Source: a bacterium (GTDB lineage Bacteria > Armatimonadota > Zipacnadia > Zipacnadales > UBA11051). From it: DNA of 64,000 bases. Of the stretch, positions 1 through 64,000 are shown piece after piece (positions within the stretch are counted from its first letter, which is position 1; each line of letters begins with the position of its first letter). The stretch spans positions 124,001 to 188,000 of the forward strand of contig JAUVVY010000001.1 in the NCBI GenBank assembly GCA_030604405.1. The letters are read 5' to 3'. Position numbers and translations under genes: made by a program. Under the pieces are notes generated by a model, which saw only the letters and a program-made list of their open reading frames with translations, made no database searches and was not told where the DNA came from.

Positions 1-1
1 G

Positions 2-235
2 CAGCACAAGTACGTCGAGCGCTACCCGGATGGCCCCAACGAGCTGTGGGACCTGGTCAACGATCCGGATGAGCGCGAGAACCGTATTGATGACCCGGCG
101 CTCACTGAGGTGATAGGCGATTTGAAGGCCCGGATGGAAGAGTGGTTCGCCAGATACGTCATACCCGACAAAGATGGCCTCAAGGAAACCCATGACGCCA
201 GCGGCGAGCCAATTGGCAAGCACCCGAGTGCCTGA
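2..235 (+). CDS. Sulfatase, C-terminal end (partial)
   Basis: The window opens inside a gene; the last 77 codons are visible and end in TGA. The segment KYVERYPDGPNELWDLVNDP followed by DERENRI is the C-terminal signature of the arylsulfatase (alkaline phosphatase superfamily) family, where a short strand with E-L-Y/W-D-L precedes N-D-P-x-E. The catalytic Cys/Ser-x-P-x-R motif would lie upstream and cannot be seen, so activity is not shown. Such enzymes remove sulfate esters from glycans and are usually exported. The stop overlaps a possible ATG of the next ORF (TGATG at 233), and the gene probably heads the following + strand set. Confidence 0.8.
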   Translation, partial: QHKYVERYPDGPNELWDLVNDPDERENRIDDPALTEVIGDLKARMEEWFARYVIPDKDGLKETHDASGEPIGKHPSA

Positions 236-303
236 TGAGGGGCGAGGCACCGGATGCTGAAGTATATGTGGGGGTTCGGCTTCCTGACGAGAAAGCGACT
301 GAT

Positions 304-1317
304 ATGACCAGCAAAGAGATAATCCGACGAGTGGTTGATTTTTCCGGTCCGGAGCGGATCGGCTTCAGCATGACCCCATACCAGGGCGAGCCGCGCCTGA
401 ATGATTTCGTGGGCGCCGGCGCGTCCGAGGACCCTAACTTCGACGAAAAGAGGCACGAGCGCGACGGCAAGCCGTACTGGTACGATATCTGGGGCAATCT
501 CTGGTCGAAGGCCGATCCAACCCATGGTGGTGAGGTGGTCGAGGGAGCGCTCAGGGACTGGTCGCAACTGGATAACTTCGAACTTCCGCCGCTTGATGAT
601 CCGGCCCGTTATGAGAATGCGGCGAGGGTATTTGCCGAGCATCCTGACACGTACTGCCTCGGCGGCTTGCCTGGCTGCGCCTTCAACATTACCCGCAAGA
701 TCCGCCGCCTGGACAACTTCCTCGCCGACTGCGCACTATATCCCGACGATGTCCGCGAGCTTAACCGCCGCGTCAACGACCTGATGGTGCGCATGGCCGA
801 GCTGTACGCGGAGGCCGGCGCCGATGGCATCACCTACTGCGAGGACTGGGGCACGCAGGACCGGCTGATGATCAGCCCGAAGATGTGGAAGGACCTGTTT
901 CTGTTCACTTTCGAGCACCTTTTCGGCCGCTGCCAGGAGCTCGGTCTGGACGTGTGGATGCACAGTTGCGGGTATGTCTATGATATTATGGACCCGCTTA
1001 TCGGCGCCGGCGTCGCAGCCTTTCAGTTCGACCAACAGTCCGTCTATGGCGGCGTCGAGCGTCTCAATGAGGAGTTCGGCGGCCGCGTCGTCTTCCATTT
1101 GCCGGTGGACATTCAGACTGTCTTACAGACCCGGGACAAGGATATAATACAGGCCGAGGCCAAGAAGATGCGGCAGCTCCTGGGCGGCCACAACGGTGGC
1201 TTTGTTGCCAAAGACTACGGCGATCCTGCGGCTCTTGGTATCACAGACCAGGAGCAGCAGTGGGCCTATGAAGCCTGGCTCGAAGTGATGTATTATGATG
1301 AGCAGCCAATGTCTTGA
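304..1317 (+). CDS. URO-D superfamily protein with HxCG motif
   Basis: The 337 residues match the uroporphyrinogen decarboxylase/MtaA fold: an N-terminal MTSKEIIRRVVDFSGPERI opening, a G-A-D-G-I-T-Y-C-E-D-W strand near residue 190 and M-H-S-C-G at residues 219-223. H220-x-C222 corresponds to the zinc ligands of MtaA-type corrinoid methyltransferases. The HemE hallmark R-Q-A-G-R is absent, so this is not the haem enzyme. The third MtaA zinc Cys is not obvious near the C-terminus. The ORF is open back to an ATG at 235, but homologues begin at MTSKE, hence 304; no good RBS supports either. It overlaps the following ORF's upstream start by 4 nt. Role is likely methyl-group or one-carbon chemistry; substrate unknown. 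Confidence 0.75.
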   Translation: MTSKEIIRRVVDFSGPERIGFSMTPYQGEPRLNDFVGAGASEDPNFDEKRHERDGKPYWYDIWGNLWSKADPTHGGEVVEGALRDWSQLDNFELPPLDDPARYENAARVFAEHPDTYCLGGLPGCAFNITRKIRRLDNFLADCALYPDDVRELNRRVNDLMVRMAELYAEAGADGITYCEDWGTQDRLMISPKMWKDLFLFTFEHLFGRCQELGLDVWMHSCGYVYDIMDPLIGAGVAAFQFDQQSVYGGVERLNEEFGGRVVFHLPVDIQTVLQTRDKDIIQAEAKKMRQLLGGHNGGFVAKDYGDPAALGITDQEQQWAYEAWLEVMYYDEQPMS

Positions 1318-1334
1318 ACGCACGGGAGGCGACC

Positions 1335-2579
1335 ATGACATCGGTTGATGTTCTTGAACCCATCACAACGAGCGGCACTCCGGCGCAGGTAGGAACCGCG
1401 CTTGGCAAAGTCAATGCTGCCACCATTCGGCGTCATCTGACCGATTTCATGGATTCATGCCGCACCAAGGATTTGGACGAGGCGGCGGTGATTGACAGGT
1501 CGGCAGTTGGGCTGCAGATCATCCGCAAGCTCGCGCCATATTGGGAGCCGGAGCTGGATGCCGTCGCCGAGGCTGCCGAGGTCTCGCCGGAGCTGTACAA
1601 GGCCTTTTCCATCGGCAAGTATCGCGGCCTGTTCTTCGGCCAGCCCGAATGTACATCGTACGCCGCAACCGGCAGTTATGTGCCGTTTGCGGGCACGACC
1701 TTTCACAAGAGCCGCGACAATGTCAACCGTCTCCAGTGCGCATTTCCGCGCAGGATCCGGGACAGCGAGCATAGCCCTTATGCCTGGTGCGGAGCCGCCG
1801 ACAGCTCCGACGCGACCACGATGATGTTTGTTAACGAGCACGGCCTGGCCGGCTCCGCCGACACCGCCGGCAAGGCCGACGACTTTTACGGCGACGGCTT
1901 GATGAACACTTTCGAACTCCGCTATATCGCTGAGAAGTGCAAGGACTGCCAGGAGACGCTGGCGGCTTTACAGGAGTGGAGCGATAACAGACACTACGCC
2001 GGTGGCAATGTAAAGACCAACTGGATGTTTTCTGATGCTAGAGGCATCATCCTGCGTGTCGTCCAGGACAACAATGGCATTGAGCCGCAGCTCTCCCGCG
2101 AGGGCATCGTGATGAGCTGCTACCGCAAGCGGCTGGAAAGCGATCTGTTGCGCCAGGCGGGATACCTGGACGCACACGCACTGACAGCGGCCTCGCGCAT
2201 CAAGTCTGTCTCCCTAGGCTCGACGATCTCCTCACTTTCGGTGGATTGCCGCCCAGAGCATTGCGATTATCTTACCTGTGCGTGGTTTGCACTGGGCCGG
2301 CCGACGCGCGCGCCCTACGTCCCCATATTTGTCGCCTCACACACTGTGCCCAGAGGCCTGCTGGACGGTTCGCTCTACAGGCGCTCGCTGCTTGACCGCA
2401 TGTCCCGCGACGAGATGTACAAGATGGAGGCTGGATGGCGAGCCAGGGCCCAGGACTGCCAGGAGCAGACGCGAGAGCTTGTCCAATCCGACCAGACCGG
2501 CAACATTCGCCAGCTTACACAGCAGGTTACCGCTGATTGTCTCAAGGAAGCATTTGACAATATGCCCGGCGATGCCTGA
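1335..2579 (+). CDS. C45-like N-terminal-nucleophile hydrolase/acyltransferase
   Basis: A 414-residue protein resembling the acyl-CoA:6-aminopenicillanate acyltransferase/peptidase C45 group. In that Ntn-hydrolase family the precursor is cut before a Cys that becomes the nucleophile; here C106 in P-E-C-T-S-Y-A is the candidate, followed by a T-F-H-K-S-R-D-N strand and an N-E-H-G-L-A-G strand typical of the fold. ATG 1335 is chosen over ATG 1314 because GGGAGG lies at 1324-1329, 5 nt upstream. No signal peptide is seen. Likely substrates are amides or acylated amino compounds; no specific reaction can be assigned. It follows the URO-D gene closely and probably shares its transcript. Confidence 0.65.
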   Translation: MTSVDVLEPITTSGTPAQVGTALGKVNAATIRRHLTDFMDSCRTKDLDEAAVIDRSAVGLQIIRKLAPYWEPELDAVAEAAEVSPELYKAFSIGKYRGLFFGQPECTSYAATGSYVPFAGTTFHKSRDNVNRLQCAFPRRIRDSEHSPYAWCGAADSSDATTMMFVNEHGLAGSADTAGKADDFYGDGLMNTFELRYIAEKCKDCQETLAALQEWSDNRHYAGGNVKTNWMFSDARGIILRVVQDNNGIEPQLSREGIVMSCYRKRLESDLLRQAGYLDAHALTAASRIKSVSLGSTISSLSVDCRPEHCDYLTCAWFALGRPTRAPYVPIFVASHTVPRGLLDGSLYRRSLLDRMSRDEMYKMEAGWRARAQDCQEQTRELVQSDQTGNIRQLTQQVTADCLKEAFDNMPGDA

Positions 2580-2614
2580 TAGAATAAGGCTGTTTCACCA
2601 GAGGTGTGAAAGCT

Positions 2615-3418
2615 ATGGATCTGCGAAGACTGGCCCGTTATAGTAGCCGCATCGAGTCGATCATGCACGGGACTCTGGACTGGGAGATGAACCAGGGCAT
2701 TGACGCTTTGGCTGAGAACGAGGACTGGGAGCTGCTGGCGGTGATGGCGCTGACCGCCGCCGAAGTTCCCGCCCGTCGCATGGCCGAGCGGCTGCTCGAA
2801 AACGAGAAGTATCTCTATCTCGTGCTGCCGGGTTGTTTCCGCCGTCAGGTCCGCAGGCCAGAGATCATTGACAGCGCCGGCTTTCGGCGCGGGGCATTCC
2901 GCGACCTGGACGCCACTGATATGGACGATGAGGCGGGGATACCCGACCACATCAGGGAGACGGCCGACGAGCTCGCCGAGGCCTCTGACCGCACCCGCAT
3001 GATCGCTTTGCAGCGAGGCCTCGAGCAAGACAACGATGGCATACGCGACTTCATCGTCGAGGCTCTGGCACAAGAGCTGATGGCCTCCGCCGATGCGGTC
3101 AACGCCCTGGTGCTTATTGCCTGCTGCTCGATATGGGAGGAGACGCGGCGGATGGCGGCGCTGAAGATAGCCAACCACAAACCCACCGTGCGCCGGCTGG
3201 CTGAGGCCGGCCGGGCCAACGAGCTGGTGCAGATCAGTCAGGCCAGTGGCATGGAATCAGTGGCCGCAACTGTTGCCAGCGCCCTGACCGAGCTGATCCC
3301 CAACCTGAAGCAAGAAAACAACACGCGGGTGCTGAAATTCATCGCCGAGAATCACCCCGATGCCGAGGCGCGCAACTCCGCCCGCGAAGGCCTCCCTCCT
3401 GAAAATGCCGAACAGTAG
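2615..3418 (+). CDS. HEAT-like helical repeat protein, function unknown
   Basis: I do not recognise this 267-residue acidic, almost wholly helical protein. Short paired helices recur (for example LAENEDWELLAVMALTAAEV and WEETRRMAALKIANHKPTV), which suggests HEAT-type or alpha-solenoid packing. There is no signal peptide or membrane segment, so it should be cytoplasmic and probably binds another protein. The ATG at 2615 is preferred to the in-frame GTG at 2606 because AGAGGTG at 2600-2606 sits at RBS distance. It starts 35 nt after the C45-like gene and is likely cotranscribed with it. Confidence 0.6.
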   Translation: MDLRRLARYSSRIESIMHGTLDWEMNQGIDALAENEDWELLAVMALTAAEVPARRMAERLLENEKYLYLVLPGCFRRQVRRPEIIDSAGFRRGAFRDLDATDMDDEAGIPDHIRETADELAEASDRTRMIALQRGLEQDNDGIRDFIVEALAQELMASADAVNALVLIACCSIWEETRRMAALKIANHKPTVRRLAEAGRANELVQISQASGMESVAATVASALTELIPNLKQENNTRVLKFIAENHPDAEARNSAREGLPPENAEQ

Positions 3419-3520
3419 CCACTATGCCCCGCCCTGCATACCCACATCATAGATCGCCGCCGCGGCTGCCTCAGACTCATTGTCACTGTAATCAGTGCCG
3501 CGAGAAGGAGACGCCAGCCG

Positions 3521-4684
3521 ATGTTACCGCAAACTTATGTGGCGGTTGACACAAATGCCCTCGCGCATAATCTGCGCCTCGTGCGCACGCGAATGGCCGA
3601 AAAAGTCCGCCTGATGGCGGTGGTCAAGGCCAACGCTTACGGCCACGGGCTGGAGCTTGCGGCGAGGACCTTTGCCGAGGCGGGAACGGACTGGCTGGGT
3701 GTGAGTACCGTCGAAGAGGGCATCAGGCTGCGCCAGGCAGGCCTGGAGCTGCCGATACTGGTGTTTCTGCCGGCGCTGCCCGATGAGCTAGAGGCGCTGG
3801 TCGAGCACCGCCTGACCGGAACCGTGGTGGCATCTGATGAGATCCTCGCCTACGCCAGAGCCGCCGAGAAGCTGGAGCGAACCGCCGATATTAACATCTA
3901 TGTTGATACCGGCCTGGGGCGGCTGGGATCGGACAATTCGCTGCCGGACGTGCTGGCAGCCGCCGCGCCGTACTCCCAGATCAACGTCACCGGCGTCTAT
4001 ACTCACTTTGGGCCCGGCCAGTCCGGAGCAATGCTCGAATCCATAGACATACTGCGCCCCGGGGCGTCTGCCAGGGCCTTCGCCAGCCTGGCCAAAGAGG
4101 CTGTTGCCAGCGCTGGAGCCGGCAGAATCGCCCTGCACTGCGCGGCAAGTGTACTGTTTCTACAGACACCGGAAGTGCATCTGGACATGGTGCGGATCGG
4201 CACGCTGCTCTACGGCCAGAAGCCGCCCGAAGTTGCGTCTGATACCATGAACCTCAAAAAGACCTTTCAACTGCGCAGCCATATCGTGGCGATACATACG
4301 CTTCCGCCCGCAACGCCGGTCGGCTACGGTAGCGAGTTTGTCACCCGCAGAGAAACGAAGATCGCGACGGTGCCGGTGGGACTGGCGCATGGACTGGGCG
4401 TGGCGCCGGTGTCGTTGGCGCGTAACCTCAGATCTGCCATCGGCCACTATATCCGCCGTTGGCATACCCGGCGCGGAAGCACCAGACACGGTCCCTGGGC
4501 GCAGTTGCGCGGACAGGCGGTCCCGATCGCAGGCCGCGTATCAATGGATCAGTGCTGCCTGGACGTGACGGATGTGGAGGCACAGGTCGGCGATGAGGTG
4601 GCGCTGGACACTCGCCGCGTCAGCACCAACCCCGAAATCCCCCGGATCGCAGCAAGTATAGAGCAAGGCAGTGAGGAGAAGTGA
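3521..4684 (+). CDS. alr: Alanine racemase
   Basis: The enzyme interconverts L- and D-alanine with PLP to supply peptidoglycan. The N-terminal barrel has the PLP lysine motif V-V-K-A-N-A-Y-G-H-G with K36, and the second domain has the catalytic tyrosine in V-G-Y-G-S-E-F. The G-R-V-S-M-D-Q segment of the substrate site is present. Two differences stand out: the usual G-Y-A-D-G is G-L-A-H-G, and the protein ends at V-S-T-N-P-E-I-P-R-I instead of the longer I-P-Y-E-V...I-S-x-R-V-P tail, as in a subgroup of these enzymes. GAAGGAGACG supplies a good RBS before ATG 3521. Confidence 0.88.
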   Translation: MLPQTYVAVDTNALAHNLRLVRTRMAEKVRLMAVVKANAYGHGLELAARTFAEAGTDWLGVSTVEEGIRLRQAGLELPILVFLPALPDELEALVEHRLTGTVVASDEILAYARAAEKLERTADINIYVDTGLGRLGSDNSLPDVLAAAAPYSQINVTGVYTHFGPGQSGAMLESIDILRPGASARAFASLAKEAVASAGAGRIALHCAASVLFLQTPEVHLDMVRIGTLLYGQKPPEVASDTMNLKKTFQLRSHIVAIHTLPPATPVGYGSEFVTRRETKIATVPVGLAHGLGVAPVSLARNLRSAIGHYIRRWHTRRGSTRHGPWAQLRGQAVPIAGRVSMDQCCLDVTDVEAQVGDEVALDTRRVSTNPEIPRIAASIEQGSEEK

Positions 4685-4702
4685 CGTCGCAGGAGGTGGA
4701 AT

Positions 4703-5053
4703 ATGCCGCGCCATGACCCCCTGGTTCGTGTGCGTCACATGCTGGACTACGCGCGGGAGGCCGTAGATATGGCCGCCAGCCGGAGCCAGGTCCAGTTGCA
4801 GCAGGAGCGGATGTTTGCGTTGGCATTGATCCGATGCGTGATAGTGATAGGCGAGGCCGCGCGGCGGGTTGATGGAGGCATACAAGGCCGCTACCGTGAC
4901 GTACCGTGGGGCGACATCACAGGAATGCACGATCACCTGGTTCATGACTATGATGTCATTAACTTCGACATCCTCTGGGATACCGTTACCATGGACCTCC
5001 CGCCGCTGATTGAGCAGCTTGAGCGCATCCTGGCTGCAGAAGAAGCGGATTGA
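4703..5053 (+). CDS. HepT-like protein (DUF86), orphan
   Basis: The 116 residues match HepT/DUF86, the toxin half of MNT-HepT systems: a helical HEPN-fold protein with a C-terminal region ending F-D-I-L-W-D-T-V...L-P-P-L. The family RNase/AMPylation motif RX4HXY appears as H76-D-H-L-V-H81-D-Y83, so the arginine is replaced by histidine. The partner nucleotidyltransferase, normally immediately adjacent, is absent: alr lies 18 nt upstream and an opposite-strand gene lies downstream. GGAGG precedes the ATG. It may be a degenerate or repurposed HEPN protein cotranscribed with alr; toxicity is doubtful without experimental data. Confidence 0.75.
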   Translation: MPRHDPLVRVRHMLDYAREAVDMAASRSQVQLQQERMFALALIRCVIVIGEAARRVDGGIQGRYRDVPWGDITGMHDHLVHDYDVINFDILWDTVTMDLPPLIEQLERILAAEEAD

Positions 5054-5059
5054 TGCACT

Positions 5060-5079
5060 GCCGCTGTGACGCCAGCGGC
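5060..5079. terminator. Possible terminator hairpin after the HepT-like gene
   Basis: GCCGCTG (5060-5066) and CAGCGGC (5073-5079) form a perfect 7-bp stem with a 6-nt loop, 7 nt after the stop codon; it is followed by TTCT, not a full T run. It could end transcription of the alr-HepT pair. Confidence 0.45.
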
Positions 5080-5196
5080 TTCTGCCAGCTTGAGACCGCC
5101 AAGAGATAAAGCGCAAGGCGACACCAAGAATAGGTATACCGTCGCCGGAATCTGTGTAACGTTAGTTTGGCGCCACGCCGGAATTGTTTGCACCTT

Positions 5197-6069
5197 CTAT
5201 TTCATGACATCAGCGATGACTTCTTTTATCTCGTCCCGCATCTCTGGATCCTTCCTGATGGTTTCGTCTTTGTAGAAGCAAACTGCAATCGCGCCCCTGT
5301 ATGGGTTGTTGAATTCGGGAGAACTCATTTTCTTCTTCCAATAGGTGTATTGGACCCAGATACTTCCCCTTCGGTACTTGCCAAACGCAGCCATCTGGGG
5401 AACTACCTGATGTGTATGAGGATAGGTTGAAATAAACTTATCCCAAGTTCGTTCCATACTTTGTTGTATTTCCTCATCCGATTTGTCCAGGGCTGGATAG
5501 CAGTCGAAAAGCAAGAGGTCGTGAGTTTTATCGGAAAAGGCATTCTTCCAGCCAGGATATTGATTATCTGGGAAATCATCGGCTTCGGTCTGGTCGAACA
5601 TTTCCATTACTGGATGATTTTGTTTATCTGGATCATACTTTCTTACTGTTCTGTAGAATCGTATTCTTTCGTCTATTGGTGGATTAGTTATGTCCGGCTC
5701 GTGCCCCAATTGGTCGCACCAATAACCTCCACAGCCAGCTCTATCTTTCCACTCCTCCACATGTCGCGTTATCTCAGCCTCTGTCGGATAACCGTACTGT
5801 CCTCTAATGTTGACAAAAACCTTCATGCCAAGCCTTTCAGCCTCATCGTAATCAGGCCAGCCAAAACGATTCCCATAGAAGTGAGTTCCGCCCAGTTCCT
5901 TCCACATCTCTTCACAACCTGGAAGACAAGTGCCTAATATCGCCATCTTTCTTATCTCCACAGGCGGTTTGACTTGCCCTGCTTTTCCGGCCAGAGATGC
6001 CAGAGACCCGATCATCACGACAACACCAACTATGGTGCCGGCAATGTTTTTGCACCGCACTCTTCTCAT
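5197..6069 (-). CDS. Secreted TIM-barrel-like protein, lower GC
   Basis: A 290-residue exported protein: basic start MRRVRCK, hydrophobic core GTIVGVVVMIGSLASLAGKA, then a mature part with barrel-like strands (M-K-V-F-V-N-I-R-G, G-G-Y-W-C-D-Q-L-G-H-E, H-D-L-L-L-F-D-C-Y-P) reminiscent of putative glycoside hydrolase barrels. I cannot name the family. D and E residues at strand ends are plausible catalytic groups but this is inference. AGGAG lies directly before ATG 6069, leaving almost no spacing; the in-frame GTG three codons later has better spacing. The gene is visibly richer in A+T than its neighbours, hinting at horizontal transfer. Confidence 0.6.
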   Translation of the reverse strand: MRRVRCKNIAGTIVGVVVMIGSLASLAGKAGQVKPPVEIRKMAILGTCLPGCEEMWKELGGTHFYGNRFGWPDYDEAERLGMKVFVNIRGQYGYPTEAEITRHVEEWKDRAGCGGYWCDQLGHEPDITNPPIDERIRFYRTVRKYDPDKQNHPVMEMFDQTEADDFPDNQYPGWKNAFSDKTHDLLLFDCYPALDKSDEEIQQSMERTWDKFISTYPHTHQVVPQMAAFGKYRRGSIWVQYTYWKKKMSSPEFNNPYRGAIAVCFYKDETIRKDPEMRDEIKEVIADVMK

Positions 6070-6284
6070 CTCCTGGGTCGTCTTTGAATTCCGAATTCAC
6101 CTGAGATTACATAGCCACATTCGACGCTATTCGCTTCATGAGCCGTTCGTCGGGCCATCTCTCGGCGCAGCTTCTTCCACTTGGCAATCATTGGGTCGTC
6201 TATACAATCTCCCTACAACTACGCTGCCCGCCGAGTAGCCATCTTTTGGGCCTTCGTGGGTCGAGTGAGGTCTCCTGAGGCGGG

Positions 6285-6347
6285 TCAGGCGCGGCGAACG
6301 AGGGCGATGTTCTCCAGTGTGAACGGATATGCTTTGCGGCCCCCAGG
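6285..6347 (-). pseudogene. Remnant of a DUF2283 gene (C-terminal tail)
   Basis: On the minus strand this stretch reads K-A-Y-P-F-T-L-E-N-I-A-L-V-R-R-A and then TGA. The core T-L-E-N-I-A-L matches the tail of the intact DUF2283 protein at 7239-7493, and 23 bp are identical in DNA (6300-6322 and 7290-7312). No DUF2283 start or body precedes it; the sequence upstream is the end of the metalloprotease gene in another frame. It looks like the leftover of a duplicated copy. The rest of 6070-6284 shows no gene. Confidence 0.55.
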
Positions 6348-6354
6348 ACAAGCG

Positions 6355-7242
6355 TCAAAGCTCGGCCAGTGTCTGCTTGACGCGGCTGCCCACTTCTTCG
6401 GCGGTCAGTAGGGCAATCTCCTCCAACTTGGCGCTTTCCTCCCATGCGAGTATGACCTCATGCCCCAGGAAGTACCCACATTGGTGCTGTCCGCAGATAT
6501 TGTACTCAGGCCAGGAACCGAAGAAGTCGTAAACGGCCTCCCCTGCCGCAACGGTCTTGAGGTACTCTGTCGCCAGCCACGACCGCCGCTCAGTACACCA
6601 CGAAAGCCACGCGTCCTGTCCGTGCTGCATGTGCCAGCTATCGCTACCCCCGAACACGTGCTCGCATCGCTGGGCAAAGCCCTCCGTGTAGAGATCCCAG
6701 AAGGGGCCCGTGCCGTCTGGCAGTTGGCAACGCGTGCGCAGATGGCTGAGGAGCAGATGCCCAAGCTCGTGTGCCACGAGACCGGTCAGCACGCCGGGGG
6801 ATGTCCACCCGCACTCGACAATCGTATCCAGTCCCAAGAGGCACGCCGGAGTGCCCTGATAGGAAGTCGCCCAGCCGCCGTAGCCGATGGCAAGAATGAC
6901 GAAGCAGACGTCGAGGTCCAGCCCGGATACTGCCTGCTGTGCCTGCAGGTAGGTCGGTTCGATGCAATCCAGCAGGTGGCCGTATGCTTCAGTCATCAAG
7001 GGCACTCGCTGTGGCAAGAACGGAAAGACCCTCTCTCCGAGGACTTGCCGCCACTGCAGACCCTCTTCGACGTAGCTGTCATTCAGCTTCGCGGCCAACA
7101 CCGGCCACTCGGCGTGGAATTGCGCAAGCCAGGCTTCGATCTTGGCCTGGAGTGGCTGGCCTTGCACACGTCCCCAGAGCTCCAGAAACGACGGGAACGT
7201 GTCAACTACGGTACATCTCGAAGTCGGCCTGTGTTCCATCAT
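6355..7242 (-). CDS. Putative zinc metalloprotease (HELGH)
   Basis: A 295-residue protein with a gluzincin-type zinc site: H158-E-L-G-H162 on a predicted helix (TGLVAHELGHLLLSHL), and a possible third ligand E187 in D-L-Y-T-E-G-F-A-Q about 25 residues later. This arrangement matches DUF2268-like putative proteases. There is no signal peptide, so the enzyme should act in the cytoplasm; its substrate is unknown. The start ATGATG overlaps the TGA of the DUF2283 gene (7239-7242), so translation is coupled to it. GGAGGGG inside the upstream gene is the RBS. Confidence 0.7.
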   Translation of the reverse strand: MMEHRPTSRCTVVDTFPSFLELWGRVQGQPLQAKIEAWLAQFHAEWPVLAAKLNDSYVEEGLQWRQVLGERVFPFLPQRVPLMTEAYGHLLDCIEPTYLQAQQAVSGLDLDVCFVILAIGYGGWATSYQGTPACLLGLDTIVECGWTSPGVLTGLVAHELGHLLLSHLRTRCQLPDGTGPFWDLYTEGFAQRCEHVFGGSDSWHMQHGQDAWLSWCTERRSWLATEYLKTVAAGEAVYDFFGSWPEYNICGQHQCGYFLGHEVILAWEESAKLEEIALLTAEEVGSRVKQTLAEL

Positions 7243-7493
7243 GTCCCCTCCGCCCGGGGCTTCAGGGCAATTCTGCTACGCGGGCGGGTGAGGGCGATGT
7301 TCTCCAGTGTGATCTGACGGAAAGGCTCCGTGTCGCCAAGGCATGCTGTGGCATCCAGAATCTCAATGCCAACCAAGCGCCCTTCAGCGTCCAGGTCAAC
7401 CGCGATTCCCTCTCCCAACTCCTTGGTGGTTACTGTCGTTTCCCGAAAGCGGATGTAGAGCGCGTCAACCTCTGCATCGTATGTGATCCTCAT
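7239..7493 (-). CDS. DUF2283 protein
   Basis: An 84-residue protein with the DUF2283 signature: M-R-I-T-Y-D-x-E-V-D-A-L-Y-I-R-F at the N-terminus, then G-I-A-V-D-L-D-x-E-G-R-L-V-G-I-E-I-L-D-A, ending in a tail after L-E-N-I-A-L. DUF2283 proteins are small beta-rich cytoplasmic proteins of unknown role, often beside other small stress or toxin-antitoxin genes. GAGGAAG precedes the ATG. The stop overlaps the start of the HELGH protease, forming a two-gene unit. A regulatory or partner role for the protease is inferred from the overlap only. Confidence 0.85.
   Translation of the reverse strand: MRITYDAEVDALYIRFRETTVTTKELGEGIAVDLDAEGRLVGIEILDATACLGDTEPFRQITLENIALTRPRSRIALKPRAEGT
7290..7312. repeat. 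23-bp direct repeat shared with 6300-6322
   Basis: The 23 bp here are identical to 6300-6322. In both places they encode, on the minus strand, the T-L-E-N-I-A-L part of DUF2283, marking an old duplication that spans the metalloprotease gene. Confidence 0.85.
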
Positions 7494-7536
7494 TGCCCCA
7501 CTTCCTCGTCATGGCACGGTGCCAGATGCAGTGATA

Positions 7537-8706
7537 CTACCTCAGCTTTTTCCACTCGTCAATCATGGCCAAGCCGCTCTCCCACGGCATGATGCTGTGC
7601 AAAGACGGGCAGGGGCTAATAATCAGGCCGGTCTTGCCAATGACGTGGAAGCACTCCCGCACCGCCTCGCGAGTCACCTCAGAGTCCGGATTCTGCAGAT
7701 GGTACGCGCTCGATGGCCCGATCCAGAAGCTCTTTGTCTCCTCCTGCGAGACCACGATCTCCTCAAGGTCGTGGTCCTTGTGGGCGATGTCCACGGTACG
7801 CAGGCAGTCGAGGTCCAAGCGCCGCAGATAGCCAAGCATCGGCATGATGCCGGTGTTGACGGTGTAGGGGACGACCTTGCCGGCGTCGTGGGCCGCTCTT
7901 GTCTCGGCCTGCAGGCGGTCGAAGAGGAAACTCTCGAGCATCGCCGGACTGTAGAAGTCGCAAGTCTCATAGAAGCCGTTGCGCCCCAGAATGTCGATCC
8001 CCAAGTCAATGGCTATCTCGACGCAGCGCATGTTGACCCTGTGGTCGAGGTCGAGGTAGGCGTCCACCAGGTCGGGAGCTTCCAGCATCTTCATGGAAAG
8101 CTGCGTCGGCCCGAAGGTTTGCAGCGCTCCCGACAGCCCCAGCCCGATGCTGCACTGCGTGGCAAGGCGGAATTCGTCGGCGATGCGCTTGCCCTCCATG
8201 AAGCTGAAACGGAGGCCGGCGAGCGTGTCGGGGCTGTCAACGGGACGGAAAACGTAGCTGAAGCACTCCAGGTCCTGCTCGTTTTCGATCCAGGATTTGT
8301 CGGCGTGGCCCGGGTTGAAATCGGTGAAAAAGGGGATTTCCAGCCCGTGCGGCCATCTTTCGTCATAGCGGATGGTTGAACTCAACTCACCCGCCGGCGT
8401 CTCATAGACCTTGTGGATGAGCTGCTTGTCGGCGTCGAACCAGGTCCGGCTCGATACCTCCGGCGCGGATTCGTAGCCGCCGCAACTGCACGATACGATG
8501 GGGTCCACGCCGAGTTCATTGACGTTGTAGGCAACTTCCTCGTACTGCGACGGCCCCCACGGGAAGTTGAAGCGCTTGCCGACACGTTGCGTGGGACTGA
8601 GCGGATTCCAGCCCGGCGAGCAGGGGACATAGTCCACCGGCTCGCGCCGAAATGCCGCCAGGACCCGTTCGCGTGAGGTCATCTCAGGCTTCTGTTGCGT
8701 CATCAT
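7537..8706 (-). CDS. URO-D superfamily protein lacking HxCG
   Basis: The 389 residues begin M-T-S-R-E-R-V-L-A-A-F-R-R-E-P-V-D-Y-V-P, the classic N-terminus of URO-D/MtaA-like proteins, and contain F-x-E-G-K-R and G-I-D-I-L-G-R-N-G barrel segments. At the strand where MtaA carries H-x-C-G this protein has V-N-T-G (in P-Y-T-V-N-T-G-I-M-P), so it cannot bind zinc the same way; one Cys lies near the C-terminus in S-P-C-P-S. It is not HemE. AGGAGG lies just before the ATGATG start. It is the last gene of a three-gene minus-strand set with the amidohydrolase and ceramidase-like genes. Confidence 0.75.
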   Translation of the reverse strand: MMTQQKPEMTSRERVLAAFRREPVDYVPCSPGWNPLSPTQRVGKRFNFPWGPSQYEEVAYNVNELGVDPIVSCSCGGYESAPEVSSRTWFDADKQLIHKVYETPAGELSSTIRYDERWPHGLEIPFFTDFNPGHADKSWIENEQDLECFSYVFRPVDSPDTLAGLRFSFMEGKRIADEFRLATQCSIGLGLSGALQTFGPTQLSMKMLEAPDLVDAYLDLDHRVNMRCVEIAIDLGIDILGRNGFYETCDFYSPAMLESFLFDRLQAETRAAHDAGKVVPYTVNTGIMPMLGYLRRLDLDCLRTVDIAHKDHDLEEIVVSQEETKSFWIGPSSAYHLQNPDSEVTREAVRECFHVIGKTGLIISPCPSLHSIMPWESGLAMIDEWKKLR

Positions 8707-8748
8707 TTGCCTCCTGTTGTGTGCAGGAATGCTGTGGGCGGGCCGTCA

Positions 8749-10035
8749 TCAGTCATCTCGTGCGCAGATGTCCTGCAGATACTTGCTGTAGGTATCAATC
8801 AGCTTCCTGTCCACGCCGGTCTTGAAGCACCCCTTCTGACGGAACTCGACAACGGAACCCTCGGCTTCGTAGCCGCCCTCTTCGATGTACCGGTCATCGG
8901 GGATATAGGCGGTCGCATCGCCATAACCGACAAAAATGACTTGCTTGTCGCCGAAGGCCTTCAGGACGTGTTGTTTGACGGGATAAGTAACCTCGCCACA
9001 GAGAAACGCGACATAAAGATCTTCACTGAGGCGCACGATCGCCGCGTGCAGAGGGACCTGGTCGCCGATGCTGTCATAGTGCTCCAATACCCATCGCGCC
9101 TCGTTCTTTTGCGGCGAGTCGGGCACATCGGGATCGTTGACGATGTTGGCGAAGAACTCCTTGGGGTACACTTCGATGTCCAGCGGCACGACGAACTGTC
9201 TGACGGCCAGGCGCAGGTCTATGGGCTGCAGCTTGTCGGCGCAGACGGCTCGCTTGACGTTGTTGGCCATCGCGGTTGCCATGTCGTCCAGTTCATCAAA
9301 TGTGCAGGCTTTCCAGACCTCGCCGTCCGCCGCGATCTTGGGCCGCGAGCAGCCGCCCGCTCCCTGAAAGAAGATCGCCGTGCTGCCATAGAACCCGGCC
9401 TCCAGCAACTGGCACATCCGTCCCGGGTATTCCGCCGATATCCACAAAGTTGCACCCAGCGTCACCGGATGGCATGAGTAGTTCAGGAGAAGGGCCTTGT
9501 GCGCCCCCTGCCGGTCGCGGATGCTCAGGATGCCGAGGGTATTGTCCTTGTCGCCCTCTGGGTTGGGCGCATTTGTCGGCTTACCGTTGCCAGGCCTGCG
9601 GCGATTCATGTTCCAGTCGCCCTCGATCACGCCATATTCGATCGTCCCCTCAAAGACGTTGATGCAGGCGCGATCAATGCAGCTCTTTGTTCTTTGGAGA
9701 AGGAACGCCTCGTAGGCATCGGAATGCTGACCGGGATCGTAACCAGTCACCGCCGGGCCGGCATGGGTGTGGGTGTATGAAACGATCAGGTTCTCGCCGG
9801 GGATGCCGTGCCGGCTCTCGATGTAGTCTCCCAGCGTCTCTGTCAGCGCATAGTCGTGAAACAGCAAGTCGAACGAAATCAGCACCGCCCGGTGCTTGCC
9901 ATCATCCATCACCACCGTCTTCACGTAGAGGTCGTCGTGGAGGCCAACGAAATGCTTTCCATACAGCGTGCCGTATCCGCCCATGTGCGTGATTACGTCA
10001 GGGGTAATCAGATCTCTCGCAACTCCAAACTTCAC
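8749..10035 (-). CDS. Neutral ceramidase-like hydrolase
   Basis: A 428-residue protein with features of the neutral/alkaline non-lysosomal ceramidase-like group: V-K-F-G-V-A-R-D-L-I-T-P at the N-terminus, V-S-Y-T-H-T-H-A-G-P (zinc-binding histidine loop) near residue 90, N-Y-S-C-H-P-V near residue 195 and F-Q-G-A-G-G near residue 230. In ceramidases these loops build the zinc site and the serine-containing G-D-N-S-P region; the latter is not evident here, and many bacterial relatives act on other esters or amides. The GTG at 10035 is chosen because AAGGGGG precedes it, rather than the TTG at 10062. No signal peptide is seen. Confidence 0.65.
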   Translation of the reverse strand: MKFGVARDLITPDVITHMGGYGTLYGKHFVGLHDDLYVKTVVMDDGKHRAVLISFDLLFHDYALTETLGDYIESRHGIPGENLIVSYTHTHAGPAVTGYDPGQHSDAYEAFLLQRTKSCIDRACINVFEGTIEYGVIEGDWNMNRRRPGNGKPTNAPNPEGDKDNTLGILSIRDRQGAHKALLLNYSCHPVTLGATLWISAEYPGRMCQLLEAGFYGSTAIFFQGAGGCSRPKIAADGEVWKACTFDELDDMATAMANNVKRAVCADKLQPIDLRLAVRQFVVPLDIEVYPKEFFANIVNDPDVPDSPQKNEARWVLEHYDSIGDQVPLHAAIVRLSEDLYVAFLCGEVTYPVKQHVLKAFGDKQVIFVGYGDATAYIPDDRYIEEGGYEAEGSVVEFRQKGCFKTGVDRKLIDTYSKYLQDICARDD

Positions 10036-10092
10036 AATGCAGCCCCCTTCTTCTCCGGGCAAGCTGAGCCCGGCGCTCGTCCGTGGGTTTTC

Positions 10093-10941
10093 CTACTCGA
10101 TGTCGAAAACGCGTAGTGCGTTGCCCTCGGCTATCTTGTCGAAGCACTGCTGCGATATCTTGCCGTCGGCCAGAGCAGCGCGCAGGAAGCGGGCGTGCTC
10201 GATCTTGTCCTCTTCGATCTGGCTGGTGTGGCAGATGTCGGTGCCGAAGAAGAGCTTATCCTGAAAGCGCTCCATGAACTCGTAGCCAAATTCGGGGTCG
10301 CGGGTCAGGGCGTTGTAGCCGCTGCCGGCCGAGATGTCAGCATAGGCATTCGGGTATTCCTCGAAGAGCCGGGGTATCGCGCCACCGTCTGTGACCGGTC
10401 CGGTCGCCGGCTGCTGCAGGTCCTCCCAGTCGCCGGAGATGTTCGGCCAGAAGCCCGGCCCGTGACCGATGAAAGCCGTGTCCTTGAACTTCCTTATCAT
10501 CTTTTCGAAGCGCGGCAGGCCCACCTCGTCCCGGGTGCGCAGAGAGTCCTGGTGGAAGATGATGGGAATCTCCAGCTTGCCACACGCCTCGTAGATTGCC
10601 TGCAGACGCGGGTCGTCGGCGTAGAGCCCGGACATGCACTCGCCGAAGCCCTTGCAGCCGCGCTCCTTGTACTGCTCGACAATGCGGTGGAAGGGCACCG
10701 AGGCGTCAGACTGGAGCCGGCGCGGATCCACGTTCATGAAGGGGATGAAGCGGTCCGGGTACTGCTCGCACACCTCCAGTATGTACCAGGTTGTTACATA
10801 ATAGGCCGTCTCCTCCGGGTTCTCAATGGGGTGAAGCGCGGCCTTGCGAACGTCATTTGCGTCCATCCATTTGAGCACAAGCTCTGGCTCGATGAACGGG
10901 TCGAAATACAGCTTTCCGCAATGGCAGTGAATGTCAATCAT
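10093..10941 (-). CDS. Amidohydrolase-2 family metal-dependent hydrolase
   Basis: The 282 residues match the amidohydrolase-2 (ACMSD-like) barrel: the metal motif H-x-H in I-D-I-H-C-H-C-G (residues 4-6), a third histidine in I-I-F-H-Q-D near 155, a further one in I-G-H-G-P near 185 and the catalytic aspartate in F-F-G-T-D-I-C near 240. The family decarboxylates or hydrolyses small carboxylic acids and lactones. GGAGG lies 6 nt before ATG 10941. It is first in the minus-strand set with the ceramidase-like and URO-D genes, facing the propeller array across a 205-bp divergent region. Confidence 0.78.
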   Translation of the reverse strand: MIDIHCHCGKLYFDPFIEPELVLKWMDANDVRKAALHPIENPEETAYYVTTWYILEVCEQYPDRFIPFMNVDPRRLQSDASVPFHRIVEQYKERGCKGFGECMSGLYADDPRLQAIYEACGKLEIPIIFHQDSLRTRDEVGLPRFEKMIRKFKDTAFIGHGPGFWPNISGDWEDLQQPATGPVTDGGAIPRLFEEYPNAYADISAGSGYNALTRDPEFGYEFMERFQDKLFFGTDICHTSQIEEDKIEHARFLRAALADGKISQQCFDKIAEGNALRVFDIE

Positions 10942-11146
10942 GATGTCCTCCAGATGCTTTTTCTTCCAACGGCCCGTTCATATTCCTCGCCTGCGGCAGC
11001 AGATTCCTGCAACGACGGGGCATCAACGCAACTATTTTCCGAGACGAACTACAGGCCAGGCGGCCAACTTCACTCCTGCGCCGACGCTGCCCAGATGTGC
11101 GATTGCGGAGTCCGGGAGCGAACCAAAATGAAATGCGGAGGTCTGC

Positions 11147-11410
11147 GTGCCTTTTCTGTCCAATGATTCCAGCAGATACTCGACTGGCGCGCCGGAGGAG
11201 GACAAGGCAATCGCCGAGGGAAGGATGGAGGGGCCGGAGCGCGATACCATCTCCACACAGGATTATTGCCGCCGGGCGCTGCGCTGGTACGAGGCCGGGG
11301 CCGATGGAGTGCATATCTTCAATAACTACAATGATCCAGGTATTGAAATCCTGCGGTTGCTGGGCGACCCTGACAAGTGCCGGCAGGTCGTTGACCGGGC
11401 GTCCGACTAA
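11147..11410 (+). pseudogene. C-terminal fragment of a glycosidase-like gene
   Basis: An 87-codon ORF from GTG 11147 (GGAGG at 11137-11141) encoding Y-C-R-R-A-L-R-W-Y-E-A-G-A-D-G-V-H-I-F-N and L-R-L-L-G-D-P-D-K-C. This resembles the last strand and helix of TIM-barrel putative glycoside hydrolases, where G-A-D-G-I-x-x-F-N closes the barrel. The preceding 300 residues of such a protein are missing, so it is probably a truncated relic, although its RBS could allow expression. It ends 21 nt before the first propeller gene. Confidence 0.5.
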
Positions 11411-11431
11411 TCAGTCGAAGGAGAGGCTGTT

Positions 11432-12502
11432 ATGTCCTATCCATTGAACATTCCTGACGGCGCGTATCATATCGTAACCGCACCGGAGCACTGCGCGTGG
11501 CCGAACCTGACGCTGCTGCCGAATGGTGAGATAGGTGCGGTCATTTTCAACCAACCCAGCCACGGGAGGCTCGAGGGTGACGTAGAATTGTGGGTCAGCA
11601 ACGACGGCGGCGACATCTGGGCGATGCGGAGCCAGATCACGCAGCACGAAGCTGGCACCGTCCGCATGAACGTGGCCGCCGGCCTCAACCAGAAAGGTGA
11701 ACTGGTCGTCCTGTGCTCCGGCTGAGACCTGTCCAGAGGCACTGCCGAGTGGCCTTATGGGCCGTGCCTTTTGCCACAAGTGTGCGTATCCGGCGACAAC
11801 GGCCATACCTGGGAGGTTGTGGGGCAACTGCAGCCGCCAACAGAAAAGGGGCCATGTACCATCCCATTTGGCGACATCGTCATCAATGGTGAGGAACTGA
11901 TATGCAGCATCTACCACGGCGACAACAGGACATGGAACCAATCCTGGGTGCTGCGCAGCAAAGACGGTGGCCGCACGTGGGGCGATCGCAGTCTGATTGA
12001 CGGCGATAACCACGACGAAACCAGCCTGCTTATCACCGACAGCGGCAGATTGCTGGCCGCCCTGCGCTTGCTGCAGAGCGCCGTCCCGGAAAACGCAAGC
12101 AGCGCCGAGCGGCAGTCGGCTCCGCTGGTGCTGTACACATCCGACGACCAGGGCCGCACGTGGGAGCCGCAGCAATACCTCAGCCTGCCAGGCCAAGTGC
12201 CCGCACATCTGCTGCAGCTTGCCGACGGAACCATCCTGCTGACATACGGCAGCCGGATTTGGGAATGTCGCGGCGTCGTCGGAAGAATCAGCCAGGACGA
12301 TGCGCAAACCTGGTCGCGGCCCTTCACGCTCGTTGCCGGATTCATGCCGGGCAGTGACCACGGCTACCCGTCCAGCGTGCAGCTCGAAGGCGGCGATATA
12401 GTCACCGCCTACTATTGCAGCGCATCCCCATGGTACCAACGCTATCACATGGGCGTGCTGCGCTGGCATCTAGATATGATCAAGACCGTGCTGAGTGCGT
12501 AA
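11432..12502 (+). pseudogene. Sialidase-like propeller 1, interrupted by TGA
   Basis: First of four tandem copies. Reading straight through gives 356 codons in one frame, broken only by TGA at 11723-11725 (codon 98), where copies 3 and 4 have Trp in C-S-G-W. Asp-box motifs (S-x-D-x-G-x-T-W) are visible at several points, including S-G-D-N-G-H-T-W and S-K-D-G-G-R-T-W, as in BNR/sialidase six-bladed propellers. A good RBS (GAAGGAGAGG) precedes ATG 11432. After the stop the frame is intact for 259 codons, so the lesion is a single recent event, an assembly error, or a recoded site. No signal peptide. Confidence 0.8.
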
Positions 12503-12539
12503 GCTCTGCGCTGTGCTTGTAGGAAAGGATGAATTCGCA

Positions 12540-13646
12540 ATGGCTTATCAGCTTGGAATTCCACACGGGGCTTTTCATACGGTGACGGCTCCGGAGCACT
12601 GCGCATGGCCCAATTTGACCTTGCTGCCAAATGGTGACATAGCAGCCGTGATCTTCAACCAGCCCAGCCACGGGGCGATGGAGGGCGATGTGGAGCTGTG
12701 GGTCAGCGAAGACGAAGGCTATACGTGGGCGATGCGGAGCCAGATCACGCAGCACGAGCCCGGCACCAACCGGATGAACGTGGCCGCAGGCCTGAACCAG
12801 AAGGGCGAACTCATCGTGCTTTGTTTCGGCTATGACCTGGCGACGAGCTTCGACGGCACCCACCACGCGCACGATAGCTGGCTGCTGCCCCAGATCTGCA
12901 TGTCAACCGACAACGGGCACACCTGGGAGATCGTGGGCGAAATGCTGCCGCCCGCCGATGCGGACAACTGCGTCCCCTTTGGAGACGTCGCCGTCAACGG
13001 TGACGAACTGGTTGCGTGCGTTTATACCAGCCGTCGCACGTCCGAACGCCGCAAGAAGTATCCTTCCAGTCCATGGATCATGCGCAGCCCTGACGGCGGC
13101 CGCACATGGGGCGATGCGACCTGCATCGCTGCGGACAGATTCGGGGAACCGGCTCTGCTGATTGTGCGGGACGGGACGTGGCTGGCAGCCTTGCGGGTCA
13201 AGCAGTTTCCCGCCGATTATGAGCCGGAAGATGTAATGAATCGCGAGCGGCTGGTTTCCGGTCCGAACCTGTTGCTGTTTGCCTCCGATGATGCCGGCCG
13301 CACCTGGGAGCCGCGGCAGTACCTGAGCCTGCCCCAACAGCATCCAGCGCACCTGCTGCAGCTTGCCGATGACAGAATCCTGGTCGCCTACGGCAACCGC
13401 ATCTGCGAATCCTACAGGGTGGTTAGCCGAGTAAGTGAAGACGGCGGGCAGAACTGGTCCCGGCCCTTCACACTTATCGGCGGGCTAATGGATTACGACT
13501 GCGGCTATCCATCCTCGGTGCAAGTGGAGAACGGCGACATCGTGACAGCATACTACTCGAAATGCTCGCCGTGGTGCCAGCGCTACCACATGGGCGTGCT
13601 GCGCTGGAATCTGGACATGGTCAACACCGCGATGCTTGGAGCGTAG
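12540..13646 (+). CDS. Sialidase-like propeller 2 (intact)
   Basis: A 368-residue protein of the BNR/sialidase superfamily starting M-A-Y-Q-L-G-I-P. Repeated Asp boxes (S-E-D-E-G-Y-T-W, S-T-D-N-G-H-T-W, S-P-D-G-G-R-T-W, S-D-D-A-G-R-T-W, S-E-D-G-G-Q-N-W) mark five propeller blades. The R-I-P motif and obvious arginine triad of true sialidases are not evident, so the substrate is open. ATG 12540 is chosen over upstream ATG 12495 because AGGAAAGG precedes it and all paralogues begin here. It carries an insert of about 25 residues in the variable middle. No signal peptide, so probably cytoplasmic. Confidence 0.8.
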   Translation: MAYQLGIPHGAFHTVTAPEHCAWPNLTLLPNGDIAAVIFNQPSHGAMEGDVELWVSEDEGYTWAMRSQITQHEPGTNRMNVAAGLNQKGELIVLCFGYDLATSFDGTHHAHDSWLLPQICMSTDNGHTWEIVGEMLPPADADNCVPFGDVAVNGDELVACVYTSRRTSERRKKYPSSPWIMRSPDGGRTWGDATCIAADRFGEPALLIVRDGTWLAALRVKQFPADYEPEDVMNRERLVSGPNLLLFASDDAGRTWEPRQYLSLPQQHPAHLLQLADDRILVAYGNRICESYRVVSRVSEDGGQNWSRPFTLIGGLMDYDCGYPSSVQVENGDIVTAYYSKCSPWCQRYHMGVLRWNLDMVNTAMLGA

Positions 13647-13683
13647 CCTCTGCAGTGAACAGGCATGAAAGGAAGAAGCGAAA

Positions 13684-14748
13684 ATGGCTTATCAGCTTGG
13701 AATTCCGTACGGCGCTTTTCACACGGTGACGGCTCCGGAGCACTGCGCGTGGCCGAACCTGACGCTGCTGCCGAATGGGGAGATCGGGGCGGCTATCCAC
13801 AACCAGCCTAGCCACGGCGAGGTGGAAGCAGATGTCGAGTTGTGGGTAAGTGGCGATGGCGGCGACACCTGGGCGCAGCGCAGCCAAATTACGCAGCATG
13901 AGCCCGGCACTACCCGCATGAACGTGGCTGCCGGTCTGAACCAGAAGGCTAAACTGGTCGTCCTGTGCTCGGGCTGGAATCTTGACCGGTTCAACCGGAA
14001 GACCGCTCCCGACGATGTGCTGGAGGCCGTCGTGTGCATATCTACCGACGACGGCCACACGTGGGAGCAGACCAGCGTGTTGGAGCCGCCACCAGGCACG
14101 GTCGGCTTCACGCCGTTCGGTGACGTCAATGGCAGCGGTGACGAGCTGGTGGTCGGCGGCTATACACGAGGCTTTGAAGATGGCGAGATGGTGGCGACGT
14201 CTGCCCACATGTATCACAGCCTTGACAAAGGACAGACGTGGTAGTACGTCAGCACGATCGCCGCTGGCGACCACAACGAGGTCGACCTGCTGGTGCGGAA
14301 TGAGGGACCGTGGCTGGCCTCGGTGCGCATCGGGGACCGCGCCAGGCCGGATATAGACAGACGCAATAACCAGCCGTATATCGTCCTCCACACCTCTGAA
14401 GACCGGGGGCGAAGCTGGCAGGAGCAGTTCCGCCTGTCCTACCCGAACCAGCATACGTCGCATCTGTTGCAGCTTGCGGATGACAAGATCCTGCTCACCT
14501 ACGGGTGCCGCATGGACGAGCTGTTCGGCGTCATCGGACGGTTGAGTGATGACGGGGGCGAAAAGTGGTCGCGGCCGTTTGTCCTGGTTTCAGGCCTGCT
14601 CCACGGGGACTGCGGCTATCCGTCCGATGTGCAGCTCGAAAACGGTGACATAGTCACCGCCTACTACAGCAAGTCTTCGCCCTGGTACCAGCGCTATCAC
14701 ATGGGTGTACTGCGGTGGAATCTGACGATGGTGGACGTCGGGATTTGA
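13684..14748 (+). pseudogene. Sialidase-like propeller 3, interrupted by TAG
   Basis: Third tandem copy, 355 codons in one frame, with TAG at 14242-14244 (codon 187) directly after an Asp box D-K-G-Q-T-W, where the other copies have Gly. The first 24 codons are nearly identical in DNA to copies 2 and 4 including silent sites. Everything after the TAG still aligns with the family up to the C-terminal H-M-G-V-L-R-W-N-L. RBS AAAGGAAG precedes ATG 13684. A split protein is unlikely because no RBS or start directly follows the stop; the next in-frame ATG is at 14509. Confidence 0.8.
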
Positions 14749-14817
14749 GCAGGCTGAACCCCAGACTTTCAGAAGCTTAGGTCAGCCAACAAATGCACTG
14801 GAAAGGAAGAAGTGAAA

Positions 14818-15900
14818 ATGGCTTATCAGCTTGGAATTCCGCACGGTGCTTTTCATACGGTGACGGCTCCGGAGCACTGCGCATGGCCGAACCTGACGCT
14901 GCTGCCCAGTGGCGAGATCGGCGCGGCTATCTTCAACCAGCCCAGCCACGGGGCGATGGAGGGAGATGTGGAGCTATGGGTCAGCGAAGACGAAGGCTAC
15001 ACGTGGGCGATGCGGAGCCAGATCACGCAGCACGAGCCCGGTACCAACCGGATGAACGTGGCCGCAGGCCTGAACCAGAAAGGTGAGTTGATCGTGTTGT
15101 GCTCGGGCTGGAATCTGGACCGCGCAGACCGTGATGTCGTTGAAGAGGATTGCCTGCTGCCCCAAGTGTGCATCTCCGGCGACAACGGCCATACCTGGGA
15201 AATAGTCGGCGAGGTGCCGCCGACGCCCGAATGCGCAAACTGCATCCCCTTCGCCGACATCATCATCAACGACGACGAGTTGGCCGTCGCCACTTACGAC
15301 GGTGAGTACGAAGAGGGGAACCTGGTGCGATGCTCGACATTCGTCATGCGCAGCAAAGACCAGGGCCGCACATGGGGCGACTACAGCGCAATTGACCGCT
15401 ACGACCACACTGAGGCCGACCTGTTGATTGCGGCAAACGGCACATGGCTGGCCGGCGTCAGAACGCTCTTCGGCCCCACCGACCTGCGGCACACCCGGCG
15501 CAACTCGCAGCCGGCTCTGCTGCTGTACGCCTCCGAGGATGAGGGCCGCACCTGGGACCGCAAGTTCTGGCTAACTCACCCGAACCAACACCCACCACAT
15601 CTGCTGCAGCTTGCCGACGAAAAGATCCTGCTCACCTACGGCAGCCGCATGGATGAACTGCTTGGGGTGATGGGCCGTGTGAGCGAAGACGGGGGCAAGA
15701 ACTGGTCGCGGCCGTTCACGCTGGTGGGCGGCCTGCTGCATCGCGACTGTGGATATCCGTCAAGCGTCCAACTGGAAAACGGCGACATCGTGACGGCCTA
15801 CTACTCGAAATCATCGCCGTGGCACCAGCGCTACCACATGGGAGTGCTGCGATGGAATCTGGAGATGGTCAATCCCGATATGGGCAATGTCTGGGGTTAA
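14818..15900 (+). CDS. Sialidase-like propeller 4 (intact)
   Basis: A 360-residue member of the same family, with M-A-Y-Q-L-G-I-P-H-G at the start, the signature H-C-A-W-P-N-L-T-L-L, and Asp boxes S-E-D-E-G-Y-T-W, S-G-D-N-G-H-T-W, S-K-D-Q-G-R-T-W, S-E-D-E-G-R-T-W and S-E-D-G-G-K-N-W. ATG 14818 is preferred over GTG 14812 because all copies begin there and AAAGGAAG gives proper spacing. Over roughly codons 40-95 it is nearly identical in DNA to copy 2, while codons 100-170 have diverged strongly. Role is probably recognition or hydrolysis of a glycan; not proven. Confidence 0.8.
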   Translation: MAYQLGIPHGAFHTVTAPEHCAWPNLTLLPSGEIGAAIFNQPSHGAMEGDVELWVSEDEGYTWAMRSQITQHEPGTNRMNVAAGLNQKGELIVLCSGWNLDRADRDVVEEDCLLPQVCISGDNGHTWEIVGEVPPTPECANCIPFADIIINDDELAVATYDGEYEEGNLVRCSTFVMRSKDQGRTWGDYSAIDRYDHTEADLLIAANGTWLAGVRTLFGPTDLRHTRRNSQPALLLYASEDEGRTWDRKFWLTHPNQHPPHLLQLADEKILLTYGSRMDELLGVMGRVSEDGGKNWSRPFTLVGGLLHRDCGYPSSVQLENGDIVTAYYSKSSPWHQRYHMGVLRWNLEMVNPDMGNVWG

Positions 15901-15909
15901 AGGTGTGGA

Positions 15910-16680
15910 CTAGCTCTCTCGGATGGCTTGCAGGCCGCTTGCGGCCGCATCAGACAACAGCGAGAGATCAGACGAAAAGGCCATGAACAGCGCGCCGCGC
16001 TTGAGCCAGTTGATGGTGCTTTCCACCGTAAAGCAGTGCATGCCCGGCGCAACGCCGTGTTCCGCCGCGCTCTCGAAGATGTCGTCAATCGCGCTTACTA
16101 CCGTAGGATGGTCATACTGCCTCGGCAGGCCAAACGATAGAGACAGATCATTAGGGCCGATGAAGGTGGCGTCAATGCCCGGCACGCTGAAGATCTCGTC
16201 GCGGGCCTCCCAGCCCTGCTTGGTCTCCAGTTGCACCACGATGATATTGGCCTGATTTGCCTGTGCGGGGTAGTCGGGCGATGCAACTTTGGCATAATCA
16301 TCATGCGCCCCGCCCGCTCCCCAGCCGCGCGTGCCCTGTGGCGGGTACTTGAGCATCTCTACGATTGCTTCGGCCTCCTCCGGCGTCTCCACTCTTGGGA
16401 TAAGATTGCCCGACGCGCCCAAGTCCAGATAACGGGTCGGCCACTGTCCTTCAAATGCCGGTGCGCGGACGATGGCCGTATAGTCAATGTCCCGCGCCGC
16501 TTGAAAGAGCCATGACAGCGTCTCCACACCGGGCCGGGAATGCTCGGTGTCGAATATGACGAACTCGAATTCGCACTGCTGGGCGACGCGGCAAGCGGCC
16601 GGTGAGTGCAGATGCGAAAACATTGTGCCGATAACCGGCTGTCCGGCCTGGAGCTTCTCCTTAACCTGCAAGCTGTTCAT
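15910..16680 (-). CDS. HpcH/HpaI family aldolase 1
   Basis: The 256 residues match the HpcH/HpaI (2-keto-3-deoxy acid) aldolase family: G-T-M-F-S-H-L-H-S-P near residue 19, V-I-F-D-T-E-H-S near 43, G-A-S-G-N-L-I-P-R-V-E-T-P-E-E-A near 90 and I-G-P-N-D-L-S near 170. E and D of the V-Q-L-E and P-N-D segments bind the divalent metal. The enzymes cleave 2-keto-3-deoxy sugar acids to pyruvate plus an aldehyde. ATG 16680 is chosen over TTG 16683; AGGTG lies upstream. It converges on propeller 4 with only 9 nt between them. Confidence 0.85.
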   Translation of the reverse strand: MNSLQVKEKLQAGQPVIGTMFSHLHSPAACRVAQQCEFEFVIFDTEHSRPGVETLSWLFQAARDIDYTAIVRAPAFEGQWPTRYLDLGASGNLIPRVETPEEAEAIVEMLKYPPQGTRGWGAGGAHDDYAKVASPDYPAQANQANIIVVQLETKQGWEARDEIFSVPGIDATFIGPNDLSLSFGLPRQYDHPTVVSAIDDIFESAAEHGVAPGMHCFTVESTINWLKRGALFMAFSSDLSLLSDAAASGLQAIRES

Positions 16681-16856
16681 CAAAACACCTCGAATGGCGA
16701 TTCGCTGATCATACCTCAGGACGGCTCTGGCAATTCATTATATGAGTTCCCTCCGACCCCGCTAATACCTCCCGATGCAGGAGAAGACGTGGCCCGTGAG
16801 GAAACTGGATGGCGTCGATACAGCAAGCTTCACGAAGTCAGGGAGAGGTGAGCAAC

Positions 16857-18716
16857 ATGCAGACATGTTGCATGAACTTGTTTGTTATATTGATAGGAGT
16901 GAGCGTGATGAGTATGAGTCAGGCCGGAGAGTTCGTTGATCTGGGCAAACCGGTGGTGCGGGCTATGGTGCTGGGACAGATGGTGGGGCCGGACGAAAAC
17001 GGCGAGATGACAAAGCTGTATTTCGACTTCAACCAGACCGCCCCGCTTTTCATCGTGCAAGTGGACCCTGTGTCCGGAGAGAGCAAACAGTACGACGCCG
17101 AAGAGGGAGGCGGCGCGTGGGGCTTCATCGTCGGGCCGGACAACAAGATTTACCTGGGCACGTGCGGTCACGGCGGCGGTCATGTGCTGCGTTTCGACCC
17201 GACCCAGCCGGACGTGGGAATTGAGGACCTCGGCAAGCCGTCGCAGAGCGAGTCCTACATCTGGCAATTCACCATTGGCAAGGACGCCAAGACGCTATAC
17301 GGATGCACCTACCCCCAGGCCAAAATCGTCTCGTACAACACGGAGACCGGGGAGATGCAGGACCACGGGCGGATGAGCGAGACTGAGATGTACTCCCGAA
17401 CCATCGCCACCGGCACAAACGGCTGGATTTATACCAGCGTGGGCTTCGCCAACTACGACATCATCGCCCTCAATCCTGAAACCGGCGAGCATCACTCGGC
17501 CACGACGGCTGAGCAAAGAGCAGATCCCACCGTCAAGCAAATGGGCACAACGGTGTACAACGGAGCGGATGGCCACGCGTACGGGAGAGTCGGCAAGCAG
17601 TGGCTGCGGCTGATTGACGGCAAGGGCGAACCTATCGAGAAGAACGAGAAAGCGGAGCCACTTCGGCACGTGCTTGCCGATGGGCGGGCGCTGGTAGGAG
17701 CCGACGTCAGCGGGACATACACGCTCGAGGAGCCCGAGACCGGCGAGAAGACCACAGGCCAGTTCACCTATGAGGGCGCGGGCTGCGCTCCATTCGTCGT
17801 CGGCGTGGGGCCGGACGGGTGCATATATGGCTCGACCGCGATGCCGCTTCTGCTTTTCCGCCATGATCCGGAGACGGGAGAAAACGAGGATCTGGGCAAC
17901 CCGACAGCCACAGATGGCGAGATATACTCAATGCACGCTTTGGACGGGCTGCTCTGGGTCTGCGCCTACGGCAGCGCGTACCTTTCCAGCTACGACCCGA
18001 CCAGGCCGTGGAACTTCGGCAGCGAAGCGGATAATAACCCGCGCAATTACGGTCCGATGGGCGATGGACACCTGCGGCCGCGGGCGATGATCGTCGGCCC
18101 CGACAAGACGCTCTACATCGGCAGCCACCCGGCCTACGGGACACTTGGCGGGGCAATGGGCGTGTTCGACACGACACAGGGCAAAGTCATCGAGAACTAT
18201 CGCAACATCGTGCAGAACCAGTCCATCTCGGCACTAGCCTACCACGAGCAGAGCGGGCTGGTGTTTGGGGGCAGCTACATCGTCGGCGGCGGTGGCGCAA
18301 CGGCCACCGAGAAGGAAGCGATGTTCTACGTGTGGGATCCGGTAAAGAAAGAGAAGATCGAAGAGTTCGTGGCCAACCCGGGCGACACCAACGTGGCCTC
18401 GATGACGATTGCGCGCGACAAGGTGTTCTTCGTCACCCTCCCCTCCAATGCCCTGATCGTTTACGACATAGCCGAGCGGAAGGTCATTGATACGCAGCAA
18501 ATCGAATTCGGCCCGGCGCTCGAAATATCCCTGGGCCTGCACACCGATGGGATGATCTACGGGTTGACAAACACGTCAGTAATAAAGATAGATCCGGCGA
18601 CCCACGAGATCAGCGAAGTCGCCGAGTACGACGGGGGCATCAACTGCGGCTGGGCGATGACTGATGAGGGCATCTACTTCGGCTCCGGCGTGCATCTAAT
18701 CAAGTACGAGTGGTAG
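16857..18716 (+). CDS. Secreted beta-propeller protein
   Basis: A 619-residue exported protein: the signal segment MQTCCMNLFVILIGVSVMSM is followed by A-G-E-F, then many strand pairs with G-P-D-x-x-I-Y-x-G and Y-D-P-x-T-G-E motifs, as in SMP-30/streptogramin-lyase-like or WD40-like propellers. I count about seven blade-like units. No catalytic motif is evident; such proteins often sense or bind carbohydrate outside the cell. ATG 16857 is favoured over upstream ATG 16809 by GGGAGAGGTG and because it puts the signal peptide at the N-terminus. It heads a four-gene + strand operon running to 21155. Confidence 0.7.
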   Translation: MQTCCMNLFVILIGVSVMSMSQAGEFVDLGKPVVRAMVLGQMVGPDENGEMTKLYFDFNQTAPLFIVQVDPVSGESKQYDAEEGGGAWGFIVGPDNKIYLGTCGHGGGHVLRFDPTQPDVGIEDLGKPSQSESYIWQFTIGKDAKTLYGCTYPQAKIVSYNTETGEMQDHGRMSETEMYSRTIATGTNGWIYTSVGFANYDIIALNPETGEHHSATTAEQRADPTVKQMGTTVYNGADGHAYGRVGKQWLRLIDGKGEPIEKNEKAEPLRHVLADGRALVGADVSGTYTLEEPETGEKTTGQFTYEGAGCAPFVVGVGPDGCIYGSTAMPLLLFRHDPETGENEDLGNPTATDGEIYSMHALDGLLWVCAYGSAYLSSYDPTRPWNFGSEADNNPRNYGPMGDGHLRPRAMIVGPDKTLYIGSHPAYGTLGGAMGVFDTTQGKVIENYRNIVQNQSISALAYHEQSGLVFGGSYIVGGGGATATEKEAMFYVWDPVKKEKIEEFVANPGDTNVASMTIARDKVFFVTLPSNALIVYDIAERKVIDTQQIEFGPALEISLGLHTDGMIYGLTNTSVIKIDPATHEISEVAEYDGGINCGWAMTDEGIYFGSGVHLIKYEW

Positions 18717-18735
18717 GCGCAGGAGGTTTGAACAC

Positions 18736-19425
18736 ATGATACTGATAGCCTCAATGGCGCGACCGGAAGAATACGAGAAGGGCACTATGCCTAATGCCCT
18801 GAAACGCAAATTCGAGGAGTTGACCGGCACGCCAGTGCTCATGCAGCACTACAGCCAGATCAATCCCAAGTTGGTGGCAAGCCTGCCGATTGACGCTATC
18901 TTCATCACCGGCTCAGGAGTACCGTGGCCCGAAGTGGACCCGAGGAAGCTCGACGGCCTCTACGATGTGATGATGAATAGCGACATTCCTGCCCACGGCT
19001 CGTGCGCAGGACATCAGCTTCTGGGATTCTTTTTCAACGCGGAGGATTTCCACACGGTGACGAAGCTCGATGACGAATTCGTGCGCAGGCTGCGTCCCGG
19101 CGAGCCGGTCAGCGTGTCCGAGAAGTATCCGGGCTGGTACTGTCAAAGCGGAATGTATGAGATAGAGATCATCCGCGAAGACCCGATATTCGCCGGCTTC
19201 GGCGATACCATAGTTGTGGATGAAGGGCATTTCTGCGAAGTCAAGACGCTGCCGCCGGACTTTGTCCATCTGGCCCGGGATGACAACTGCGAAATCCAGT
19301 GCATGAGGCACAAGCAGCGGCCGGTTTACGGAGCGCAGTTTCATGCCGAGGCGTGGACCGAGAACTACGAGGACGGCAAGAAGTTCATGGAAAACTTCTT
19401 CCGCATCGCCGGGCTGATCGACTAG
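18736..19425 (+). CDS. Class I glutamine-amidotransferase-like protein
   Basis: The 229 residues have the class I GATase layout: I-D-A-I-F-I-T-G-S-G near residue 53, the nucleophile elbow G-S-C90-A-G-H-Q-L-L, and the His-Glu pair in G-A-Q-F-H203-A-E205. No synthetase domain is fused, so it is probably a free-standing hydrolase such as the gamma-glutamyl or peptide-type GATases. AGGAGG precedes ATG 18736, and the gene lies 19 nt after the propeller gene. With the nitrilase gene next door it suggests handling of amide nitrogen, perhaps from amidated sugars or amino acids; that link is inference. Confidence 0.75.
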   Translation: MILIASMARPEEYEKGTMPNALKRKFEELTGTPVLMQHYSQINPKLVASLPIDAIFITGSGVPWPEVDPRKLDGLYDVMMNSDIPAHGSCAGHQLLGFFFNAEDFHTVTKLDDEFVRRLRPGEPVSVSEKYPGWYCQSGMYEIEIIREDPIFAGFGDTIVVDEGHFCEVKTLPPDFVHLARDDNCEIQCMRHKQRPVYGAQFHAEAWTENYEDGKKFMENFFRIAGLID

Positions 19426-19460
19426 CAGCAATGAGCGATAGCGGCAGGGGAGAATGAGAA

Positions 19461-20291
19461 ATGACAAGACTGGCTGTGGTGCAGACCGATTGTGTAGTCG
19501 GGGATGTGGCGGCCAACACCGCACAAGCCGTCGAGTTGCTCAAAGAGGCCGGTGCATCCGGGGCCGAGCTGGCTGTGCTGCCGGAATGTTTTTCGACCGG
19601 CTCGGGTAGTATGGCGGCCGAATCCGGATGCACAGAGCCTGTGCCAGGGCCTTGCAGCGAGGCGCTGTGTGCCACCGCCGCCGAGCAGAAGATGTGGATC
19701 GTGGCCGCAATAGCGGAGAAGATCGAAGAAGGTCTCTCCAATACCTCGCTGGTGATAGCTCCTGATGGCACGCTGGTGGCGAAATACCGCAAGCGCTTCC
19801 CGTATATGCAGGAGGCCGAGACGTTTATCCGTGGGAATGAGGGCCTGGTGGTGGACATGGGCTTTGTGACCGCCGGCATCACCATCTGCTACGACTACAT
19901 GTTTCCGGAGTACGTGCGAGCATTGGTCAACAGCGGGGCAAGACTGCTGGTGCACTCCACGGCATGGATCACGACCGACCTGTGTGAGGAGTGGAAATAC
20001 AATGCGTGGGAGATGTACCGGGCACAGTCCAGGACCCGCGCTGTAGAGAACGGCATCTTCCTGATGACCGCCAACCACGGTGGCAAGTATGATGATGACG
20101 ACATTCTGCGGCCGGTGGGGCGCTCGTGCATCATCGCGCCGTGGGGGGAGATACTGGCCGAAGTGGACATGGGAGCAGGCGTTGCGGTGGCCGAGGTTGA
20201 CTTCGCCGATATCGAGAAATGGGCGGCCGACGCTGCGCCATATCTGGAGGATTACCGTAAATATCCGGTGCCTGAGATACGCAAGGCATAG
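19461..20291 (+). CDS. Carbon-nitrogen hydrolase (nitrilase superfamily)
   Basis: A 276-residue nitrilase-superfamily enzyme with the full catalytic set: E42 in V-L-P-E-C-F, K111 in K-Y-R-K-R and C143 in I-T-I-C-Y-D-Y-M-F-P-E. The family hydrolyses amides, N-carbamoyl compounds or nitriles; the motif around C143 is closer to amidase/N-carbamoylputrescine-type members than to true nitrilases. AGGGGAG precedes ATG 19461 with good spacing, and the gene is 35 nt after the GATase-like gene. Cytoplasmic; exact substrate unknown. Confidence 0.85.
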   Translation: MTRLAVVQTDCVVGDVAANTAQAVELLKEAGASGAELAVLPECFSTGSGSMAAESGCTEPVPGPCSEALCATAAEQKMWIVAAIAEKIEEGLSNTSLVIAPDGTLVAKYRKRFPYMQEAETFIRGNEGLVVDMGFVTAGITICYDYMFPEYVRALVNSGARLLVHSTAWITTDLCEEWKYNAWEMYRAQSRTRAVENGIFLMTANHGGKYDDDDILRPVGRSCIIAPWGEILAEVDMGAGVAVAEVDFADIEKWAADAAPYLEDYRKYPVPEIRKA

Positions 20292-20327
20292 ACTGTCGGA
20301 GCATGGTACTGCGGAGTTGATAACACA

Positions 20328-21155
20328 GTGACCACGACTGAGAGCAAGTTCCCGATGACCAGGATCGGTGACCTGGAAGTCTCGCGCCTGATGTGCGGCA
20401 CCAACCCCTTTTTCGGGCATTCACACATCTCCAGGGCCCGCAGTGAATGGCTGAGGCGATACTTCACCACCGACCGCATCGTTGAGGTCATGCACGCGAT
20501 GGCCGAAGAGGGCATCAACGCAACCGTGTCCATGCAGAGCCAGGAAATGCGTGCGGCGCTGGACGGCCTGGAGCGAACCGGCTATGAAATGCACTGGATC
20601 GCCACACCGGGCGGAGCGAACCTGGACGAACTCAAAGAGGGAATACGACAAGCGGCCGACCTGGGCGCCGCCGTGTGCATGCCACACACCTCCTACACCG
20701 ACAGCCATTTGCAGGTAGCGGAAAACAGAATTGACGGAGCCGAACAGATATGTGAGCTGACCCGCGAGCTGGGCATGATCCCGGGCTGGTCCACCCACCG
20801 CCCGGAGGTCATTACGGTTACCGACGCCGCCGGCTATGACATGGAAGCCTACATCCAGCCCTTCAACTCCATTGGTTTCCTTTGCGCGGTGGAGACAGAC
20901 TGGATGGAGCGCGTCATCAACGGGACGCCGAAGACCGTAATCGCCATAAAGCCGCTGGCGGCGGGCCGCATCATGCCGCCGACGGGCCTGGGCTTTGTCT
21001 ATCAACACCTCGACCCGCGCCATACGGTCTGCATCGGCTGCATGAGCCCTGAGGAAGCCAGGGAAGATATCGCCCTGGCGCGGGCCTTCATCACCGGCGA
21101 AAGCCCCGACGTAGAACTGCAGAAAACAAGGTCGAAGAACACGCTGGAGCCTTGA
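20328..21155 (+). CDS. Aldo/keto-reductase-like barrel protein
   Basis: A 275-residue protein opening with M-T-R-I-G-D-L-E-V-S-R-L-M-C-G-T-N-P, the first strand typical of aldo/keto reductases, and ending with a G-C-M-S-P-E-E-A-R-E-D segment like the NADP-binding end of that family. The usual Asp-Tyr-Lys-His tetrad is not clear, and the middle is unusual, so it may be a non-reducing relative. The start is GTG 20328 with GGAG 12 nt upstream. It is the last gene of the propeller-GATase-nitrilase operon, 36 nt after the nitrilase gene. Confidence 0.6.
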   Translation: MTTTESKFPMTRIGDLEVSRLMCGTNPFFGHSHISRARSEWLRRYFTTDRIVEVMHAMAEEGINATVSMQSQEMRAALDGLERTGYEMHWIATPGGANLDELKEGIRQAADLGAAVCMPHTSYTDSHLQVAENRIDGAEQICELTRELGMIPGWSTHRPEVITVTDAAGYDMEAYIQPFNSIGFLCAVETDWMERVINGTPKTVIAIKPLAAGRIMPPTGLGFVYQHLDPRHTVCIGCMSPEEAREDIALARAFITGESPDVELQKTRSKNTLEP

Positions 21156-21300
21156 TGGGGTTGCGCTAGATTCTCTGCTATTCTTTCGTGCAGCTTTCGG
21201 AAACAAGGAGATCGGGCGGGAAGCGCGAATTGGTAAGTAGGAAGTCAGCTTTGTCCGGTTGGTTGGCACATTGATGGGCGAAATGCCTGGGGTATCTACC

Positions 21301-22413
21301 ATGACAAAGCATGCATCATGCAAATTGAGCACGTTGGCGACGCTGCTGGTTGTGCTGGCAGCTTGGTGCGGCACTATGTCGGGAGCGTGGGCTGACGCGC
21401 TTTATCCAGTCACCGACCTCGGCCCCGTCGGCAGCAGCACCTTCTACCCCTACGCCATCAACTCCTGGGAGCAGATAGTTGGATACGCCGGGGGTGCACA
21501 CTCTAAGGGCGCTTACTTGTGGGAAGACGGCTCCATCACGGGGCTTGGGAACTTGGGCGGCTATGATGACAGGGCCTATGGCATCAACTCGTCCGGCCAA
21601 GCGGTCGGGAAAGCGAAGAACGGAGACGGTAACTACCGCGCTTTTCTGTGGGAAGATGGCGAGGGGATGCAGGACATTGGCACCCTCGGAGGCGACGATG
21701 CCGCCGCACTTGCCATCAATGACGCAGGCCGGATCGTCGGGGACAGCTATATCACCGGGAATACTTACTGGCATGCTTGCCTGTGGGAAGGCACGACGAA
21801 AAAAGACCTCGGAACCCTCGCTGGCGGCAACACCAGCACCGCATTCGGCGTCAACCAGGCCGGGCAGATAGTCGGAGAGAGCAAATATGCCGGTGGCGGC
21901 GATTACTCCCGCGCCTTTTTGTGGGAAGACGATACGATGACCGACCTTGGCACCCTGGGAGGGACCGTGAGCAGGGCGTACGAAATCAACGCTCACCAGC
22001 AGGTGGTCGGATACAGCAGCGTGGGGACCGGCGCCCTTCACGCTTTCCTGTGGGATGCGGGCGAGATGACCGACCTCGGCACGCTCGGCGGCACCACGAG
22101 CATCGCATTCAGCATCAATGACGCCGGACAGGTGGTCGGGTACAGCTACAAGGCCGTTGGCGCTGCCGCCTTCATCTGGGACAGCACCAATGGCATGCGG
22201 GAGCTCAATGACTTGATACCCGAAGATTCGGGATGGACTCTGAACAACGCTCGGGCCATCAGCGAATCCGGATACATAGTCGGCTGGGGCTGGTCCGGCG
22301 GCGGCTCTGAGGACCACGGCTTCTTGGCGACACCCGAGCCGGGGACCACCGCGCTCGTGCTGCTGGGCCTGGGCCTGAGTGCCCTGGCGGCCAAGCTCCG
22401 CCGCCACAGATAG
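21301..22413 (+). CDS. HAF-repeat protein with PEP-CTERM anchor
   Basis: A 370-residue exported protein. After a signal segment (L-S-T-L-A-T-L-L-V-V-L-A-A-W ending S-G-A-W-A-D) come seven or so units of about 45 residues with A-F-L-W-E-D-G-x-M-x-D-L-G-T-L-G-G and A-x-x-I-N-x-x-G-Q-x-V-G, the HAF-repeat pattern. The C-terminus T-P-E-P-G-T-T-A-L-V-L-L-G-L-G-L with a final R-R-H-R is a PEP-CTERM sorting signal, removed by an exosortase. ATG 21301 is chosen because it leads straight into the signal peptide. No exosortase is in the window. Probable surface or matrix protein. Confidence 0.85.
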   Translation: MTKHASCKLSTLATLLVVLAAWCGTMSGAWADALYPVTDLGPVGSSTFYPYAINSWEQIVGYAGGAHSKGAYLWEDGSITGLGNLGGYDDRAYGINSSGQAVGKAKNGDGNYRAFLWEDGEGMQDIGTLGGDDAAALAINDAGRIVGDSYITGNTYWHACLWEGTTKKDLGTLAGGNTSTAFGVNQAGQIVGESKYAGGGDYSRAFLWEDDTMTDLGTLGGTVSRAYEINAHQQVVGYSSVGTGALHAFLWDAGEMTDLGTLGGTTSIAFSINDAGQVVGYSYKAVGAAAFIWDSTNGMRELNDLIPEDSGWTLNNARAISESGYIVGWGWSGGGSEDHGFLATPEPGTTALVLLGLGLSALAAKLRRHR

Positions 22414-22414
22414 A

Positions 22415-22442
22415 AAAGCGCGTGTCAGCAGACAAGCGCTTT
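22415..22442. terminator. Bidirectional terminator between converging genes
   Basis: AAAGCGC (22415-22421) pairs with GCGCTTT (22436-22442), and the inner TGTC/GACA adds four more pairs around an AGCA loop. It begins 2 nt after the HAF gene stop and lies before the end of the oppositely oriented pseudopilin gene, with A and T tracts flanking the stem on both sides, fitting use in both directions. Confidence 0.65.
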
Positions 22443-22472
22443 GACTCTCGCAGGTCTGTAGGGACGGATCTG

Positions 22473-23102
22473 CTACGGCGTCCAGTGCAGGCCGGCGGGA
22501 TTGTCCATCTGCCAGATGGACGAGGCCTCGTACCACTTGGCATGGCCGTCGAGAAAACCCACGTTGGTGCCCCCGTTGTGACGCATTCCGATACCCGACT
22601 GGCTGTTTGGCTCGCGGTCGGCCATGACCTGATAGCCGCGTCCGCCGGAGTTGAGATCGTTTGGCGTTGAGTCGGCCAGCAGGATCGTCTCGGCCGGATA
22701 GGGATACTCCGACAGCTTCCGGGCAATGTCGGTCGAGCGGTCCTCCATGTCGCGGTTCAGGCCGATCGAGAGCCAGCCACGCTGGTTCCACCGCTCGCCG
22801 TACACGCTTTCGTCGGCCGCTGAGGGACAGATGAAGACCTGGGTGTTGTGAACGTATGGCTGCAGGCAGGCAGGCCAGATGAGGTTGCTGGCCTTGTCGC
22901 GCGAAGCAATCAGCCGGCCGTCGTAGTCCTGGGCGTACATGAGCACGCCAAGGCTGAGCTGCTTGAGGTTGGAAAGGCACGCGGTCTGGCGCGACTTCTC
23001 CCGAGCGCGTGCAAATACGGGAAACAGGATCGCCGCCAGAATTGCGATGACGGCGATGACAACGAGAAGCTCGATGAGGGTGAAGCCGCGAGCTGCCTTC
23101 AT
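22473..23102 (-). CDS. Type IV pilin-like protein (DUF1559 pseudopilin)
   Basis: The 209 residues start M-K-A-A-R-G followed by [11 protein letters not shown], a type III (prepilin) signal cut after G6 with E at +5. The next stretch [14 protein letters not shown] and C-L-S-N-L-K-Q-L[12 protein letters not shown] is the DUF1559 pattern, and [13 protein letters not shown] gives the H-X9-DG signature. It would be processed by a prepilin peptidase and assembled in the inner membrane as part of a secretion pseudopilus or extracellular appendage. Its start overlaps the stop of the membrane-protein gene (ATGA). Confidence 0.9.
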
Positions 23103-23680
23103 TGTGAGATGTCCCGGGTGCCCGCAGGGTCATTCTTCGAGCCGCGCAGGCGATTCCAACCGCGGAGCATGCCCCAAGCCACCACGCCGCCAATGATGCC
23201 GAACGCGGCGTACAGGGCCAGCGTCGCCACAAGCGGCAGTCCGGCGCGGTTCAGTGGCACACCCGCCACAGTCAGAGCCAGCAGCTTGATAAGCAGCTTG
23301 GCGGTATGGCCCAGTACGCCGGCCGCAAGTATCAGCAAGCCGCGTGGGCTGCCGCTCCGTCCGAGGCCAAACGCCTCAATGACCCCCGCGCAGGCCAGCA
23401 CACCGGCGAACTTCATCGCGCCGAAGCCGCCAAGGCCCGCAGCCATCGCGCCGCCGCATACGGCAGTCGCCACAGCAAAGCCGGGCAGACGCCGGCAGCC
23501 GGCCAACACCAGCACCGGAATCCACAGCACAGCCGCATGGCCCGGCACACCCATGGGCGTCTTAATCACGCCTGCGGTGACAGCCAGCGCCAACGAAAAG
23601 CCGAGCAGGGCAGCCGCCTCACGCGCGAAGTCCTGCAGCTTGATGCGATCAGGTGTTGCGAGCGGTCTGTCTTCTGACAT
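23099..23680 (-). CDS. Multi-span membrane protein, ECF S-component-like
   Basis: A 193-residue protein with five or six hydrophobic segments ([79 protein letters not shown]). The spacing and the G-V-P-G-H-A-A motif after the first span recall substrate-binding S components of energy-coupling-factor transporters, but I cannot confirm it and no EcfA/EcfT genes are nearby. The C-terminus is short and polar. It is translationally coupled to the pseudopilin gene and preceded by a 170-bp gap holding an inverted repeat. Confidence 0.5.
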
Positions 23681-23779
23681 CAGGTTGTGGTGCGTTCACT
23701 CCTCCCGCGGCCGGCATATCAACAAGGGTTAATTCGCCGGAGATGCTTCGTGTACCTCCTGCGCTACGTGCAGAGCATT

Positions 23780-23799
23780 CACGGGCTGGAAAGCCCGTG
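23780..23799. repeat. REP-like inverted repeat
   Basis: CACGGGCT (23780-23787), a GGAA loop, and AGCCCGTG (23792-23799) form a perfect 8-bp stem in the 171-bp gap between two minus-strand genes. There is no T run, so it is more like a repetitive extragenic palindrome than a terminator. Confidence 0.6.
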
Positions 23800-23851
23800 C
23801 CACGCGAAAATGGATTCTCCTGTAATTGTGCAAGACTCAGTAGCCATGCGC

Positions 23852-24412
23852 CTACCTGTAAACCGCTCGCGGCTGGCCCTGGTGGAACTTGACGCTGCCG
23901 TCGGCGCGCAGGTAATTGAAGGCCTTCTGAGTCTCCGAGTGCGGGCCCGGCTTGCCTCGCTCCAGGGCATCAGCCAGTAGCCACGTGTCAGGCGACGAAG
24001 CGCTGGTGACCACATGCTGATCCGGCATCCACTTCGGCCAGTCCACCCCGCCGCGGCTGAGATAGCTGTGGTACACATAAGGCGGCCCACCCACGGCTGC
24101 GCTGGTCGGGCAGAGTAACTGCTGGGCGGAAATACCGTGCGGCTCCAGCAGCGGCAGCAGCTCATCGTAAGTTGCCGCCGGCGTGCTGGTCAGCGGATAC
24201 GCCCCCTCGTAGTCCTCGGCATAGGCAGCCAGGGCACGGCCAACGTCGGCAAGGCGCTGTGCACAAACCTGCCGCGCGGTATCAATCGGCTCCGCCACCG
24301 GCTCGGCCGGCTGCTCCAGGCGGTTCTGCATACCGGTCCAAACTGCAATGGACACCGCAGCAAGCGCGGCCAGGACAATAGCGAGCCATCTCATAATCCA
24401 GTCACGCTTCAT
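23852..24412 (-). CDS. Pseudopilin-like protein with a plain membrane anchor
   Basis: A 186-residue protein with one N-terminal span (W-L-A-I-V-L-A-A-L-A-A-V-S-I-A-V-W) and a periplasmic-type domain. Its body tracks the DUF1559 pseudopilin at 22473-23102: C-A-Q-R-L-A-D-V-G-R-A-L-A-A-Y-A-E-D-Y-E against C-L-S-N-L-K-Q-L, then L-L-C-P-T-S-A, W-L-L-A-D-A and Y-L-R-A-D-G-S-V-K-F near the end. The prepilin motif G-F-T-L-I-E is missing, so it should not be cut or assembled like a pilin. ATG 24412 is favoured over upstream starts because it opens the basic-hydrophobic N-terminus. Confidence 0.6.
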   Translation of the reverse strand: MKRDWIMRWLAIVLAALAAVSIAVWTGMQNRLEQPAEPVAEPIDTARQVCAQRLADVGRALAAYAEDYEGAYPLTSTPAATYDELLPLLEPHGISAQQLLCPTSAAVGGPPYVYHSYLSRGGVDWPKWMPDQHVVTSASSPDTWLLADALERGKPGPHSETQKAFNYLRADGSVKFHQGQPRAVYR

Positions 24413-24445
24413 AACGTGTAACCTGCGCCCGTTCATCCGGAGCGG

Positions 24446-25276
24446 CTATTGGGCGCCGGCAACTTCGGCGGCCAGTGTTCGCAGGATAGGCCTGATGGCC
24501 AGAGGTGCCTGCATTCCCACAGCGCCGCCGGCGTTGAATTCCTCAAGCTGCATCTCCAGCCGGCCGCTGTCGGCGTTGTTGTGCATGCACTCGGCCAGCC
24601 ACAACAACCCTGCCTCACCATAGCCCCCGCAACAGTTGCCCGTGGGTCGGGCATCCTTGCCCGACTCATTGTGTGCGTTTATCAGTTCCACTTTCAGGCG
24701 TCCGCAAAAACCACGCATGCGCTTTGATCGCGCGGCGGCTATCTCGCGGCCCAGGTCGGTGTTGAGCAGTTCGGCGAGGGCGTCCTTCTTCGGCAGCCAC
24801 TCGTCCATCGCCAGGATAGTGCCTGCCAGCTCCTCGCCACGCCCGCTGCGGATGGTGATGAAGCGCCAGGTCGCCACCAGGCCGAAGTTGGCGTCGATCA
24901 GGTCCGCATCTCCAAGAATCAGGCTCTCCGTGGGGTGCTGCGGGGTATTGCTTCCGGCATGGGTCTCGATAGCAGAGGCAATCGCCTCGACGAAATCCGC
25001 CGGCAGATGATAGCGGGGAAGCAGCCGCCGGACTTCGGCCGCGCCGGCGTGGGCATGCTGACGGCCCGCATCTTTGCGTACGTCATGCAGCAGCGCGGCA
25101 AAGCGCACCACTTCCACGTCAGCGCCGACTCGCCGGGCCATCTGTGTTGCCAGGTTGACGACGCGCAGCGTGTGGTCATACGTATAGCCTGGCCAGTGAT
25201 AGCCCTCACGTCGGGCGGGCCAATTCTCTAATTTCTCTCTGACTAACTCATGCAACTCAGCGTAGATTTCGTCCAC
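24446..25276 (-). CDS. HD-domain phosphohydrolase
   Basis: A 276-residue protein with the HD pattern: H35 in Y-D-H-T-L-R-V, H64-D65 in A-L-L-H-D-V-R-K, a further H-x-H in R-Q-H-A-H-A-G-A, and D in G-D-A-D-L-I-D. The family uses two metals to hydrolyse phosphomonoesters or nucleotides. The C-terminal 90 residues are helical and of unknown role. The start is GTG 25276, two nucleotides after the TGA of the esterase gene, implying coupled translation. Cytoplasmic; substrate unknown. Confidence 0.78.
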   Translation of the reverse strand: MDEIYAELHELVREKLENWPARREGYHWPGYTYDHTLRVVNLATQMARRVGADVEVVRFAALLHDVRKDAGRQHAHAGAAEVRRLLPRYHLPADFVEAIASAIETHAGSNTPQHPTESLILGDADLIDANFGLVATWRFITIRSGRGEELAGTILAMDEWLPKKDALAELLNTDLGREIAAARSKRMRGFCGRLKVELINAHNESGKDARPTGNCCGGYGEAGLLWLAECMHNNADSGRLEMQLEEFNAGGAVGMQAPLAIRPILRTLAAEVAGAQ

Positions 25277-25278
25277 TG

Positions 25279-26439
25279 TCAGTCGCCGTCCCCTGGTACG
25301 CCCAGCACCTTCGTCAGCCAGGGCACGGCGATATTCTCCTTGAAGCAGTGGTCATCCACATCCACATTGGCGTACTCGTAATACTCATCGTCAGTAATGC
25401 CCTCGAACAGGTCATCGTAGTCGTGTGGCCGCTTGTCCGATGTGGCATATTTCGGGTAGTAACACACGCTGTAGTGTTGCGGCCTACCAGTGATATCCCA
25501 GGCTTTGCCGATTCTTTCGATGTCCGGCGTGCGGCCGCCTTCTGTGATGAGGAACGGTCGCGGGGCTATGGCAGCCATCAAATCTACATAGTCGAACCAC
25601 TGCTGCATGCCTGGTATGTAGTGGCCGAGGTGACACCTCAAGAGGGTCGTGAAGACTTCGCGCTGGCGCCAGTTGGAGACAAAGTCGTTCCACACCACCG
25701 CAGCGATGGAGGGGTCCACCACGCCCATGTGCAAAGCAGGCTTGGCCCCCAGCGAATGGCCACTCACCGCGATGCGATTCCTGTTAACATAATCCTGCTG
25801 TTTCAGCCAATCGAGTATAACGATCTTCTCGAATACGGAGATTCCCTCGAAATTGCGCCCGGCCCAGATTGCGTGAATGCCCCACTCATAGCGGCTGATG
25901 CCGAAGACGTTAGTCGTGCGTTCGCCCATATCAGGATGGTCCACGGCTACTGCCACGAGGCCGGCCTCGGCGTAGTGCCGGGCCATCTGGTTGCGGATGG
26001 GGTACTTATTCTCCGGGGCCCAGGCAACGATCTCCGGCTCACCGGCCAGGAACTCCTTGGAATGGGTGCTTCCAGGAAAGCACATCACCGCTGCACCTGG
26101 ATTGTCCGCATTGATGCCGTCGGGTATCAGCACCAGGAAGGTGACGACCTTCATCGGCTCGGGGTAGGCCTCCCATTTCTGCAGCTCGTAGCCGTCGCGC
26201 GGCTCGGCCCACCTCATTTTCGGCTCCGGCTGCTCGGGAATCTCCTCCGGAAATTGTAACAGCTCTCTCAGCTTTTCGGCCACCAGCATCTGCCAGCCGG
26301 CAAAATGCTCCGGCTTCATGTTCGGGTCGAACTCCAGAACCGGCCTAAGGTCCTTCAGATACTCGTGCATAAAGCCTTCAATATGCAGAAAACGCCCGTC
26401 CGGGCGGTCACTGTTGAAAACGGTCCGCTCTTCGCTCAT
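25279..26439 (-). CDS. Alpha/beta-hydrolase, acetyl-xylan-esterase-like
   Basis: A 386-residue hydrolase with the nucleophile elbow V-S-G-H-S-L-G, an oxyanion-like segment V-M-C-F-P-G-S-T-H, a D-H-P-D-M-G-E-R loop, and R-P-F-L-I-T-E-G-G-R-T-P-D carrying the acidic residue; the final V-D-D-H-C-F holds the likely catalytic His. This layout matches the large putative esterase (abhydrolase_7) group seen in polysaccharide loci. No signal peptide. ATG 26439 is chosen because GAAGGGA lies 9 nt upstream; the ORF is open to 26526. The gene follows Gfo/Idh by 19 nt. Confidence 0.75.
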   Translation of the reverse strand: MSEERTVFNSDRPDGRFLHIEGFMHEYLKDLRPVLEFDPNMKPEHFAGWQMLVAEKLRELLQFPEEIPEQPEPKMRWAEPRDGYELQKWEAYPEPMKVVTFLVLIPDGINADNPGAAVMCFPGSTHSKEFLAGEPEIVAWAPENKYPIRNQMARHYAEAGLVAVAVDHPDMGERTTNVFGISRYEWGIHAIWAGRNFEGISVFEKIVILDWLKQQDYVNRNRIAVSGHSLGAKPALHMGVVDPSIAAVVWNDFVSNWRQREVFTTLLRCHLGHYIPGMQQWFDYVDLMAAIAPRPFLITEGGRTPDIERIGKAWDITGRPQHYSVCYYPKYATSDKRPHDYDDLFEGITDDEYYEYANVDVDDHCFKENIAVPWLTKVLGVPGDGD

Positions 26440-26458
26440 TTTCGACATCCCTTCGCCG

Positions 26459-27460
26459 TCACTGAATGACAATAGTGCGGCTTTGTGCCTCAGCTTCGCT
26501 GCAGGCGATCGCGGCCTTGTGCACACGCCGGATTACGTCCAGATCCGCCACCACCGGCGTGCCCTCTGCTACAGCACTGACAAAACCGGCTATCGATTCG
26601 TACATGCCGGCAAAGCCGTGTGCCGGCTGTTCGCACGGCACGCTCAACTCCTGCCAGTCCTGGTCCTTAGTTCGCCAGCGGAGGATCCCGTCCCACGCCT
26701 CGGCAAACATCTCGCCTTCGCTGCCCAGCACGTGCAGGCTGACTTCGCGGCCGGTGCAGTTGATCAGGCTGAACTCGATAGCCCCGCTGCGGCCCTCGGG
26801 GTATTCCAGGATGGCCCACCCGTGGTCCATGAGGGCACCGCTCATCGCCTGGCCGCCGACCACGTCGGCTCGCACAGGAGCTTGAGCGAATACGCAGTCC
26901 AGCATGTCGAGATACCAGCAGCCCAGCCACAGGAAAAAGCCCTGGGATTCGACATCTTCGACCCAGTCGCGGCCGCCGAAGCCCCAGTCAACCCACAGTC
27001 GCACTCGCGCCATCAGCGGATCCCCGATAACGCCCTCGGCGATACGGGCCTGTAGCTCTCCCATCACCGGCGCGTAGCGAATCTCATGGTCAATCTGGAC
27101 AATGCCGTCGGTCGCTTCCAGGGCGGCCAGAGTGGAGCGCATCTGCTCTTCGTTCAGGCCAATCGGCGGCTCGAAGAACAGATGCTTTCCCGTTCCCGCG
27201 GCGGCTGTGACGATGTCGGCGTGCAGGTGATTCGGCACAGCGATCATCACAGCCTCCACATCATCGTCGCCAAGCAGGCCGGCATAGTCATCATACGTGG
27301 CAATGTCTTGTCCGAATTCTCCGCGTGCAAAGGCACGGGTCCGTTCAGTGCGGGCGGCGACGGCCATGACATTAGCACCCGGCATCTTCTTGAGATTCGG
27401 CACATAGGCCTCACGGGGCCAGTTGCCCAAGCCGATAATACCGATGTTGACTTCGCGCAT
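26459..27460 (-). CDS. Gfo/Idh/MocA family oxidoreductase 1
   Basis: The 333-residue product begins V-N-I-G-I-I-G-L-G-N-W (Rossmann G-x-G-x-x motif) and has the E-P-P-I-G-L-N motif near residue 97, matching the E-K-P sugar-binding loop of the family with K replaced by P. The family oxidises or reduces sugars and cyclitols with NAD(P). ATG 27460 is selected because GGAGAGAG precedes it; the frame stays open to 28159 but the extra region overlaps an unrelated opposite-strand gene. It heads the minus-strand run that continues with esterase and HD genes. Confidence 0.85.
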   Translation of the reverse strand: MREVNIGIIGLGNWPREAYVPNLKKMPGANVMAVAARTERTRAFARGEFGQDIATYDDYAGLLGDDDVEAVMIAVPNHLHADIVTAAAGTGKHLFFEPPIGLNEEQMRSTLAALEATDGIVQIDHEIRYAPVMGELQARIAEGVIGDPLMARVRLWVDWGFGGRDWVEDVESQGFFLWLGCWYLDMLDCVFAQAPVRADVVGGQAMSGALMDHGWAILEYPEGRSGAIEFSLINCTGREVSLHVLGSEGEMFAEAWDGILRWRTKDQDWQELSVPCEQPAHGFAGMYESIAGFVSAVAEGTPVVADLDVIRRVHKAAIACSEAEAQSRTIVIQ

Positions 27461-27706
27461 AGTCTCTCTCCCAATCGAGCGGTATCTGTCCTCTGCTGCC
27501 TCCAGTTCATTGGCTAACTTCACCACAGCAGACCAAACTCCCTCCTGGTTGCGGATCTCATGCGGGGAGGATTGCCTGCTTGCGCAAGGAAATGGGGTGG
27601 TGCACGGGGAGGGCCGGTACAGACCCGGAAGCAGTATTAGCGTGCCTTCGGAACACGGAAGTTGTGGCCGTACAATTGTTCTTGATGAGGAATGGGGTAT
27701 CGAACC

Positions 27707-28486
27707 ATGCAAATGCGGGCAAGTGGAGTACTGAAAAAGCTGCGGGCAGGAGAAACAGTGCTTTGCTTCAAGACGAACCTCGCCGACGCGCGCTCTACTG
27801 AGATCGCTGCTCGCGTCGGGTTCGACTGCGTCTGGACGTGCATGGAGCATGTGCCTAATGACCTGGCAGTCATCGAGCAGCAAGTGTGGGCCTCGAAAGC
27901 CTATGACGCGGATCTGCTGGTGCGCGTGGCCAGGGGCAGCTACAGTGACTACATCAGGCCGCTGGAGCTCGACGCTTCGGGGATTATGGTTCCGCACGTG
28001 ATGAGCGCCGAGGACGCCAAGAGGGTAGTGCGCATGACCCGCTTCCATCCGGTCGGCCGCCGGCCTGTTGACGGCGGCAACGCCGACGGGGCTTACTGTG
28101 GCATTGACTTCCTCGAATATATCCAGCAGGCGAACGACCAGCGCTTCGTCATTCTGCAAATCGAGGACCCCGAGCCGATGGAGGAACTAGACGAGATCGC
28201 CGCCGTGGAGGGCTACGACATGCTCTTTTTCGGTCCCGGTGACTACAGCCACGGCATCGGCGCTCCGGCCCAGTGGGATGATCCGAGGGTTGACGAGGCT
28301 CGCAGGCGCGTTGCCGAAGCCGCAGCGGCGCATGGCAAGTTCGCAGGGACTATGGCCGACCCCGACAACCTGCAGCGGCTCATAGACATGGGCTACCATT
28401 TCCTCAACATCGGGGCGGATGTGGTGGCGCTGCTGCACTATTGCACGGACATGCTTGAGCAGTGCCGGGCGATAGCCGATCGCTGA
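27707..28486 (+). CDS. HpcH/HpaI family aldolase 2
   Basis: A 259-residue member of the HpcH/HpaI aldolase family: G-F-D-C-V-W-T-C-M-E-H near residue 38, L-D-A-S-G-I-M-V-P-H-V near 86, Q-I-E-D-P-E near 148 with the metal-binding E, and F-F-G-P-G-D-Y-S near 167 with the metal-binding D. It would cleave 2-keto-3-deoxy acids in sugar catabolism. Three in-frame ATGs (27692, 27707, 27713) compete; GGGG at 27694-27697 favours 27707. It is divergent from Gfo/Idh 1 across about 245 bp and is followed by Gfo/Idh 2. Confidence 0.8.
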   Translation: MQMRASGVLKKLRAGETVLCFKTNLADARSTEIAARVGFDCVWTCMEHVPNDLAVIEQQVWASKAYDADLLVRVARGSYSDYIRPLELDASGIMVPHVMSAEDAKRVVRMTRFHPVGRRPVDGGNADGAYCGIDFLEYIQQANDQRFVILQIEDPEPMEELDEIAAVEGYDMLFFGPGDYSHGIGAPAQWDDPRVDEARRRVAEAAAAHGKFAGTMADPDNLQRLIDMGYHFLNIGADVVALLHYCTDMLEQCRAIADR

Positions 28487-28602
28487 CAAGGAAACAAGCG
28501 CAATGAATATGCTAGTCCACAAATACTCCCGGTCCAGGTAGGTATTGACGTCATACCGGAGAAGTATAGCTGAGCTGTGCCAATAGTTAAGGAGGATTTC
28601 TG

Positions 28603-29496
28603 ATGATAAAGGTCGGTATCGTAGATTGGGACACCTCGCACGTCGTGCAGTTCACCAAGCGCATGAACCATATTGACATCGAGGAGGATCAGTGGGTTGA
28701 CGGAGCCCAGGTAGTGGCCGGTTGCCCCGGCGAGTCGAAACACTCGCCCGAGCGCGTCCCCGAGTACACCGAGCAGCTCAAAGAATACGGCATCGAGATT
28801 GTTGATAAGCCTGAGGATCTCATCGGCATGATAGACGCCGTGTGCGTCGAGGCCAACGACGGCACCGTACACCTGGAGCACGCCCGGCCCTTCCTGGAAG
28901 CCGGCATCCCCTGCTACATTGACAAGCCGTTCGAGTGCAGCCTCGACAACGCCAAGGAGATCATGCGCCTGGCCGAGGAGAACAACGTGCCGACATTCTC
29001 ATCATCGTCGCTGCGCTTCTGCCCGGAAGTGCAGGAGATTATCAACAATCCGGAAGTCGGTGCTATCGTGGGCGCTGACGCCTGGTCGCCGGCATCGGAG
29101 CATCCGCTGAATCCGGGGCTTTTCAACTACGGCATCCACGGCGTGGAGCTTCTCTACACGCTGATGGACAAGGGCTGCAAGCAAGTGTCTTGTGCCTACA
29201 CCGAGGGTGGCGAAGTAGTCACCGGCATCTGGGAAGACGGCCGGCTCGGCGTCATGCGCGGCACGCGCGCCGGCAGCCACTCCTACGGTTTCGTCGCCTG
29301 GGGCGAGGAGTCAGTCCGCCAGTCCGGCATCTCGACTGAGTACATCTACCGCGAGCTGGTCAAAGAAATGGTGAAGATGTTCGAGACCGGCCAGCCGCCG
29401 ATTGACCCGGCAGTGACGGTCGAGATCGTGGCCTTTATCGTCGGCGCAATCGAAAGCCGCGAAAAAGACGGCGCGTGGGTTGACCTGGACATGTGA
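28603..29496 (+). CDS. Gfo/Idh/MocA family oxidoreductase 2
   Basis: A 297-residue protein with M-I-K-V-G-I-V-D-W-D-T-S-H at the N-terminus in place of the usual G-x-G-x-x-G, then D-A-V-C-V-E-A-N-D and the conserved C-Y-I-D-K-P-F-E motif near residue 107 (E-K-P equivalent). The altered nucleotide loop occurs in a group of Gfo/Idh relatives; NAD(P) use is likely but not certain. TAAGGAGG precedes ATG 28603 with ideal spacing. It is the second gene after HpcH/HpaI 2, consistent with one sugar-acid pathway, and ends before a strong palindrome. Confidence 0.8.
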   Translation: MIKVGIVDWDTSHVVQFTKRMNHIDIEEDQWVDGAQVVAGCPGESKHSPERVPEYTEQLKEYGIEIVDKPEDLIGMIDAVCVEANDGTVHLEHARPFLEAGIPCYIDKPFECSLDNAKEIMRLAEENNVPTFSSSSLRFCPEVQEIINNPEVGAIVGADAWSPASEHPLNPGLFNYGIHGVELLYTLMDKGCKQVSCAYTEGGEVVTGIWEDGRLGVMRGTRAGSHSYGFVAWGEESVRQSGISTEYIYRELVKEMVKMFETGQPPIDPAVTVEIVAFIVGAIESREKDGAWVDLDM

Positions 29497-29508
29497 ACGG
29501 ACAACACC

Positions 29509-29544
29509 TTGAAGGGGGACTTTTTGCAAAAAGTCTCCCTTCAA
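29509..29544. repeat. Long palindrome between converging genes
   Basis: Two 17-nt arms, 29509-29525 and 29528-29544, pair fully except for one G-T wobble, with only GC between them; realistically a 14- to 15-bp stem with a short loop. Arms contain a G run then a T run (GGGGGACTTTTT) and the reverse. It follows the stop of Gfo/Idh 2 by 12 nt and lies between converging genes, so it may end transcription both ways, but the arm pattern also resembles a mobile REP-like element. Confidence 0.7.
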
Positions 29545-29597
29545 ACTTCCCCTCAAAAACTCTAAGAAAGCACACCGGGGCGCACCGGGTTTGCTCT

Positions 29598-30938
29598 TCA
29601 CTTCTCTTTCTGCCTGGCCCAGAATTCTTTAATGACGGCTGCAACCGCGTCGAAGTCCTCACTGCCAGCCTGCTTATTGAGGCAGTAGGTAACGCAGCCC
29701 TGCACCTTGCCCTCGGCTACCAGCTCCAGGATCATGCGCACCTTCGTGGATATCAACTCTGCGGTGGCCTCCTCGCCCCAGCGGTGCTGGTACTCGCTGC
29801 GCGAGCCGGACGGCATCACGATAAGCGGCAGATTGAACTTATCTTCGCCGGTGAGCATTGGGCTGAACTCGAAATCAAAAGGCCCCACAATGTCCTGTTT
29901 CCACGCATCGGGATTACTCAGGTCCGCGTCGACCATCTGAATGCCTTTAACCCGCAGATCGGAGAACTGGGCGCGCAGAGCGTAATGACCCACTCCTTTC
30001 TTATCGAAGACGCCGAGCGCCAGCTTGATCTCGTCCTTGCCTGCAACGGCCTCCGACAGGTCCACAGTCGCCTCGGCATCATCACGGCCGCCCGCGTCTT
30101 CTTCCCAGACCACCTCACCATCCACCCGCAGTTGCATGACGTGGTAACCGTGGGTCGGGCCCCCATAGCTGTCCCGGTAGTGAAAGCCGATAGACGCCTG
30201 CCCGGCATCCTCAACTTCGGCCGTCTGGGTGATGAAGCCGTGGTCGCCTACCTGCGAGGGCATCGGTGCAGGGAAAACGACAGTCACGTTGGCGGGCACA
30301 ACATACTCGTCGTTGAGGAATGTCAGTGCGCGTTCGATCTCCTGGCGATCTTTGGGATACGCCGCGACTGTGCCATCAATGATAGGGGCGAGCTTTTCGA
30401 CAAAATCGAGGCCGAACTGCCGGTAATACATCAGCGGGTAGAACTTGATGTCGGGGTTGATGGCCTTGCCCGCCTCGACCATTTCGCTGGTATATTCGGG
30501 GGTGAACCGCTCCGGCCTGTCGAAATTGCCCCAGAAGTCGTCAATGACATAGCCGACCAGGTTATCATATTGTAGCGACAACAAGGCGATTTCCTGCGCC
30601 CAGCGCACATAGTCGAGCTTGAATGGCTCCGAGTAGGGCCACCTTCCGCCGCTCTCGGAGTGGGGCACAAGGTAAGCCCAGACCGTGATGCCGGCCTCCT
30701 GCGCCAGCGGCAGGAAGTCGTGCAGATCATCCCAGTCGTTGGGGCTGTGCCACATCAGCCACATGTACGTATTCGCGCCCAGTTCTTTGAGCCGCTGCAC
30801 CATCAGCTCGCAGTCAACGTGCGCTCGATCATCAGGCAGCCGCAGCTCGGCATCATAGTCGCCGATAAATGGACCTTCCGGCGCGCCGCTCGCCACCGCG
30901 CCAAGCAGTACGGCTGCAATAACCAATGCCAGTTTCAT
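29598..30938 (-). CDS. Secreted glycoside-hydrolase-like protein
   Basis: A 446-residue exported protein: signal peptide MKLALVIAAVLLGAVASG, then a TIM-barrel-like half (G-A-N-T-Y-M-W-L-M-W-H, I-T-V-W-A-Y-L-V-P-H, V-G-Y-V-I-D-D-F-W-G-N, F-Y-P-L-M-Y-Y) followed by a jelly-roll-like insert with F-H-Y-R-D-S-Y-G-G. The V-I-D-D-F motif at a strand end is where barrel glycosidases keep an acidic catalytic residue. I do not recognise a named GH family. GGAGG precedes ATG 30938. It probably works outside the cell on glycans. Confidence 0.65.
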   Translation of the reverse strand: MKLALVIAAVLLGAVASGAPEGPFIGDYDAELRLPDDRAHVDCELMVQRLKELGANTYMWLMWHSPNDWDDLHDFLPLAQEAGITVWAYLVPHSESGGRWPYSEPFKLDYVRWAQEIALLSLQYDNLVGYVIDDFWGNFDRPERFTPEYTSEMVEAGKAINPDIKFYPLMYYRQFGLDFVEKLAPIIDGTVAAYPKDRQEIERALTFLNDEYVVPANVTVVFPAPMPSQVGDHGFITQTAEVEDAGQASIGFHYRDSYGGPTHGYHVMQLRVDGEVVWEEDAGGRDDAEATVDLSEAVAGKDEIKLALGVFDKKGVGHYALRAQFSDLRVKGIQMVDADLSNPDAWKQDIVGPFDFEFSPMLTGEDKFNLPLIVMPSGSRSEYQHRWGEEATAELISTKVRMILELVAEGKVQGCVTYCLNKQAGSEDFDAVAAVIKEFWARQKEK

Positions 30939-30965
30939 AGTGCGCCTCCTGTTCTCAATCGCAAA

Positions 30966-30981
30966 GGCTGGACTGCCAGCC
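30966..30981. repeat. Small REP-like inverted repeat
   Basis: GGCTGG (30966-30971), ACTG loop, CCAGCC (30976-30981): a perfect 6-bp stem in a gene-poor gap, similar in style to the palindromes at 23780 and 53094. Confidence 0.4.
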
Positions 30982-31263
30982 CGACATGGCCTACTGGCGG
31001 ACGAAGACTACGTGCTCTTCTGCCAGACTGACTTCGTCTGTAAGCCACCCGGCCGCAATCCAGGCCTTCGCCTGCACGTGGGAAGTGTCAGCAGACTTCT
31101 CGTTGGCCCACCACTCCCTGTACTTATGCGCCGAGGACCGCATCATCCGCGTCAGCGGCATGAAGCCGCATCTCCACATCCTGCGCAAGGAAGATTGATA
31201 TCGTGGCACCTGGAGCCGCCTCACGAGCAACAGCTCCTTGGCGCGTGGTACGTTGCGCCTTGC
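30982..31263. other. Gene-poor gap with one doubtful ORF
   Basis: Together with the palindrome, 30939-31263 separates two minus-strand secreted-protein genes. A minus-strand ORF at 30991-31230 encodes H-K-Y-R-E-W-W-A-N-E and a tail E-E-H-V-V-F-V-R-Q that look protein-like, but it has no supported start and I recognise no family. It may be a relic. No promoter or RNA gene was seen. Confidence 0.4.
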
Positions 31264-34200
31264 CTAGCCCGTCGGCAGCGCCAGCGGGTCGGGGCGGGGT
31301 TTGCTGACCTGGCCATAGACGGTCAGGCGGGGGATGAGAATGCCGTTGCGGTCGGTGCCGAGGCAGATGCCGCCCTCGTTGAGTGGCTCCGGGTCGGTGT
31401 ATTCCATGATCACGTGACCCCAGTGCAGAAGCTCGATCTTCGCGCCGCGCTTGCGCACACCTAACTGCAGCCAGTCGTTATGGACGGCGAGGTTGGGAAT
31501 CGTGAAGGAGCTGCGCTTGACCTGTTTGCCCTTGCGTTCGATGGAGGTGTACTGGTTGCGGTGGCCGCCGACCCTGATCAGGTAGCCGTCTTTGGAGCCG
31601 TTGGGGCCACTGCAGATGCCGATGTGGACGTCGCGAAGTTGCTCGTAGTATTTGCCATCGCCCCGTGGCATCATGCGCGCGGCGACGTAGAAATTCAGGT
31701 CCAGGTCGCCTATGAATTCCACCTTACTTGAGGCCTCCGCCAAGCCACCGCCATTGTGCCCGCAGTACCAGGTCCACTGCGGCGAGCACGACCAGCGGTT
31801 GGTGGTCTCCCAGGTGCCGGAGTGTTCGATCCAGTCGGTCGGCGCGGTCATGAATGTATAGTTGCGGGCCCAGGGCGTATAGACCGCCAGGTCCTCGGCC
31901 AACAGCGGCTGGCCCTCATTGGTGATGCCCAGTCGGCAGAGCTCGGCCTCGGCCTGCTGATTGTTCGATACGACCACCGCCTGCCCGTTTACCTCACCCC
32001 ATACGCATCCGCCTTCGCGGCGCAGTGACAGCAGGTAGGGCTTCTTCGCCTTGACAGGAGCGGTCGCGGAGGCTACGCTTTCGCCCCGGCGTAAGAGTGT
32101 TATCTTCACCTTGTCCTCGGCCCACACGCGGTCGCCGATAAGCTGATAGCCGACAGCGATGTCGTGCTCGCGGGTCAGATACAGGTGCGTGACGGTCTGC
32201 TCTTGCTTGAGGCGATGTATGCCGACGACCAGTGACACCGGCCCGGGGAAATAGCCCTGGTGCCAGAAGCGGTTCAGCTCATCGTGCTCCGGGTGCCATG
32301 CGCCGGGGCGCCCCGCCCACGTGTGCCGGTCAATGATGCCGGCAAAGGCGGGCATTGGCTGATCAACCACTTCATCGGTATCCACCAGCGCCCAAGCGCG
32401 TGGGGTTTTGAAGTGTGCCGGCTGGTTGCCGCGCGCGTAGAGACCGACACGCCCGACACGCGGGCCGCAGTCCGCCATTTGTATTTCGGTCTTCCCGTCA
32501 ATGGCAATCGTCAATAGCGGCCCCTTGGCGGCAAAGGTGAGATCGTGCCATTGATCGGGGCTGCCGCCTATGCGTTTTTCGGCCAGGACCTCGCTGCGTT
32601 CCCCGTCAGTGCAAAACAGCCGCAATATCAGCCGCGGATTCTGCCGCACCAGCGCCGCCAGATACAGGCTGCCGCTTTCGCCATGCCGCATATACACGCC
32701 GGCGGACTGAGCGCTGCCGACCTTGACCGGAACGCTCACATAGGTGTCGGCCTGGGCCTTGTAAGGGAGCAGCGCCTTACCGATGCCGGATATCTTGCCC
32801 TCGCCGGCGTCCTGCCACTGCCCTGCTTCGATCTGCCACATCGCCGGCTGGTTGCTAGCGCTTGTGTATGTCGCCTGCCAGGGCGTGACTGCCACGTCAT
32901 CGAATATGGTCGCGCCGCCTTCGGAGTACAGTCCGACAGCGCCGCTTCCCGCAGCCTCATCATCGGCGTACAGCAGCGGCACGTCGTCCAGCACTGCGAC
33001 TATCGAGTTTCCGGATGCGCGGATGCCTAACTTGCACCACTGGCCCTTGGCGACAGTCACCGGTGTGCCGGCCAGCGTCTCATTCTTGCCGTCGGCACGG
33101 CGGACAAGCTCCAGAGTAGCCTTGCTCGAACTGCTGTGCGGGTACGAAAGCCGCAGCAGGCAGTAGTTGTCCACATCCTCGTAGTAGAATAAGATGCCTG
33201 CCGTCTTGGCTGCCCCCTGCACGGAGGCCTGATATGCGTAGTCCTGCCAGAACCAGTGCCCGGCGGTGGCGATGGCGCGCTCGCCAGATGTTCCCTGGTA
33301 CTTGAAGGGGTTGACGCCCCTTTCCGCCTTGCCTGTACTGACGACGTCCTGCCACTGTCCACTGACGGTCTTCCACTCGTTGCGAGAGCCTTGCTCGCGC
33401 ATGAAATCATCGGCGAAATACACGGGCGCCGATGGCTGATAGCCGGCCTCCTCCAGGCCCTGGCACAGCACTGCTCCCGACTGCAGTGCGCCCGGGCAGG
33501 CCGCAAGTGCCCGCTTGCCGTCAACGTAGCAGATTACAAGCCGCCCGCGGCTCCGCAGCACAACATCGGCGCCGGAGGTGACCGGATTGTCAAGCTTAGC
33601 CGAGCGCACGGTGGCCGCCGTGCCTGCAGTGACGCTCTGCAGTGTCACTTGGCTCTGCACGAGGCTGAGCTTGCGGTAATCGTTCGGGCTCTGGTAGTTG
33701 AACAGTACCTCGGCTTCGGCATCGGGTGATAGGGCGCCATAGACCCAGAAATCCTGCCCAGCTTCCGCGCTCTTCTCCAGTGTCTCGTAGCCATCAGGCA
33801 AATCCTTCGGGCTCACAGCATCTCGTGAGGCGAGCGCCTCCGGTGCAAATTGCTCCAGGTGAGCGGTTAGCAAGTCGTCTTTTCCGACCTCGCCGGTGTA
33901 GAAGCGGTCGTGGATCTCACCCTTGCTGAGGTATTGGAGCAGATTGATCAGCATTGGCGCAAACTCGTCACCACGCAGGCTGAGGCTGAAGCCCACCGGA
34001 CAACCGGCGTAAACCAGAATGCCCTTATCCAGATGCCGCATCAGGATGGCCGGAGAGCCAATCTGCTTGCCATCCTTGTCCTTCTCGCGGAAATGTTCAT
34101 CAACCCGCTGCCGTATCTTGGGGCTGATGCCCTTGTAGGTGTAGCGGGCGATTATGGCAGTGCCGCTGTTTGGTTCTGGGATGATTGAGCAGCCCTGGCG

Positions 34201-34650
34201 CGAGGCCATGTTCATGACCTTATTGAAGTCCAGTCCTTCGGTCACGGGGTTGATGGCGTCCACGAACTGCAGGTTCGGCAGCCGGCCGGGTTTCAGGCGC
34301 TTGCCGGGGATGGCCGCCGCGCTGGGCATCGGCTGCATCTCGCTGACCAGGCAGCCGCCCTGGCGGACATATCTCTCAAGCGGCGCCCAGGCGCTGGCAT
34401 CACGCTGTGCGCGTACTCCGACGATGATGCAGTCGTACTTGGAGAGCTTCTTGGAGTTGAGGATTTCGGACTCGAGGATGCGTTCGGCAGGCATGCCGTG
34501 GTGGGCCAGCACCCCCAGATAGCCGACCGTCCAGCCTCCGCAGATTCCCACGCGCCAGGGCTTACTCTGGGGCGCAATAATCTCGGCGTCCACAGCCGCC
34601 GCGCCCAGAAGAAACACCGGCAATATGACGATCGCCAGCCGACATATCAT
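31264..34650 (-). CDS. Very large secreted multi-domain protein
   Basis: The 1128-residue product has a signal peptide (MICRLAIVILPVFLLGAAAVDA), an N-terminal region resembling a GATase-like/ThuA-type fold (V-G-I-C-G-G-W-T-V-G-Y-L-G-V-L, Y-D-C-I-I-V-G-V-R), then three or four beta-rich modules with W-Q-D-...-G-x-W and G-x-V-G-L-Y-S/A-x-G motifs. These fit laminin-G/DUF1080-like concanavalin folds that bind polysaccharide. ATG 34650 is chosen since AAGGTG precedes it and it begins the signal peptide; the frame is open to 34701. Likely a cell-surface glycan binder or enzyme. Confidence 0.65.
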   Translation of the reverse strand: MICRLAIVILPVFLLGAAAVDAEIIAPQSKPWRVGICGGWTVGYLGVLAHHGMPAERILESEILNSKKLSKYDCIIVGVRAQRDASAWAPLERYVRQGGCLVSEMQPMPSAAAIPGKRLKPGRLPNLQFVDAINPVTEGLDFNKVMNMASRQGCSIIPEPNSGTAIIARYTYKGISPKIRQRVDEHFREKDKDGKQIGSPAILMRHLDKGILVYAGCPVGFSLSLRGDEFAPMLINLLQYLSKGEIHDRFYTGEVGKDDLLTAHLEQFAPEALASRDAVSPKDLPDGYETLEKSAEAGQDFWVYGALSPDAEAEVLFNYQSPNDYRKLSLVQSQVTLQSVTAGTAATVRSAKLDNPVTSGADVVLRSRGRLVICYVDGKRALAACPGALQSGAVLCQGLEEAGYQPSAPVYFADDFMREQGSRNEWKTVSGQWQDVVSTGKAERGVNPFKYQGTSGERAIATAGHWFWQDYAYQASVQGAAKTAGILFYYEDVDNYCLLRLSYPHSSSSKATLELVRRADGKNETLAGTPVTVAKGQWCKLGIRASGNSIVAVLDDVPLLYADDEAAGSGAVGLYSEGGATIFDDVAVTPWQATYTSASNQPAMWQIEAGQWQDAGEGKISGIGKALLPYKAQADTYVSVPVKVGSAQSAGVYMRHGESGSLYLAALVRQNPRLILRLFCTDGERSEVLAEKRIGGSPDQWHDLTFAAKGPLLTIAIDGKTEIQMADCGPRVGRVGLYARGNQPAHFKTPRAWALVDTDEVVDQPMPAFAGIIDRHTWAGRPGAWHPEHDELNRFWHQGYFPGPVSLVVGIHRLKQEQTVTHLYLTREHDIAVGYQLIGDRVWAEDKVKITLLRRGESVASATAPVKAKKPYLLSLRREGGCVWGEVNGQAVVVSNNQQAEAELCRLGITNEGQPLLAEDLAVYTPWARNYTFMTAPTDWIEHSGTWETTNRWSCSPQWTWYCGHNGGGLAEASSKVEFIGDLDLNFYVAARMMPRGDGKYYEQLRDVHIGICSGPNGSKDGYLIRVGGHRNQYTSIERKGKQVKRSSFTIPNLAVHNDWLQLGVRKRGAKIELLHWGHVIMEYTDPEPLNEGGICLGTDRNGILIPRLTVYGQVSKPRPDPLALPTG

Positions 34651-34833
34651 TGGCTTGCACCTTATACTCGGATTGCGCACCGTACTATCTCGCCTCCGCA
34701 ATCAAAGACGCGCTCACGAGAACCAGTAATCCCGGAATATCCCTTATGTCTTAGACGCCAATTCTACAGCGGAAGTTTATCTTGTTTGCCGAACTGAGCA
34801 AAGCGGCCCGTGACAATCGAATTCCGTGCAGAA

Positions 34834-35673
34834 TCACTGGGCAACATCCCACATGCACCTTTCCAGCGGCCAATCCAAAGCATGCCGGGCCTTCTCGCCG
34901 AGCTTGTCATTGCGGGCGGCCAAAGTCTGGTACAGCTTCTGTGCCTCCTGAGTTCCAACCCGCAAGATCGCCCGGCAAGCATAAATGTTATCCCATTCCT
35001 TAGCCATCCATTCCAGATATGGTAAAGCTATATCGTGCCGCACCGAGTAGAGCGCTTTGCTTCGAACGCCGAGCGGCAGGCTCCCGTAGCCCGTGGTCAC
35101 GCTGTGCATCGGCTTGAAAAGCTCATCGCAACGTGCTTTTAGCCGCGCGGCGTCAAAGCTCACGACGAGGACTGAAGCAGCGTCCTCAGCCATCACGGGT
35201 AGGCCCTCTCTATCTTCCAAGAACTGCACCTGCACAGTGTGCTTTCCGGGCCTATCAAACTGATACCAGCCAGTCACCACCCAGTATCGCGACCACATTT
35301 CGCCGGGGCCGATGCAGCGGCCAAAGCATAGGTAATGCCGCGCGGAGAAGTCACGCCGGGGAGTCGCAGCAACAAGCTCCCTCGCATTGTTGCGTATCTC
35401 CATGTAAGTGGTAGGCACGCCTTGATTACCTGTAGAGATCAGGATGCTGTCGTCGCTCAGGTTGGTCAGATCGATGCGGGCGAGCAGAGGCTCCTTAGCC
35501 GATATGGTGCCATCTTTGGTGAGTAGTTCGATGCTGAGAGCGATGTCGCTGAGTTTAGCCCGCCGCGCCTCCACGGCCGTGTCCGTTACCCCGAGATCCA
35601 CGCACCACGCACTTGCCAGTACCACAAAGATCGACAGGACTGCCAAGCGCCCGCGTGGTTTATCTTGCCTCAC
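34834..35673 (-). CDS. Exported or membrane-anchored protein, function unknown
   Basis: A 279-residue protein with an N-terminal hydrophobic stretch (L-A-V-L-S-I-F-V-V-L-A-S-A-W-C), a beta-rich Ig-like region (E-P-L-L-A-R-I-D-L-T-N-L-S-D-D-S-I-L-I) with a G-K-H-T-V-Q-V-Q-F strand, and a helical C-terminal part rich in R-x-I-L-R repeats. I recognise no named family. GTG 35673 is preferred over ATG 35700 because GGGGAGG sits about 8 nt upstream and it places the anchor near the start. It lies 58 nt below the dehydrogenase gene and may share its transcript. Confidence 0.5.
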   Translation of the reverse strand: MRQDKPRGRLAVLSIFVVLASAWCVDLGVTDTAVEARRAKLSDIALSIELLTKDGTISAKEPLLARIDLTNLSDDSILISTGNQGVPTTYMEIRNNARELVAATPRRDFSARHYLCFGRCIGPGEMWSRYWVVTGWYQFDRPGKHTVQVQFLEDREGLPVMAEDAASVLVVSFDAARLKARCDELFKPMHSVTTGYGSLPLGVRSKALYSVRHDIALPYLEWMAKEWDNIYACRAILRVGTQEAQKLYQTLAARNDKLGEKARHALDWPLERCMWDVAQ

Positions 35674-35758
35674 CAGAGTCCGCCTCCCCAGACGTCCCAT
35701 GCGTCATGATACTTATATACCAAATCAGCCGGCGCCGCAACTGCTGGAGCCGCTGCCT

Positions 35759-36808
35759 CTATCCTACCAACGCCGCTATTTTATCGCCAGTCTCTTGGGT
35801 CGAGCCTTCGGGGCCGGTGGTGACAGGGACGTCGCCCTCGGCCAGTGCAGCCTGGATCGCCCTGTCAATTGCCGCCGCCGCATCCGCTTCGCCCAGTTCA
35901 TCAAGCATCATCTGCACCGCAGCGATGGCGGCTACCGGTGACGCTTTGCCCAGCCCGGCGTGTTTCGGCGCGCTGCCATGGATCGGCTCGAACATTGACA
36001 CGCCCTCAGGATTGATATTGCCGCCGGCAGCCACGCCCATGCCGCCTTGAATCATCGCTCCCAGGTCGGTAATGATGTCCCCGAACATATTGCAGGTGAC
36101 GATGGTGTCATACCATTCGGGGTTCTTGACAAACCACATGCAGCAGGCGTCCACGAAATGGCAGTCGGTCTCGATGTCCGGATACTCCTGCCCGACCTCT
36201 GCGAAGGTACGCCGCCACAGGTCGTGTCCGTGAGTGAGGACATTGGCCTTGTCAACCAGCGTCAGGTTGAGATCGTCATTGCGCTTCCGGCACAGCTCAA
36301 AGGCATAGCGGATGATGCGTTCGGTGCCCTTACGGGTGTATGTCGCCATTTGCGTAGCGACCTCGTCGGGTGTACCCTTCTTCATCGAGCCGCCCATGCC
36401 CACATAGAGACCCTCGGTGTTCTCGCGCACGACCAGTAAATCTATGTCTTCAGGGCCCTTGTCGGCCAGCGGCGTCTCCACACCCGGATACAGCTTTACC
36501 GGCCGCAGGTTGACATACTGGTCGAACTCGAAGCGCAGGGCCAGCAAGATCCCATGCTCCAGCACTCCGGGCGGCACGTCCGGGTGGCCGACAGCCCCCA
36601 GATATATGGCGTCATATTGTGCCAGTTCGTCCTTGACAGACTCAGGGAGCACCTCGCCGGTGCGCAAATAGCGCTCAGCGCCGATGTCATATTCCACGGT
36701 TTCGTATTCGACGCCGTACTTCTCGGCCGCGGCCCTGAGCACTTTCAGCCCTTCGGCGACCACTTCTGGACCGATGCCGTCACAGGGCAATACTGCGATT
36801 CTGTACAT
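35759..36808 (-). CDS. Isopropylmalate/tartrate-type dehydrogenase
   Basis: The 349 residues match the isocitrate/isopropylmalate dehydrogenase family: G-D-G-I-G-P-E-V type start (C-D-G-I-G-P-E-V), F-D-Q-Y-V-N-L-R-P near residue 94 with substrate-binding arginine, V-R-E-N-T-E-G-L-Y near 127, K-A-N-V-L near 188, [10 protein letters not shown] near 241 with the metal-binding aspartates and H-G-S-A-P-K near 276. Substrate could be 3-isopropylmalate, D-malate or tartrate; no leuA/C/D genes are nearby, so a sugar-acid role is as likely as leucine synthesis. GGAG precedes ATG 36808. Confidence 0.82.
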
Positions 36809-36917
36809 TTACACCCAACTCCTCACTTTCCCTCACTCATCGTGTAAGTCGGGTATCCCTGCCTGACACGAAGCTTTACTCTCACCAAAAAAATCGAACA
36901 AGTTTTCTATTTTTCTC

Positions 36918-36946
36918 TTGACAGTGGCTTTGCTCGGCCCTATAAT
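36918..36946 (+). promoter_or_regulatory. Consensus sigma-70-type promoter
   Basis: TTGACA (36918-36923) and TATAAT (36941-36946) are both perfect and separated by exactly 17 nt, with an AT-rich stretch upstream resembling an UP element. It reads + into a 41-codon ORF, whereas all flanking genes are on the minus strand. It is by far the best promoter match in the window. Confidence 0.75.
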
Positions 36947-36990
36947 CAAACAACTGTTCGCCGCACAAATGTTTGAAGGGGCGACTTGCA

Positions 36991-37116
36991 TTGGAACAAT
37001 TCAGTGATTACGACGCAGTGCTCAAAGGGTGGGACTTACTATTATTGATTGCCTGGGTGCTCTTAACGCCTGAACTGGTGGCCAGGACTTTGAGATCAAC
37101 ATTCCGTCTGCGCTAG
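36991..37116 (+). CDS. Small membrane protein candidate (41 aa)
   Basis: A short ORF starting TTG 36991, with AAGGGG at 36976-36981 as RBS, and ending TAG. The product has a charged N-terminus (E-Q-F-S-D-Y-D-A-V-L-K-G), one hydrophobic segment (W-D-L-L-L-L-I-A-W-V-L-L) and a basic tail (L-R-S-T-F-R-L-R), the layout of a small single-span membrane protein with positive end inside. It starts 45 nt after the perfect -10 box at 36941. An ATG at 36969 opens only a 12-codon ORF in another frame. The transcript could instead be an sRNA; no clear terminator was seen before 37157. Confidence 0.45.
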   Translation: MEQFSDYDAVLKGWDLLLLIAWVLLTPELVARTLRSTFRLR

Positions 37117-37157
37117 GCGCGCCTCGGGTGACTTATGGTCGGCTTCGCGCTGGCGGC

Positions 37158-37916
37158 TTAGTTCCTGGCGCACAGATAGATGAGCTGGCGCTCGAAGCCC
37201 TCGAACGTGCTGCCGTCATACTCGCTGTACCTGGCCTGTACTATCAGCCCTGCGGCGGCCAGCATCGCCTCGATCTGCTCTGGGCTGTAAAGCCTGATGG
37301 AGGCGGTATGATACGTCTCTTCCACATTCTCTGGATTACTCCACATACTGTTTAGCCGGTTGTTTTCTTCGTCGTAGCTGCAATGCAGCAACGCCGGCCG
37401 GCCGTCGGCCAGAGACACTCTCTGGCGGTACGGCGCGTAGAGTATCTGGAATTTCTTGTTGCGCGTGTCGAGTAACAGCTTCCCACTCGGCTTCAGGCAG
37501 CGGCTCATTTCATCGAGCACTGCCTGGTTTTGTTCGTCATCCATATAGCCGAGACTGTTGAAGAGATTCAGCACTACGTCGAAGACCCCGTCCGCAAACG
37601 GCAGCGCCTGAGCCATCCCGTGCACCAAGCTGACCGGGAGTTGCCTTTCGGCGGCCAGACAGCTCGCCACCCGCAGCATCATCGCCGAGCCGTCCAGGCC
37701 CACAAGCTGATGACCTTCTTCCGCCAGCGGCAGCAGATGGCGCCCATGACCGCAGCAGATGTCTCCAACAAGCTGATCCGGCTGCAGATCGAGCAGCTTC
37801 TTCATGCCTTGGACTTGGGCGGCAGTCTCCGCCGGAGCAGGGAAGCATGACAGTGGAAATGAGTCCGGGTTTTCAAAAAACTCCCGCCACCATGGTGGCA
37901 CTTGCGCCGACCTCAT
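37158..37916 (-). CDS. Class I SAM-dependent methyltransferase
   Basis: A 252-residue protein with the methyltransferase nucleotide fold: motif I V-G-D-I-C-C-G-H-G-R-H near residue 50, an acidic residue ending strand two in V-G-L-D-G-S, motif II-like F-D-V-V-L-N-L-F-N-S-L-G-Y and a S-G-K-L-L-L-D-T-R strand. The substrate is not evident. ATG 37916 begins 4 nt after the stop of the receiver-GAF gene, which suggests cotranscription with that regulator and acylphosphatase. Cytoplasmic. A link to the upstream regulator's signal is only suggested by the spacing. Confidence 0.82.
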   Translation of the reverse strand: MRSAQVPPWWREFFENPDSFPLSCFPAPAETAAQVQGMKKLLDLQPDQLVGDICCGHGRHLLPLAEEGHQLVGLDGSAMMLRVASCLAAERQLPVSLVHGMAQALPFADGVFDVVLNLFNSLGYMDDEQNQAVLDEMSRCLKPSGKLLLDTRNKKFQILYAPYRQRVSLADGRPALLHCSYDEENNRLNSMWSNPENVEETYHTASIRLYSPEQIEAMLAAAGLIVQARYSEYDGSTFEGFERQLIYLCARN

Positions 37917-37920
37917 GTAT

Positions 37921-38934
37921 TCAACTCAGCATATCCGCGATATCAATAAAACCGTCATCGGCTGCCAGCGCCTGAGCCTGCCCCTGCAACTGGCCACGCG
38001 CCAGCAAGTTGGCCGCATAGGCCACCAGCACCTGCAGCAGGTTTAAGTGCCCCTCGGCAAATGACAGCGGCTCCCAGTCGTAAAGCGACATCATGCCGAG
38101 TGTGACATCCTGGTATTTGAGCGGCAGGACTATCATCGAAGCGAAGCCGAGCAGACACATGGCACAGTCGTCTGCCCCATCCCATGTTAGCAGGTCAGGT
38201 ATGACGGCCGCCTCCCCGGACATCAGCGCCGACTGGAACACGCCCTCATCAGACCTCAGATGCACGCCCTGTAGGTCCGCCCAGGCCTCGCCGCGAGCCA
38301 CGATACAGTCGAAACCGTCGTCCGCGAGGCTGAATAGCGCGCCACTGCCCGCACCTGCCACTTGTATGGCGGCCTCCAGAACATCAGCCAAACGCGGTAG
38401 CGCGCCCTCGGACGTGGCTAGCCGTTTGCCGAGTTCGATGAAGGCCTCGAGCTTCTCGGTAGTGAGCTGCATCTGGCTTTCCAGCCTGTCACGGTACGCC
38501 ACAAGCTCACGGTTAGTCCTATCCAACTCAGCAAGCAGCTCGCGGTTCTCTCGGGCCAGTTCCCGCTCTTTCAGGCCGCGCTGAACGATGTGCAGCAGGT
38601 CATCGGCCTCAAACGGTTTGCGCAGATACTCATAAGCGCCAAGCCTGACCGCCTCCATCGCCGAATCGAGAGACGCATATCCAGTGATCACGAGCATGAC
38701 CACGTCGGGATTATTTGTCCGCACCTGCTCGAGGATCTGCAAGCCGCTGCAGTCGGGAAGTACCAGATCAACTACGGCGGCTGCAAAATGATGTTCGCGC
38801 AACAATTCGGTCGCTTGTTGCCCGGTTGCGGCACCCACAACCTCGTAGTCTGCTCTTGCGAACGTTTCCATGGCAACCGCGCGCACACCGTCATCGTCGT
38901 CAACTACCAGTATCTTGGCCGTCTCTTGATCCAA
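37921..38934 (-). CDS. Response regulator with GAF-type output
   Basis: The 337 residues comprise a receiver domain (about residues 6-120) with acidic pair D12-D13, phosphoacceptor D56 in V-V-D-L-V-L-P-D, T84 and K106, then a coiled coil (R-E-L-L-A-E-L-D-R-T-N-R-E-L-V) and a GAF-like domain (about 165-320) with G-S-G-A-L-F-S-L-A and F-A-S-M-I-V-L-P-L-K. No DNA-binding or GGDEF domain follows, so output may be protein interaction or sensing. The start is TTG 38934. No sensor kinase is nearby. Confidence 0.82.
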   Translation of the reverse strand: MDQETAKILVVDDDDGVRAVAMETFARADYEVVGAATGQQATELLREHHFAAAVVDLVLPDCSGLQILEQVRTNNPDVVMLVITGYASLDSAMEAVRLGAYEYLRKPFEADDLLHIVQRGLKERELARENRELLAELDRTNRELVAYRDRLESQMQLTTEKLEAFIELGKRLATSEGALPRLADVLEAAIQVAGAGSGALFSLADDGFDCIVARGEAWADLQGVHLRSDEGVFQSALMSGEAAVIPDLLTWDGADDCAMCLLGFASMIVLPLKYQDVTLGMMSLYDWEPLSFAEGHLNLLQVLVAYAANLLARGQLQGQAQALAADDGFIDIADMLS

Positions 38935-39043
38935 AACAAATGTCTCCCCAAAATGTGGCCTGCCAACCGCATCCAGCCCGGCGATGTGCTATGAGAGCAT
39001 TGATGCCGAGGTCCAGTTGCCAGCGCGACTCGCCTCTGCCTGT

Positions 39044-39334
39044 TCAGTGGTACGATGTGAGCTTCAGCTCAAAGCTATCCAGATGCGGGTCCGGCTCTCC
39101 CCATTCGACGCTCACATTCTGGACATAGGCGGCACGTGGCCCCTGGCGCAATTGTAGCAGAAGCTGTTCAAGCAGCTCTGCTGAGCCCTGGGCCACAACC
39201 TGCACATCGCCGTTGCCCAGGTTGCGCACCCAGCCGGTCACACCCAGCTTGTCGGCCACTCTCAGCACAAAATAACGAAATCCGACCCCATGCACTCGGC
39301 CGCTGACAATGGCGTTGATCCTCTTCGCGTCCAT
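39044..39334 (-). CDS. acyP: Acylphosphatase
   Basis: A 96-residue protein with the acylphosphatase signature: G-R-V-H-G-V-G-F-R20-Y-F, in which R20 binds the phosphate, and G-W-V-R-N38-L-G-N-G-D-V, in which N38 orients water. The enzyme hydrolyses carboxyl-phosphate bonds such as acetyl or carbamoyl phosphate. ATG 39334 is flush against the TAG of the membrane-protein gene, so translation is probably coupled. Length and motif spacing are standard for the family. Confidence 0.92.
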   Translation of the reverse strand: MDAKRINAIVSGRVHGVGFRYFVLRVADKLGVTGWVRNLGNGDVQVVAQGSAELLEQLLLQLRQGPRAAYVQNVSVEWGEPDPHLDSFELKLTSYH

Positions 39335-39706
39335 CTAGTCCGTTCGCGCTTTCCCGCTTCGACTTGTCATTTCCGCGCCCTTGCTGGCCACCATCGCCCC
39401 CAGCCAGCCCAGCACGAGCAGCGCCACAAACTTCAGCGCTAGCGCCGTTCCCACCTCTGCCAGACTCGGCCCACCCGGACCGGCCGAAGCTACCGGCGAG
39501 CCACTGCTTTCACTTGAGGCCACGCCCAGGTCCGATACATAGTGTACATTCAGCAACTGTGCATCAATGCTCTTGAACAGGCCGTATCCCAAATTGAACG
39601 CCATCAGGATCATGCCAATCCCAACCAAGAACACGACGAGGCCGGTAGCTATGCTGGCGACTTGAAAGCCCTTGGCAGCCTTCCCGCCGGTGTTATTATC
39701 TCCCAA
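39335..39706 (-). CDS. Small two-span membrane protein
   Basis: A 123-residue protein with two hydrophobic segments (V-A-S-I-A-T-G-L-V-V-F-L-V-G-I-G-M-I-L-M-A and F-V-A-L-L-V-L-G-W-L-G-A-M-V-A) flanking a Ser/Gly/Pro-rich loop of about 40 residues. No family is recognised. The start is TTG 39706, supported by GGAGGG six nucleotides upstream. The stop abuts the acylphosphatase start. The 265 bp between this and the isomerase gene hold no gene I can support. Confidence 0.55.
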   Translation of the reverse strand: MGDNNTGGKAAKGFQVASIATGLVVFLVGIGMILMAFNLGYGLFKSIDAQLLNVHYVSDLGVASSESSGSPVASAGPGGPSLAEVGTALALKFVALLVLGWLGAMVASKGAEMTSRSGKARTD

Positions 39707-39971
39707 CTAAATCCCTCCGTAAGCCGTGATAGGGGCAAGTATAACATACCCCCGAACCGGTAGGCAAATCCCGCAAAGCCCCGCCAAATTAAGTCTGATC
39801 GCAACTCAACATCATCGCGACAGGGCGAATCGTACCACTATTTCGCCGCCTGCACCTCAAAAGCCTTGCGCCGAATCCTAAGATTGGCGGATTGCCTCCG
39901 CACGGCAGGATTAGCAGACACCGGCCGCGAAGTTACAGCGGACCCAAATATTGCAACAGGGAGTGTCAAGC

Positions 39972-40772
39972 ATGGACATGAGCAGAGTATCTACCTGTAC
40001 CTACCCGCTACGGGAAAGAGAGATTGATTATGCCTTGGAGGTGTGCGCTGAGGCCGGCTTTAAGAAGGCCGATGTGTGGGGCCGAGCGCCGCACTTTTCC
40101 GAAGACCAGTCATTGTGCGACTGGCCGGCGCTCAAGCAGATTTCGGCGGACCTGGGCATAGCCGTCGCCAACCTCGGCACCTATCCGGGAAACTTCTTCA
40201 TCGCCGCGACCGAAAACGAGCGCCAGGCGGAGATGGGCAAGATGAAGGCCGCTATCGAGGGCGCCGCATATTTCGGGGCCCGCTCGATTCGCGTCATGCC
40301 CGGTCACGGCGAAGACCCGGCCATAGTGGACGAGGTTACCTCCTACTTCATCGAAGCCGCCGCCTACGCAGCCGAACGAGGCGTTTACCTGGGCATGGAA
40401 AACCACGCCGGCTCGATAGCGGGCAACCCCGAGGTGGTCCTGAGGCTGTGCCAAAACGTCAACTCGCCCCATTTCGGCGTGCTCTACGAGCCCTGCAACC
40501 TCCATCACGGCGGCGTGGACTACAAAGCGGCTCTCGATGTATTCGGCGACTGGGTAACTCACTGCCACATCAAAGATGGTGTAATCCGAGATGGCCAGTT
40601 CTCCAAGACTCACCTCGGAGATGGCGATGTTGACTTCGTCTGGGTAGTGGAGAATATGGAAGCGGCGGGCTACGAGGGAGATTACGCTTTGGAGTATGAG
40701 GTCGCGGACATTGAGCCGTGTGAAACCGGCATGAAGAAGTGGTACGACCGCTTCGCCGAAGCGTTCAACTGA
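39972..40772 (+). CDS. Sugar phosphate isomerase/epimerase-like TIM barrel
   Basis: A 266-residue protein of the xylose-isomerase-like (AP endonuclease 2 fold) group: strand-end motifs Y-P-L-R-E-R-E-I-D, V-A-N-L-G-T-Y-P-G, R-V-M-P-G-H-G-E-D, L-G-M-E-N-H-A-G (metal-binding E), F-G-V-L-Y-E-P-C-N and C-H-I-K-D-G (metal-binding H) with E in Y-A-L-E-Y-E. These enzymes isomerise or epimerise sugars, inositols or keto-acids. ATG 39972 is preferred over TTG 39951 thanks to AGGGAG upstream. It stands alone on + with no cotranscribed partner, so the substrate is unknown. Confidence 0.82.
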   Translation: MDMSRVSTCTYPLREREIDYALEVCAEAGFKKADVWGRAPHFSEDQSLCDWPALKQISADLGIAVANLGTYPGNFFIAATENERQAEMGKMKAAIEGAAYFGARSIRVMPGHGEDPAIVDEVTSYFIEAAAYAAERGVYLGMENHAGSIAGNPEVVLRLCQNVNSPHFGVLYEPCNLHHGGVDYKAALDVFGDWVTHCHIKDGVIRDGQFSKTHLGDGDVDFVWVVENMEAAGYEGDYALEYEVADIEPCETGMKKWYDRFAEAFN

Positions 40773-41511
40773 GGGGTGAACGCCTGATTGTCGAATGCAG
40801 GAAGGTCATTCTGTGCGACGTATCGAAGTGAATGCCTGGGAACGAGGAGACTACCACGAGGCGCGGGATAATCTGCTCTCGGCGGCATAGATATTGCCGA
40901 TGACTGATCCTGAGAAAGAAATCCTTGGACAATATCTGACAGTTGGGGCATAATATAATGTTATATGACATCCCGCTTCGTTGCGACCACAGTGTACCCG
41001 CACTGTCGGGGCTAGAGCGAAGACATCAAGGCAACGGATGCAGCAACTGACAGTGCACTTACGTCGAACCACCAGCGAACGCAATAGGATAGACGATGTG
41101 AGCCTGTTCCCTTGGCCAGTTGACAAATGACGTTCGCGAAAGCGCCCGACAATTGTCGCAACAATGCCCCCCATTTTCTGAGACGTCCCGGCAGCAGGGC
41201 TCCATGCGGAAGAGCTCACATACTCGGCTCCCTGCGTTTAGCCATGAGAGAGGCGTCCATCTTTTTTTCTCCCTGGGAGCCATCTCGAATGGGAAGCTGA
41301 GCAGGAACCGGGAGCGTCGTGTCGAAATCATAAACAGATAGTCCGAGGAAGCGTCCAAGGGAGACACCAACTCAGCTTGGGAGGAACCTGGAGCGGACAG
41401 CAAGAAGGCCCTTGATGCTCAACATCCGACGATCTGCATAGCAGGCAGGCATATGATGTGGCCTTCGTACAGTGTCCTATTCTGGGCCCCCCCCTTGAGG
41501 AGGCGTAGGTT
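40773..41511. other. Long gene-poor stretch
   Basis: This 739-bp region contains only short overlapping ORFs on both strands, none with an RBS plus protein-like sequence; the minus-strand ORF at 41059-41403 is the longest and looks random. A C8 homopolymer occurs at 41487-41494, about 18 nt before the next start. It may hold a decayed gene or a regulatory region. Confidence 0.5.
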
Positions 41512-42144
41512 ATGCGAATCAGGTACTCACCAAAGCAGATTGCAACTGTGGTGGTCGTGGCAATAGTTGCATTCGGTAGTGGATACTGCGCGCTCGTCTT
41601 ACTCCAGGACCCCACTCGTGACAGTGTTCGGGCACTGCTGGGCGTTGTATCTATGTTCATCGCCTTTCTCGCGTTTGTCTGGCTCGGTCATGTCGCACGT
41701 GATGCGGGCCTGGAACACGCTAGCCCTGCCGACAAATCTGCCGAAATCCTGGCGGACTACATCGCGCGTGCTGGACGCCGCGTTGTTATCATGGACGGGG
41801 GCGATGAGCCCTACTGGGAGAACGGGGCTCACGTGGCAGCGATTCGCGAACTAGCGAGAGGTGAGGAAGAAGTTGAAGTTGTGGTCATTATCGGGCCAGA
41901 CGATGGCAGTGGCACAGGGACAATTGAGGCGTTAGCGGATGAGCACGCCATCTCTCTGTACAGAATCCCTATCTATCCATCATGCCATTTCTCGGTGATC
42001 GATGGGAGGGATTGGCTCATGCAACATCCGCACCCCGCGGGCCAAGATGTGGAGATGTCACGTGGGCGGCGGAAGACTTGGATAGCCGCTGCCGATCTGG
42101 AGAGGGCATTTGATGCCATACTGGTGCATGCGACACAATACTAA
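41512..42144 (+). CDS. Membrane-anchored PLD-like half-domain protein
   Basis: A 210-residue protein with two N-terminal spans (I-A-T-V-V-V-V-A-I-V-A-F-G-S-G-Y and L-G-V-V-S-M-F-I-A-F-L-A-F-V-W-L-G) and a cytoplasmic domain with V-V-I-M-D-G-G, V-V-V-I-I-G-P-D-D-G-S-G and S-C-H-F-S-V-I-D-G. The last motif resembles the H-x-x-x-x-D of phospholipase-D-like domains, but the usual lysine is missing and only one half-site is present, so catalysis is doubtful. GAGGAGG precedes the ATG. The following small membrane protein gene starts 37 nt later. Confidence 0.5.
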   Translation: MRIRYSPKQIATVVVVAIVAFGSGYCALVLLQDPTRDSVRALLGVVSMFIAFLAFVWLGHVARDAGLEHASPADKSAEILADYIARAGRRVVIMDGGDEPYWENGAHVAAIRELARGEEEVEVVVIIGPDDGSGTGTIEALADEHAISLYRIPIYPSCHFSVIDGRDWLMQHPHPAGQDVEMSRGRRKTWIAAADLERAFDAILVHATQY

Positions 42145-42181
42145 CCCGCATTGGCGGCCGAACCGCCAGGAGGAAACTAAA

Positions 42182-42589
42182 TTGGAGAGCGGACTTGTCT
42201 GGGACCTCGGTGCATGTGTGACCGTCAGCGGCTTGTCACTAGCCGTTATAACATTTGCGGGTAGTATCCTCATTGGTCAAAGAGATAACTTGACATCGAA
42301 TGTCCACCCGTGGCGCTACCTGAGTTGGATGCTCATTATGGGAATCATCGTCATTGGGGTCACCGCAGCTGCGGGCCTAGTAGCGTTTCTTCACCACAAT
42401 AGTAATAGTGGTGACTGCGCGCTACTGGGACTCATTATCCTTGCCGCAGCCACTGTCGCTGAGTTTCTCTTGGTGATCTTTCTATTTGGCTTGATGGGCG
42501 ACGAGGGGGACGTCGGTGAGGGCCTGGCCGTTGCAAAGGCGGACGAGCGTACACTCGCACAACAAGCTGGCAAGGGCGAACACTCCTAG
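42182..42589 (+). CDS. Small three-span membrane protein
   Basis: A 135-residue protein starting at TTG 42182, selected because AGGAGG lies 8 nt upstream; the longer frame back to 42110 runs into the previous gene. Three hydrophobic segments (L-S-L-A-V-I-T-F-A-G-S-I-L-I, M-L-I-M-G-I-I-V-I-G-V-T-A-A-A-G-L-V-A-F, L-L-G-L-I-I-L-A-A-A-T-V-A-E-F-L-L-V-I-F-L-F) are joined by short loops, and the tail is acidic then basic. I recognise no family. Pairing with the PLD-like gene suggests they work together. Confidence 0.55.
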   Translation: MESGLVWDLGACVTVSGLSLAVITFAGSILIGQRDNLTSNVHPWRYLSWMLIMGIIVIGVTAAAGLVAFLHHNSNSGDCALLGLIILAAATVAEFLLVIFLFGLMGDEGDVGEGLAVAKADERTLAQQAGKGEHS

Positions 42590-42658
42590 CGCCGCCGCCG
42601 CTGCGCTGAACGCAGTCCACCTGGGATCTCCGGTTATTTCGGCGACAACGTATCCTCC

Positions 42659-43759
42659 CTATTCGTGTGCCGACAGCACTGCCTCAGCGACTTGCTCTAT
42701 CTGCGATTCGGTCAAGCCCGGATAGATGGGCAGCGATATGACCTCGTCTGCCAGTGCTTCAGTCACTGGCAGATTCACTTTGTCCAGCCCATAAGCCGCG
42801 CAGGCGGGGGACTTATGCGGCGGGTCGGCGTAGTGGATCGCAAAGCCGATGTCGGCCGCCTGCAGCGCAGCGGCGATCTCATCCCGCCGCCTGCTGCGCA
42901 GGGTGTAAAGATGGAAGACATGCTCGCAGTCCAAAGCCACCTTCGGCGTGATGATCTCGTCGTGTTGCAGTAACTGGTCATAAAGCGCCGCGTGCTGCCT
43001 GCGTTTTTCGTTATTTTTTGCCAGGCGACGCAGCTTGATGCGCACGATGGCCGCTTGCAACTCGTCGAGCCGCGAGTTATACCCGACGCACTCGAAGATG
43101 CCTCGCTGCCGCTGGCCGTGGTCGCGCAGCATCCGCACATCGGTGGCGATCTCATCGTCATTGGTTGTGACCATGCCGCCCTCGCCGTAAGCGGCCAGGT
43201 TCTTGGACATGTAGAAGCTGAAGACCCCCACATTCCCGATCGAGCCGGCGGCCTGGCCCTTGTATTTCGCCCCGTGTGCCTGCGCCACGTCCTCTAATAT
43301 CTTAATCCCCCTCGGCTCGCAGATGGCTCTGATTGCGTCCATCTCCGCCGGATGGCCATAGATGTGCACAGGCATGACAGCGCGGGTATGCTCGCTGATA
43401 GCGGCCTCCAAGGCGGCCGTGTCCATGCAGAAATAGTCAGGCTCGATGTCCACTAATACTGGTGTAGCGCCGGCGTGGATGATCGCCTCGATGCTGGCGA
43501 AGAAGGCCCACGCCACGGTGATAACCTCGTCACCGGCTCCCACGCCCATAGCGCGTAGGGACAGGTGCAGGGCCTCGGTGCCGTTGCCGACTCCGACGGC
43601 GTGTTTGACCCCGCAGAATTGTGCCCATTCGCTTTCGAGTGCCTGCACGTTCGGCCCCAGGAAAAGCTGCATGGACTGCAGGGCATCGTCAATGGCTGCA
43701 AGCACTTCCTCGCGCAGTTCGATGTACTCGGATTTCAGGTCAACGAGGGGAATTCCCAA
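42659..43759 (-). CDS. DegT/DnrJ/EryC1 aminotransferase 1
   Basis: The 366 residues match the PLP-dependent sugar aminotransferase (DegT) family: L-V-D-L-K-S-E-Y at the N-terminus, G-N-G-T-E-A-L-H-L near residue 59, P-V-H-I-Y-G-H-P near 127, D-V-A-Q-A-H-G-A near 150 and the lysine in F-S-F-Y-M-S-K-N-L-A-A-Y-G-E-G-G near 180. It would transfer an amino group onto a keto-sugar, often for surface polysaccharides. TTG 43759 is the start, with GAGGAG upstream at proper spacing; the frame is open to 43861. No other sugar-nucleotide genes are adjacent. Confidence 0.87.
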   Translation of the reverse strand: MGIPLVDLKSEYIELREEVLAAIDDALQSMQLFLGPNVQALESEWAQFCGVKHAVGVGNGTEALHLSLRAMGVGAGDEVITVAWAFFASIEAIIHAGATPVLVDIEPDYFCMDTAALEAAISEHTRAVMPVHIYGHPAEMDAIRAICEPRGIKILEDVAQAHGAKYKGQAAGSIGNVGVFSFYMSKNLAAYGEGGMVTTNDDEIATDVRMLRDHGQRQRGIFECVGYNSRLDELQAAIVRIKLRRLAKNNEKRRQHAALYDQLLQHDEIITPKVALDCEHVFHLYTLRSRRRDEIAAALQAADIGFAIHYADPPHKSPACAAYGLDKVNLPVTEALADEVISLPIYPGLTESQIEQVAEAVLSAHE

Positions 43760-43869
43760 TGCCAAAACTCCTCGGCGTGTCACTTCGATTGCGGCTCTTA
43801 TTGTTAGAAAACCTAATGCCGAAAAGGTTGCACGCGACGCCGATTTCGGCCCGCTGGCCATAGGTTGTG

Positions 43870-43878
43870 TGATATAAT
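43870..43878 (+). promoter_or_regulatory. Extended -10 promoter
   Basis: TG-A-TATAAT at 43870-43878 is an exact extended -10 element, 28 nt upstream of the ATG at 43906, with an RBS (GGAGG) in between. No good -35 box is visible, which is typical of extended -10 promoters. Confidence 0.5.
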
Positions 43879-43905
43879 TAGCCGACAGTTACCGGAGGCG
43901 CACAG

Positions 43906-45927
43906 ATGCGAACGGTTTTGCTGACGGGCACAATCTTAGCACTGGCCGCAATCCTGATTGTTACGGTCCCGCCGATAAGGCAGGGCGCTGTCGGTGGCTT
44001 CGATTTCGTGACTGCACTGCCGTCGTGGTATTCCTTGCGGGCCTTGCACGCACGCGCGGTCCGGGCCTCCGAGAGAGCCGAGAGTGACCTACGAGGTCAT
44101 TCGGAAGATGATGGCGAAGTCATGGGCGCGTTCCTCCCCTGGTGGGAGGCGCAAGTTCCTTTCAGTGAGGCCCTGGCGCAGTATACGGCCAGGAAGATGC
44201 GACACCTTTCGCTCAGAAAGCTTCACGAGATCGCGCTGTCCTATCCCGACGATGCCGGGATCTGGCTAGCCTATGCCGAGGCCGCGGCGACACTTTCCCG
44301 CTTTCCCGAATGGGCAGATATGGACATGTCCGATCTCACCCCGGGGATGGTGCAGGAACGACGGCAGGTCATTGCACTTCAAGCTCATGAGAGAGCAATT
44401 GAACTGGACCCAAGCTCTGCGGCAGCCCGCTTTAGGTCCGCTATGAACTATCTGTTCGAGGCCGGCTTCATTGGCAGGCAAGAGGGGTACGACGAGGAGG
44501 ACACGCCGCAGCCACGTAGTGCCGATGAGAGCAGGAACTTGCGGGCCGGCAGGAAGCTGCTGCAGGAATGTAGCGAGATGGCGCCCGAGAATGCCGCAAT
44601 TGATTACCAACTGGTGTGGACATACGTGGCCGAGGGCCGAGACGAAGAAGCCTTGACTATCGCGCGAGACGCGATGGCCAAAGACCAGTGGAATACGTAC
44701 GATCGGGAGGTGCTCCAGTCGCTGTGGCGCCTGCTCGAAGAGGCTCATGCGCCCGAATACCGGAAGAATGAGTACGCGTACAGCCTGTGCTCTGACTACA
44801 AAGTCGGATGGCGAATACGCTCGCTGGCGCGAGTTCTGAGAGGACTGGGTGAGAAATCCCGCAAGTCCGGCGAACATGAACAGGCAATCGTGTGTTACGA
44901 GGCGGTTGCGCATCTCGGTCACGTGATGCGCGTGGACGCTTATCACATCATTGACGGCTTAACCGGAATAGCGATATCCGACCTGTCAGTGGCCTTATTG
45001 CTCACGGAAGAAGAGCGGGCCCAGATCTGGGAGGATGTCCGGAGTGAGAAAGAGCCGCCAGAGCACTGGGCACAGGTGGCTGTGCCGAAAATGGCAGAAT
45101 ACCTGCGCGCTCACGGCCGGCCGGACCTTGCCGCTTTCTATGTCGCTGAGGCAGTCGCGCGCGCCAAGTGGAGGGAGCAGGCCAGGAAATCCATCGGACG
45201 CAGCCACGCCCAAGAGACGCTGTTGTTCTACAGCCGCGGTATGATGAACGCTGTGGCTGTATGGGTTGTGACCCTCGCATTCCTCGTCCTGGCGGCGCTA
45301 GTTGCCATCCTATCGGTTTTCTCTTTGTATTGGCGAGGGCCACAGCCACTGCTGAAATGGTCGTACATTGACTGGCTAATGCTGCTGGCTATCTGTCTTG
45401 TTCCCGGCCAGGCAGCAGCGCTTGTTGTCACGTATCGGCTGGAAGAACTCGTGCGCGAACCGGCGGGCTCGTCTTACGGGTGGCTGGTGGTTGGTGGATG
45501 TAGCGGCGTAGTCTGGTTAGTGGCGGTTCTGATTGTGGCTCTGCGCAAACGAGCGCAGCAGCCGTCCGAGCAGGGCTTCGGACGCGCGCGAACCTATCTG
45601 GCCGCGCTGCGACTTCTCATCCCGCCGACACTCGCCGCCCTCGTTCTGCTCTCAGTGGTTTCCTTCTGGCCGTTATGCAATGCCTATGAGCGGCTGAATG
45701 ATGAGTGGCGCGTGATCATTGACCAGGGCGAAGCAAGCTACTGGCGCATCGGTACCGACGCCACCGGTCCGCAGAGCGCGGCCGGTCAAGTGCCCCGTGG
45801 ACAGACGCCGCTCGCGCCACGGCTTGCTGCGCCGGGACGGAATGTAAGAAGCGCAGAAGCAATCGTGCCTTACAGGCCCACTCGCCCAGAGCACCAGGCA
45901 GGAAGGATGAAGACAGGATGGCGGTAA
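43906..45927 (+). CDS. TPR-containing membrane protein
   Basis: A 673-residue protein: an N-terminal hydrophobic segment (L-T-G-T-I-L-A-L-A-A-I-L-I-V-T-V), a long helical region with TPR-like pairs (for example Y-P-D-D-A-G-I-W-L-A-Y-A-E-A and R-A-I-E-L-D-P-S-S-A-A-A-R-F-R-S-A), and four C-terminal spans starting near residue 445. The last 70 residues are low-complexity, rich in P, R and A. TPRs usually scaffold protein complexes. GGAGG precedes ATG 43906. The stop overlaps the next gene by 10 nt, so the pair is coupled. Confidence 0.65.
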   Translation: MRTVLLTGTILALAAILIVTVPPIRQGAVGGFDFVTALPSWYSLRALHARAVRASERAESDLRGHSEDDGEVMGAFLPWWEAQVPFSEALAQYTARKMRHLSLRKLHEIALSYPDDAGIWLAYAEAAATLSRFPEWADMDMSDLTPGMVQERRQVIALQAHERAIELDPSSAAARFRSAMNYLFEAGFIGRQEGYDEEDTPQPRSADESRNLRAGRKLLQECSEMAPENAAIDYQLVWTYVAEGRDEEALTIARDAMAKDQWNTYDREVLQSLWRLLEEAHAPEYRKNEYAYSLCSDYKVGWRIRSLARVLRGLGEKSRKSGEHEQAIVCYEAVAHLGHVMRVDAYHIIDGLTGIAISDLSVALLLTEEERAQIWEDVRSEKEPPEHWAQVAVPKMAEYLRAHGRPDLAAFYVAEAVARAKWREQARKSIGRSHAQETLLFYSRGMMNAVAVWVVTLAFLVLAALVAILSVFSLYWRGPQPLLKWSYIDWLMLLAICLVPGQAAALVVTYRLEELVREPAGSSYGWLVVGGCSGVVWLVAVLIVALRKRAQQPSEQGFGRARTYLAALRLLIPPTLAALVLLSVVSFWPLCNAYERLNDEWRVIIDQGEASYWRIGTDATGPQSAAGQVPRGQTPLAPRLAAPGRNVRSAEAIVPYRPTRPEHQAGRMKTGWR

Positions 45928-47165
45928 ATCTTGACGCCAACTTTCAGCGATACGAAGAATATTCACCGACTGTGCCGGTCTGGTGTGTGACGCCGCAGAC
46001 CGACGGATGCTTCCATCGCTTCTTTGACACATCGCCCTTCAGCCCGTCGGGGCGTTACCTGGCCCTGACGCGGCTGCTGCACGAAGACCGCCTGCCTGAG
46101 CCGGGAGATGTGGCGGAAGTCGTCCTGGTTGATCTGGCTACAGGTGAGCTTCAGGTAGTGGCTGAAACACGCGGTTGGGACACCCAGCTTGGGGCGCAGG
46201 CGCAGTGGGCCGCTGATGACACCCAGCTTTTCTTCAATGATGTTGATACCACTACCTGGCGGCCGTTTGGGGTCAAGATGGACCCGCTTTCAGGCACTCG
46301 GCAGGAGCTTGAGGGCACGGTTTACATGGCCTCACCCGATGGCACGCACATCGCGTCGCCTTGCCTGCGGCGAATGGCGAGAACCCAGGCCGGATATGGC
46401 GTCATCGTGCCGCCCGAGCATATCCCGGAGAACCATGGCGCGCCTGAAGATGACGGCGTGTACGTAACCGACACCGCGACCGGCGAGACGAAGCTTCTGG
46501 CGTCGCTGGCAAGGATCTTCGAGCAAGCCGTGCCAGACGACCAGAAAGACGAGTTCACAGGCGGCAGTTTCTACGCCTTCCACGTCAAGTACAGCCCGCA
46601 CGGCGACAGGCTGGCGGTAGTAGTGCGCTGGAAACTGCACGAGGGGCAGACCAAAATGCGACACGCCGTCATCACGATGAGAACCGATGGCACCGACATC
46701 CACGCCGCCATCCCCTTCCCCAGATGGGACATGCGCGGCCATCACCCCAATTGGACGCCGGCTGGCGAGCGGATCATGATGAACCTGACCGTTGACGGGG
46801 AGATGCGGCTGGTCAGCGCCCGCTACGATGGCAGCGATTTCGGCCTCATGTCTGAGCAGGTTGAGGGCTCCGGCCACCCGAGCCTGCACCCGAACGGACG
46901 CCACATCGTGACCGATGTGTATGAGAAGGGAAAGCTGGGATTCGGCGATGGAACTGTGCCGATAAGGCTGCTGGACCTGCAGGCAGAAACCGATAAGAAT
47001 CTGCTGCGTATCAACATACGACCGCTTTTCAATGGGCCGAAGGGCGAACTGCGCGTGGACCCGCATCCGGCGTGGGATTATTCATGGCGCTACGTCGCTT
47101 TCAACGCCTTCACCCAAGGCACGCGGCGGGTTCACGTCGCGGACCTGGCCGGCGAACTGTGCTGA
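45918..47165 (+). CDS. TolB/oligogalacturonate-lyase-like propeller
   Basis: A 415-residue protein with PD40/WD-type strands: F-S-P-S-G-R-Y-L-A-L, W-A-A-D-D-T-Q-L-F, S-P-H-G-D-R-L-A-V-V-V, W-T-P-A-G-E-R-I-M-M and L-H-P-N-G-R-H-I-V. This is the seven-bladed fold shared by TolB and oligogalacturonate lyase, and H-H-P-N-W plus G-H-P-S are close to the metal-site histidines of the lyase group. No signal peptide, so cytoplasmic. It starts 10 nt inside the preceding gene at AGGAAGG-ATG spacing. Possible intracellular uronate oligosaccharide breakdown; unproven. Confidence 0.65.
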   Translation: MAVNLDANFQRYEEYSPTVPVWCVTPQTDGCFHRFFDTSPFSPSGRYLALTRLLHEDRLPEPGDVAEVVLVDLATGELQVVAETRGWDTQLGAQAQWAADDTQLFFNDVDTTTWRPFGVKMDPLSGTRQELEGTVYMASPDGTHIASPCLRRMARTQAGYGVIVPPEHIPENHGAPEDDGVYVTDTATGETKLLASLARIFEQAVPDDQKDEFTGGSFYAFHVKYSPHGDRLAVVVRWKLHEGQTKMRHAVITMRTDGTDIHAAIPFPRWDMRGHHPNWTPAGERIMMNLTVDGEMRLVSARYDGSDFGLMSEQVEGSGHPSLHPNGRHIVTDVYEKGKLGFGDGTVPIRLLDLQAETDKNLLRINIRPLFNGPKGELRVDPHPAWDYSWRYVAFNAFTQGTRRVHVADLAGELC

Positions 47166-47274
47166 TCGTGACCGCGTAACAGAGCCGTCTCCGGCTTATT
47201 CCTCCCCCCTGCAAATGAGCGTCTATGTCCGATATACCACGAATCGAAAACCGCTGGAATCCCACCGATTTTCG

Positions 47275-47303
47275 TTTGGACACCTGGAACCAAAGGGTAT
47301 AAT
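47275..47303 (+). promoter_or_regulatory. Promoter-like site for the rhomboid gene
   Basis: TATAAT at 47298-47303 with a weak TTTGGA -35 (47275-47280) and 17-nt spacer lies 70 nt before the rhomboid start in a 208-bp gap. Confidence 0.4.
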
Positions 47304-47373
47304 AGAAGTGATAGGTCGGTAGATTATCGGCCATTTTTTCGTGCCTGCATGCCCGAAATCGGCGGCGAGTGAG

Positions 47374-48549
47374 ATGCTTTTGCCCTATAGCACGGAGCGC
47401 GAACTACAGCGGGCGCCCTATGCCACGCTCAGCCTAATCGGTCTCAACGTTGTGATAGCTGCGCTGACGTGGCCGAATGATGAGCTGACGGAGCAGCTTA
47501 TCTTCAACCCGGGCGACTTCCATTGGTGGCAGGTCATGACGTGTCTGTTCATGCATGCCGGGCCCGAGCATTTGATTGGGAACATGATCTTCCTGTGGGT
47601 CTTCGGCAGCCACGTTGAGGACGTGCTGGGCACCTGGAAATACCTGGCACTATACTTCAGCGCCGGATTGGGCGCTAATGCGTTGCAGGCAGCCAGCGAT
47701 CTAGTGTTTCTAGACACGATCCGCGGCGGATTGGGGGCTTCGGGGTGCATAATGGGTCTGGTGGCCCTCTTCGCCACCCGGTTCCGCCGGGTCCCAGTCA
47801 ACATATTCTATCTCTGGTGGTACCGATGGGGCACCTTCCAGGTAGCGGCAATGTGGGTGGCGGCATTCTATTTCGCCCTGGACTTGCTCTACGGCTTTGG
47901 CTTCGGGATGGCCGCCCTACCCACCTGCGTGGGCAATTTCGCCCATGTCGGGGGCTTCCTATGTGGGCTGCTGTGGGCTTACCTTCTGCGGCTGCCTGAC
48001 GAGGCACGGGCCGATGAAACAGGCCAGGAGGCCGCCCGGCTGGCCGCCTCTGGCATCTATGAAATGGCTGCAGCGGCGGTCGAGCAGGAAATACAGAGGC
48101 ACCCTGGCGATCCGGAGCTGCACTGCAAGGCGGCCACCTACTACGAGATGAAGCCGCAGACGCGTCACCGCGCCATCGAGCACTGGAACATGGCGCTGGG
48201 CTTGTGGTTGCGGCGCGATGAGCAGGAGGCCGCGTTCGACCGCTGGGACCGGCTGATGTACGACCATAACCCGCAGCAGTTCGATCCTGGCATCATCTGC
48301 GACCTGGCCGTGGCCCAGGAGAACGCCGGCCAGTTGTCAGCGGCCGCCGAAATATACGCCGTGGTGGCCAACGACCACGCTGCCAGCCGGCCGGCTGCGC
48401 TGGCGGCGCTGCGGCTCGCCCATCTGCTACGCCGCATGGGCGACGAGGATCTCGCCAGGCAGTGGTACCAGACCGTCATTGAGAGATGGCCGGACAGCGA
48501 CGAAGCCCTCGATGCCCACGACGGTTTAGCGCAGCTCGGCCGCGGCTAG
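47374..48549 (+). CDS. Rhomboid protease with TPR-like C-terminus
   Basis: A 391-residue protein. The first 210 residues are a six-span rhomboid: H66-L-I-G-N70 on span 2, the catalytic serine in G-A-S123-G on span 4 and the catalytic histidine H191 in N-F-A-H-V-G-G on span 6. The remaining 180 residues are helical with TPR-like spacing (A-A-S-G-I-Y-E-M-A-A-A-A-V-E-Q-E-I-Q-R and A-A-A-E-I-Y-A-V-V-A). It should cleave membrane proteins within the bilayer, with the tail recruiting partners. ATG 47374 is preferred over GTG 47341, which lacks an RBS. Confidence 0.85.
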   Translation: MLLPYSTERELQRAPYATLSLIGLNVVIAALTWPNDELTEQLIFNPGDFHWWQVMTCLFMHAGPEHLIGNMIFLWVFGSHVEDVLGTWKYLALYFSAGLGANALQAASDLVFLDTIRGGLGASGCIMGLVALFATRFRRVPVNIFYLWWYRWGTFQVAAMWVAAFYFALDLLYGFGFGMAALPTCVGNFAHVGGFLCGLLWAYLLRLPDEARADETGQEAARLAASGIYEMAAAAVEQEIQRHPGDPELHCKAATYYEMKPQTRHRAIEHWNMALGLWLRRDEQEAAFDRWDRLMYDHNPQQFDPGIICDLAVAQENAGQLSAAAEIYAVVANDHAASRPAALAALRLAHLLRRMGDEDLARQWYQTVIERWPDSDEALDAHDGLAQLGRG

Positions 48550-48560
48550 TCTCGTCACTG

Positions 48561-48590
48561 AGTGCGCAGGGCACGGCCGTCTGGCGCACT
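48561..48590. terminator. Possible bidirectional terminator
   Basis: AGTGCGC (48561-48567) pairs with GCGCACT (48584-48590), with an inner ACGGCCGT palindrome. It lies between the rhomboid gene and the end of the opposing sialidase-like gene. No clear T run. Confidence 0.4.
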
Positions 48591-49629
48591 ATAATTGCAC
48601 GTCCACCATACCCAGGTCCCAGCGCAAAACGCCCACGTGGTAGCGATGATAGGAGGGATTCCAATTGTTGTAATAGGCCGTAACTATCTGGCCGTTCTCC
48701 AACTGCACACTGGACGGGTAGCCAACGTCAGTGCTTTGCGTGAAATCCCCGACAAGCTTGAATGGCCGCGACCAGCTTTCCCCGCCATCCTCACTTATGC
48801 GTCCGACTACGCCGCGGAATTCATTCATGCGGCTGCCGTAAGTCACCAGGATTCTTCCGTCAGCAAGCTCCAGCAAGCTGGCCGGGATTTGCTTGGGCGA
48901 AGTCAGGTACTGCTGCGGTGCCCAGGTGCGGCCGGCATCATCGGAGCTGAAGAGCAGCACATTTGCGCCACAGTCGGGCAGCGGCTCGTCGTCGGCCGGG
49001 AAGTGCGACAGGCGTACGGCGGCAAGCCATTTGCCCTGCCGCGTGATGAGCAGGTCGGTCTCGTTGAAGTTATCGGCCGCGATGAGGCTCGCGTCCCCCC
49101 AAGTACGCCCGCCATCACCGCTCCGCATTACCCACGCGTTGCCGAGGCGATACACGCTCACGACCAACTCGTCGCCATTCACGCAGATGTCACCATGCGG
49201 TACGCACGGTCTCTCCTCACCTTCAACGCGCACTCGCCCGGTCATCTCCCAGGTATGACCTTGATCGGTCGAGATCCACACTTGCGTGTCCAGAACCGGA
49301 CCCCACATCGGCTCCCCGTTGACCTCGATTAGCTCATGCCCGCTGACAAGTACGATCAGATCCCCGTCCTGATTAAGACCGGCGGCGACCATCAGGCGGT
49401 TAGTGCCCGGCTGGTGTTGCGTGATCTGACTCCGCAACGCCCACGTGTAGCCGCCGTCCTCGCTGACCCACAGTTCGATATCGCCTTCCATGCGGCAATG
49501 GCTCGGTTGGTTGTGGATGACGGCCCCGATGTCTCCGTTAGGCAACAGCGTCAGGTTCGGCCAGGCGCAGTGGTCCGGTGCCGTGATGATATGGTACGCG
49601 CCCTCCGGGATTTGAAATGTGTACGCCAT
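48589..49629 (-). CDS. Sialidase-like propeller 5 (dispersed paralogue)
   Basis: A 346-residue homologue of the array at 11432-15900, sharing the opening M-A-Y-T-F-Q-I-P-E-G-A-Y-H-I-I-T and the signature H-C-A-W-P-N-L-T-L-L-P-N-G. Asp boxes are S-E-D-G-G-Y-T-W, S-T-D-Q-G-H-T-W, S-G-D-G-G-R-T-W, S-D-D-A-G-R-T-W and S-E-D-G-G-E-S-W. The frame is intact. AAGGAGGG precedes the ATG. It lies about 33 kb from the array on the other strand and is more divergent in DNA, so the family predates the recent tandem expansion. Confidence 0.82.
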   Translation of the reverse strand: MAYTFQIPEGAYHIITAPDHCAWPNLTLLPNGDIGAVIHNQPSHCRMEGDIELWVSEDGGYTWALRSQITQHQPGTNRLMVAAGLNQDGDLIVLVSGHELIEVNGEPMWGPVLDTQVWISTDQGHTWEMTGRVRVEGEERPCVPHGDICVNGDELVVSVYRLGNAWVMRSGDGGRTWGDASLIAADNFNETDLLITRQGKWLAAVRLSHFPADDEPLPDCGANVLLFSSDDAGRTWAPQQYLTSPKQIPASLLELADGRILVTYGSRMNEFRGVVGRISEDGGESWSRPFKLVGDFTQSTDVGYPSSVQLENGQIVTAYYNNWNPSYHRYHVGVLRWDLGMVDVQL

Positions 49630-49948
49630 ATCGGCTCATTCCCTCCTTGTACGTTGGCTGCGAATTCCGCAGCACGTTGTCAGGTTTTCTGCTACAATAG
49701 TGCCAGCAGGAGGCCGTCTGCGGTGACGTGCAAACCTCTGTGTACTATCGCTTCTACGTGCTTTTCTCGGCGTTTGTCGCGTGAAGCCAAACTAGACAAT
49801 TCGACATCAACAAGGCAAGACATCCTTGACTGCCTCATACCTAGCAGGTTCTTGTTCTCAAATCCAATTTTTCCTCCCACATTCCGACAACCAGTCACGA
49901 TCTTTGCACACCTGAGATTCACACAAGCGTAGAAGGAAGCGTCCGCTG
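49630..49948. other. Divergent intergenic region, AT-richer
   Basis: This 319-bp gap separates a minus-strand sialidase-like gene and a + strand dehydrogenase. It is richer in A+T than its surroundings. A TACAAT box occurs at 49693-49698 but no matching -35 was found. I see no supported ORF; it probably holds promoters for both directions. Confidence 0.5.
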
Positions 49949-50917
49949 ATGTCTGAATCCAAGCAAATACTGATTTCCGCAAACGCCTTCATCGAACATT
50001 CGGAGTATTTCGCCCCGCTTGCTGAGGCCGGATACGAGGTCGGCCATCAAGAACAAGGGCCGCTTTCACAACGGCGCCTCCATGAGGTCCTGCCCGGCCA
50101 TGTCGCGGTGATCGCCGCGATGGATGCCTACACCGCCGACGTACTCAGCTCTGCATCCGATCTGCGGATCATCTCGCGCTGGGGCGTCGGCATTGACAAC
50201 ATCGACATTGACGCGGCCACGGCCAACAATATCGTGGTCTGCAACACGCCGGGCATGGTGACCAGCTCGGTGGCGGATATGACCTTTGCGCTGATGCTGA
50301 GCCTGGCCCGCGATCTGACCGGCGCTACCCATCGCGGCCGCAGCGCCGAATGGGTGCAGGTGCTGGCGGCGGACTTCTTCGGCGCAACCCTCGGCCTCAT
50401 CGGCTTCGGCAGCATCGGCCAGGCGGTCGCGTACCGCGCCCGTGGCTTCGATATGAAGGTGCTGGCTTATGATCCGTACCCCAACCCCGAGAAAGCCGCC
50501 GAACTGGGAGTGACGCTGACTGACCTGGCCACGGTCATACGGGAAGCCGATTTCTTGAGCCTGCACTGCAACCTCACGGATGAGAACTATCACATGATCG
50601 GGGCCGATGAATTGGCCGCGATGAAGCCCTCCACTTTCCTCATTAACACCGCGCGCGGCAAGCTCGTTGACAGCCAGGCGCTGCTTGATGCGCTGCAAAG
50701 TGGAGAAATTGCCGGTGCCGCACTCGACGCGCTCGAAGAAGAGCCGCCATCTGCCGATGACCCGATACTGTCAGCCCCGAACTGCCTGATTACCCCGCAC
50801 AACTCCTTCTACAACCCGACCTCAGTAAGGCTTGTCAACACCCAGGTGGTGCAGAATATTCTCGACGTTTTGGCCGGACGCAAGACCCAGTTCGTACTCA
50901 ATCCCGAGGTGCTGTGA
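49949..50917 (+). CDS. D-isomer-specific 2-hydroxyacid dehydrogenase
   Basis: A 322-residue NAD-dependent dehydrogenase related to phosphoglycerate and glyoxylate reductases: N-terminal S-R-W-G-V-G-I-D-N-I-D, the nucleotide loop G-L-I-G-F-G-S-I-G near residue 150, catalytic R in N-T-A-R-G-K near 230, E in D-A-L-E-E-E-P near 260 and H in T-P-H-N-S near 283. No ACT domain follows, so it is not a full SerA. GGAAG precedes ATG 49949. It lies 21 nt before a sialidase-like gene, suggesting catabolism of a sugar-derived hydroxyacid. Confidence 0.87.
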   Translation: MSESKQILISANAFIEHSEYFAPLAEAGYEVGHQEQGPLSQRRLHEVLPGHVAVIAAMDAYTADVLSSASDLRIISRWGVGIDNIDIDAATANNIVVCNTPGMVTSSVADMTFALMLSLARDLTGATHRGRSAEWVQVLAADFFGATLGLIGFGSIGQAVAYRARGFDMKVLAYDPYPNPEKAAELGVTLTDLATVIREADFLSLHCNLTDENYHMIGADELAAMKPSTFLINTARGKLVDSQALLDALQSGEIAGAALDALEEEPPSADDPILSAPNCLITPHNSFYNPTSVRLVNTQVVQNILDVLAGRKTQFVLNPEVL

Positions 50918-50938
50918 TATCCAGGAGGTGCACTATCC

Positions 50939-51982
50939 ATGCGCATGCCCATGTGCAAAATCACTGTCGCCCGCAATGACGAAGTCTATGAATGCTTCCC
51001 GGATTTAGTGCGCACCAACTCCGGCAAGCTCATTGTCATCTACCGCGAAAGCGACAGCCACGCTGCACAGGACTATTCCCATCTCATCATGCGCCACAGC
51101 CTCGATGATGGCGAAGCATGGTCCGAGCGATTTGTGCTGATCGAGAGCTACCAGGAGGACGGGGTGCTTTTCAAGTACAACTGCCCGCGGATTTCTCAGC
51201 TTGCCGACGGGCGGCTGGCGGCGCTTTGTGACGGCTACCCGGTGCCGCCCGGTGAGCGCTTTGACCGAACTACCTCCCACGTATTCATCTGGTACAGTGA
51301 AAATGACGGGGAAACCTGGTCGGAGCCGGTCAAGACGCCGATAACCGGTATCGTGCCCGACAAGCTGTTTGAGACGAAGGACGGCACGTGGCTGGTGGCC
51401 GTGCACGTGGGTGCACCGGGCGAGCAGTACCTGCACCAGCGCCTCTTCCGCTCCACCAACGCGGGCGAGACGTGGAAGGGGCCGATAACGCTTTGCCACA
51501 AAGACGGTCTGAATCCCTGCGAAGGCTCGATAATACAGCTCCCGGGCGGCATGCTTGTCTGCTACATGCGCGAGAACTCCGGCAAGGGCTGGCCAGGCCC
51601 GAAGGCCTTGTCCAGCGACGACGGGCTGAGCTGGGACGGGCCCTACGACACGCTGATGCCGGGCTGCCAGAGGCCTGTCGCCGGCCATCTACCCTCAGGC
51701 GATATCATGGTGACCTTCCGGCATCGCACCGGTGGCAAGGGCCCGGGCCATAACAACTTCTGGGCCTACAAGGAAGCGGTGGCAAGCGCAGCGGCACCCG
51801 ACCCCGGCGAGCAGGGCGGCATCATTCTGCCGCTTGATCACGACGGCCATGCGCGTGCCGATACCGGCTATTCCGGCTGGTGCGTGCTTGATGACGGTAT
51901 TATCTTCGTTGTCAACTACATCATGGATGACGCCGACATGGCCCAGATACGAGGGTATTATTTCCGCGAACAGGATTTCTGA
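50939..51982 (+). CDS. Sialidase-like propeller 6 (divergent)
   Basis: A 347-residue BNR/sialidase-superfamily protein with Asp boxes S-L-D-D-G-E-A-W, S-E-N-D-G-E-T-W, S-T-N-A-G-E-T-W and S-S-D-D-G-L-S-W. Unlike the MAYQ-type family it lacks H-C-A-W-P-N-L and instead has I-V-I-Y-R-E-S-D-S-H, whose arginine is placed like a sialidase triad residue. No signal peptide. AGGAGG lies about 9 nt before ATG 50939. It follows the hydroxyacid dehydrogenase by 21 nt and is probably cotranscribed. Confidence 0.78.
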   Translation: MRMPMCKITVARNDEVYECFPDLVRTNSGKLIVIYRESDSHAAQDYSHLIMRHSLDDGEAWSERFVLIESYQEDGVLFKYNCPRISQLADGRLAALCDGYPVPPGERFDRTTSHVFIWYSENDGETWSEPVKTPITGIVPDKLFETKDGTWLVAVHVGAPGEQYLHQRLFRSTNAGETWKGPITLCHKDGLNPCEGSIIQLPGGMLVCYMRENSGKGWPGPKALSSDDGLSWDGPYDTLMPGCQRPVAGHLPSGDIMVTFRHRTGGKGPGHNNFWAYKEAVASAAAPDPGEQGGIILPLDHDGHARADTGYSGWCVLDDGIIFVVNYIMDDADMAQIRGYYFREQDF

Positions 51983-52147
51983 GCGGCGCGGCCGCCGCAA
52001 CTTCGCACGCCTATGTGTGCTTCCGCGGAATCTTTTCTGCAATATTTTTGCATATCGTTGAAGGTGATTGCTGTAGGTCTGCGGAATTGTATTGCAAGCA
52101 AGCGACAATAGGCCGTTCAGCGTAGGAGATGGAAAGGGGCAGAACAG

Positions 52148-52882
52148 ATGGTAAAGCTTGGAGACTGGCTGTCTGAAGGCTGGGCGTTAATCAAGGACGA
52201 TATCGTGACCTTCGCCGTGGCCGCGCTGCTGGCGGGGCTTATCGGTGGGGTGACCCTTGGCATTTGCGGACCACCGCTGATGGTCGGCCTGTACATGATG
52301 GTCAACAGCAGGATACGCGGCGAACCAGTGGAGATTGGTGATGTTTTCAAGGGCTTCCAGAGATTCGGGCCGGCTTTTGTGGCGGCCCTGCTTATCGGCA
52401 TTGCGTCTTTCGCGATCAGCTTCCTGGCTGGGTATATCCCCGTAGTGGGAGGGATAATAGGCGCCGTGATTGGTTGGGTCATTAGTGGCGCCATGTTCTA
52501 CATATATGCGATCATCGCCGCCCAGCAGGTGGGTAGCATCGAAGCCATCAGCATATCGTGGGAGAAGACTAAGCCTGACCTGGCGATGTACACGGTGACC
52601 TGTTTCGTATACAGCCTCATTGCCGCCCTAGGCGTCGTGGCGTGCTTTGTGGGTGTTTTCGTCACAATGCCTTTGATGGTTGCTGCCATCGCCGTGGCTT
52701 ACCGCGACAACTTCGGGCTTGAGGGCAGTGCCGCAGCGCCAGCCGCACCACCCGCTGCCCCGGCCGAGACCCCTGCGCCACCGGCTCCGGCCGCACCGGC
52801 ACCCTCGCCCGAACCCCCTGCACCTGCTCCCGAGCCGCCGGCACCTGAGCCGTCTGACGAGCCGCCAACACCTGCCGAATAG
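52148..52882 (+). CDS. Membrane protein with proline-rich tail
   Basis: A 244-residue protein with four or five hydrophobic segments in the first 190 residues (for example F-A-V-A-A-L-L-A-G-L-I-G-G-V-T-L-G and V-T-C-F-V-Y-S-L-I-A-A-L-G-V-V-A-C-F-V-G-V) and a C-terminal tail of about 55 residues built almost only of A, P and E (P-A-P-P-A-P-A-A-P). Similar tailed proteins occur in DUF4013-like groups; I cannot name this one. AAAGGGG precedes ATG 52148. A hairpin terminator follows the gene. Confidence 0.6.
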   Translation: MVKLGDWLSEGWALIKDDIVTFAVAALLAGLIGGVTLGICGPPLMVGLYMMVNSRIRGEPVEIGDVFKGFQRFGPAFVAALLIGIASFAISFLAGYIPVVGGIIGAVIGWVISGAMFYIYAIIAAQQVGSIEAISISWEKTKPDLAMYTVTCFVYSLIAALGVVACFVGVFVTMPLMVAAIAVAYRDNFGLEGSAAAPAAPPAAPAETPAPPAPAAPAPSPEPPAPAPEPPAPEPSDEPPTPAE

Positions 52883-52921
52883 GCCGAAGACGCGTTGCAG
52901 GTTGAAGAGAACACGCGATAA

Positions 52922-52948
52922 AAGGGTCTGCCTCGATGGCAGGCCCTT
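52922..52948. terminator. Terminator hairpin
   Basis: AAGGGTCTGCC (52922-52932) pairs with GGCAGGCCCTT (52938-52948), one G-T wobble, loop TCGAT, then CTCGTT. It sits 40 nt after the proline-rich membrane protein gene. Confidence 0.6.
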
Positions 52949-53088
52949 CTCGTTAGCATGATAAGTCGGCAATTCCGGCTGGCCGAAAAGGTCTTGGCAG
53001 GGCTTTTTGCGAAATCACCCGCAAGACTGTACCTCGACCGCGGACTGTGCAGCCGCGCAGGGCATTTGTTAGGTAGTCTCAATCCCGC

Positions 53089-53110
53089 GTAGGTCGGGCT
53101 TGTAGCCCGA
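53089..53110. repeat. REP-like element with GTAG box
   Basis: GTAG (53089-53092) is followed by TCGGGCT, a TGT loop and AGCCCGA (53094-53110). A GTAG/GGAG tetranucleotide next to a GC-rich hairpin is the hallmark of REP sequences mobilised by RAYT transposases. No RAYT gene is in the window. Confidence 0.5.
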
Positions 53111-53134
53111 GACCAATACGAAAGAGAGAGCATA

Positions 53135-54376
53135 ATGGACAACATCAAAGTCGGAGTAATCGGCGTAGGTCGTGGGCAAGGCTTCGCACGTGGGACAGGC
53201 CCGCTGGTGGGCATGGAGCTGGTCGCGCTGTGTGACACATGGGAGAAGAAACTCCGCCAGGTCGGCGAGGAACTCGATGTCACCACCTACACCGATTATG
53301 ACAAGTTCCTCGAACATGATATGGACGCCGTGATCCTCGCCAACTATTTCCACGAGCACGCGCCCTTTGCAGTCAAGGCCCTGAAGGCCGGCAAGCATGT
53401 AATGTCGGAAACCTCGGCATGTCTGACGCTGGCTCAGGGCGTAGAACTTATCGAGACCGTGGAGGCAACCGGCAAGACCTACATGTTCGCCGAGAACTAC
53501 CCCTACATGCTCTTCAACCAGGAGATGCGGCGGCTCTACCAGGAGGGAGCTATCGGCGAGTTCACCTACGGCGAGGGCGAGTACGTGCATCCCGGCGAAC
53601 GCGACTGGTCCCTGCGTCTCAAGGATAGGCTCCACCACTGGCGCAACTGGATCCCGGCCACCTATTACTGCACCCATGCGATGGCGCCGATTATGTTCAT
53701 CACCGACACCCGCCCCGTCAGTGTCAACGGCTTCATCATGACGTATCCTGATACCGCCGATATCAATCGTGACCGGGTGACTTTCAGGGATCGGGCCTCG
53801 ATGATCGCGGTACGCATGGACAACGGCGCTGTTGCAAAGCTGCTGCAGGGCGGCCTGCGCGGCCACAGCGTATGGGTGCGCATTCACGGCGAAAAGGGCC
53901 AGATGGAGAATCTGCGCCACGGCGACCAAAACATGGTCCGGCTCCTCAAGGAGCAGTTCGACGAAGAGAGAACCGAGCCGGTCGAGCGCATCTACAGGCC
54001 CAACTTTCCGGTCCACCACGAAAAAGCGATGCAGGCCGGACACGGCGGTGGCGATTTCTTCATGGTTTACCACTTCGCTGAGGCCATCCGCAATGACACG
54101 CAGCCCTATCTGGACGTCTATCGCGGTGTGGCCATGTCCATCGTGGGCGTCCAGGCCTATCGCTCGGCGCTCGATTCGGCCAACAACTACGAGATCCCCG
54201 ACTTCCGAGACAAATCCGCCCGCGATAAATACCGTGACGACGACTGGAGCCCCGATCCGGAGACCAAGGGCGATTCCGATCCGTGGCCCAGTCTCGAGGG
54301 CAGGTTCGAGCCCTCACCCGAAGCTCTCCAATACGCACAGAAGATATGGGACCAGCGACGCGAGGATGAGGCCTGA
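53135..54376 (+). CDS. Gfo/Idh/MocA family oxidoreductase 3
   Basis: A 413-residue protein with I-K-V-G-V-I-G-V-G-R-G-Q-G (nucleotide loop), A-V-I-L-A-N-Y-F-H-E-H near residue 66, V-M-S-E-T-S-A-C near 89 (place of the E-K-P loop) and A-E-N-Y-P-Y near 126, as in large Gfo/Idh members that act on glycosides or inositols. It is about 80 residues longer than the two other copies at its C-terminus. GAGAGAG precedes ATG 53135. It lies just before the third URO-D gene and may be cotranscribed with it. Confidence 0.82.
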   Translation: MDNIKVGVIGVGRGQGFARGTGPLVGMELVALCDTWEKKLRQVGEELDVTTYTDYDKFLEHDMDAVILANYFHEHAPFAVKALKAGKHVMSETSACLTLAQGVELIETVEATGKTYMFAENYPYMLFNQEMRRLYQEGAIGEFTYGEGEYVHPGERDWSLRLKDRLHHWRNWIPATYYCTHAMAPIMFITDTRPVSVNGFIMTYPDTADINRDRVTFRDRASMIAVRMDNGAVAKLLQGGLRGHSVWVRIHGEKGQMENLRHGDQNMVRLLKEQFDEERTEPVERIYRPNFPVHHEKAMQAGHGGGDFFMVYHFAEAIRNDTQPYLDVYRGVAMSIVGVQAYRSALDSANNYEIPDFRDKSARDKYRDDDWSPDPETKGDSDPWPSLEGRFEPSPEALQYAQKIWDQRREDEA

Positions 54377-54415
54377 GAGTACTCATTATGCCGCGCCCAC
54401 GCAGGGGGACAGACA

Positions 54416-55582
54416 ATGAATGACCTTGAGCGCTTTGTTGGCGTTTGCCGGGGTGAGAAGCCGGACTACGTGCCGATCTTTGGCTTTCCCGGTTCGCCCG
54501 GAATGGGTGGCGGCTGCATGGCCAAGACTCACCAGCGACTTATCGAGACCGGAATGCCCGAGTGGGTGGACGGCTGTATTCGACTGAGTCAAGAGCGCAA
54601 GACCGAACTGTGGTATAAGTACTGGGGCACTACCGGGCCCATCTACCCCGAGTTCTCCATCGCCGAGCCGGCGAAGGGCATCAAGAGCGAAAGCCGCATC
54701 GAGGGCGACCGCGAGATCATCGAATATGAAACCGGGGCGCTTACCAGCCAGGTCATTGACAATGACATCACCTACGCAATGCCCGAGTTTATTGTCTATC
54801 CGGTACGCGACCGCAAGAGCTGGGAGTTCTGTCACGAGCACATGACCCCCGGGCCGATGCGCCCGGAGGAAGACATCGAAGCTGACTGCCGCAAGCTCGC
54901 AGATCGCACAAAGCCGCTTGCCGTCAACGCCGGCTCAACCTGGGGGACACTGCGCGGGCTGATGGGACCTGAGAAGGCCTGCACCGTGCTCTACGACGAC
55001 CCACAGCTCGCCCACGACATCATCAATTGGCACGACTGGCATCGCAGAACTTATGCGTTTCCTCTAATCGAGCGGCTGCGGCCGGAGATCATCAGTTGTG
55101 GCGAGGACAACTGCTACAACCACGGAATGCTCATCAGCCCGCGCCACTTTGAGGAGTTCTGCTCTCCCGCGTACCGGGAGATCGGCCAGATCGGTCGCGA
55201 CTGCGGCGCGGACATGGTGTCCATAGACACCGATGGCAACTACATGGAGATGGTGCCGCTTGTTGAGGCCTGTGGGGTCAATGCCATCCATCCGTCCGAG
55301 GTGAAGGCCGGCAATGACCTGTTCGCCCTGCGCGAGCGGCATCCGGACTTCATCCTGATGGGCTGGCTGGAAAAGGAAGCAGTCAACGAGGGCAACGGGC
55401 ACCTGATCGAAGCCGAGATCATGTCCAAGGTGCCGCCGCTTCTGAAAAAGGGCCGCTACTTTCCTAACGGCGATCATGGCATCCAGCCGCTGGTGACCTT
55501 TGAGAACATGTGCAAATTCATGACTTTGTTACATGGAGTTACAGGCAACCCCGAAGGCGAATTCCCGAGGGTGAAAGTGTGA
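54416..55582 (+). CDS. URO-D superfamily protein with altered metal site
   Basis: A 388-residue URO-D-fold protein: N-terminal M-N-D-L-E-R-F-V-G-V-C-R-G-E-K-P-D-Y-V-P, G-S-T-W-G-T-L-R-G-L-M-G-P-E near residue 173 and I-D-T-D-G-N near 266. At the position of the MtaA H-x-C-G motif it has D-T-D-G, so the zinc site is lost, as in the copy at 7537 but by different residues. G-D-H-G-I-Q-P near the C-terminus is conserved in this subgroup. Not HemE. AGGGGGA precedes ATG 54416, 39 nt after Gfo/Idh 3. Confidence 0.75.
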   Translation: MNDLERFVGVCRGEKPDYVPIFGFPGSPGMGGGCMAKTHQRLIETGMPEWVDGCIRLSQERKTELWYKYWGTTGPIYPEFSIAEPAKGIKSESRIEGDREIIEYETGALTSQVIDNDITYAMPEFIVYPVRDRKSWEFCHEHMTPGPMRPEEDIEADCRKLADRTKPLAVNAGSTWGTLRGLMGPEKACTVLYDDPQLAHDIINWHDWHRRTYAFPLIERLRPEIISCGEDNCYNHGMLISPRHFEEFCSPAYREIGQIGRDCGADMVSIDTDGNYMEMVPLVEACGVNAIHPSEVKAGNDLFALRERHPDFILMGWLEKEAVNEGNGHLIEAEIMSKVPPLLKKGRYFPNGDHGIQPLVTFENMCKFMTLLHGVTGNPEGEFPRVKV

Positions 55583-55627
55583 TAGCGTATATGGTCGGCC
55601 CTCATTTTGCCGATTTGAAAGGCCGGC

Positions 55628-56338
55628 ATGGGTGAGATTATGGACAAGGACGATAAGCTGAAGGAGATCCTGGGCGAGCACCGCAGGTGGCTGCCGCCGT
55701 CACCACATCGCGAGAAGATCGCCGAGACGCTCGTGGACGGCACCGCGTATATCCTGGCCCGCGGGCACAATCAGGCGCCGCTTCTGGTCTTTCAGGACGG
55801 CGGCTCGATGGAGCTGCCGACTGTGCGCTGGGCCGAGACCGAGCGCGGCTCGCAACTGGTCTCGGTGGCTGAGGCGAGCTCTCCGGACCAGACCAGGCAC
55901 CGCGATGTTTGCGGCTCGGTTGATGAGTTCAAGAGGCTCATAAAGAAGGACCCACAAGACCAGGCGCTACATCGGCTGCTGGATGATATCGGCTGCATGA
56001 TCCGCAGGATGGAGAAGCGCCGACAGGAGGGCCGCCAATTTACAGCCGATGTCCTCGAAGCCGCGCAAGCTCCGGTGCGCGGTCCTGAGCGAGTGGAGTT
56101 GGCCGACGAGCTGCTTCCGCGACTCCGCGCATATCTAGAGCAGGATACCGACAGAATCGAAGATCAACTCGACCAAATATATGAGTGGGCCGAGACGGTG
56201 CGTGATGCGGCGCAAAATCTGGAGCAGGCGCTGACCGACTACAAGATTATGGCAATACGGGTAAACGAACTCTTTGAGCAGTTACGCGGCGGCCGCAACT
56301 GGGATGAAATCTCTGAGGATGAGGCCCCGCCGTCCTAG
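55628..56338 (+). CDS. Cytoplasmic coiled-coil protein, unknown
   Basis: A 236-residue protein with a short beta-rich N-terminal part (T-A-Y-I-L-A-R-G-H-N-Q-A-P-L-L-V-F) and a long helical, acidic C-terminal half with heptad-like pattern (L-L-P-R-L-R-A-Y-L-E-Q-D-T-D-R-I-E-D-Q-L). No family is recognised and no membrane segment is seen. Two starts are possible, 55628 and 55640. The stop TAG shares the palindrome CTAG with the stop of the opposite gene at 56335, so the ends overlap by four bases. Confidence 0.55.
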   Translation: MGEIMDKDDKLKEILGEHRRWLPPSPHREKIAETLVDGTAYILARGHNQAPLLVFQDGGSMELPTVRWAETERGSQLVSVAEASSPDQTRHRDVCGSVDEFKRLIKKDPQDQALHRLLDDIGCMIRRMEKRRQEGRQFTADVLEAAQAPVRGPERVELADELLPRLRAYLEQDTDRIEDQLDQIYEWAETVRDAAQNLEQALTDYKIMAIRVNELFEQLRGGRNWDEISEDEAPPS

Positions 56339-56997
56339 CCCTCAACTTCAGGGCCGCTGTCTCCGGTTGCCTCGGCCTGCTCCTCTTTGTTTTCCCCAGC
56401 GGTTTGCTGCATCTGTTTGTGCAGCATGCGCAGAACCACCAGGCTGCGGCGGCTGTTATCAGCGGTATCGGCCATTACTTCCACCATCTCGGCCATGAGC
56501 CGCAGCAGGTAGTACACGAGCATCGCTGCAACGCCGGTGACCACGGCAGCGCCAAAGCCGATCAACGGGGCCAGTATGCTTCCTTCGCCGACCGTGCTCA
56601 GCGAGTAGGCCAGGATGATTATCGCCATTACTGCGAATATTGCCGCCGCGCCCATCGCCAAATAATTGAGGCTGCTGGTCATGCCGCGCAGGTCGGGGTA
56701 TTCGCTGCGGTCCGGGTACTGCCCCGGCTCGTCGGCCTGAGTGGCTCGCGCGAGTTCGTCCACCGCCCCCTGTTCGGCCAGGGCCTGGCGCAGCGCCTCA
56801 TCGGGGTCAACCTGCGGCTCGGCATCCCTGCGCTGCTTGGCCTCTTCCACCGACCTGCTCCATTCCTCCTCGTCCTCGGCCTCTTCGCCCCGCTTATGCC
56901 TCCTGCCGCTCTCTGTAAGCGCCCCGCAGGCCCAGCAGTTGAGGTCCTCCTCAGACAAGGCCTGTCCGCACTCCTCGCAGCGTATGTCACTTAGCAT
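56335..56997 (-). CDS. Zinc-ribbon membrane protein
   Basis: A 220-residue protein with an N-terminal zinc ribbon, C-E-E-C-G-Q at residues 7-12 and C-W-A-C-G near 21-25, a charged helical linker (E-E-A-E-D-E-E-E-W-S-R), and two spans (A-A-A-I-F-A-V-M-A-I-I-I-L-A-Y-S and A-A-V-V-T-G-V-A-A-M-L-V-Y-Y-L-L). The ribbon should face the cytoplasm. No enzymatic motif is visible. GGGGGAA precedes ATG 56997. It converges tail-to-tail with the coiled-coil gene. Confidence 0.65.
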   Translation of the reverse strand: MLSDIRCEECGQALSEEDLNCWACGALTESGRRHKRGEEAEDEEEWSRSVEEAKQRRDAEPQVDPDEALRQALAEQGAVDELARATQADEPGQYPDRSEYPDLRGMTSSLNYLAMGAAAIFAVMAIIILAYSLSTVGEGSILAPLIGFGAAVVTGVAAMLVYYLLRLMAEMVEVMADTADNSRRSLVVLRMLHKQMQQTAGENKEEQAEATGDSGPEVEG

Positions 56998-56999
56998 CG

Positions 57000-57719
57000 C
57001 TATTCCCCCAGTCTGCCGAGGGTCTGCATAAGCACCCGAGGATTGTCGGTGAGAATGTAATCAACACCCCAGTCCATCAGCAACCTCTGGTCATCCGGCT
57101 CATCGGATTTGAAGACATTGACGATAATATCGTGCTCGTGGCATCTGGCGACACGTTCGGGTGTCGTGTGCCTGCGCGGCAGTTGGATGTATTGTGCGCC
57201 GGTCTCAATGGTGTTGTCAACATACTCATCGGCGCCGTCCTGCCGCGAGAAATTGATGACCTTGATTCCCGGAACCAGCTCGCGGGCACGCGCCGCTTGG
57301 TCATTGCGCGCCGCCAGCAGGCTCTGAGCGATCATGTCCAGCTTCTTGAGATGGGCTATGACCAGGTCCACCACCAGTTCGCCGGCCTTGAGCTCGATGT
57401 TGAGCAGAATATCGGGCGGCATCACCTCCAGCGTCTCGGCGAAGGTAGGCACCTCCGTCCCCGCAAACTTCGGGGCCTGCCACGAGCCGGCGTCGAGCTG
57501 CTTGATCTCCGCCAGCGTCAGTTCCTCGACCGCGCCCGTTCCATTCGTCGTCCGGTCCACCGTCGCATCATGCATCAGCACCGCATAGCCGTCGGCGGTC
57601 ACGCGCACGTCGAATTCGATCATATCCACACCGAGTTCCATTGCCTCAGCAAATGCCGGTATGGTATTTTCAGGATGCGTATTCGGCGCTCCGCGATGCG
57701 CACAGCAGTAAGTTGCCAT
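57000..57719 (-). CDS. Glycerophosphodiester phosphodiesterase
   Basis: A 239-residue GDPD-family enzyme: C-A-H-R-G-A-P-N-T-H-P-E-N-T at the N-terminus (catalytic H, R and E), I-E-F-D-V-R-V-T-A-D-G near residue 35 with metal-binding E and D, M-H-D-A-T-V-D-R-T-T-N near 50 with the second catalytic H, and I-E-L-K-A near 110. It hydrolyses glycerophosphodiesters to glycerol-3-phosphate plus alcohol. No signal peptide. GGAGG gives better spacing to ATG 57719 than to 57728. The zinc-ribbon gene begins 2 nt after the stop. Confidence 0.9.
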   Translation of the reverse strand: MATYCCAHRGAPNTHPENTIPAFAEAMELGVDMIEFDVRVTADGYAVLMHDATVDRTTNGTGAVEELTLAEIKQLDAGSWQAPKFAGTEVPTFAETLEVMPPDILLNIELKAGELVVDLVIAHLKKLDMIAQSLLAARNDQAARARELVPGIKVINFSRQDGADEYVDNTIETGAQYIQLPRRHTTPERVARCHEHDIIVNVFKSDEPDDQRLLMDWGVDYILTDNPRVLMQTLGRLGE

Positions 57720-57752
57720 TCGTCTCATTCCTCCGCAGCGACTGAAGTATTA

Positions 57753-59843
57753 CTAATGTGCCTCCGCGGTCAGTTTGGCCAGGTAGTCCTTCATCAGCGC
57801 CTCTTCCTGCACCCAGCGGCGCTGCATCTCCTCTTCGACCTCGATCGCTGAAGTGACCAGCGAAAGCAAACGCTCGGTCTCTGCCCGCAGGCTGCCAAGC
57901 TGCTCCAGAAGCTCTTCAAGCCAGCCGGCGCACTCTGCTTTCTCCTCGCCCGAGGCGGACGGCGCGTTGAGCAACTGCCCGCACTGGTGAAAGCACAGCG
58001 CCTGGGAGGCCTTGTGCGCATTGACCTCGGCCCCCAGCCGCAGAAACTGAATGCTCAGCCTGTTGCGCGTGACCTCTTTCTCTAAAGCGGCGGCCTCTTG
58101 CGCTGCGGCCAGGGCTTTCTCGCGCAGGCCGGGCAGTGAGGCAAGCACTTCATCTCGATTCTCCGACTGCTCAAATGCTTCGAGTTTCTCCGTCAGAGGC
58201 GGATAGTCAAATGGACTGCCACGGCAAACACGGGTGAAGGGGAGTTCAGTAGTACATGTGCCGATCGTCCGCATGATATCAATCGGCGTCGGCGCACCGA
58301 GACCCCAGTAGTCCCCGGCGAACTTGCGCTCGAAGTCGCCGAGTTCGATCTGCGGCCCCGACCACGAGAATTCGGCGCTGCAGATCACCCCTGGCAACGT
58401 CACTTCCCACGGGACCCGGTGAATCACCCAGTTGGTATTGACAACGCCCAGCCCACCCTCCTTTGCCGCCTTCTTGCAGAACTCGCTGATGTTTTCCAGG
58501 TGGAACCAGTAGCGCGTGCAACTGTAGTTATCCCCGGAGCACTGGATGGAGGGTGCGCAGAGCACCTCGAAGCCTTTGTCTTGGTAGTACCCCAGGTACG
58601 GGAAGCCTGCCAACTCGTTGGGAAAGCTTCCATCCCCGGGATCCCAGTACTCGGCGAACCGCTCGTAGATCTCTCTGGGAACGCTGCTGATGGTCTGCGG
58701 CGTGATCGGGCCCTTGTGGGTGGCCGCACTGCTGCCCAGTATCACCTGCTGCACCTTCGGGGCGTCGGTCCAATAGTCCCAGTACATCATCACTATGTCT
58801 CTGGGAATCTTGTCGGCGTATTCGGGCTCGTTGAGCACCATATCGGCCCACATCACGGGGCGTTTTCCGGACTGGCGCACATGGTCGCAGACCGCCAGCA
58901 CATAGTCAAAGTACAACCGCGCCCGGCCCTCTCGCTCCACCTTAGCCTTGCACTCCGGGCACACGCCGATGTCATGCAGCTCATCCGCGCCGATGTGGAA
59001 ATACGTGCAATCATCGTGCGCGGCGACTATCTCAGCGTATAGCTCACGAAACAACTCCATCGTACCGGGGTTCGTCGGACAGGCCTGGTGAATCGCTTCA
59101 GGCCCCTCACGAAGATGCGCGTACTCCTCGTGCGTCAGGATGTATTCCAGCCAGTTCACGCAGTGCAGCATCGGCATTACTTCGATGTACCGCTCGGCGC
59201 AGTAGCCGATGAGTTGATTGATCTCTTGCTTCGACAGCGCTACAGGCGAGGGCAGGAGCGGATGACTTTCAAATGGAAACTTGTTCTCATACTCGATGAG
59301 AACGTAGTTCATTTTGTACTGGCTCAGCAGGTCAACGATCTTGAGCAAATAGTCGAAGGTAGGCATCTGATACTTCAGGTCGAGCTGCATTCCTCTGATT
59401 CGCACTTCCGGCCAATCTTCGATTCGCAGGCACTGAACAGCTCGCCGGCCGTTTGACTGTCGCAGCGCCTGCCGGAAGGTCTGCAGCGCATAGAACAGCC
59501 CTCGGGGCGCAGAGGCGCTTAGCGTTACACCGTCAGGCGAGATATCAAGCACGTAGCTCTCATCAGTATGTCCCGCGCCGATTTCCAACGGCTTCAGTTC
59601 AAGCACAATGGCGGTCTGAGATGGGCCGGGAATGCTGCTTTCTACCGCCATACTCAGGCCGGTCTCTTCGGCAATTGCGCTATGGGCGAATTCCGCAATC
59701 CTTCGGACCTCATCGCACAACGATGGCTCACAGCCCCCGTCGAAAGCGACGCAGCGACAATTCTCCAGCGGCAGATTGCCGGATCGCATCTCCAGGCGCT
59801 TCGGCTCCGGAATGAAAGTGTGCAGGCCCTTTGTATCGCTCAT
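57753..59843 (-). CDS. GH20-like beta-N-acetylhexosaminidase
   Basis: A 696-residue protein: an N-terminal GH20b-like domain (Y-V-L-D-I-S-P-D-G-V-T-L-S-A-S-A-P-R-G-L-F-Y-A-L-Q-T), a TIM barrel with R-G-M-Q-L-D-L-K near residue 150, and the catalytic Asp-Glu pair in F-H-I-G-A-D-E-L near 290. In GH20 enzymes the D assists the N-acetyl group as nucleophile and the E is acid/base. The C-terminal 150 residues are helical. ATG 59843 is chosen because GGAGTGAG precedes it. No signal peptide is evident, so it probably acts on imported oligosaccharides. Confidence 0.82.
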   Translation of the reverse strand: MSDTKGLHTFIPEPKRLEMRSGNLPLENCRCVAFDGGCEPSLCDEVRRIAEFAHSAIAEETGLSMAVESSIPGPSQTAIVLELKPLEIGAGHTDESYVLDISPDGVTLSASAPRGLFYALQTFRQALRQSNGRRAVQCLRIEDWPEVRIRGMQLDLKYQMPTFDYLLKIVDLLSQYKMNYVLIEYENKFPFESHPLLPSPVALSKQEINQLIGYCAERYIEVMPMLHCVNWLEYILTHEEYAHLREGPEAIHQACPTNPGTMELFRELYAEIVAAHDDCTYFHIGADELHDIGVCPECKAKVEREGRARLYFDYVLAVCDHVRQSGKRPVMWADMVLNEPEYADKIPRDIVMMYWDYWTDAPKVQQVILGSSAATHKGPITPQTISSVPREIYERFAEYWDPGDGSFPNELAGFPYLGYYQDKGFEVLCAPSIQCSGDNYSCTRYWFHLENISEFCKKAAKEGGLGVVNTNWVIHRVPWEVTLPGVICSAEFSWSGPQIELGDFERKFAGDYWGLGAPTPIDIMRTIGTCTTELPFTRVCRGSPFDYPPLTEKLEAFEQSENRDEVLASLPGLREKALAAAQEAAALEKEVTRNRLSIQFLRLGAEVNAHKASQALCFHQCGQLLNAPSASGEEKAECAGWLEELLEQLGSLRAETERLLSLVTSAIEVEEEMQRRWVQEEALMKDYLAKLTAEAH

Positions 59844-59889
59844 CGTCTCACTCCTTTTGGTTGCCACCTACGGCCTTGTCGCCAATAAG

Positions 59890-60606
59890 TTAGCCGACCC
59901 GATCGCTATAGGTCTTGAGCCACTCGTCGTACAGCTTCCATTCCTCGCCGTGCGGCGCTACCTTCGTCCCCCACATGTCTTTGATGCCAGGCATCTCCAG
60001 ATAATCGTGGCCCTCGGCCATCTTCTGCATCAGGAAGTGGTGCATCTCGCTGATCCGCTGGGCGCCGTGCAGCAGCATCTCCGCATCGTCCCTGGTCAGT
60101 ACGATAATTCCGTCTTCATCGCCGATCACAAAATCGCCGGGGTTCACCGTCACGCCGCCACACTCTATCGGGACATTTATCTGCCCCTCCATCTGGCAGC
60201 CCTCAAACAGCGGCCGTACTCCCCGAGCATACACCGGCAGCCCGATCTTGCGCAGTCGGCTTGCGTGTTGCGTGTAGCCATCAACGACCACGCCCTCGGC
60301 CCCCCGCAGCTTGGCGATACAGGTTGTGATCTGGCCCCACGCTGACTTGTCAGTCCCGCTGGCATCAATGACCAGCACCGTCCCCGGTCCAATCGCTTCA
60401 AGCTCGTTCCAGCACAGTTTCGGCTCCTTGACCGTCACGGCAATACCCGCCATCTTGCAATCAGGAACCATAGCCCTGATGTCAGATGACATGATGCGGG
60501 GCACATACTCCTCACGATCCGCATACGGCACGGCCTCCCAAGTGATGATAGTAACGGCCTCCGTCGGCAGAGCTTTGTAAGCTCGGATTAAATCCGCTGT
60601 CTCCAT
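59890..60606 (-). CDS. RraA-family (HMG aldolase-like) protein
   Basis: A 238-residue protein of the RraA/4-hydroxy-4-methyl-2-oxoglutarate aldolase family: V-T-V-K-E-P-K near residue 60, G-V-V-V-D-G-Y-T near 105, L-P-V-Y-A-R-G-V-R-P near 122 and G-D-F-V-I-G-D-E-D-G-I-I-V-L near 155. In active aldolases the D-G-x-x-R-D motif provides R and the metal-binding D; here it reads D-G-Y-T-Q-H, so both are replaced. It may have another activity. ATG 60606 follows GGAG at good distance. It lies 45 nt below the DegT 2 gene. Confidence 0.75.
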   Translation of the reverse strand: METADLIRAYKALPTEAVTIITWEAVPYADREEYVPRIMSSDIRAMVPDCKMAGIAVTVKEPKLCWNELEAIGPGTVLVIDASGTDKSAWGQITTCIAKLRGAEGVVVDGYTQHASRLRKIGLPVYARGVRPLFEGCQMEGQINVPIECGGVTVNPGDFVIGDEDGIIVLTRDDAEMLLHGAQRISEMHHFLMQKMAEGHDYLEMPGIKDMWGTKVAPHGEEWKLYDEWLKTYSDRVG

Positions 60607-60650
60607 ATTCACCATCTCCTGCTGCTACACGAATTGAGTTCATCGGGATG

Positions 60651-61913
60651 TCACACGCGATAGACCGCGTCCACCTTGGCAATGGCGGCGGCCATGTCTT
60701 TGGCTTCCTGCTCGCCCTGACACTCGTGAACGCCGCAGCGCATCAGTTGAGCCACGCACTTTTCTGCCGCCGGCACGCTATTGGCGTAGTTAAGCTTGTC
60801 AATATCGCCCTTCCAGTGCGGCGAAGTCCACGGCTCCTTCGTCTGACCGTAGGTCTGCATCTCATTGATCCATGCCTTGGTCGGCACCAGCGCTCCCTCA
60901 TAATCGCCACCGACGGGAACGCCCTCAGCGCCGACAACCGCGCCATACTCAGCCATCGTCTTGGTGCACTTGTCGGCGTGGAACAGCAGCGTGCCAAACC
61001 AGTAGGCGGAAGTGCCGCCATCAACGACGGGACTGGGCTCACAGCATACGACGTCCTCCTTCGCCAGCGCCACCCCAAAAGCCGCTGCAAACGCCTGCCG
61101 CGCTTTGGCGATCCCGGGCATCTTTTCCAACTGCACCCGCCCGATTGCCGCCGCAATCTCGGTCACCCGGTAGTTCATCCCCAGGAACAGGTTACTGGGT
61201 GCATCGCTATTGAACGGCTTGCCGCGGTCGGCGAAACGTTTGGCGTCCCAGTACAGCTCCTCGTCGTCGGTGATGACCATGCCGCCCTGTCCGCCGGAGG
61301 TGGTGTGCTTGCCCGACATCAGACTGAAGCAGCCCATATCCCCTATCGAGCCCACCGTATTGCCATTGTACTGCGCGTAGTGCGCCTGCGCACAGTCCTC
61401 GATCACACACAGATCATGGTCCTCGGCGATATTGAGTATCTCGTCCATATCGCAGGGATGGCCGGCGATGTGCCCGCAGACGATGGCCTTTGTCTGCTCG
61501 CCAATCAGCGCCGGGATTGTTGCCGGGTCCATATTGTAGTCGTCCTCGTAGCTGTCTGCGAAAATGGGGATGCAGTTGTTCCAAAGCACCGGCATGATCG
61601 CTCCGGGGTCCGTAATCGGCGCGCAGATGATCTCGCTACCCGCATCCAATCGCAGAGCCCCAAGCGCCGTGTGTACTGCAGCCGTGCCCGAAGAAACCGC
61701 CGTCCCGAATTTCGTGCCCATCGCTTCCGCGAACTCGACCTCGTACGCGTCAACCTCCACCCCGCCATAGCGTTCAAAGGGCGAACCCTTCTTAGCCGCC
61801 TCCATTACCCGCATGACGGCTTCGATTTCGCGGTCATCAATCTGCAGCCGAGGCGGCCAAGGCTCCTGCCGCAGTGGCGTACCTCCGTTGATTGCAAGGT
61901 CTTGTTCTGACAT
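60651..61913 (-). CDS. DegT/DnrJ/EryC1 aminotransferase 2
   Basis: A 420-residue PLP aminotransferase-fold protein: A-I-N-G-G-T-P-L-R near the start, V-S-S-G-T-A-A-V-H-T near residue 75, V-I-E-D-C-A-Q-A-H near 170 and the PLP lysine in S-L-M-S-G-K-H-T-T-S-G-G-Q-G-G near 200. The A-I-N-G-G-T-P start is typical of the StrS/AHBA-type subgroup acting on keto-cyclitols or keto-sugars. The AAGGAG RBS lies 13 nt before ATG 61913, slightly long. It is cotranscribed with RraA and GH20, suggesting amino-sugar metabolism. Confidence 0.87.
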   Translation of the reverse strand: MSEQDLAINGGTPLRQEPWPPRLQIDDREIEAVMRVMEAAKKGSPFERYGGVEVDAYEVEFAEAMGTKFGTAVSSGTAAVHTALGALRLDAGSEIICAPITDPGAIMPVLWNNCIPIFADSYEDDYNMDPATIPALIGEQTKAIVCGHIAGHPCDMDEILNIAEDHDLCVIEDCAQAHYAQYNGNTVGSIGDMGCFSLMSGKHTTSGGQGGMVITDDEELYWDAKRFADRGKPFNSDAPSNLFLGMNYRVTEIAAAIGRVQLEKMPGIAKARQAFAAAFGVALAKEDVVCCEPSPVVDGGTSAYWFGTLLFHADKCTKTMAEYGAVVGAEGVPVGGDYEGALVPTKAWINEMQTYGQTKEPWTSPHWKGDIDKLNYANSVPAAEKCVAQLMRCGVHECQGEQEAKDMAAAIAKVDAVYRV

Positions 61914-62001
61914 TTTGAAATGTATGCTCCTTTCAGTTCACTCTCGTGGCGCATTGGTCGCGCTTCCTGGTGTTAAGTTGCATCCTTGCCTGTCGGGTCA
62001 A

Positions 62002-62451
62002 TTATCTTTCCCCGGGTTTCCAGTGCGGCGGGAAATAGCCCAGTTCGCCGCTGTGGTAAACGACAAACTCCGCCGGCTCAAAGCGGATCAGCACGTAGTC
62101 GGGGGAGGTGGGGCCGTCGGGCCAATACTGGTACCAGTGCTCCCGGAAGTGCTCTGTGCGGACCTCCTGGTCCTCGACAATAGTTGCCTCGGCCATCACG
62201 TGGACGTACTTGCCCTCCTCGGCCAGCCAGTACATCAGCCCGACCTTGGAGTTGGCCCTTATCTCTGCCACCTTGCCAGTGCGCGCCGATGTAGCCAGCC
62301 AGAAGACGAGGTCGTCGGCGACGTTATGGTCCTCCAGCACCCGCGCGTTTGGGTATCCGTCCAGCCCGTAGGTGACGAGAATGCAGGTTCCGCAGGCGTT
62401 GGTGATTCTGATAATCTCCTCGCGCATGTGTTCGTCGCTCATGGCTTCCAT
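62002..62451 (-). CDS. Pyridoxamine-phosphate-oxidase-fold protein
   Basis: A 149-residue split-barrel flavin-binding protein: C-G-T-C-I-L-V-T-Y-G-L-D-G-Y-P-N-A-R near residue 22, L-V-F-W-L-A-T-S-A-R-T-G-K near 49 (FMN phosphate contact), K-V-G-L-M-Y-W near 70 and V-L-I-R-F-E-P-A near 124. These small proteins bind FMN, haem or F420 and are usually general-stress or redox proteins rather than PdxH. ATG 62451 is chosen because AGG precedes it at 9 nt; the ORF is open to 62532. No signal peptide. Confidence 0.82.
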   Translation of the reverse strand: MEAMSDEHMREEIIRITNACGTCILVTYGLDGYPNARVLEDHNVADDLVFWLATSARTGKVAEIRANSKVGLMYWLAEEGKYVHVMAEATIVEDQEVRTEHFREHWYQYWPDGPTSPDYVLIRFEPAEFVVYHSGELGYFPPHWKPGER

Positions 62452-62518
62452 GACTGATGACCTCCGTGGTTTGAGCTGTTGTACTCGAACATATTCCCGC
62501 CCGGCGAAGAGAGTCCTT

Positions 62519-63970
62519 TCACCGGGGCGCAATGCCGTGGTATTGGGCCACGCGGCGGGCGAGTTCGAGGGCTTGCTCTTTGGTGGTAATCTCCCCGTCC
62601 ATGTGGGCGTCTTCCACTGCCCTCAGGATTTCGCCGAAAATCGCTCCCGGTTCGTAGCCGGCGGCGATGAGGTCTTTGCCGGTGAGAAGCGGCTCGCGGG
62701 CCTGCTGCTTCTTGTAATCCAGATAGCGCCGTAACATGTCGTCGAGGATCAACTCAATCTCGGTCTGATACTGTGGCGTGGCAGCGGGGCCCATCGCCGC
62801 TCGCGAATCGGCAATCGCCAGCAGCATCAAGCCTAACTCGTGCGGCTCGACCTCGCGAAATAGCCGCCTTATCGCCGACATCGTCACGAACTGCTCGGAG
62901 TGTTCCTGCTCGATGATGCCATCTTGCCCGCGGCCTGCAAGTTCGAGCGGGCGCAGGTGGTGGTGTGTGAAGCTGGCGACGGTGCGGCGCACCTCCATGG
63001 ACCAGGCAAAACGGCCCAGAATCTCCCGCGCGACCTGCGCACCGACCTTGCCGTGGCCCTTGAAGCGGATGCGGCCGTCTTCATCCTGTGTGAAGCAGCG
63101 CGGCTTGCCGATGTCGTGCAGCAGCGCAGCCATCAGCAGCATCGGCGGAATCTCGCAACGTGTCAGATACTCTTCAAGCTCGTCATGGGAGGCGGCCAAG
63201 GCGCCGGTCGGGTCCATGATGAGTTTTTCCATTTCGGCTACGGAGGCGAGGATATGGTCGCGGACATCGAGGTGGTGGAGAGACGGCTGTGGCATGTCAC
63301 AGCCCTCCTCCAGCTCGGGCAGAATCACCGCAAGCACACCGTCTTGGTCCATCATGTCGAGGGTCTCGGCGACGCGGGGAGGGTAGAAGAGCTTGTGCAA
63401 CTCGTCGCCGACGCGCTGACCGGCAACCTTGCTCAGTTCGAGTGCCAGCGGGCGGATTCATGCGCGGGTCCGCTCCTCGATGGTAAAGCCAAGCTCTGCA
63501 GCCAGCCGATAGGCCCGCAGGCAGCGCAGCGGATCCGCCCGCAGATTCTCCTGGCCCAGAGCGCGGATAATGCTGCTGCGGATATCATCTATGCCGCCAA
63601 GCGGGTCAATCAGCTCCGGCTCGGCGAGATTATAGGCGATGGCGTTGATCGAGAAGTCACGGGCGGCCAGGTCCTCCTCTATGCTGTTGCTACGCAAGTG
63701 GCAGAAGTCGAATAGAGTGTAGGCCTCGTCGTCCTCGCCCCCTTTCGCCAGGCTCCGGGCAGGCCGCAGCGGCACCCTTGCAGTCGGCTGCTCCTCGTGC
63801 AGCACGATGACCTTGCTGGCTTGGGCGTCGGCGAACTTCGCGGCGAATTCCATCGCGCCGGCGCCGGCAAAGTCCCAGTCGCGCACCGGCCGGCCCAGTA
63901 GCATATCCCGCAGCGCTCCGCCGACGAGGTAAAGCGGCTCAGCGGCATCCTGCGCCATCTGCACCAGCAT
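62519..63970 (-). pseudogene. cca: CCA-adding/poly(A) polymerase-like enzyme, interrupted by TGA
   Basis: Reading through one TGA at 63458-63460 gives a full class II tRNA nucleotidyltransferase-like protein. N-terminal head: Y-L-V-G-G-A-L-R-D, D-W-D-F (catalytic aspartates), R-D-F-S-I-N-A-I-A and D-P-L-R-C-L-R-A-Y-R. The TGA falls right after I-E-E-R-T-R-A; the same frame continues I-R-P-L-A-L-E-L and then an HD domain (L-L-H-D-I-G-K). No good RBS supports independent translation of the C-terminal part (TTG 63400). The frame stays open to the window edge, so the true start may lie beyond 64000. Could be an assembly error, a recent lesion or a split enzyme. Confidence 0.75.
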
Positions 63971-64000
63971 ACGGCAGAAGGGGTCGGCACTGCAGCGGCG

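What the first reader, a model, noticed from the sequence alone, without database searches (positions are those of the whole stretch)
11432..15900. Tandem propeller array with constant ends, variable middles and stop-interrupted members
Four head-to-tail sialidase-like genes share nearly identical DNA at both ends (codons 1-95 and the last 40), including silent sites, but differ strongly in the middle (about codons 97-170). Two of the four carry single in-frame stops. Conserved flanks around variable cores plus silent copies is the layout expected where cassettes exchange sequence by gene conversion, as in variable surface or recognition proteins. The proteins lack signal peptides, so the variation would alter an intracellular glycan-recognition module. 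Sequence facts are direct; the conversion model is inference.
Basis: partly seen in the sequence, partly recalled or inferred. Interest (0 to 1): 0.6.

Follow-up and report, generated by a model that had tools for sequence, protein, structure and literature searches.

The report
Tandem sialidase-fold genes with swapped cores
Four neighbouring genes for sialidase-shaped proteins in an uncultured bacterium keep their ends because selection holds the protein there, while their substrate-facing middles have diverged and, compared with a sister species, appear to have been replaced in place by occasional recombination; no dedicated shuffling system is shown.

Summary
The array is real: four head-to-tail BNR_2 genes (11432-15900), two with one in-frame stop each. 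The key claim, that the ends are nearly identical DNA including silent sites, is not true. The ends are 74-92% identical, and in five of six gene pairs silent sites are as diverged in the ends as in the middle. The constant ends are protein-level constraint: they form blades 1 and 6 of a six-bladed sialidase-fold propeller. The variable middle is the BC/DA loop face of blades 2-4.

Recombination nevertheless occurs. In a congeneric MAG (G001), the 3' end and intergenic spacer of the slot-1 gene switch sharply from slot-1 to slot-2 sequence. At two positional-orthologue slots (g3/b3; and the isolated gene at 48592-49629 against b4) the flanks are about 80-97% identical while the cores are far below orthologue level. 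g2/b2 has a smaller core anomaly. Donors are unsampled, so gene conversion cannot be told from unequal crossing-over with differential loss, or from horizontal replacement.

Best reading: a lineage-expanded family of probably cytoplasmic, probably enzymatic sialidase-fold proteins, with specificity loops diverging and gene bodies occasionally exchanged through conserved ends. A dedicated silent-cassette system is not supported.

The parts
11432..12502 (+). g1, BNR_2 sialidase-fold gene, slot 1; in-frame TGA at 11723-11725 (codon 98)
   Evidence: Orthologue b1 in G001 has Trp there but an 8-nt deletion near codon 33.
12540..13646 (+). g2, intact BNR_2 sialidase-fold gene, slot 2
   Evidence: Orthologue b2: ends 92-95% nt, centre dips to 62%.
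13684..14748 (+). g3, BNR_2 sialidase-fold gene, slot 3; in-frame TAG at 14242-14244 (codon 187)
14818..15900 (+). g4, intact BNR_2 sialidase-fold gene, slot 4; absent from the G001 array, where a URO-D-like gene stands
12651..12800 (+). tract in g2 (codons 38-87) nearly identical to g4 14929-15078, silent sites included (41/45): putative conversion tract
13687..13815 (+). tract in g3 (codons 2-44) close to g4 14821-14949 (92% nt, 32/39 silent)
13750..14650 (+). body of g3 not orthologous to b3 in the same slot of G001 (37-82% nt, falling and rising gradually) between flanks of 85-100%
   Evidence: (AU p=0.0136 and 0.0105 against a g3+b3 core clade).
12906..13320 (+). centre of g2 (about g4-codons 123-251; approximate limits) with excess silent divergence from its orthologue b2 (41/99 against 28/202)
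   Evidence: scan p=0.0015; three control pairs not significant.
48592..49629 (-). g5, isolated paralogue; G001 b4 stands at the same locus with a different gene body (from about codon 30 to about 40 nt past the stop)
   Evidence: (AU p=0.0056 at codons 196-265).
11132..11407 (+). short open frame just upstream of g1, conserved in G001; looks like the C-terminal remnant of a longer gene
   Evidence: Inferred.

Best explanation
A lineage-expanded family of sialidase-fold (BNR_2) proteins without an evident export signal: four in tandem and two dispersed in this Zipacnadia-like MAG, single-copy in other families of the order where present. SHOWN: silent divergence is not reduced in the ends of most pairs, so the constant ends (blades 1 and 6, which close the ring) are held by purifying selection on the protein; the variable middle is enriched in the BC/DA loops, mainly of blades 2-4; the sister-species array has a clear b1/b2 mosaic; and at two slots positional orthologues have non-orthologous bodies between orthologous flanks. 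INFERRED: the proteins are glycosidase-like enzymes with a conserved Glu/Tyr/two-Arg core and diverging specificity loops; the conserved start and 3' end give homologous recombination enough identity to replace gene bodies in place, by conversion, unequal crossing-over with loss, or incoming DNA; the stops are recent decay of redundant copies.
For: Silent sites equally diverged in ends and middle in five of six pairs. Variability in BC+DA loops against AB+CD loops p=2.7e-5 in genus paralogues, p=0.22 in single-copy relatives. AF2 propeller, pLDDT 87; best PDB matches 5hx0 and GH33 sialidases, Z 34-36. E199, R215, R277, Y313 invariant in 24 homologues. b1 tail: informative sites agree with g1, then almost all with b2 through the stop and spacer; triplet test p at its permutation floor, also significant on third positions. 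g5/b4 locus: about 79-97% flanks, 89% for codons 1-30, 37-73% in the body, 92% from about 40 nt past the stop. g3/b3. g2/b2 silent cluster p=0.0015. g1/b1 dN/dS 0.14, so the g1 lesion is recent.
Against: No donor core was found, so direction and mechanism are open. Apart from b1, third-position triplet scans do not exceed chance; PHI on third positions is only p about 0.01-0.04; all-sites tests also fire in the single-copy control. In the 97-195 segment g5+b4 is not rejected (p=0.11). Enzyme activity is untested and the first triad Arg is absent. Only two genomes carry the array and both are MAGs.
Confidence: 0.68

Rival explanations
1. Birth-and-death with hidden paralogy: the ancestor had more tandem copies at each locus and each species kept different ones. 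Apart from the b1/b2 event no core exchange is needed.
For: Copy number differs (four against three); core divergence is at paralogue level with near-saturated silent sites, as expected of old paralogues; no donor found in either MAG.
Against: The start of the gene at g3/b3 and g5/b4 stays at orthologue-level identity before dropping, so a junction inside the gene is still needed. g2/b2 is orthologous at both ends but anomalous in the centre.
Confidence: 0.2
2. One reading: a dedicated gene-conversion system in which stop-bearing copies act as silent donors to vary a recognition module.
For: Conserved ends, variable cores, two stop-bearing copies, some true tracts (g2-g4, b1-b2), variability on the loop face.
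Against: Silent sites in the ends are not homogenised in five of six pairs; no near-identical cores in two places; no sign of an expression site; the orthologue pair g1/b1 is stable along most of its length (90-95% nt); the g1 and b1 lesions differ, and a second G001 version of the start lacks the deletion.
Confidence: 0.07
3. Assembly or strain-mixing artefact: mosaics and stops come from joining similar repeats or strains in short-read MAGs.
For: G001 has about 8% contamination and 600 contigs and carries two versions of the array start at 93% identity; b4 is joined from two contigs through a 114-nt overlap.
Against: In G000 the array is inside one long contig; b1-b2-b3, and the 5' part of b4 with its flank, are each within single G001 contigs; the order of slots 1-2 agrees between the two assemblies.
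Confidence: 0.05

Closest known systems
GH33 sialidases / BNR_2 (PF13088) sialidase-fold proteins; nearest solved structure 5hx0 (Dyadobacter Dfer_1899, function unknown)
   Same: Six-bladed propeller with five Asp-boxes; Glu, two Arg and Tyr at sialidase-like positions; full-length structural match.
   Different: No Arg before the first Asp-box, so the first triad Arg is absent; no export signal evident; substrate unknown; 14-21% identity.
TRD exchange in type I restriction hsdS genes of Helicobacter pylori (PMC3077401)
   Same: Specificity-determining cores replaced at fixed loci by recombination in conserved flanking sequence.
   Different: There many strains show the same domains in different loci and positions; here no donor copy is known and only two species are compared.
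Silent-cassette gene conversion (pilE/pilS, vlsE, Anaplasma msp2/p44; PMC4534519, PMC2789410, found; details from general knowledge)
   Same: Conserved ends around variable centres, with some disrupted copies.
   Different: No expression site, no homogenised flanks at silent sites, no within-population switching shown, protein apparently not surface-exposed.

Membership tests
GH33 exo-sialidase | Six-bladed sialidase-fold propeller with Asp-boxes | tested here: met
   AF2 model with five Asp-boxes in the CD turns; Z 34-36 to GH33 structures.
GH33 exo-sialidase | Nucleophilic Tyr with partner Glu | tested here: inconclusive
   Y313 and E199 are invariant in 24 sequences. Profile alignment places E199 on a Glu of 5hx0 and 8t26 and Y313 in the GYP motif of 5hx0, but equivalence of Y313 to the sialidase Tyr rests on family knowledge, not on a residue-level structural alignment.
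GH33 exo-sialidase | Arginine triad that binds the sialic acid carboxylate | tested here: not met
   R215 and R277 are invariant, but no Arg is conserved before the first Asp-box, and P0002 has none before R66. That the first triad Arg lies before the first Asp-box is family knowledge.
GH33 exo-sialidase | Sialidase activity | not testable with these tools
   Needs an assay.
BNR_2 (PF13088) | Pfam model match above cut-off | tested here: met
   g2 59.5 and g4 58.1 bits against cut-off 31.4.
Silent-cassette gene conversion system | Flanks of the copies homogenised at silent sites | tested here: not met
   Five of six pairs show no significant reduction of silent divergence in the ends.
Silent-cassette gene conversion system | Donor and recipient share near-identical variable cores | tested here: not met
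   No core pair above about 69% nt except the same-slot orthologues g1/b1 and g2/b2, in the two MAGs.
Silent-cassette gene conversion system | Switching within a population | not testable with these tools
   Reads and isolates not available.
Recombining tandem multigene family | Mosaic sequence with definable breakpoints between members | tested here: met
   b1 tail and spacer of b2 type.

The most novel reading that the evidence does not exclude
The array and its dispersed copies form a reservoir from which the specificity face of a cytoplasmic glycosidase-like propeller is repeatedly renewed by in-place core replacement through conserved blade-1 and blade-6 ends: an hsdS-like modular exchange in a carbohydrate-active protein family of an uncultured phylum, with stop-bearing copies persisting as donors.
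Probability: 0.12. Interest if true: 0.65.

Novelty: new member of a known kind. Interest (0 to 1): 0.36.

Why it matters
It shows how constant ends and variable middles can arise from protein constraint alone, and that silent sites must be checked before gene conversion is inferred. It also gives a testable case in which enzyme specificity surfaces at fixed loci may be replaced whole between close bacterial species, which would matter for predicting substrate from gene position in uncultured degraders.

Tried and rejected
Nearly identical ends including silent sites: rejected by segment-wise synonymous divergence. PHI and triplet scans on all sites: significant in the single-copy control too, so not used as evidence; only third-position results and explicit breakpoints are relied on. 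Multiple-test support for the g2-g4 and g3-g4 tracts in the blind scan over 91 pairs: not reached (best p=0.01); g2-g4 is significant only in the test of ends against middle. Donor search for the swapped cores among the sampled paralogues of G000 and G001: none found. Conserved gene neighbourhood as a clue to substrate: none of the seven neighbouring genes recurs next to the homologues in other families of the order or other phyla. Stop codons as recoding: not favoured, since g3 itself ends in TGA, and b1 has Trp at the g1 TGA site; not tested further. Literature search for a described bacterial case of sialidase-family conversion: only the Trypanosoma cruzi trans-sialidase family surfaced.

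Full report
WHAT WAS CHECKED. The window is G000:C57:124001-188000 of a 4.37-Mb MAG in 96 contigs. Its close relatives are MAGs titled Candidatus Zipacnadia or candidate division WS1; Zipacnadia is a class of Armatimonadota described from anoxic sediments (PMC10290634). The four genes are present as stated, and two carry single in-frame stops (TGA 11723-11725; TAG 14242-14244). Two further paralogues lie in the genome: g5 at window 48592-49629 minus, and g6 on C91. In the order searched, other families have at most one copy of this subfamily at E<=1e-45; the same-genus G001 has five matches, G003 one, G002 and G004 none.

CONSTANT ENDS ARE PROTEIN CONSTRAINT. Nucleotide identity of the ends is 74-92%, not near-identity. 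Synonymous differences per site are about the same in ends and middle in five of six array pairs (0.49-0.60 against 0.57-0.62); only g2-g4 has low values in the ends (0.35 against 0.57, p=0.00075). dN is 0.03-0.13 over codons 1-96 and about 0.4-0.9 over codons 97-260 for the five pairs tabulated by segment. Real high-identity tracts exist: g2-g4 codons 38-87 (41/45 silent matches) and g3-g4 codons 2-44 (32/39), though neither survives a strict correction in the blind scan.

WHAT THE PROTEIN IS. Pfam BNR_2. AF2 on a 24-sequence alignment gives a six-bladed propeller, mean pLDDT 87.1, pTM 0.89. The best solved match is 5hx0 (function unknown, Z 36.3), followed by GH33 sialidases at Z 34-36. E199, R215, R277 and Y313 are invariant, at the positions of the sialidase Glu, two triad Arg and Tyr as judged by profile alignment and family knowledge. 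No Arg precedes the first Asp-box, so the first triad Arg is missing and GH33 membership is not claimed. The constant ends correspond to blade 1, the first two strands of blade 2, and blade 6, which closes the ring with the N-terminal strand. In the genus paralogues variability is concentrated in BC and DA loops against AB and CD loops (mean entropy 1.39 against 0.76, p=2.7e-5), mainly in blades 2-4; single-copy relatives show no such bias (p=0.22). The Asp-boxes lie in the CD turns, so the variable loops are on the opposite face, which carries the active site in sialidases (family knowledge).

COMPARISON WITH THE SISTER SPECIES. G001:C347 holds a syntenic array b1-b2-b3. Slot 1: g1/b1 are orthologous along the gene (90-95% nt by segment), dN/dS 0.14, but from about codon 340 through the stop and the spacer b1 agrees with b2 and not g1; triplet p is at the permutation floor, and significant on third positions too. 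Slot 2: g2/b2 ends 92-95%, centre down to 62%; silent differences cluster in g4-codons 123-251 (41/99 against 28/202, p=0.0015; three control pairs not significant; g1/b1 has a weaker cluster at codons 66-75, p=0.025). Slot 3: identity is 90-100% upstream and at the very start of the gene, falls to 37-82% in the body and returns to 85-88% at the end; a g3+b3 clade is rejected for both core segments (p=0.0136, 0.0105). Slot 4: g4 is absent and a URO-D-like gene stands there, after which synteny resumes. Isolated locus: G001 contigs C143 and C596 are collinear with window 52992-47043 and place b4 where g5 is. Flanks near the gene are about 79-97%, codons 1-30 89%, body 37-73%, and 92% from about 40 nt past the stop; a g5+b4 clade is rejected at codons 196-265 (p=0.0056) but not at 97-195 (p=0.11). 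b4 is joined across a 114-nt contig overlap, but its 5' flank and core to codon 298 are in one contig.

INTERPRETATION. Recombination between family members is shown for b1/b2 and strongly suggested at two further slots, through conserved ends. Whether by conversion, unequal crossing-over with differential loss, or incoming DNA cannot be decided, because no donor is known. Since g2/b2 core divergence carries matching silent divergence (dN/dS 0.21 with dS 1.0 at codons 141-215), it is not explained by fast protein change alone. The g1 and b1 lesions differ (a stop; an 8-nt deletion), and a second version of the array start in G001 (C287, 93% identical, probably a strain variant) lacks the deletion, so the broken copies look like recent, local decay. 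They may also be sequence errors, which reads would settle.

VERDICT. An ordinary cause for the constant ends, a structurally sensible variable face, and a modest but real recombination signal.

Noticed in passing
L083 (G037:C115:12000-31999), about 4950-19252: Same-order genome G037 has a tandem array of nine open frames with four to ten Asp-boxes each, three of them double-length; many begin with a signal-peptide-like stretch. A different, apparently exported subfamily expanded in the same way.
   Followed up: partly
window 16809-18716: A 635-aa gene without a Pfam match between the aldolase and the GATase; in the matching stretch of G001 there are two GATase genes in a row and no such gene (L060 5753-7325).
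   Followed up: no
L060 about 3642-4775: URO-D-like gene occupying the g4 slot in G001; the nearest G000 homologue is on another contig (C93, 59%), and G000 holds 42 matches to this protein, a large expansion.
   Followed up: partly
L049 and L048: g6 and its G003 counterpart c1 align at 80% over 1,073 columns that nearly coincide with the coding sequence, with no similarity found in the flanks, as if the gene moved alone; transposase-like frames resembling the IS3 family lie near g6 on C91.
   Followed up: partly
window 11432-11520; L047 end; L060 start: The two G001 versions of the slot-1 start differ, apart from the 8-nt deletion, mainly in a short patch near codons 6-16 that partly resembles b2, possibly a micro-conversion between strains.
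   Followed up: partly
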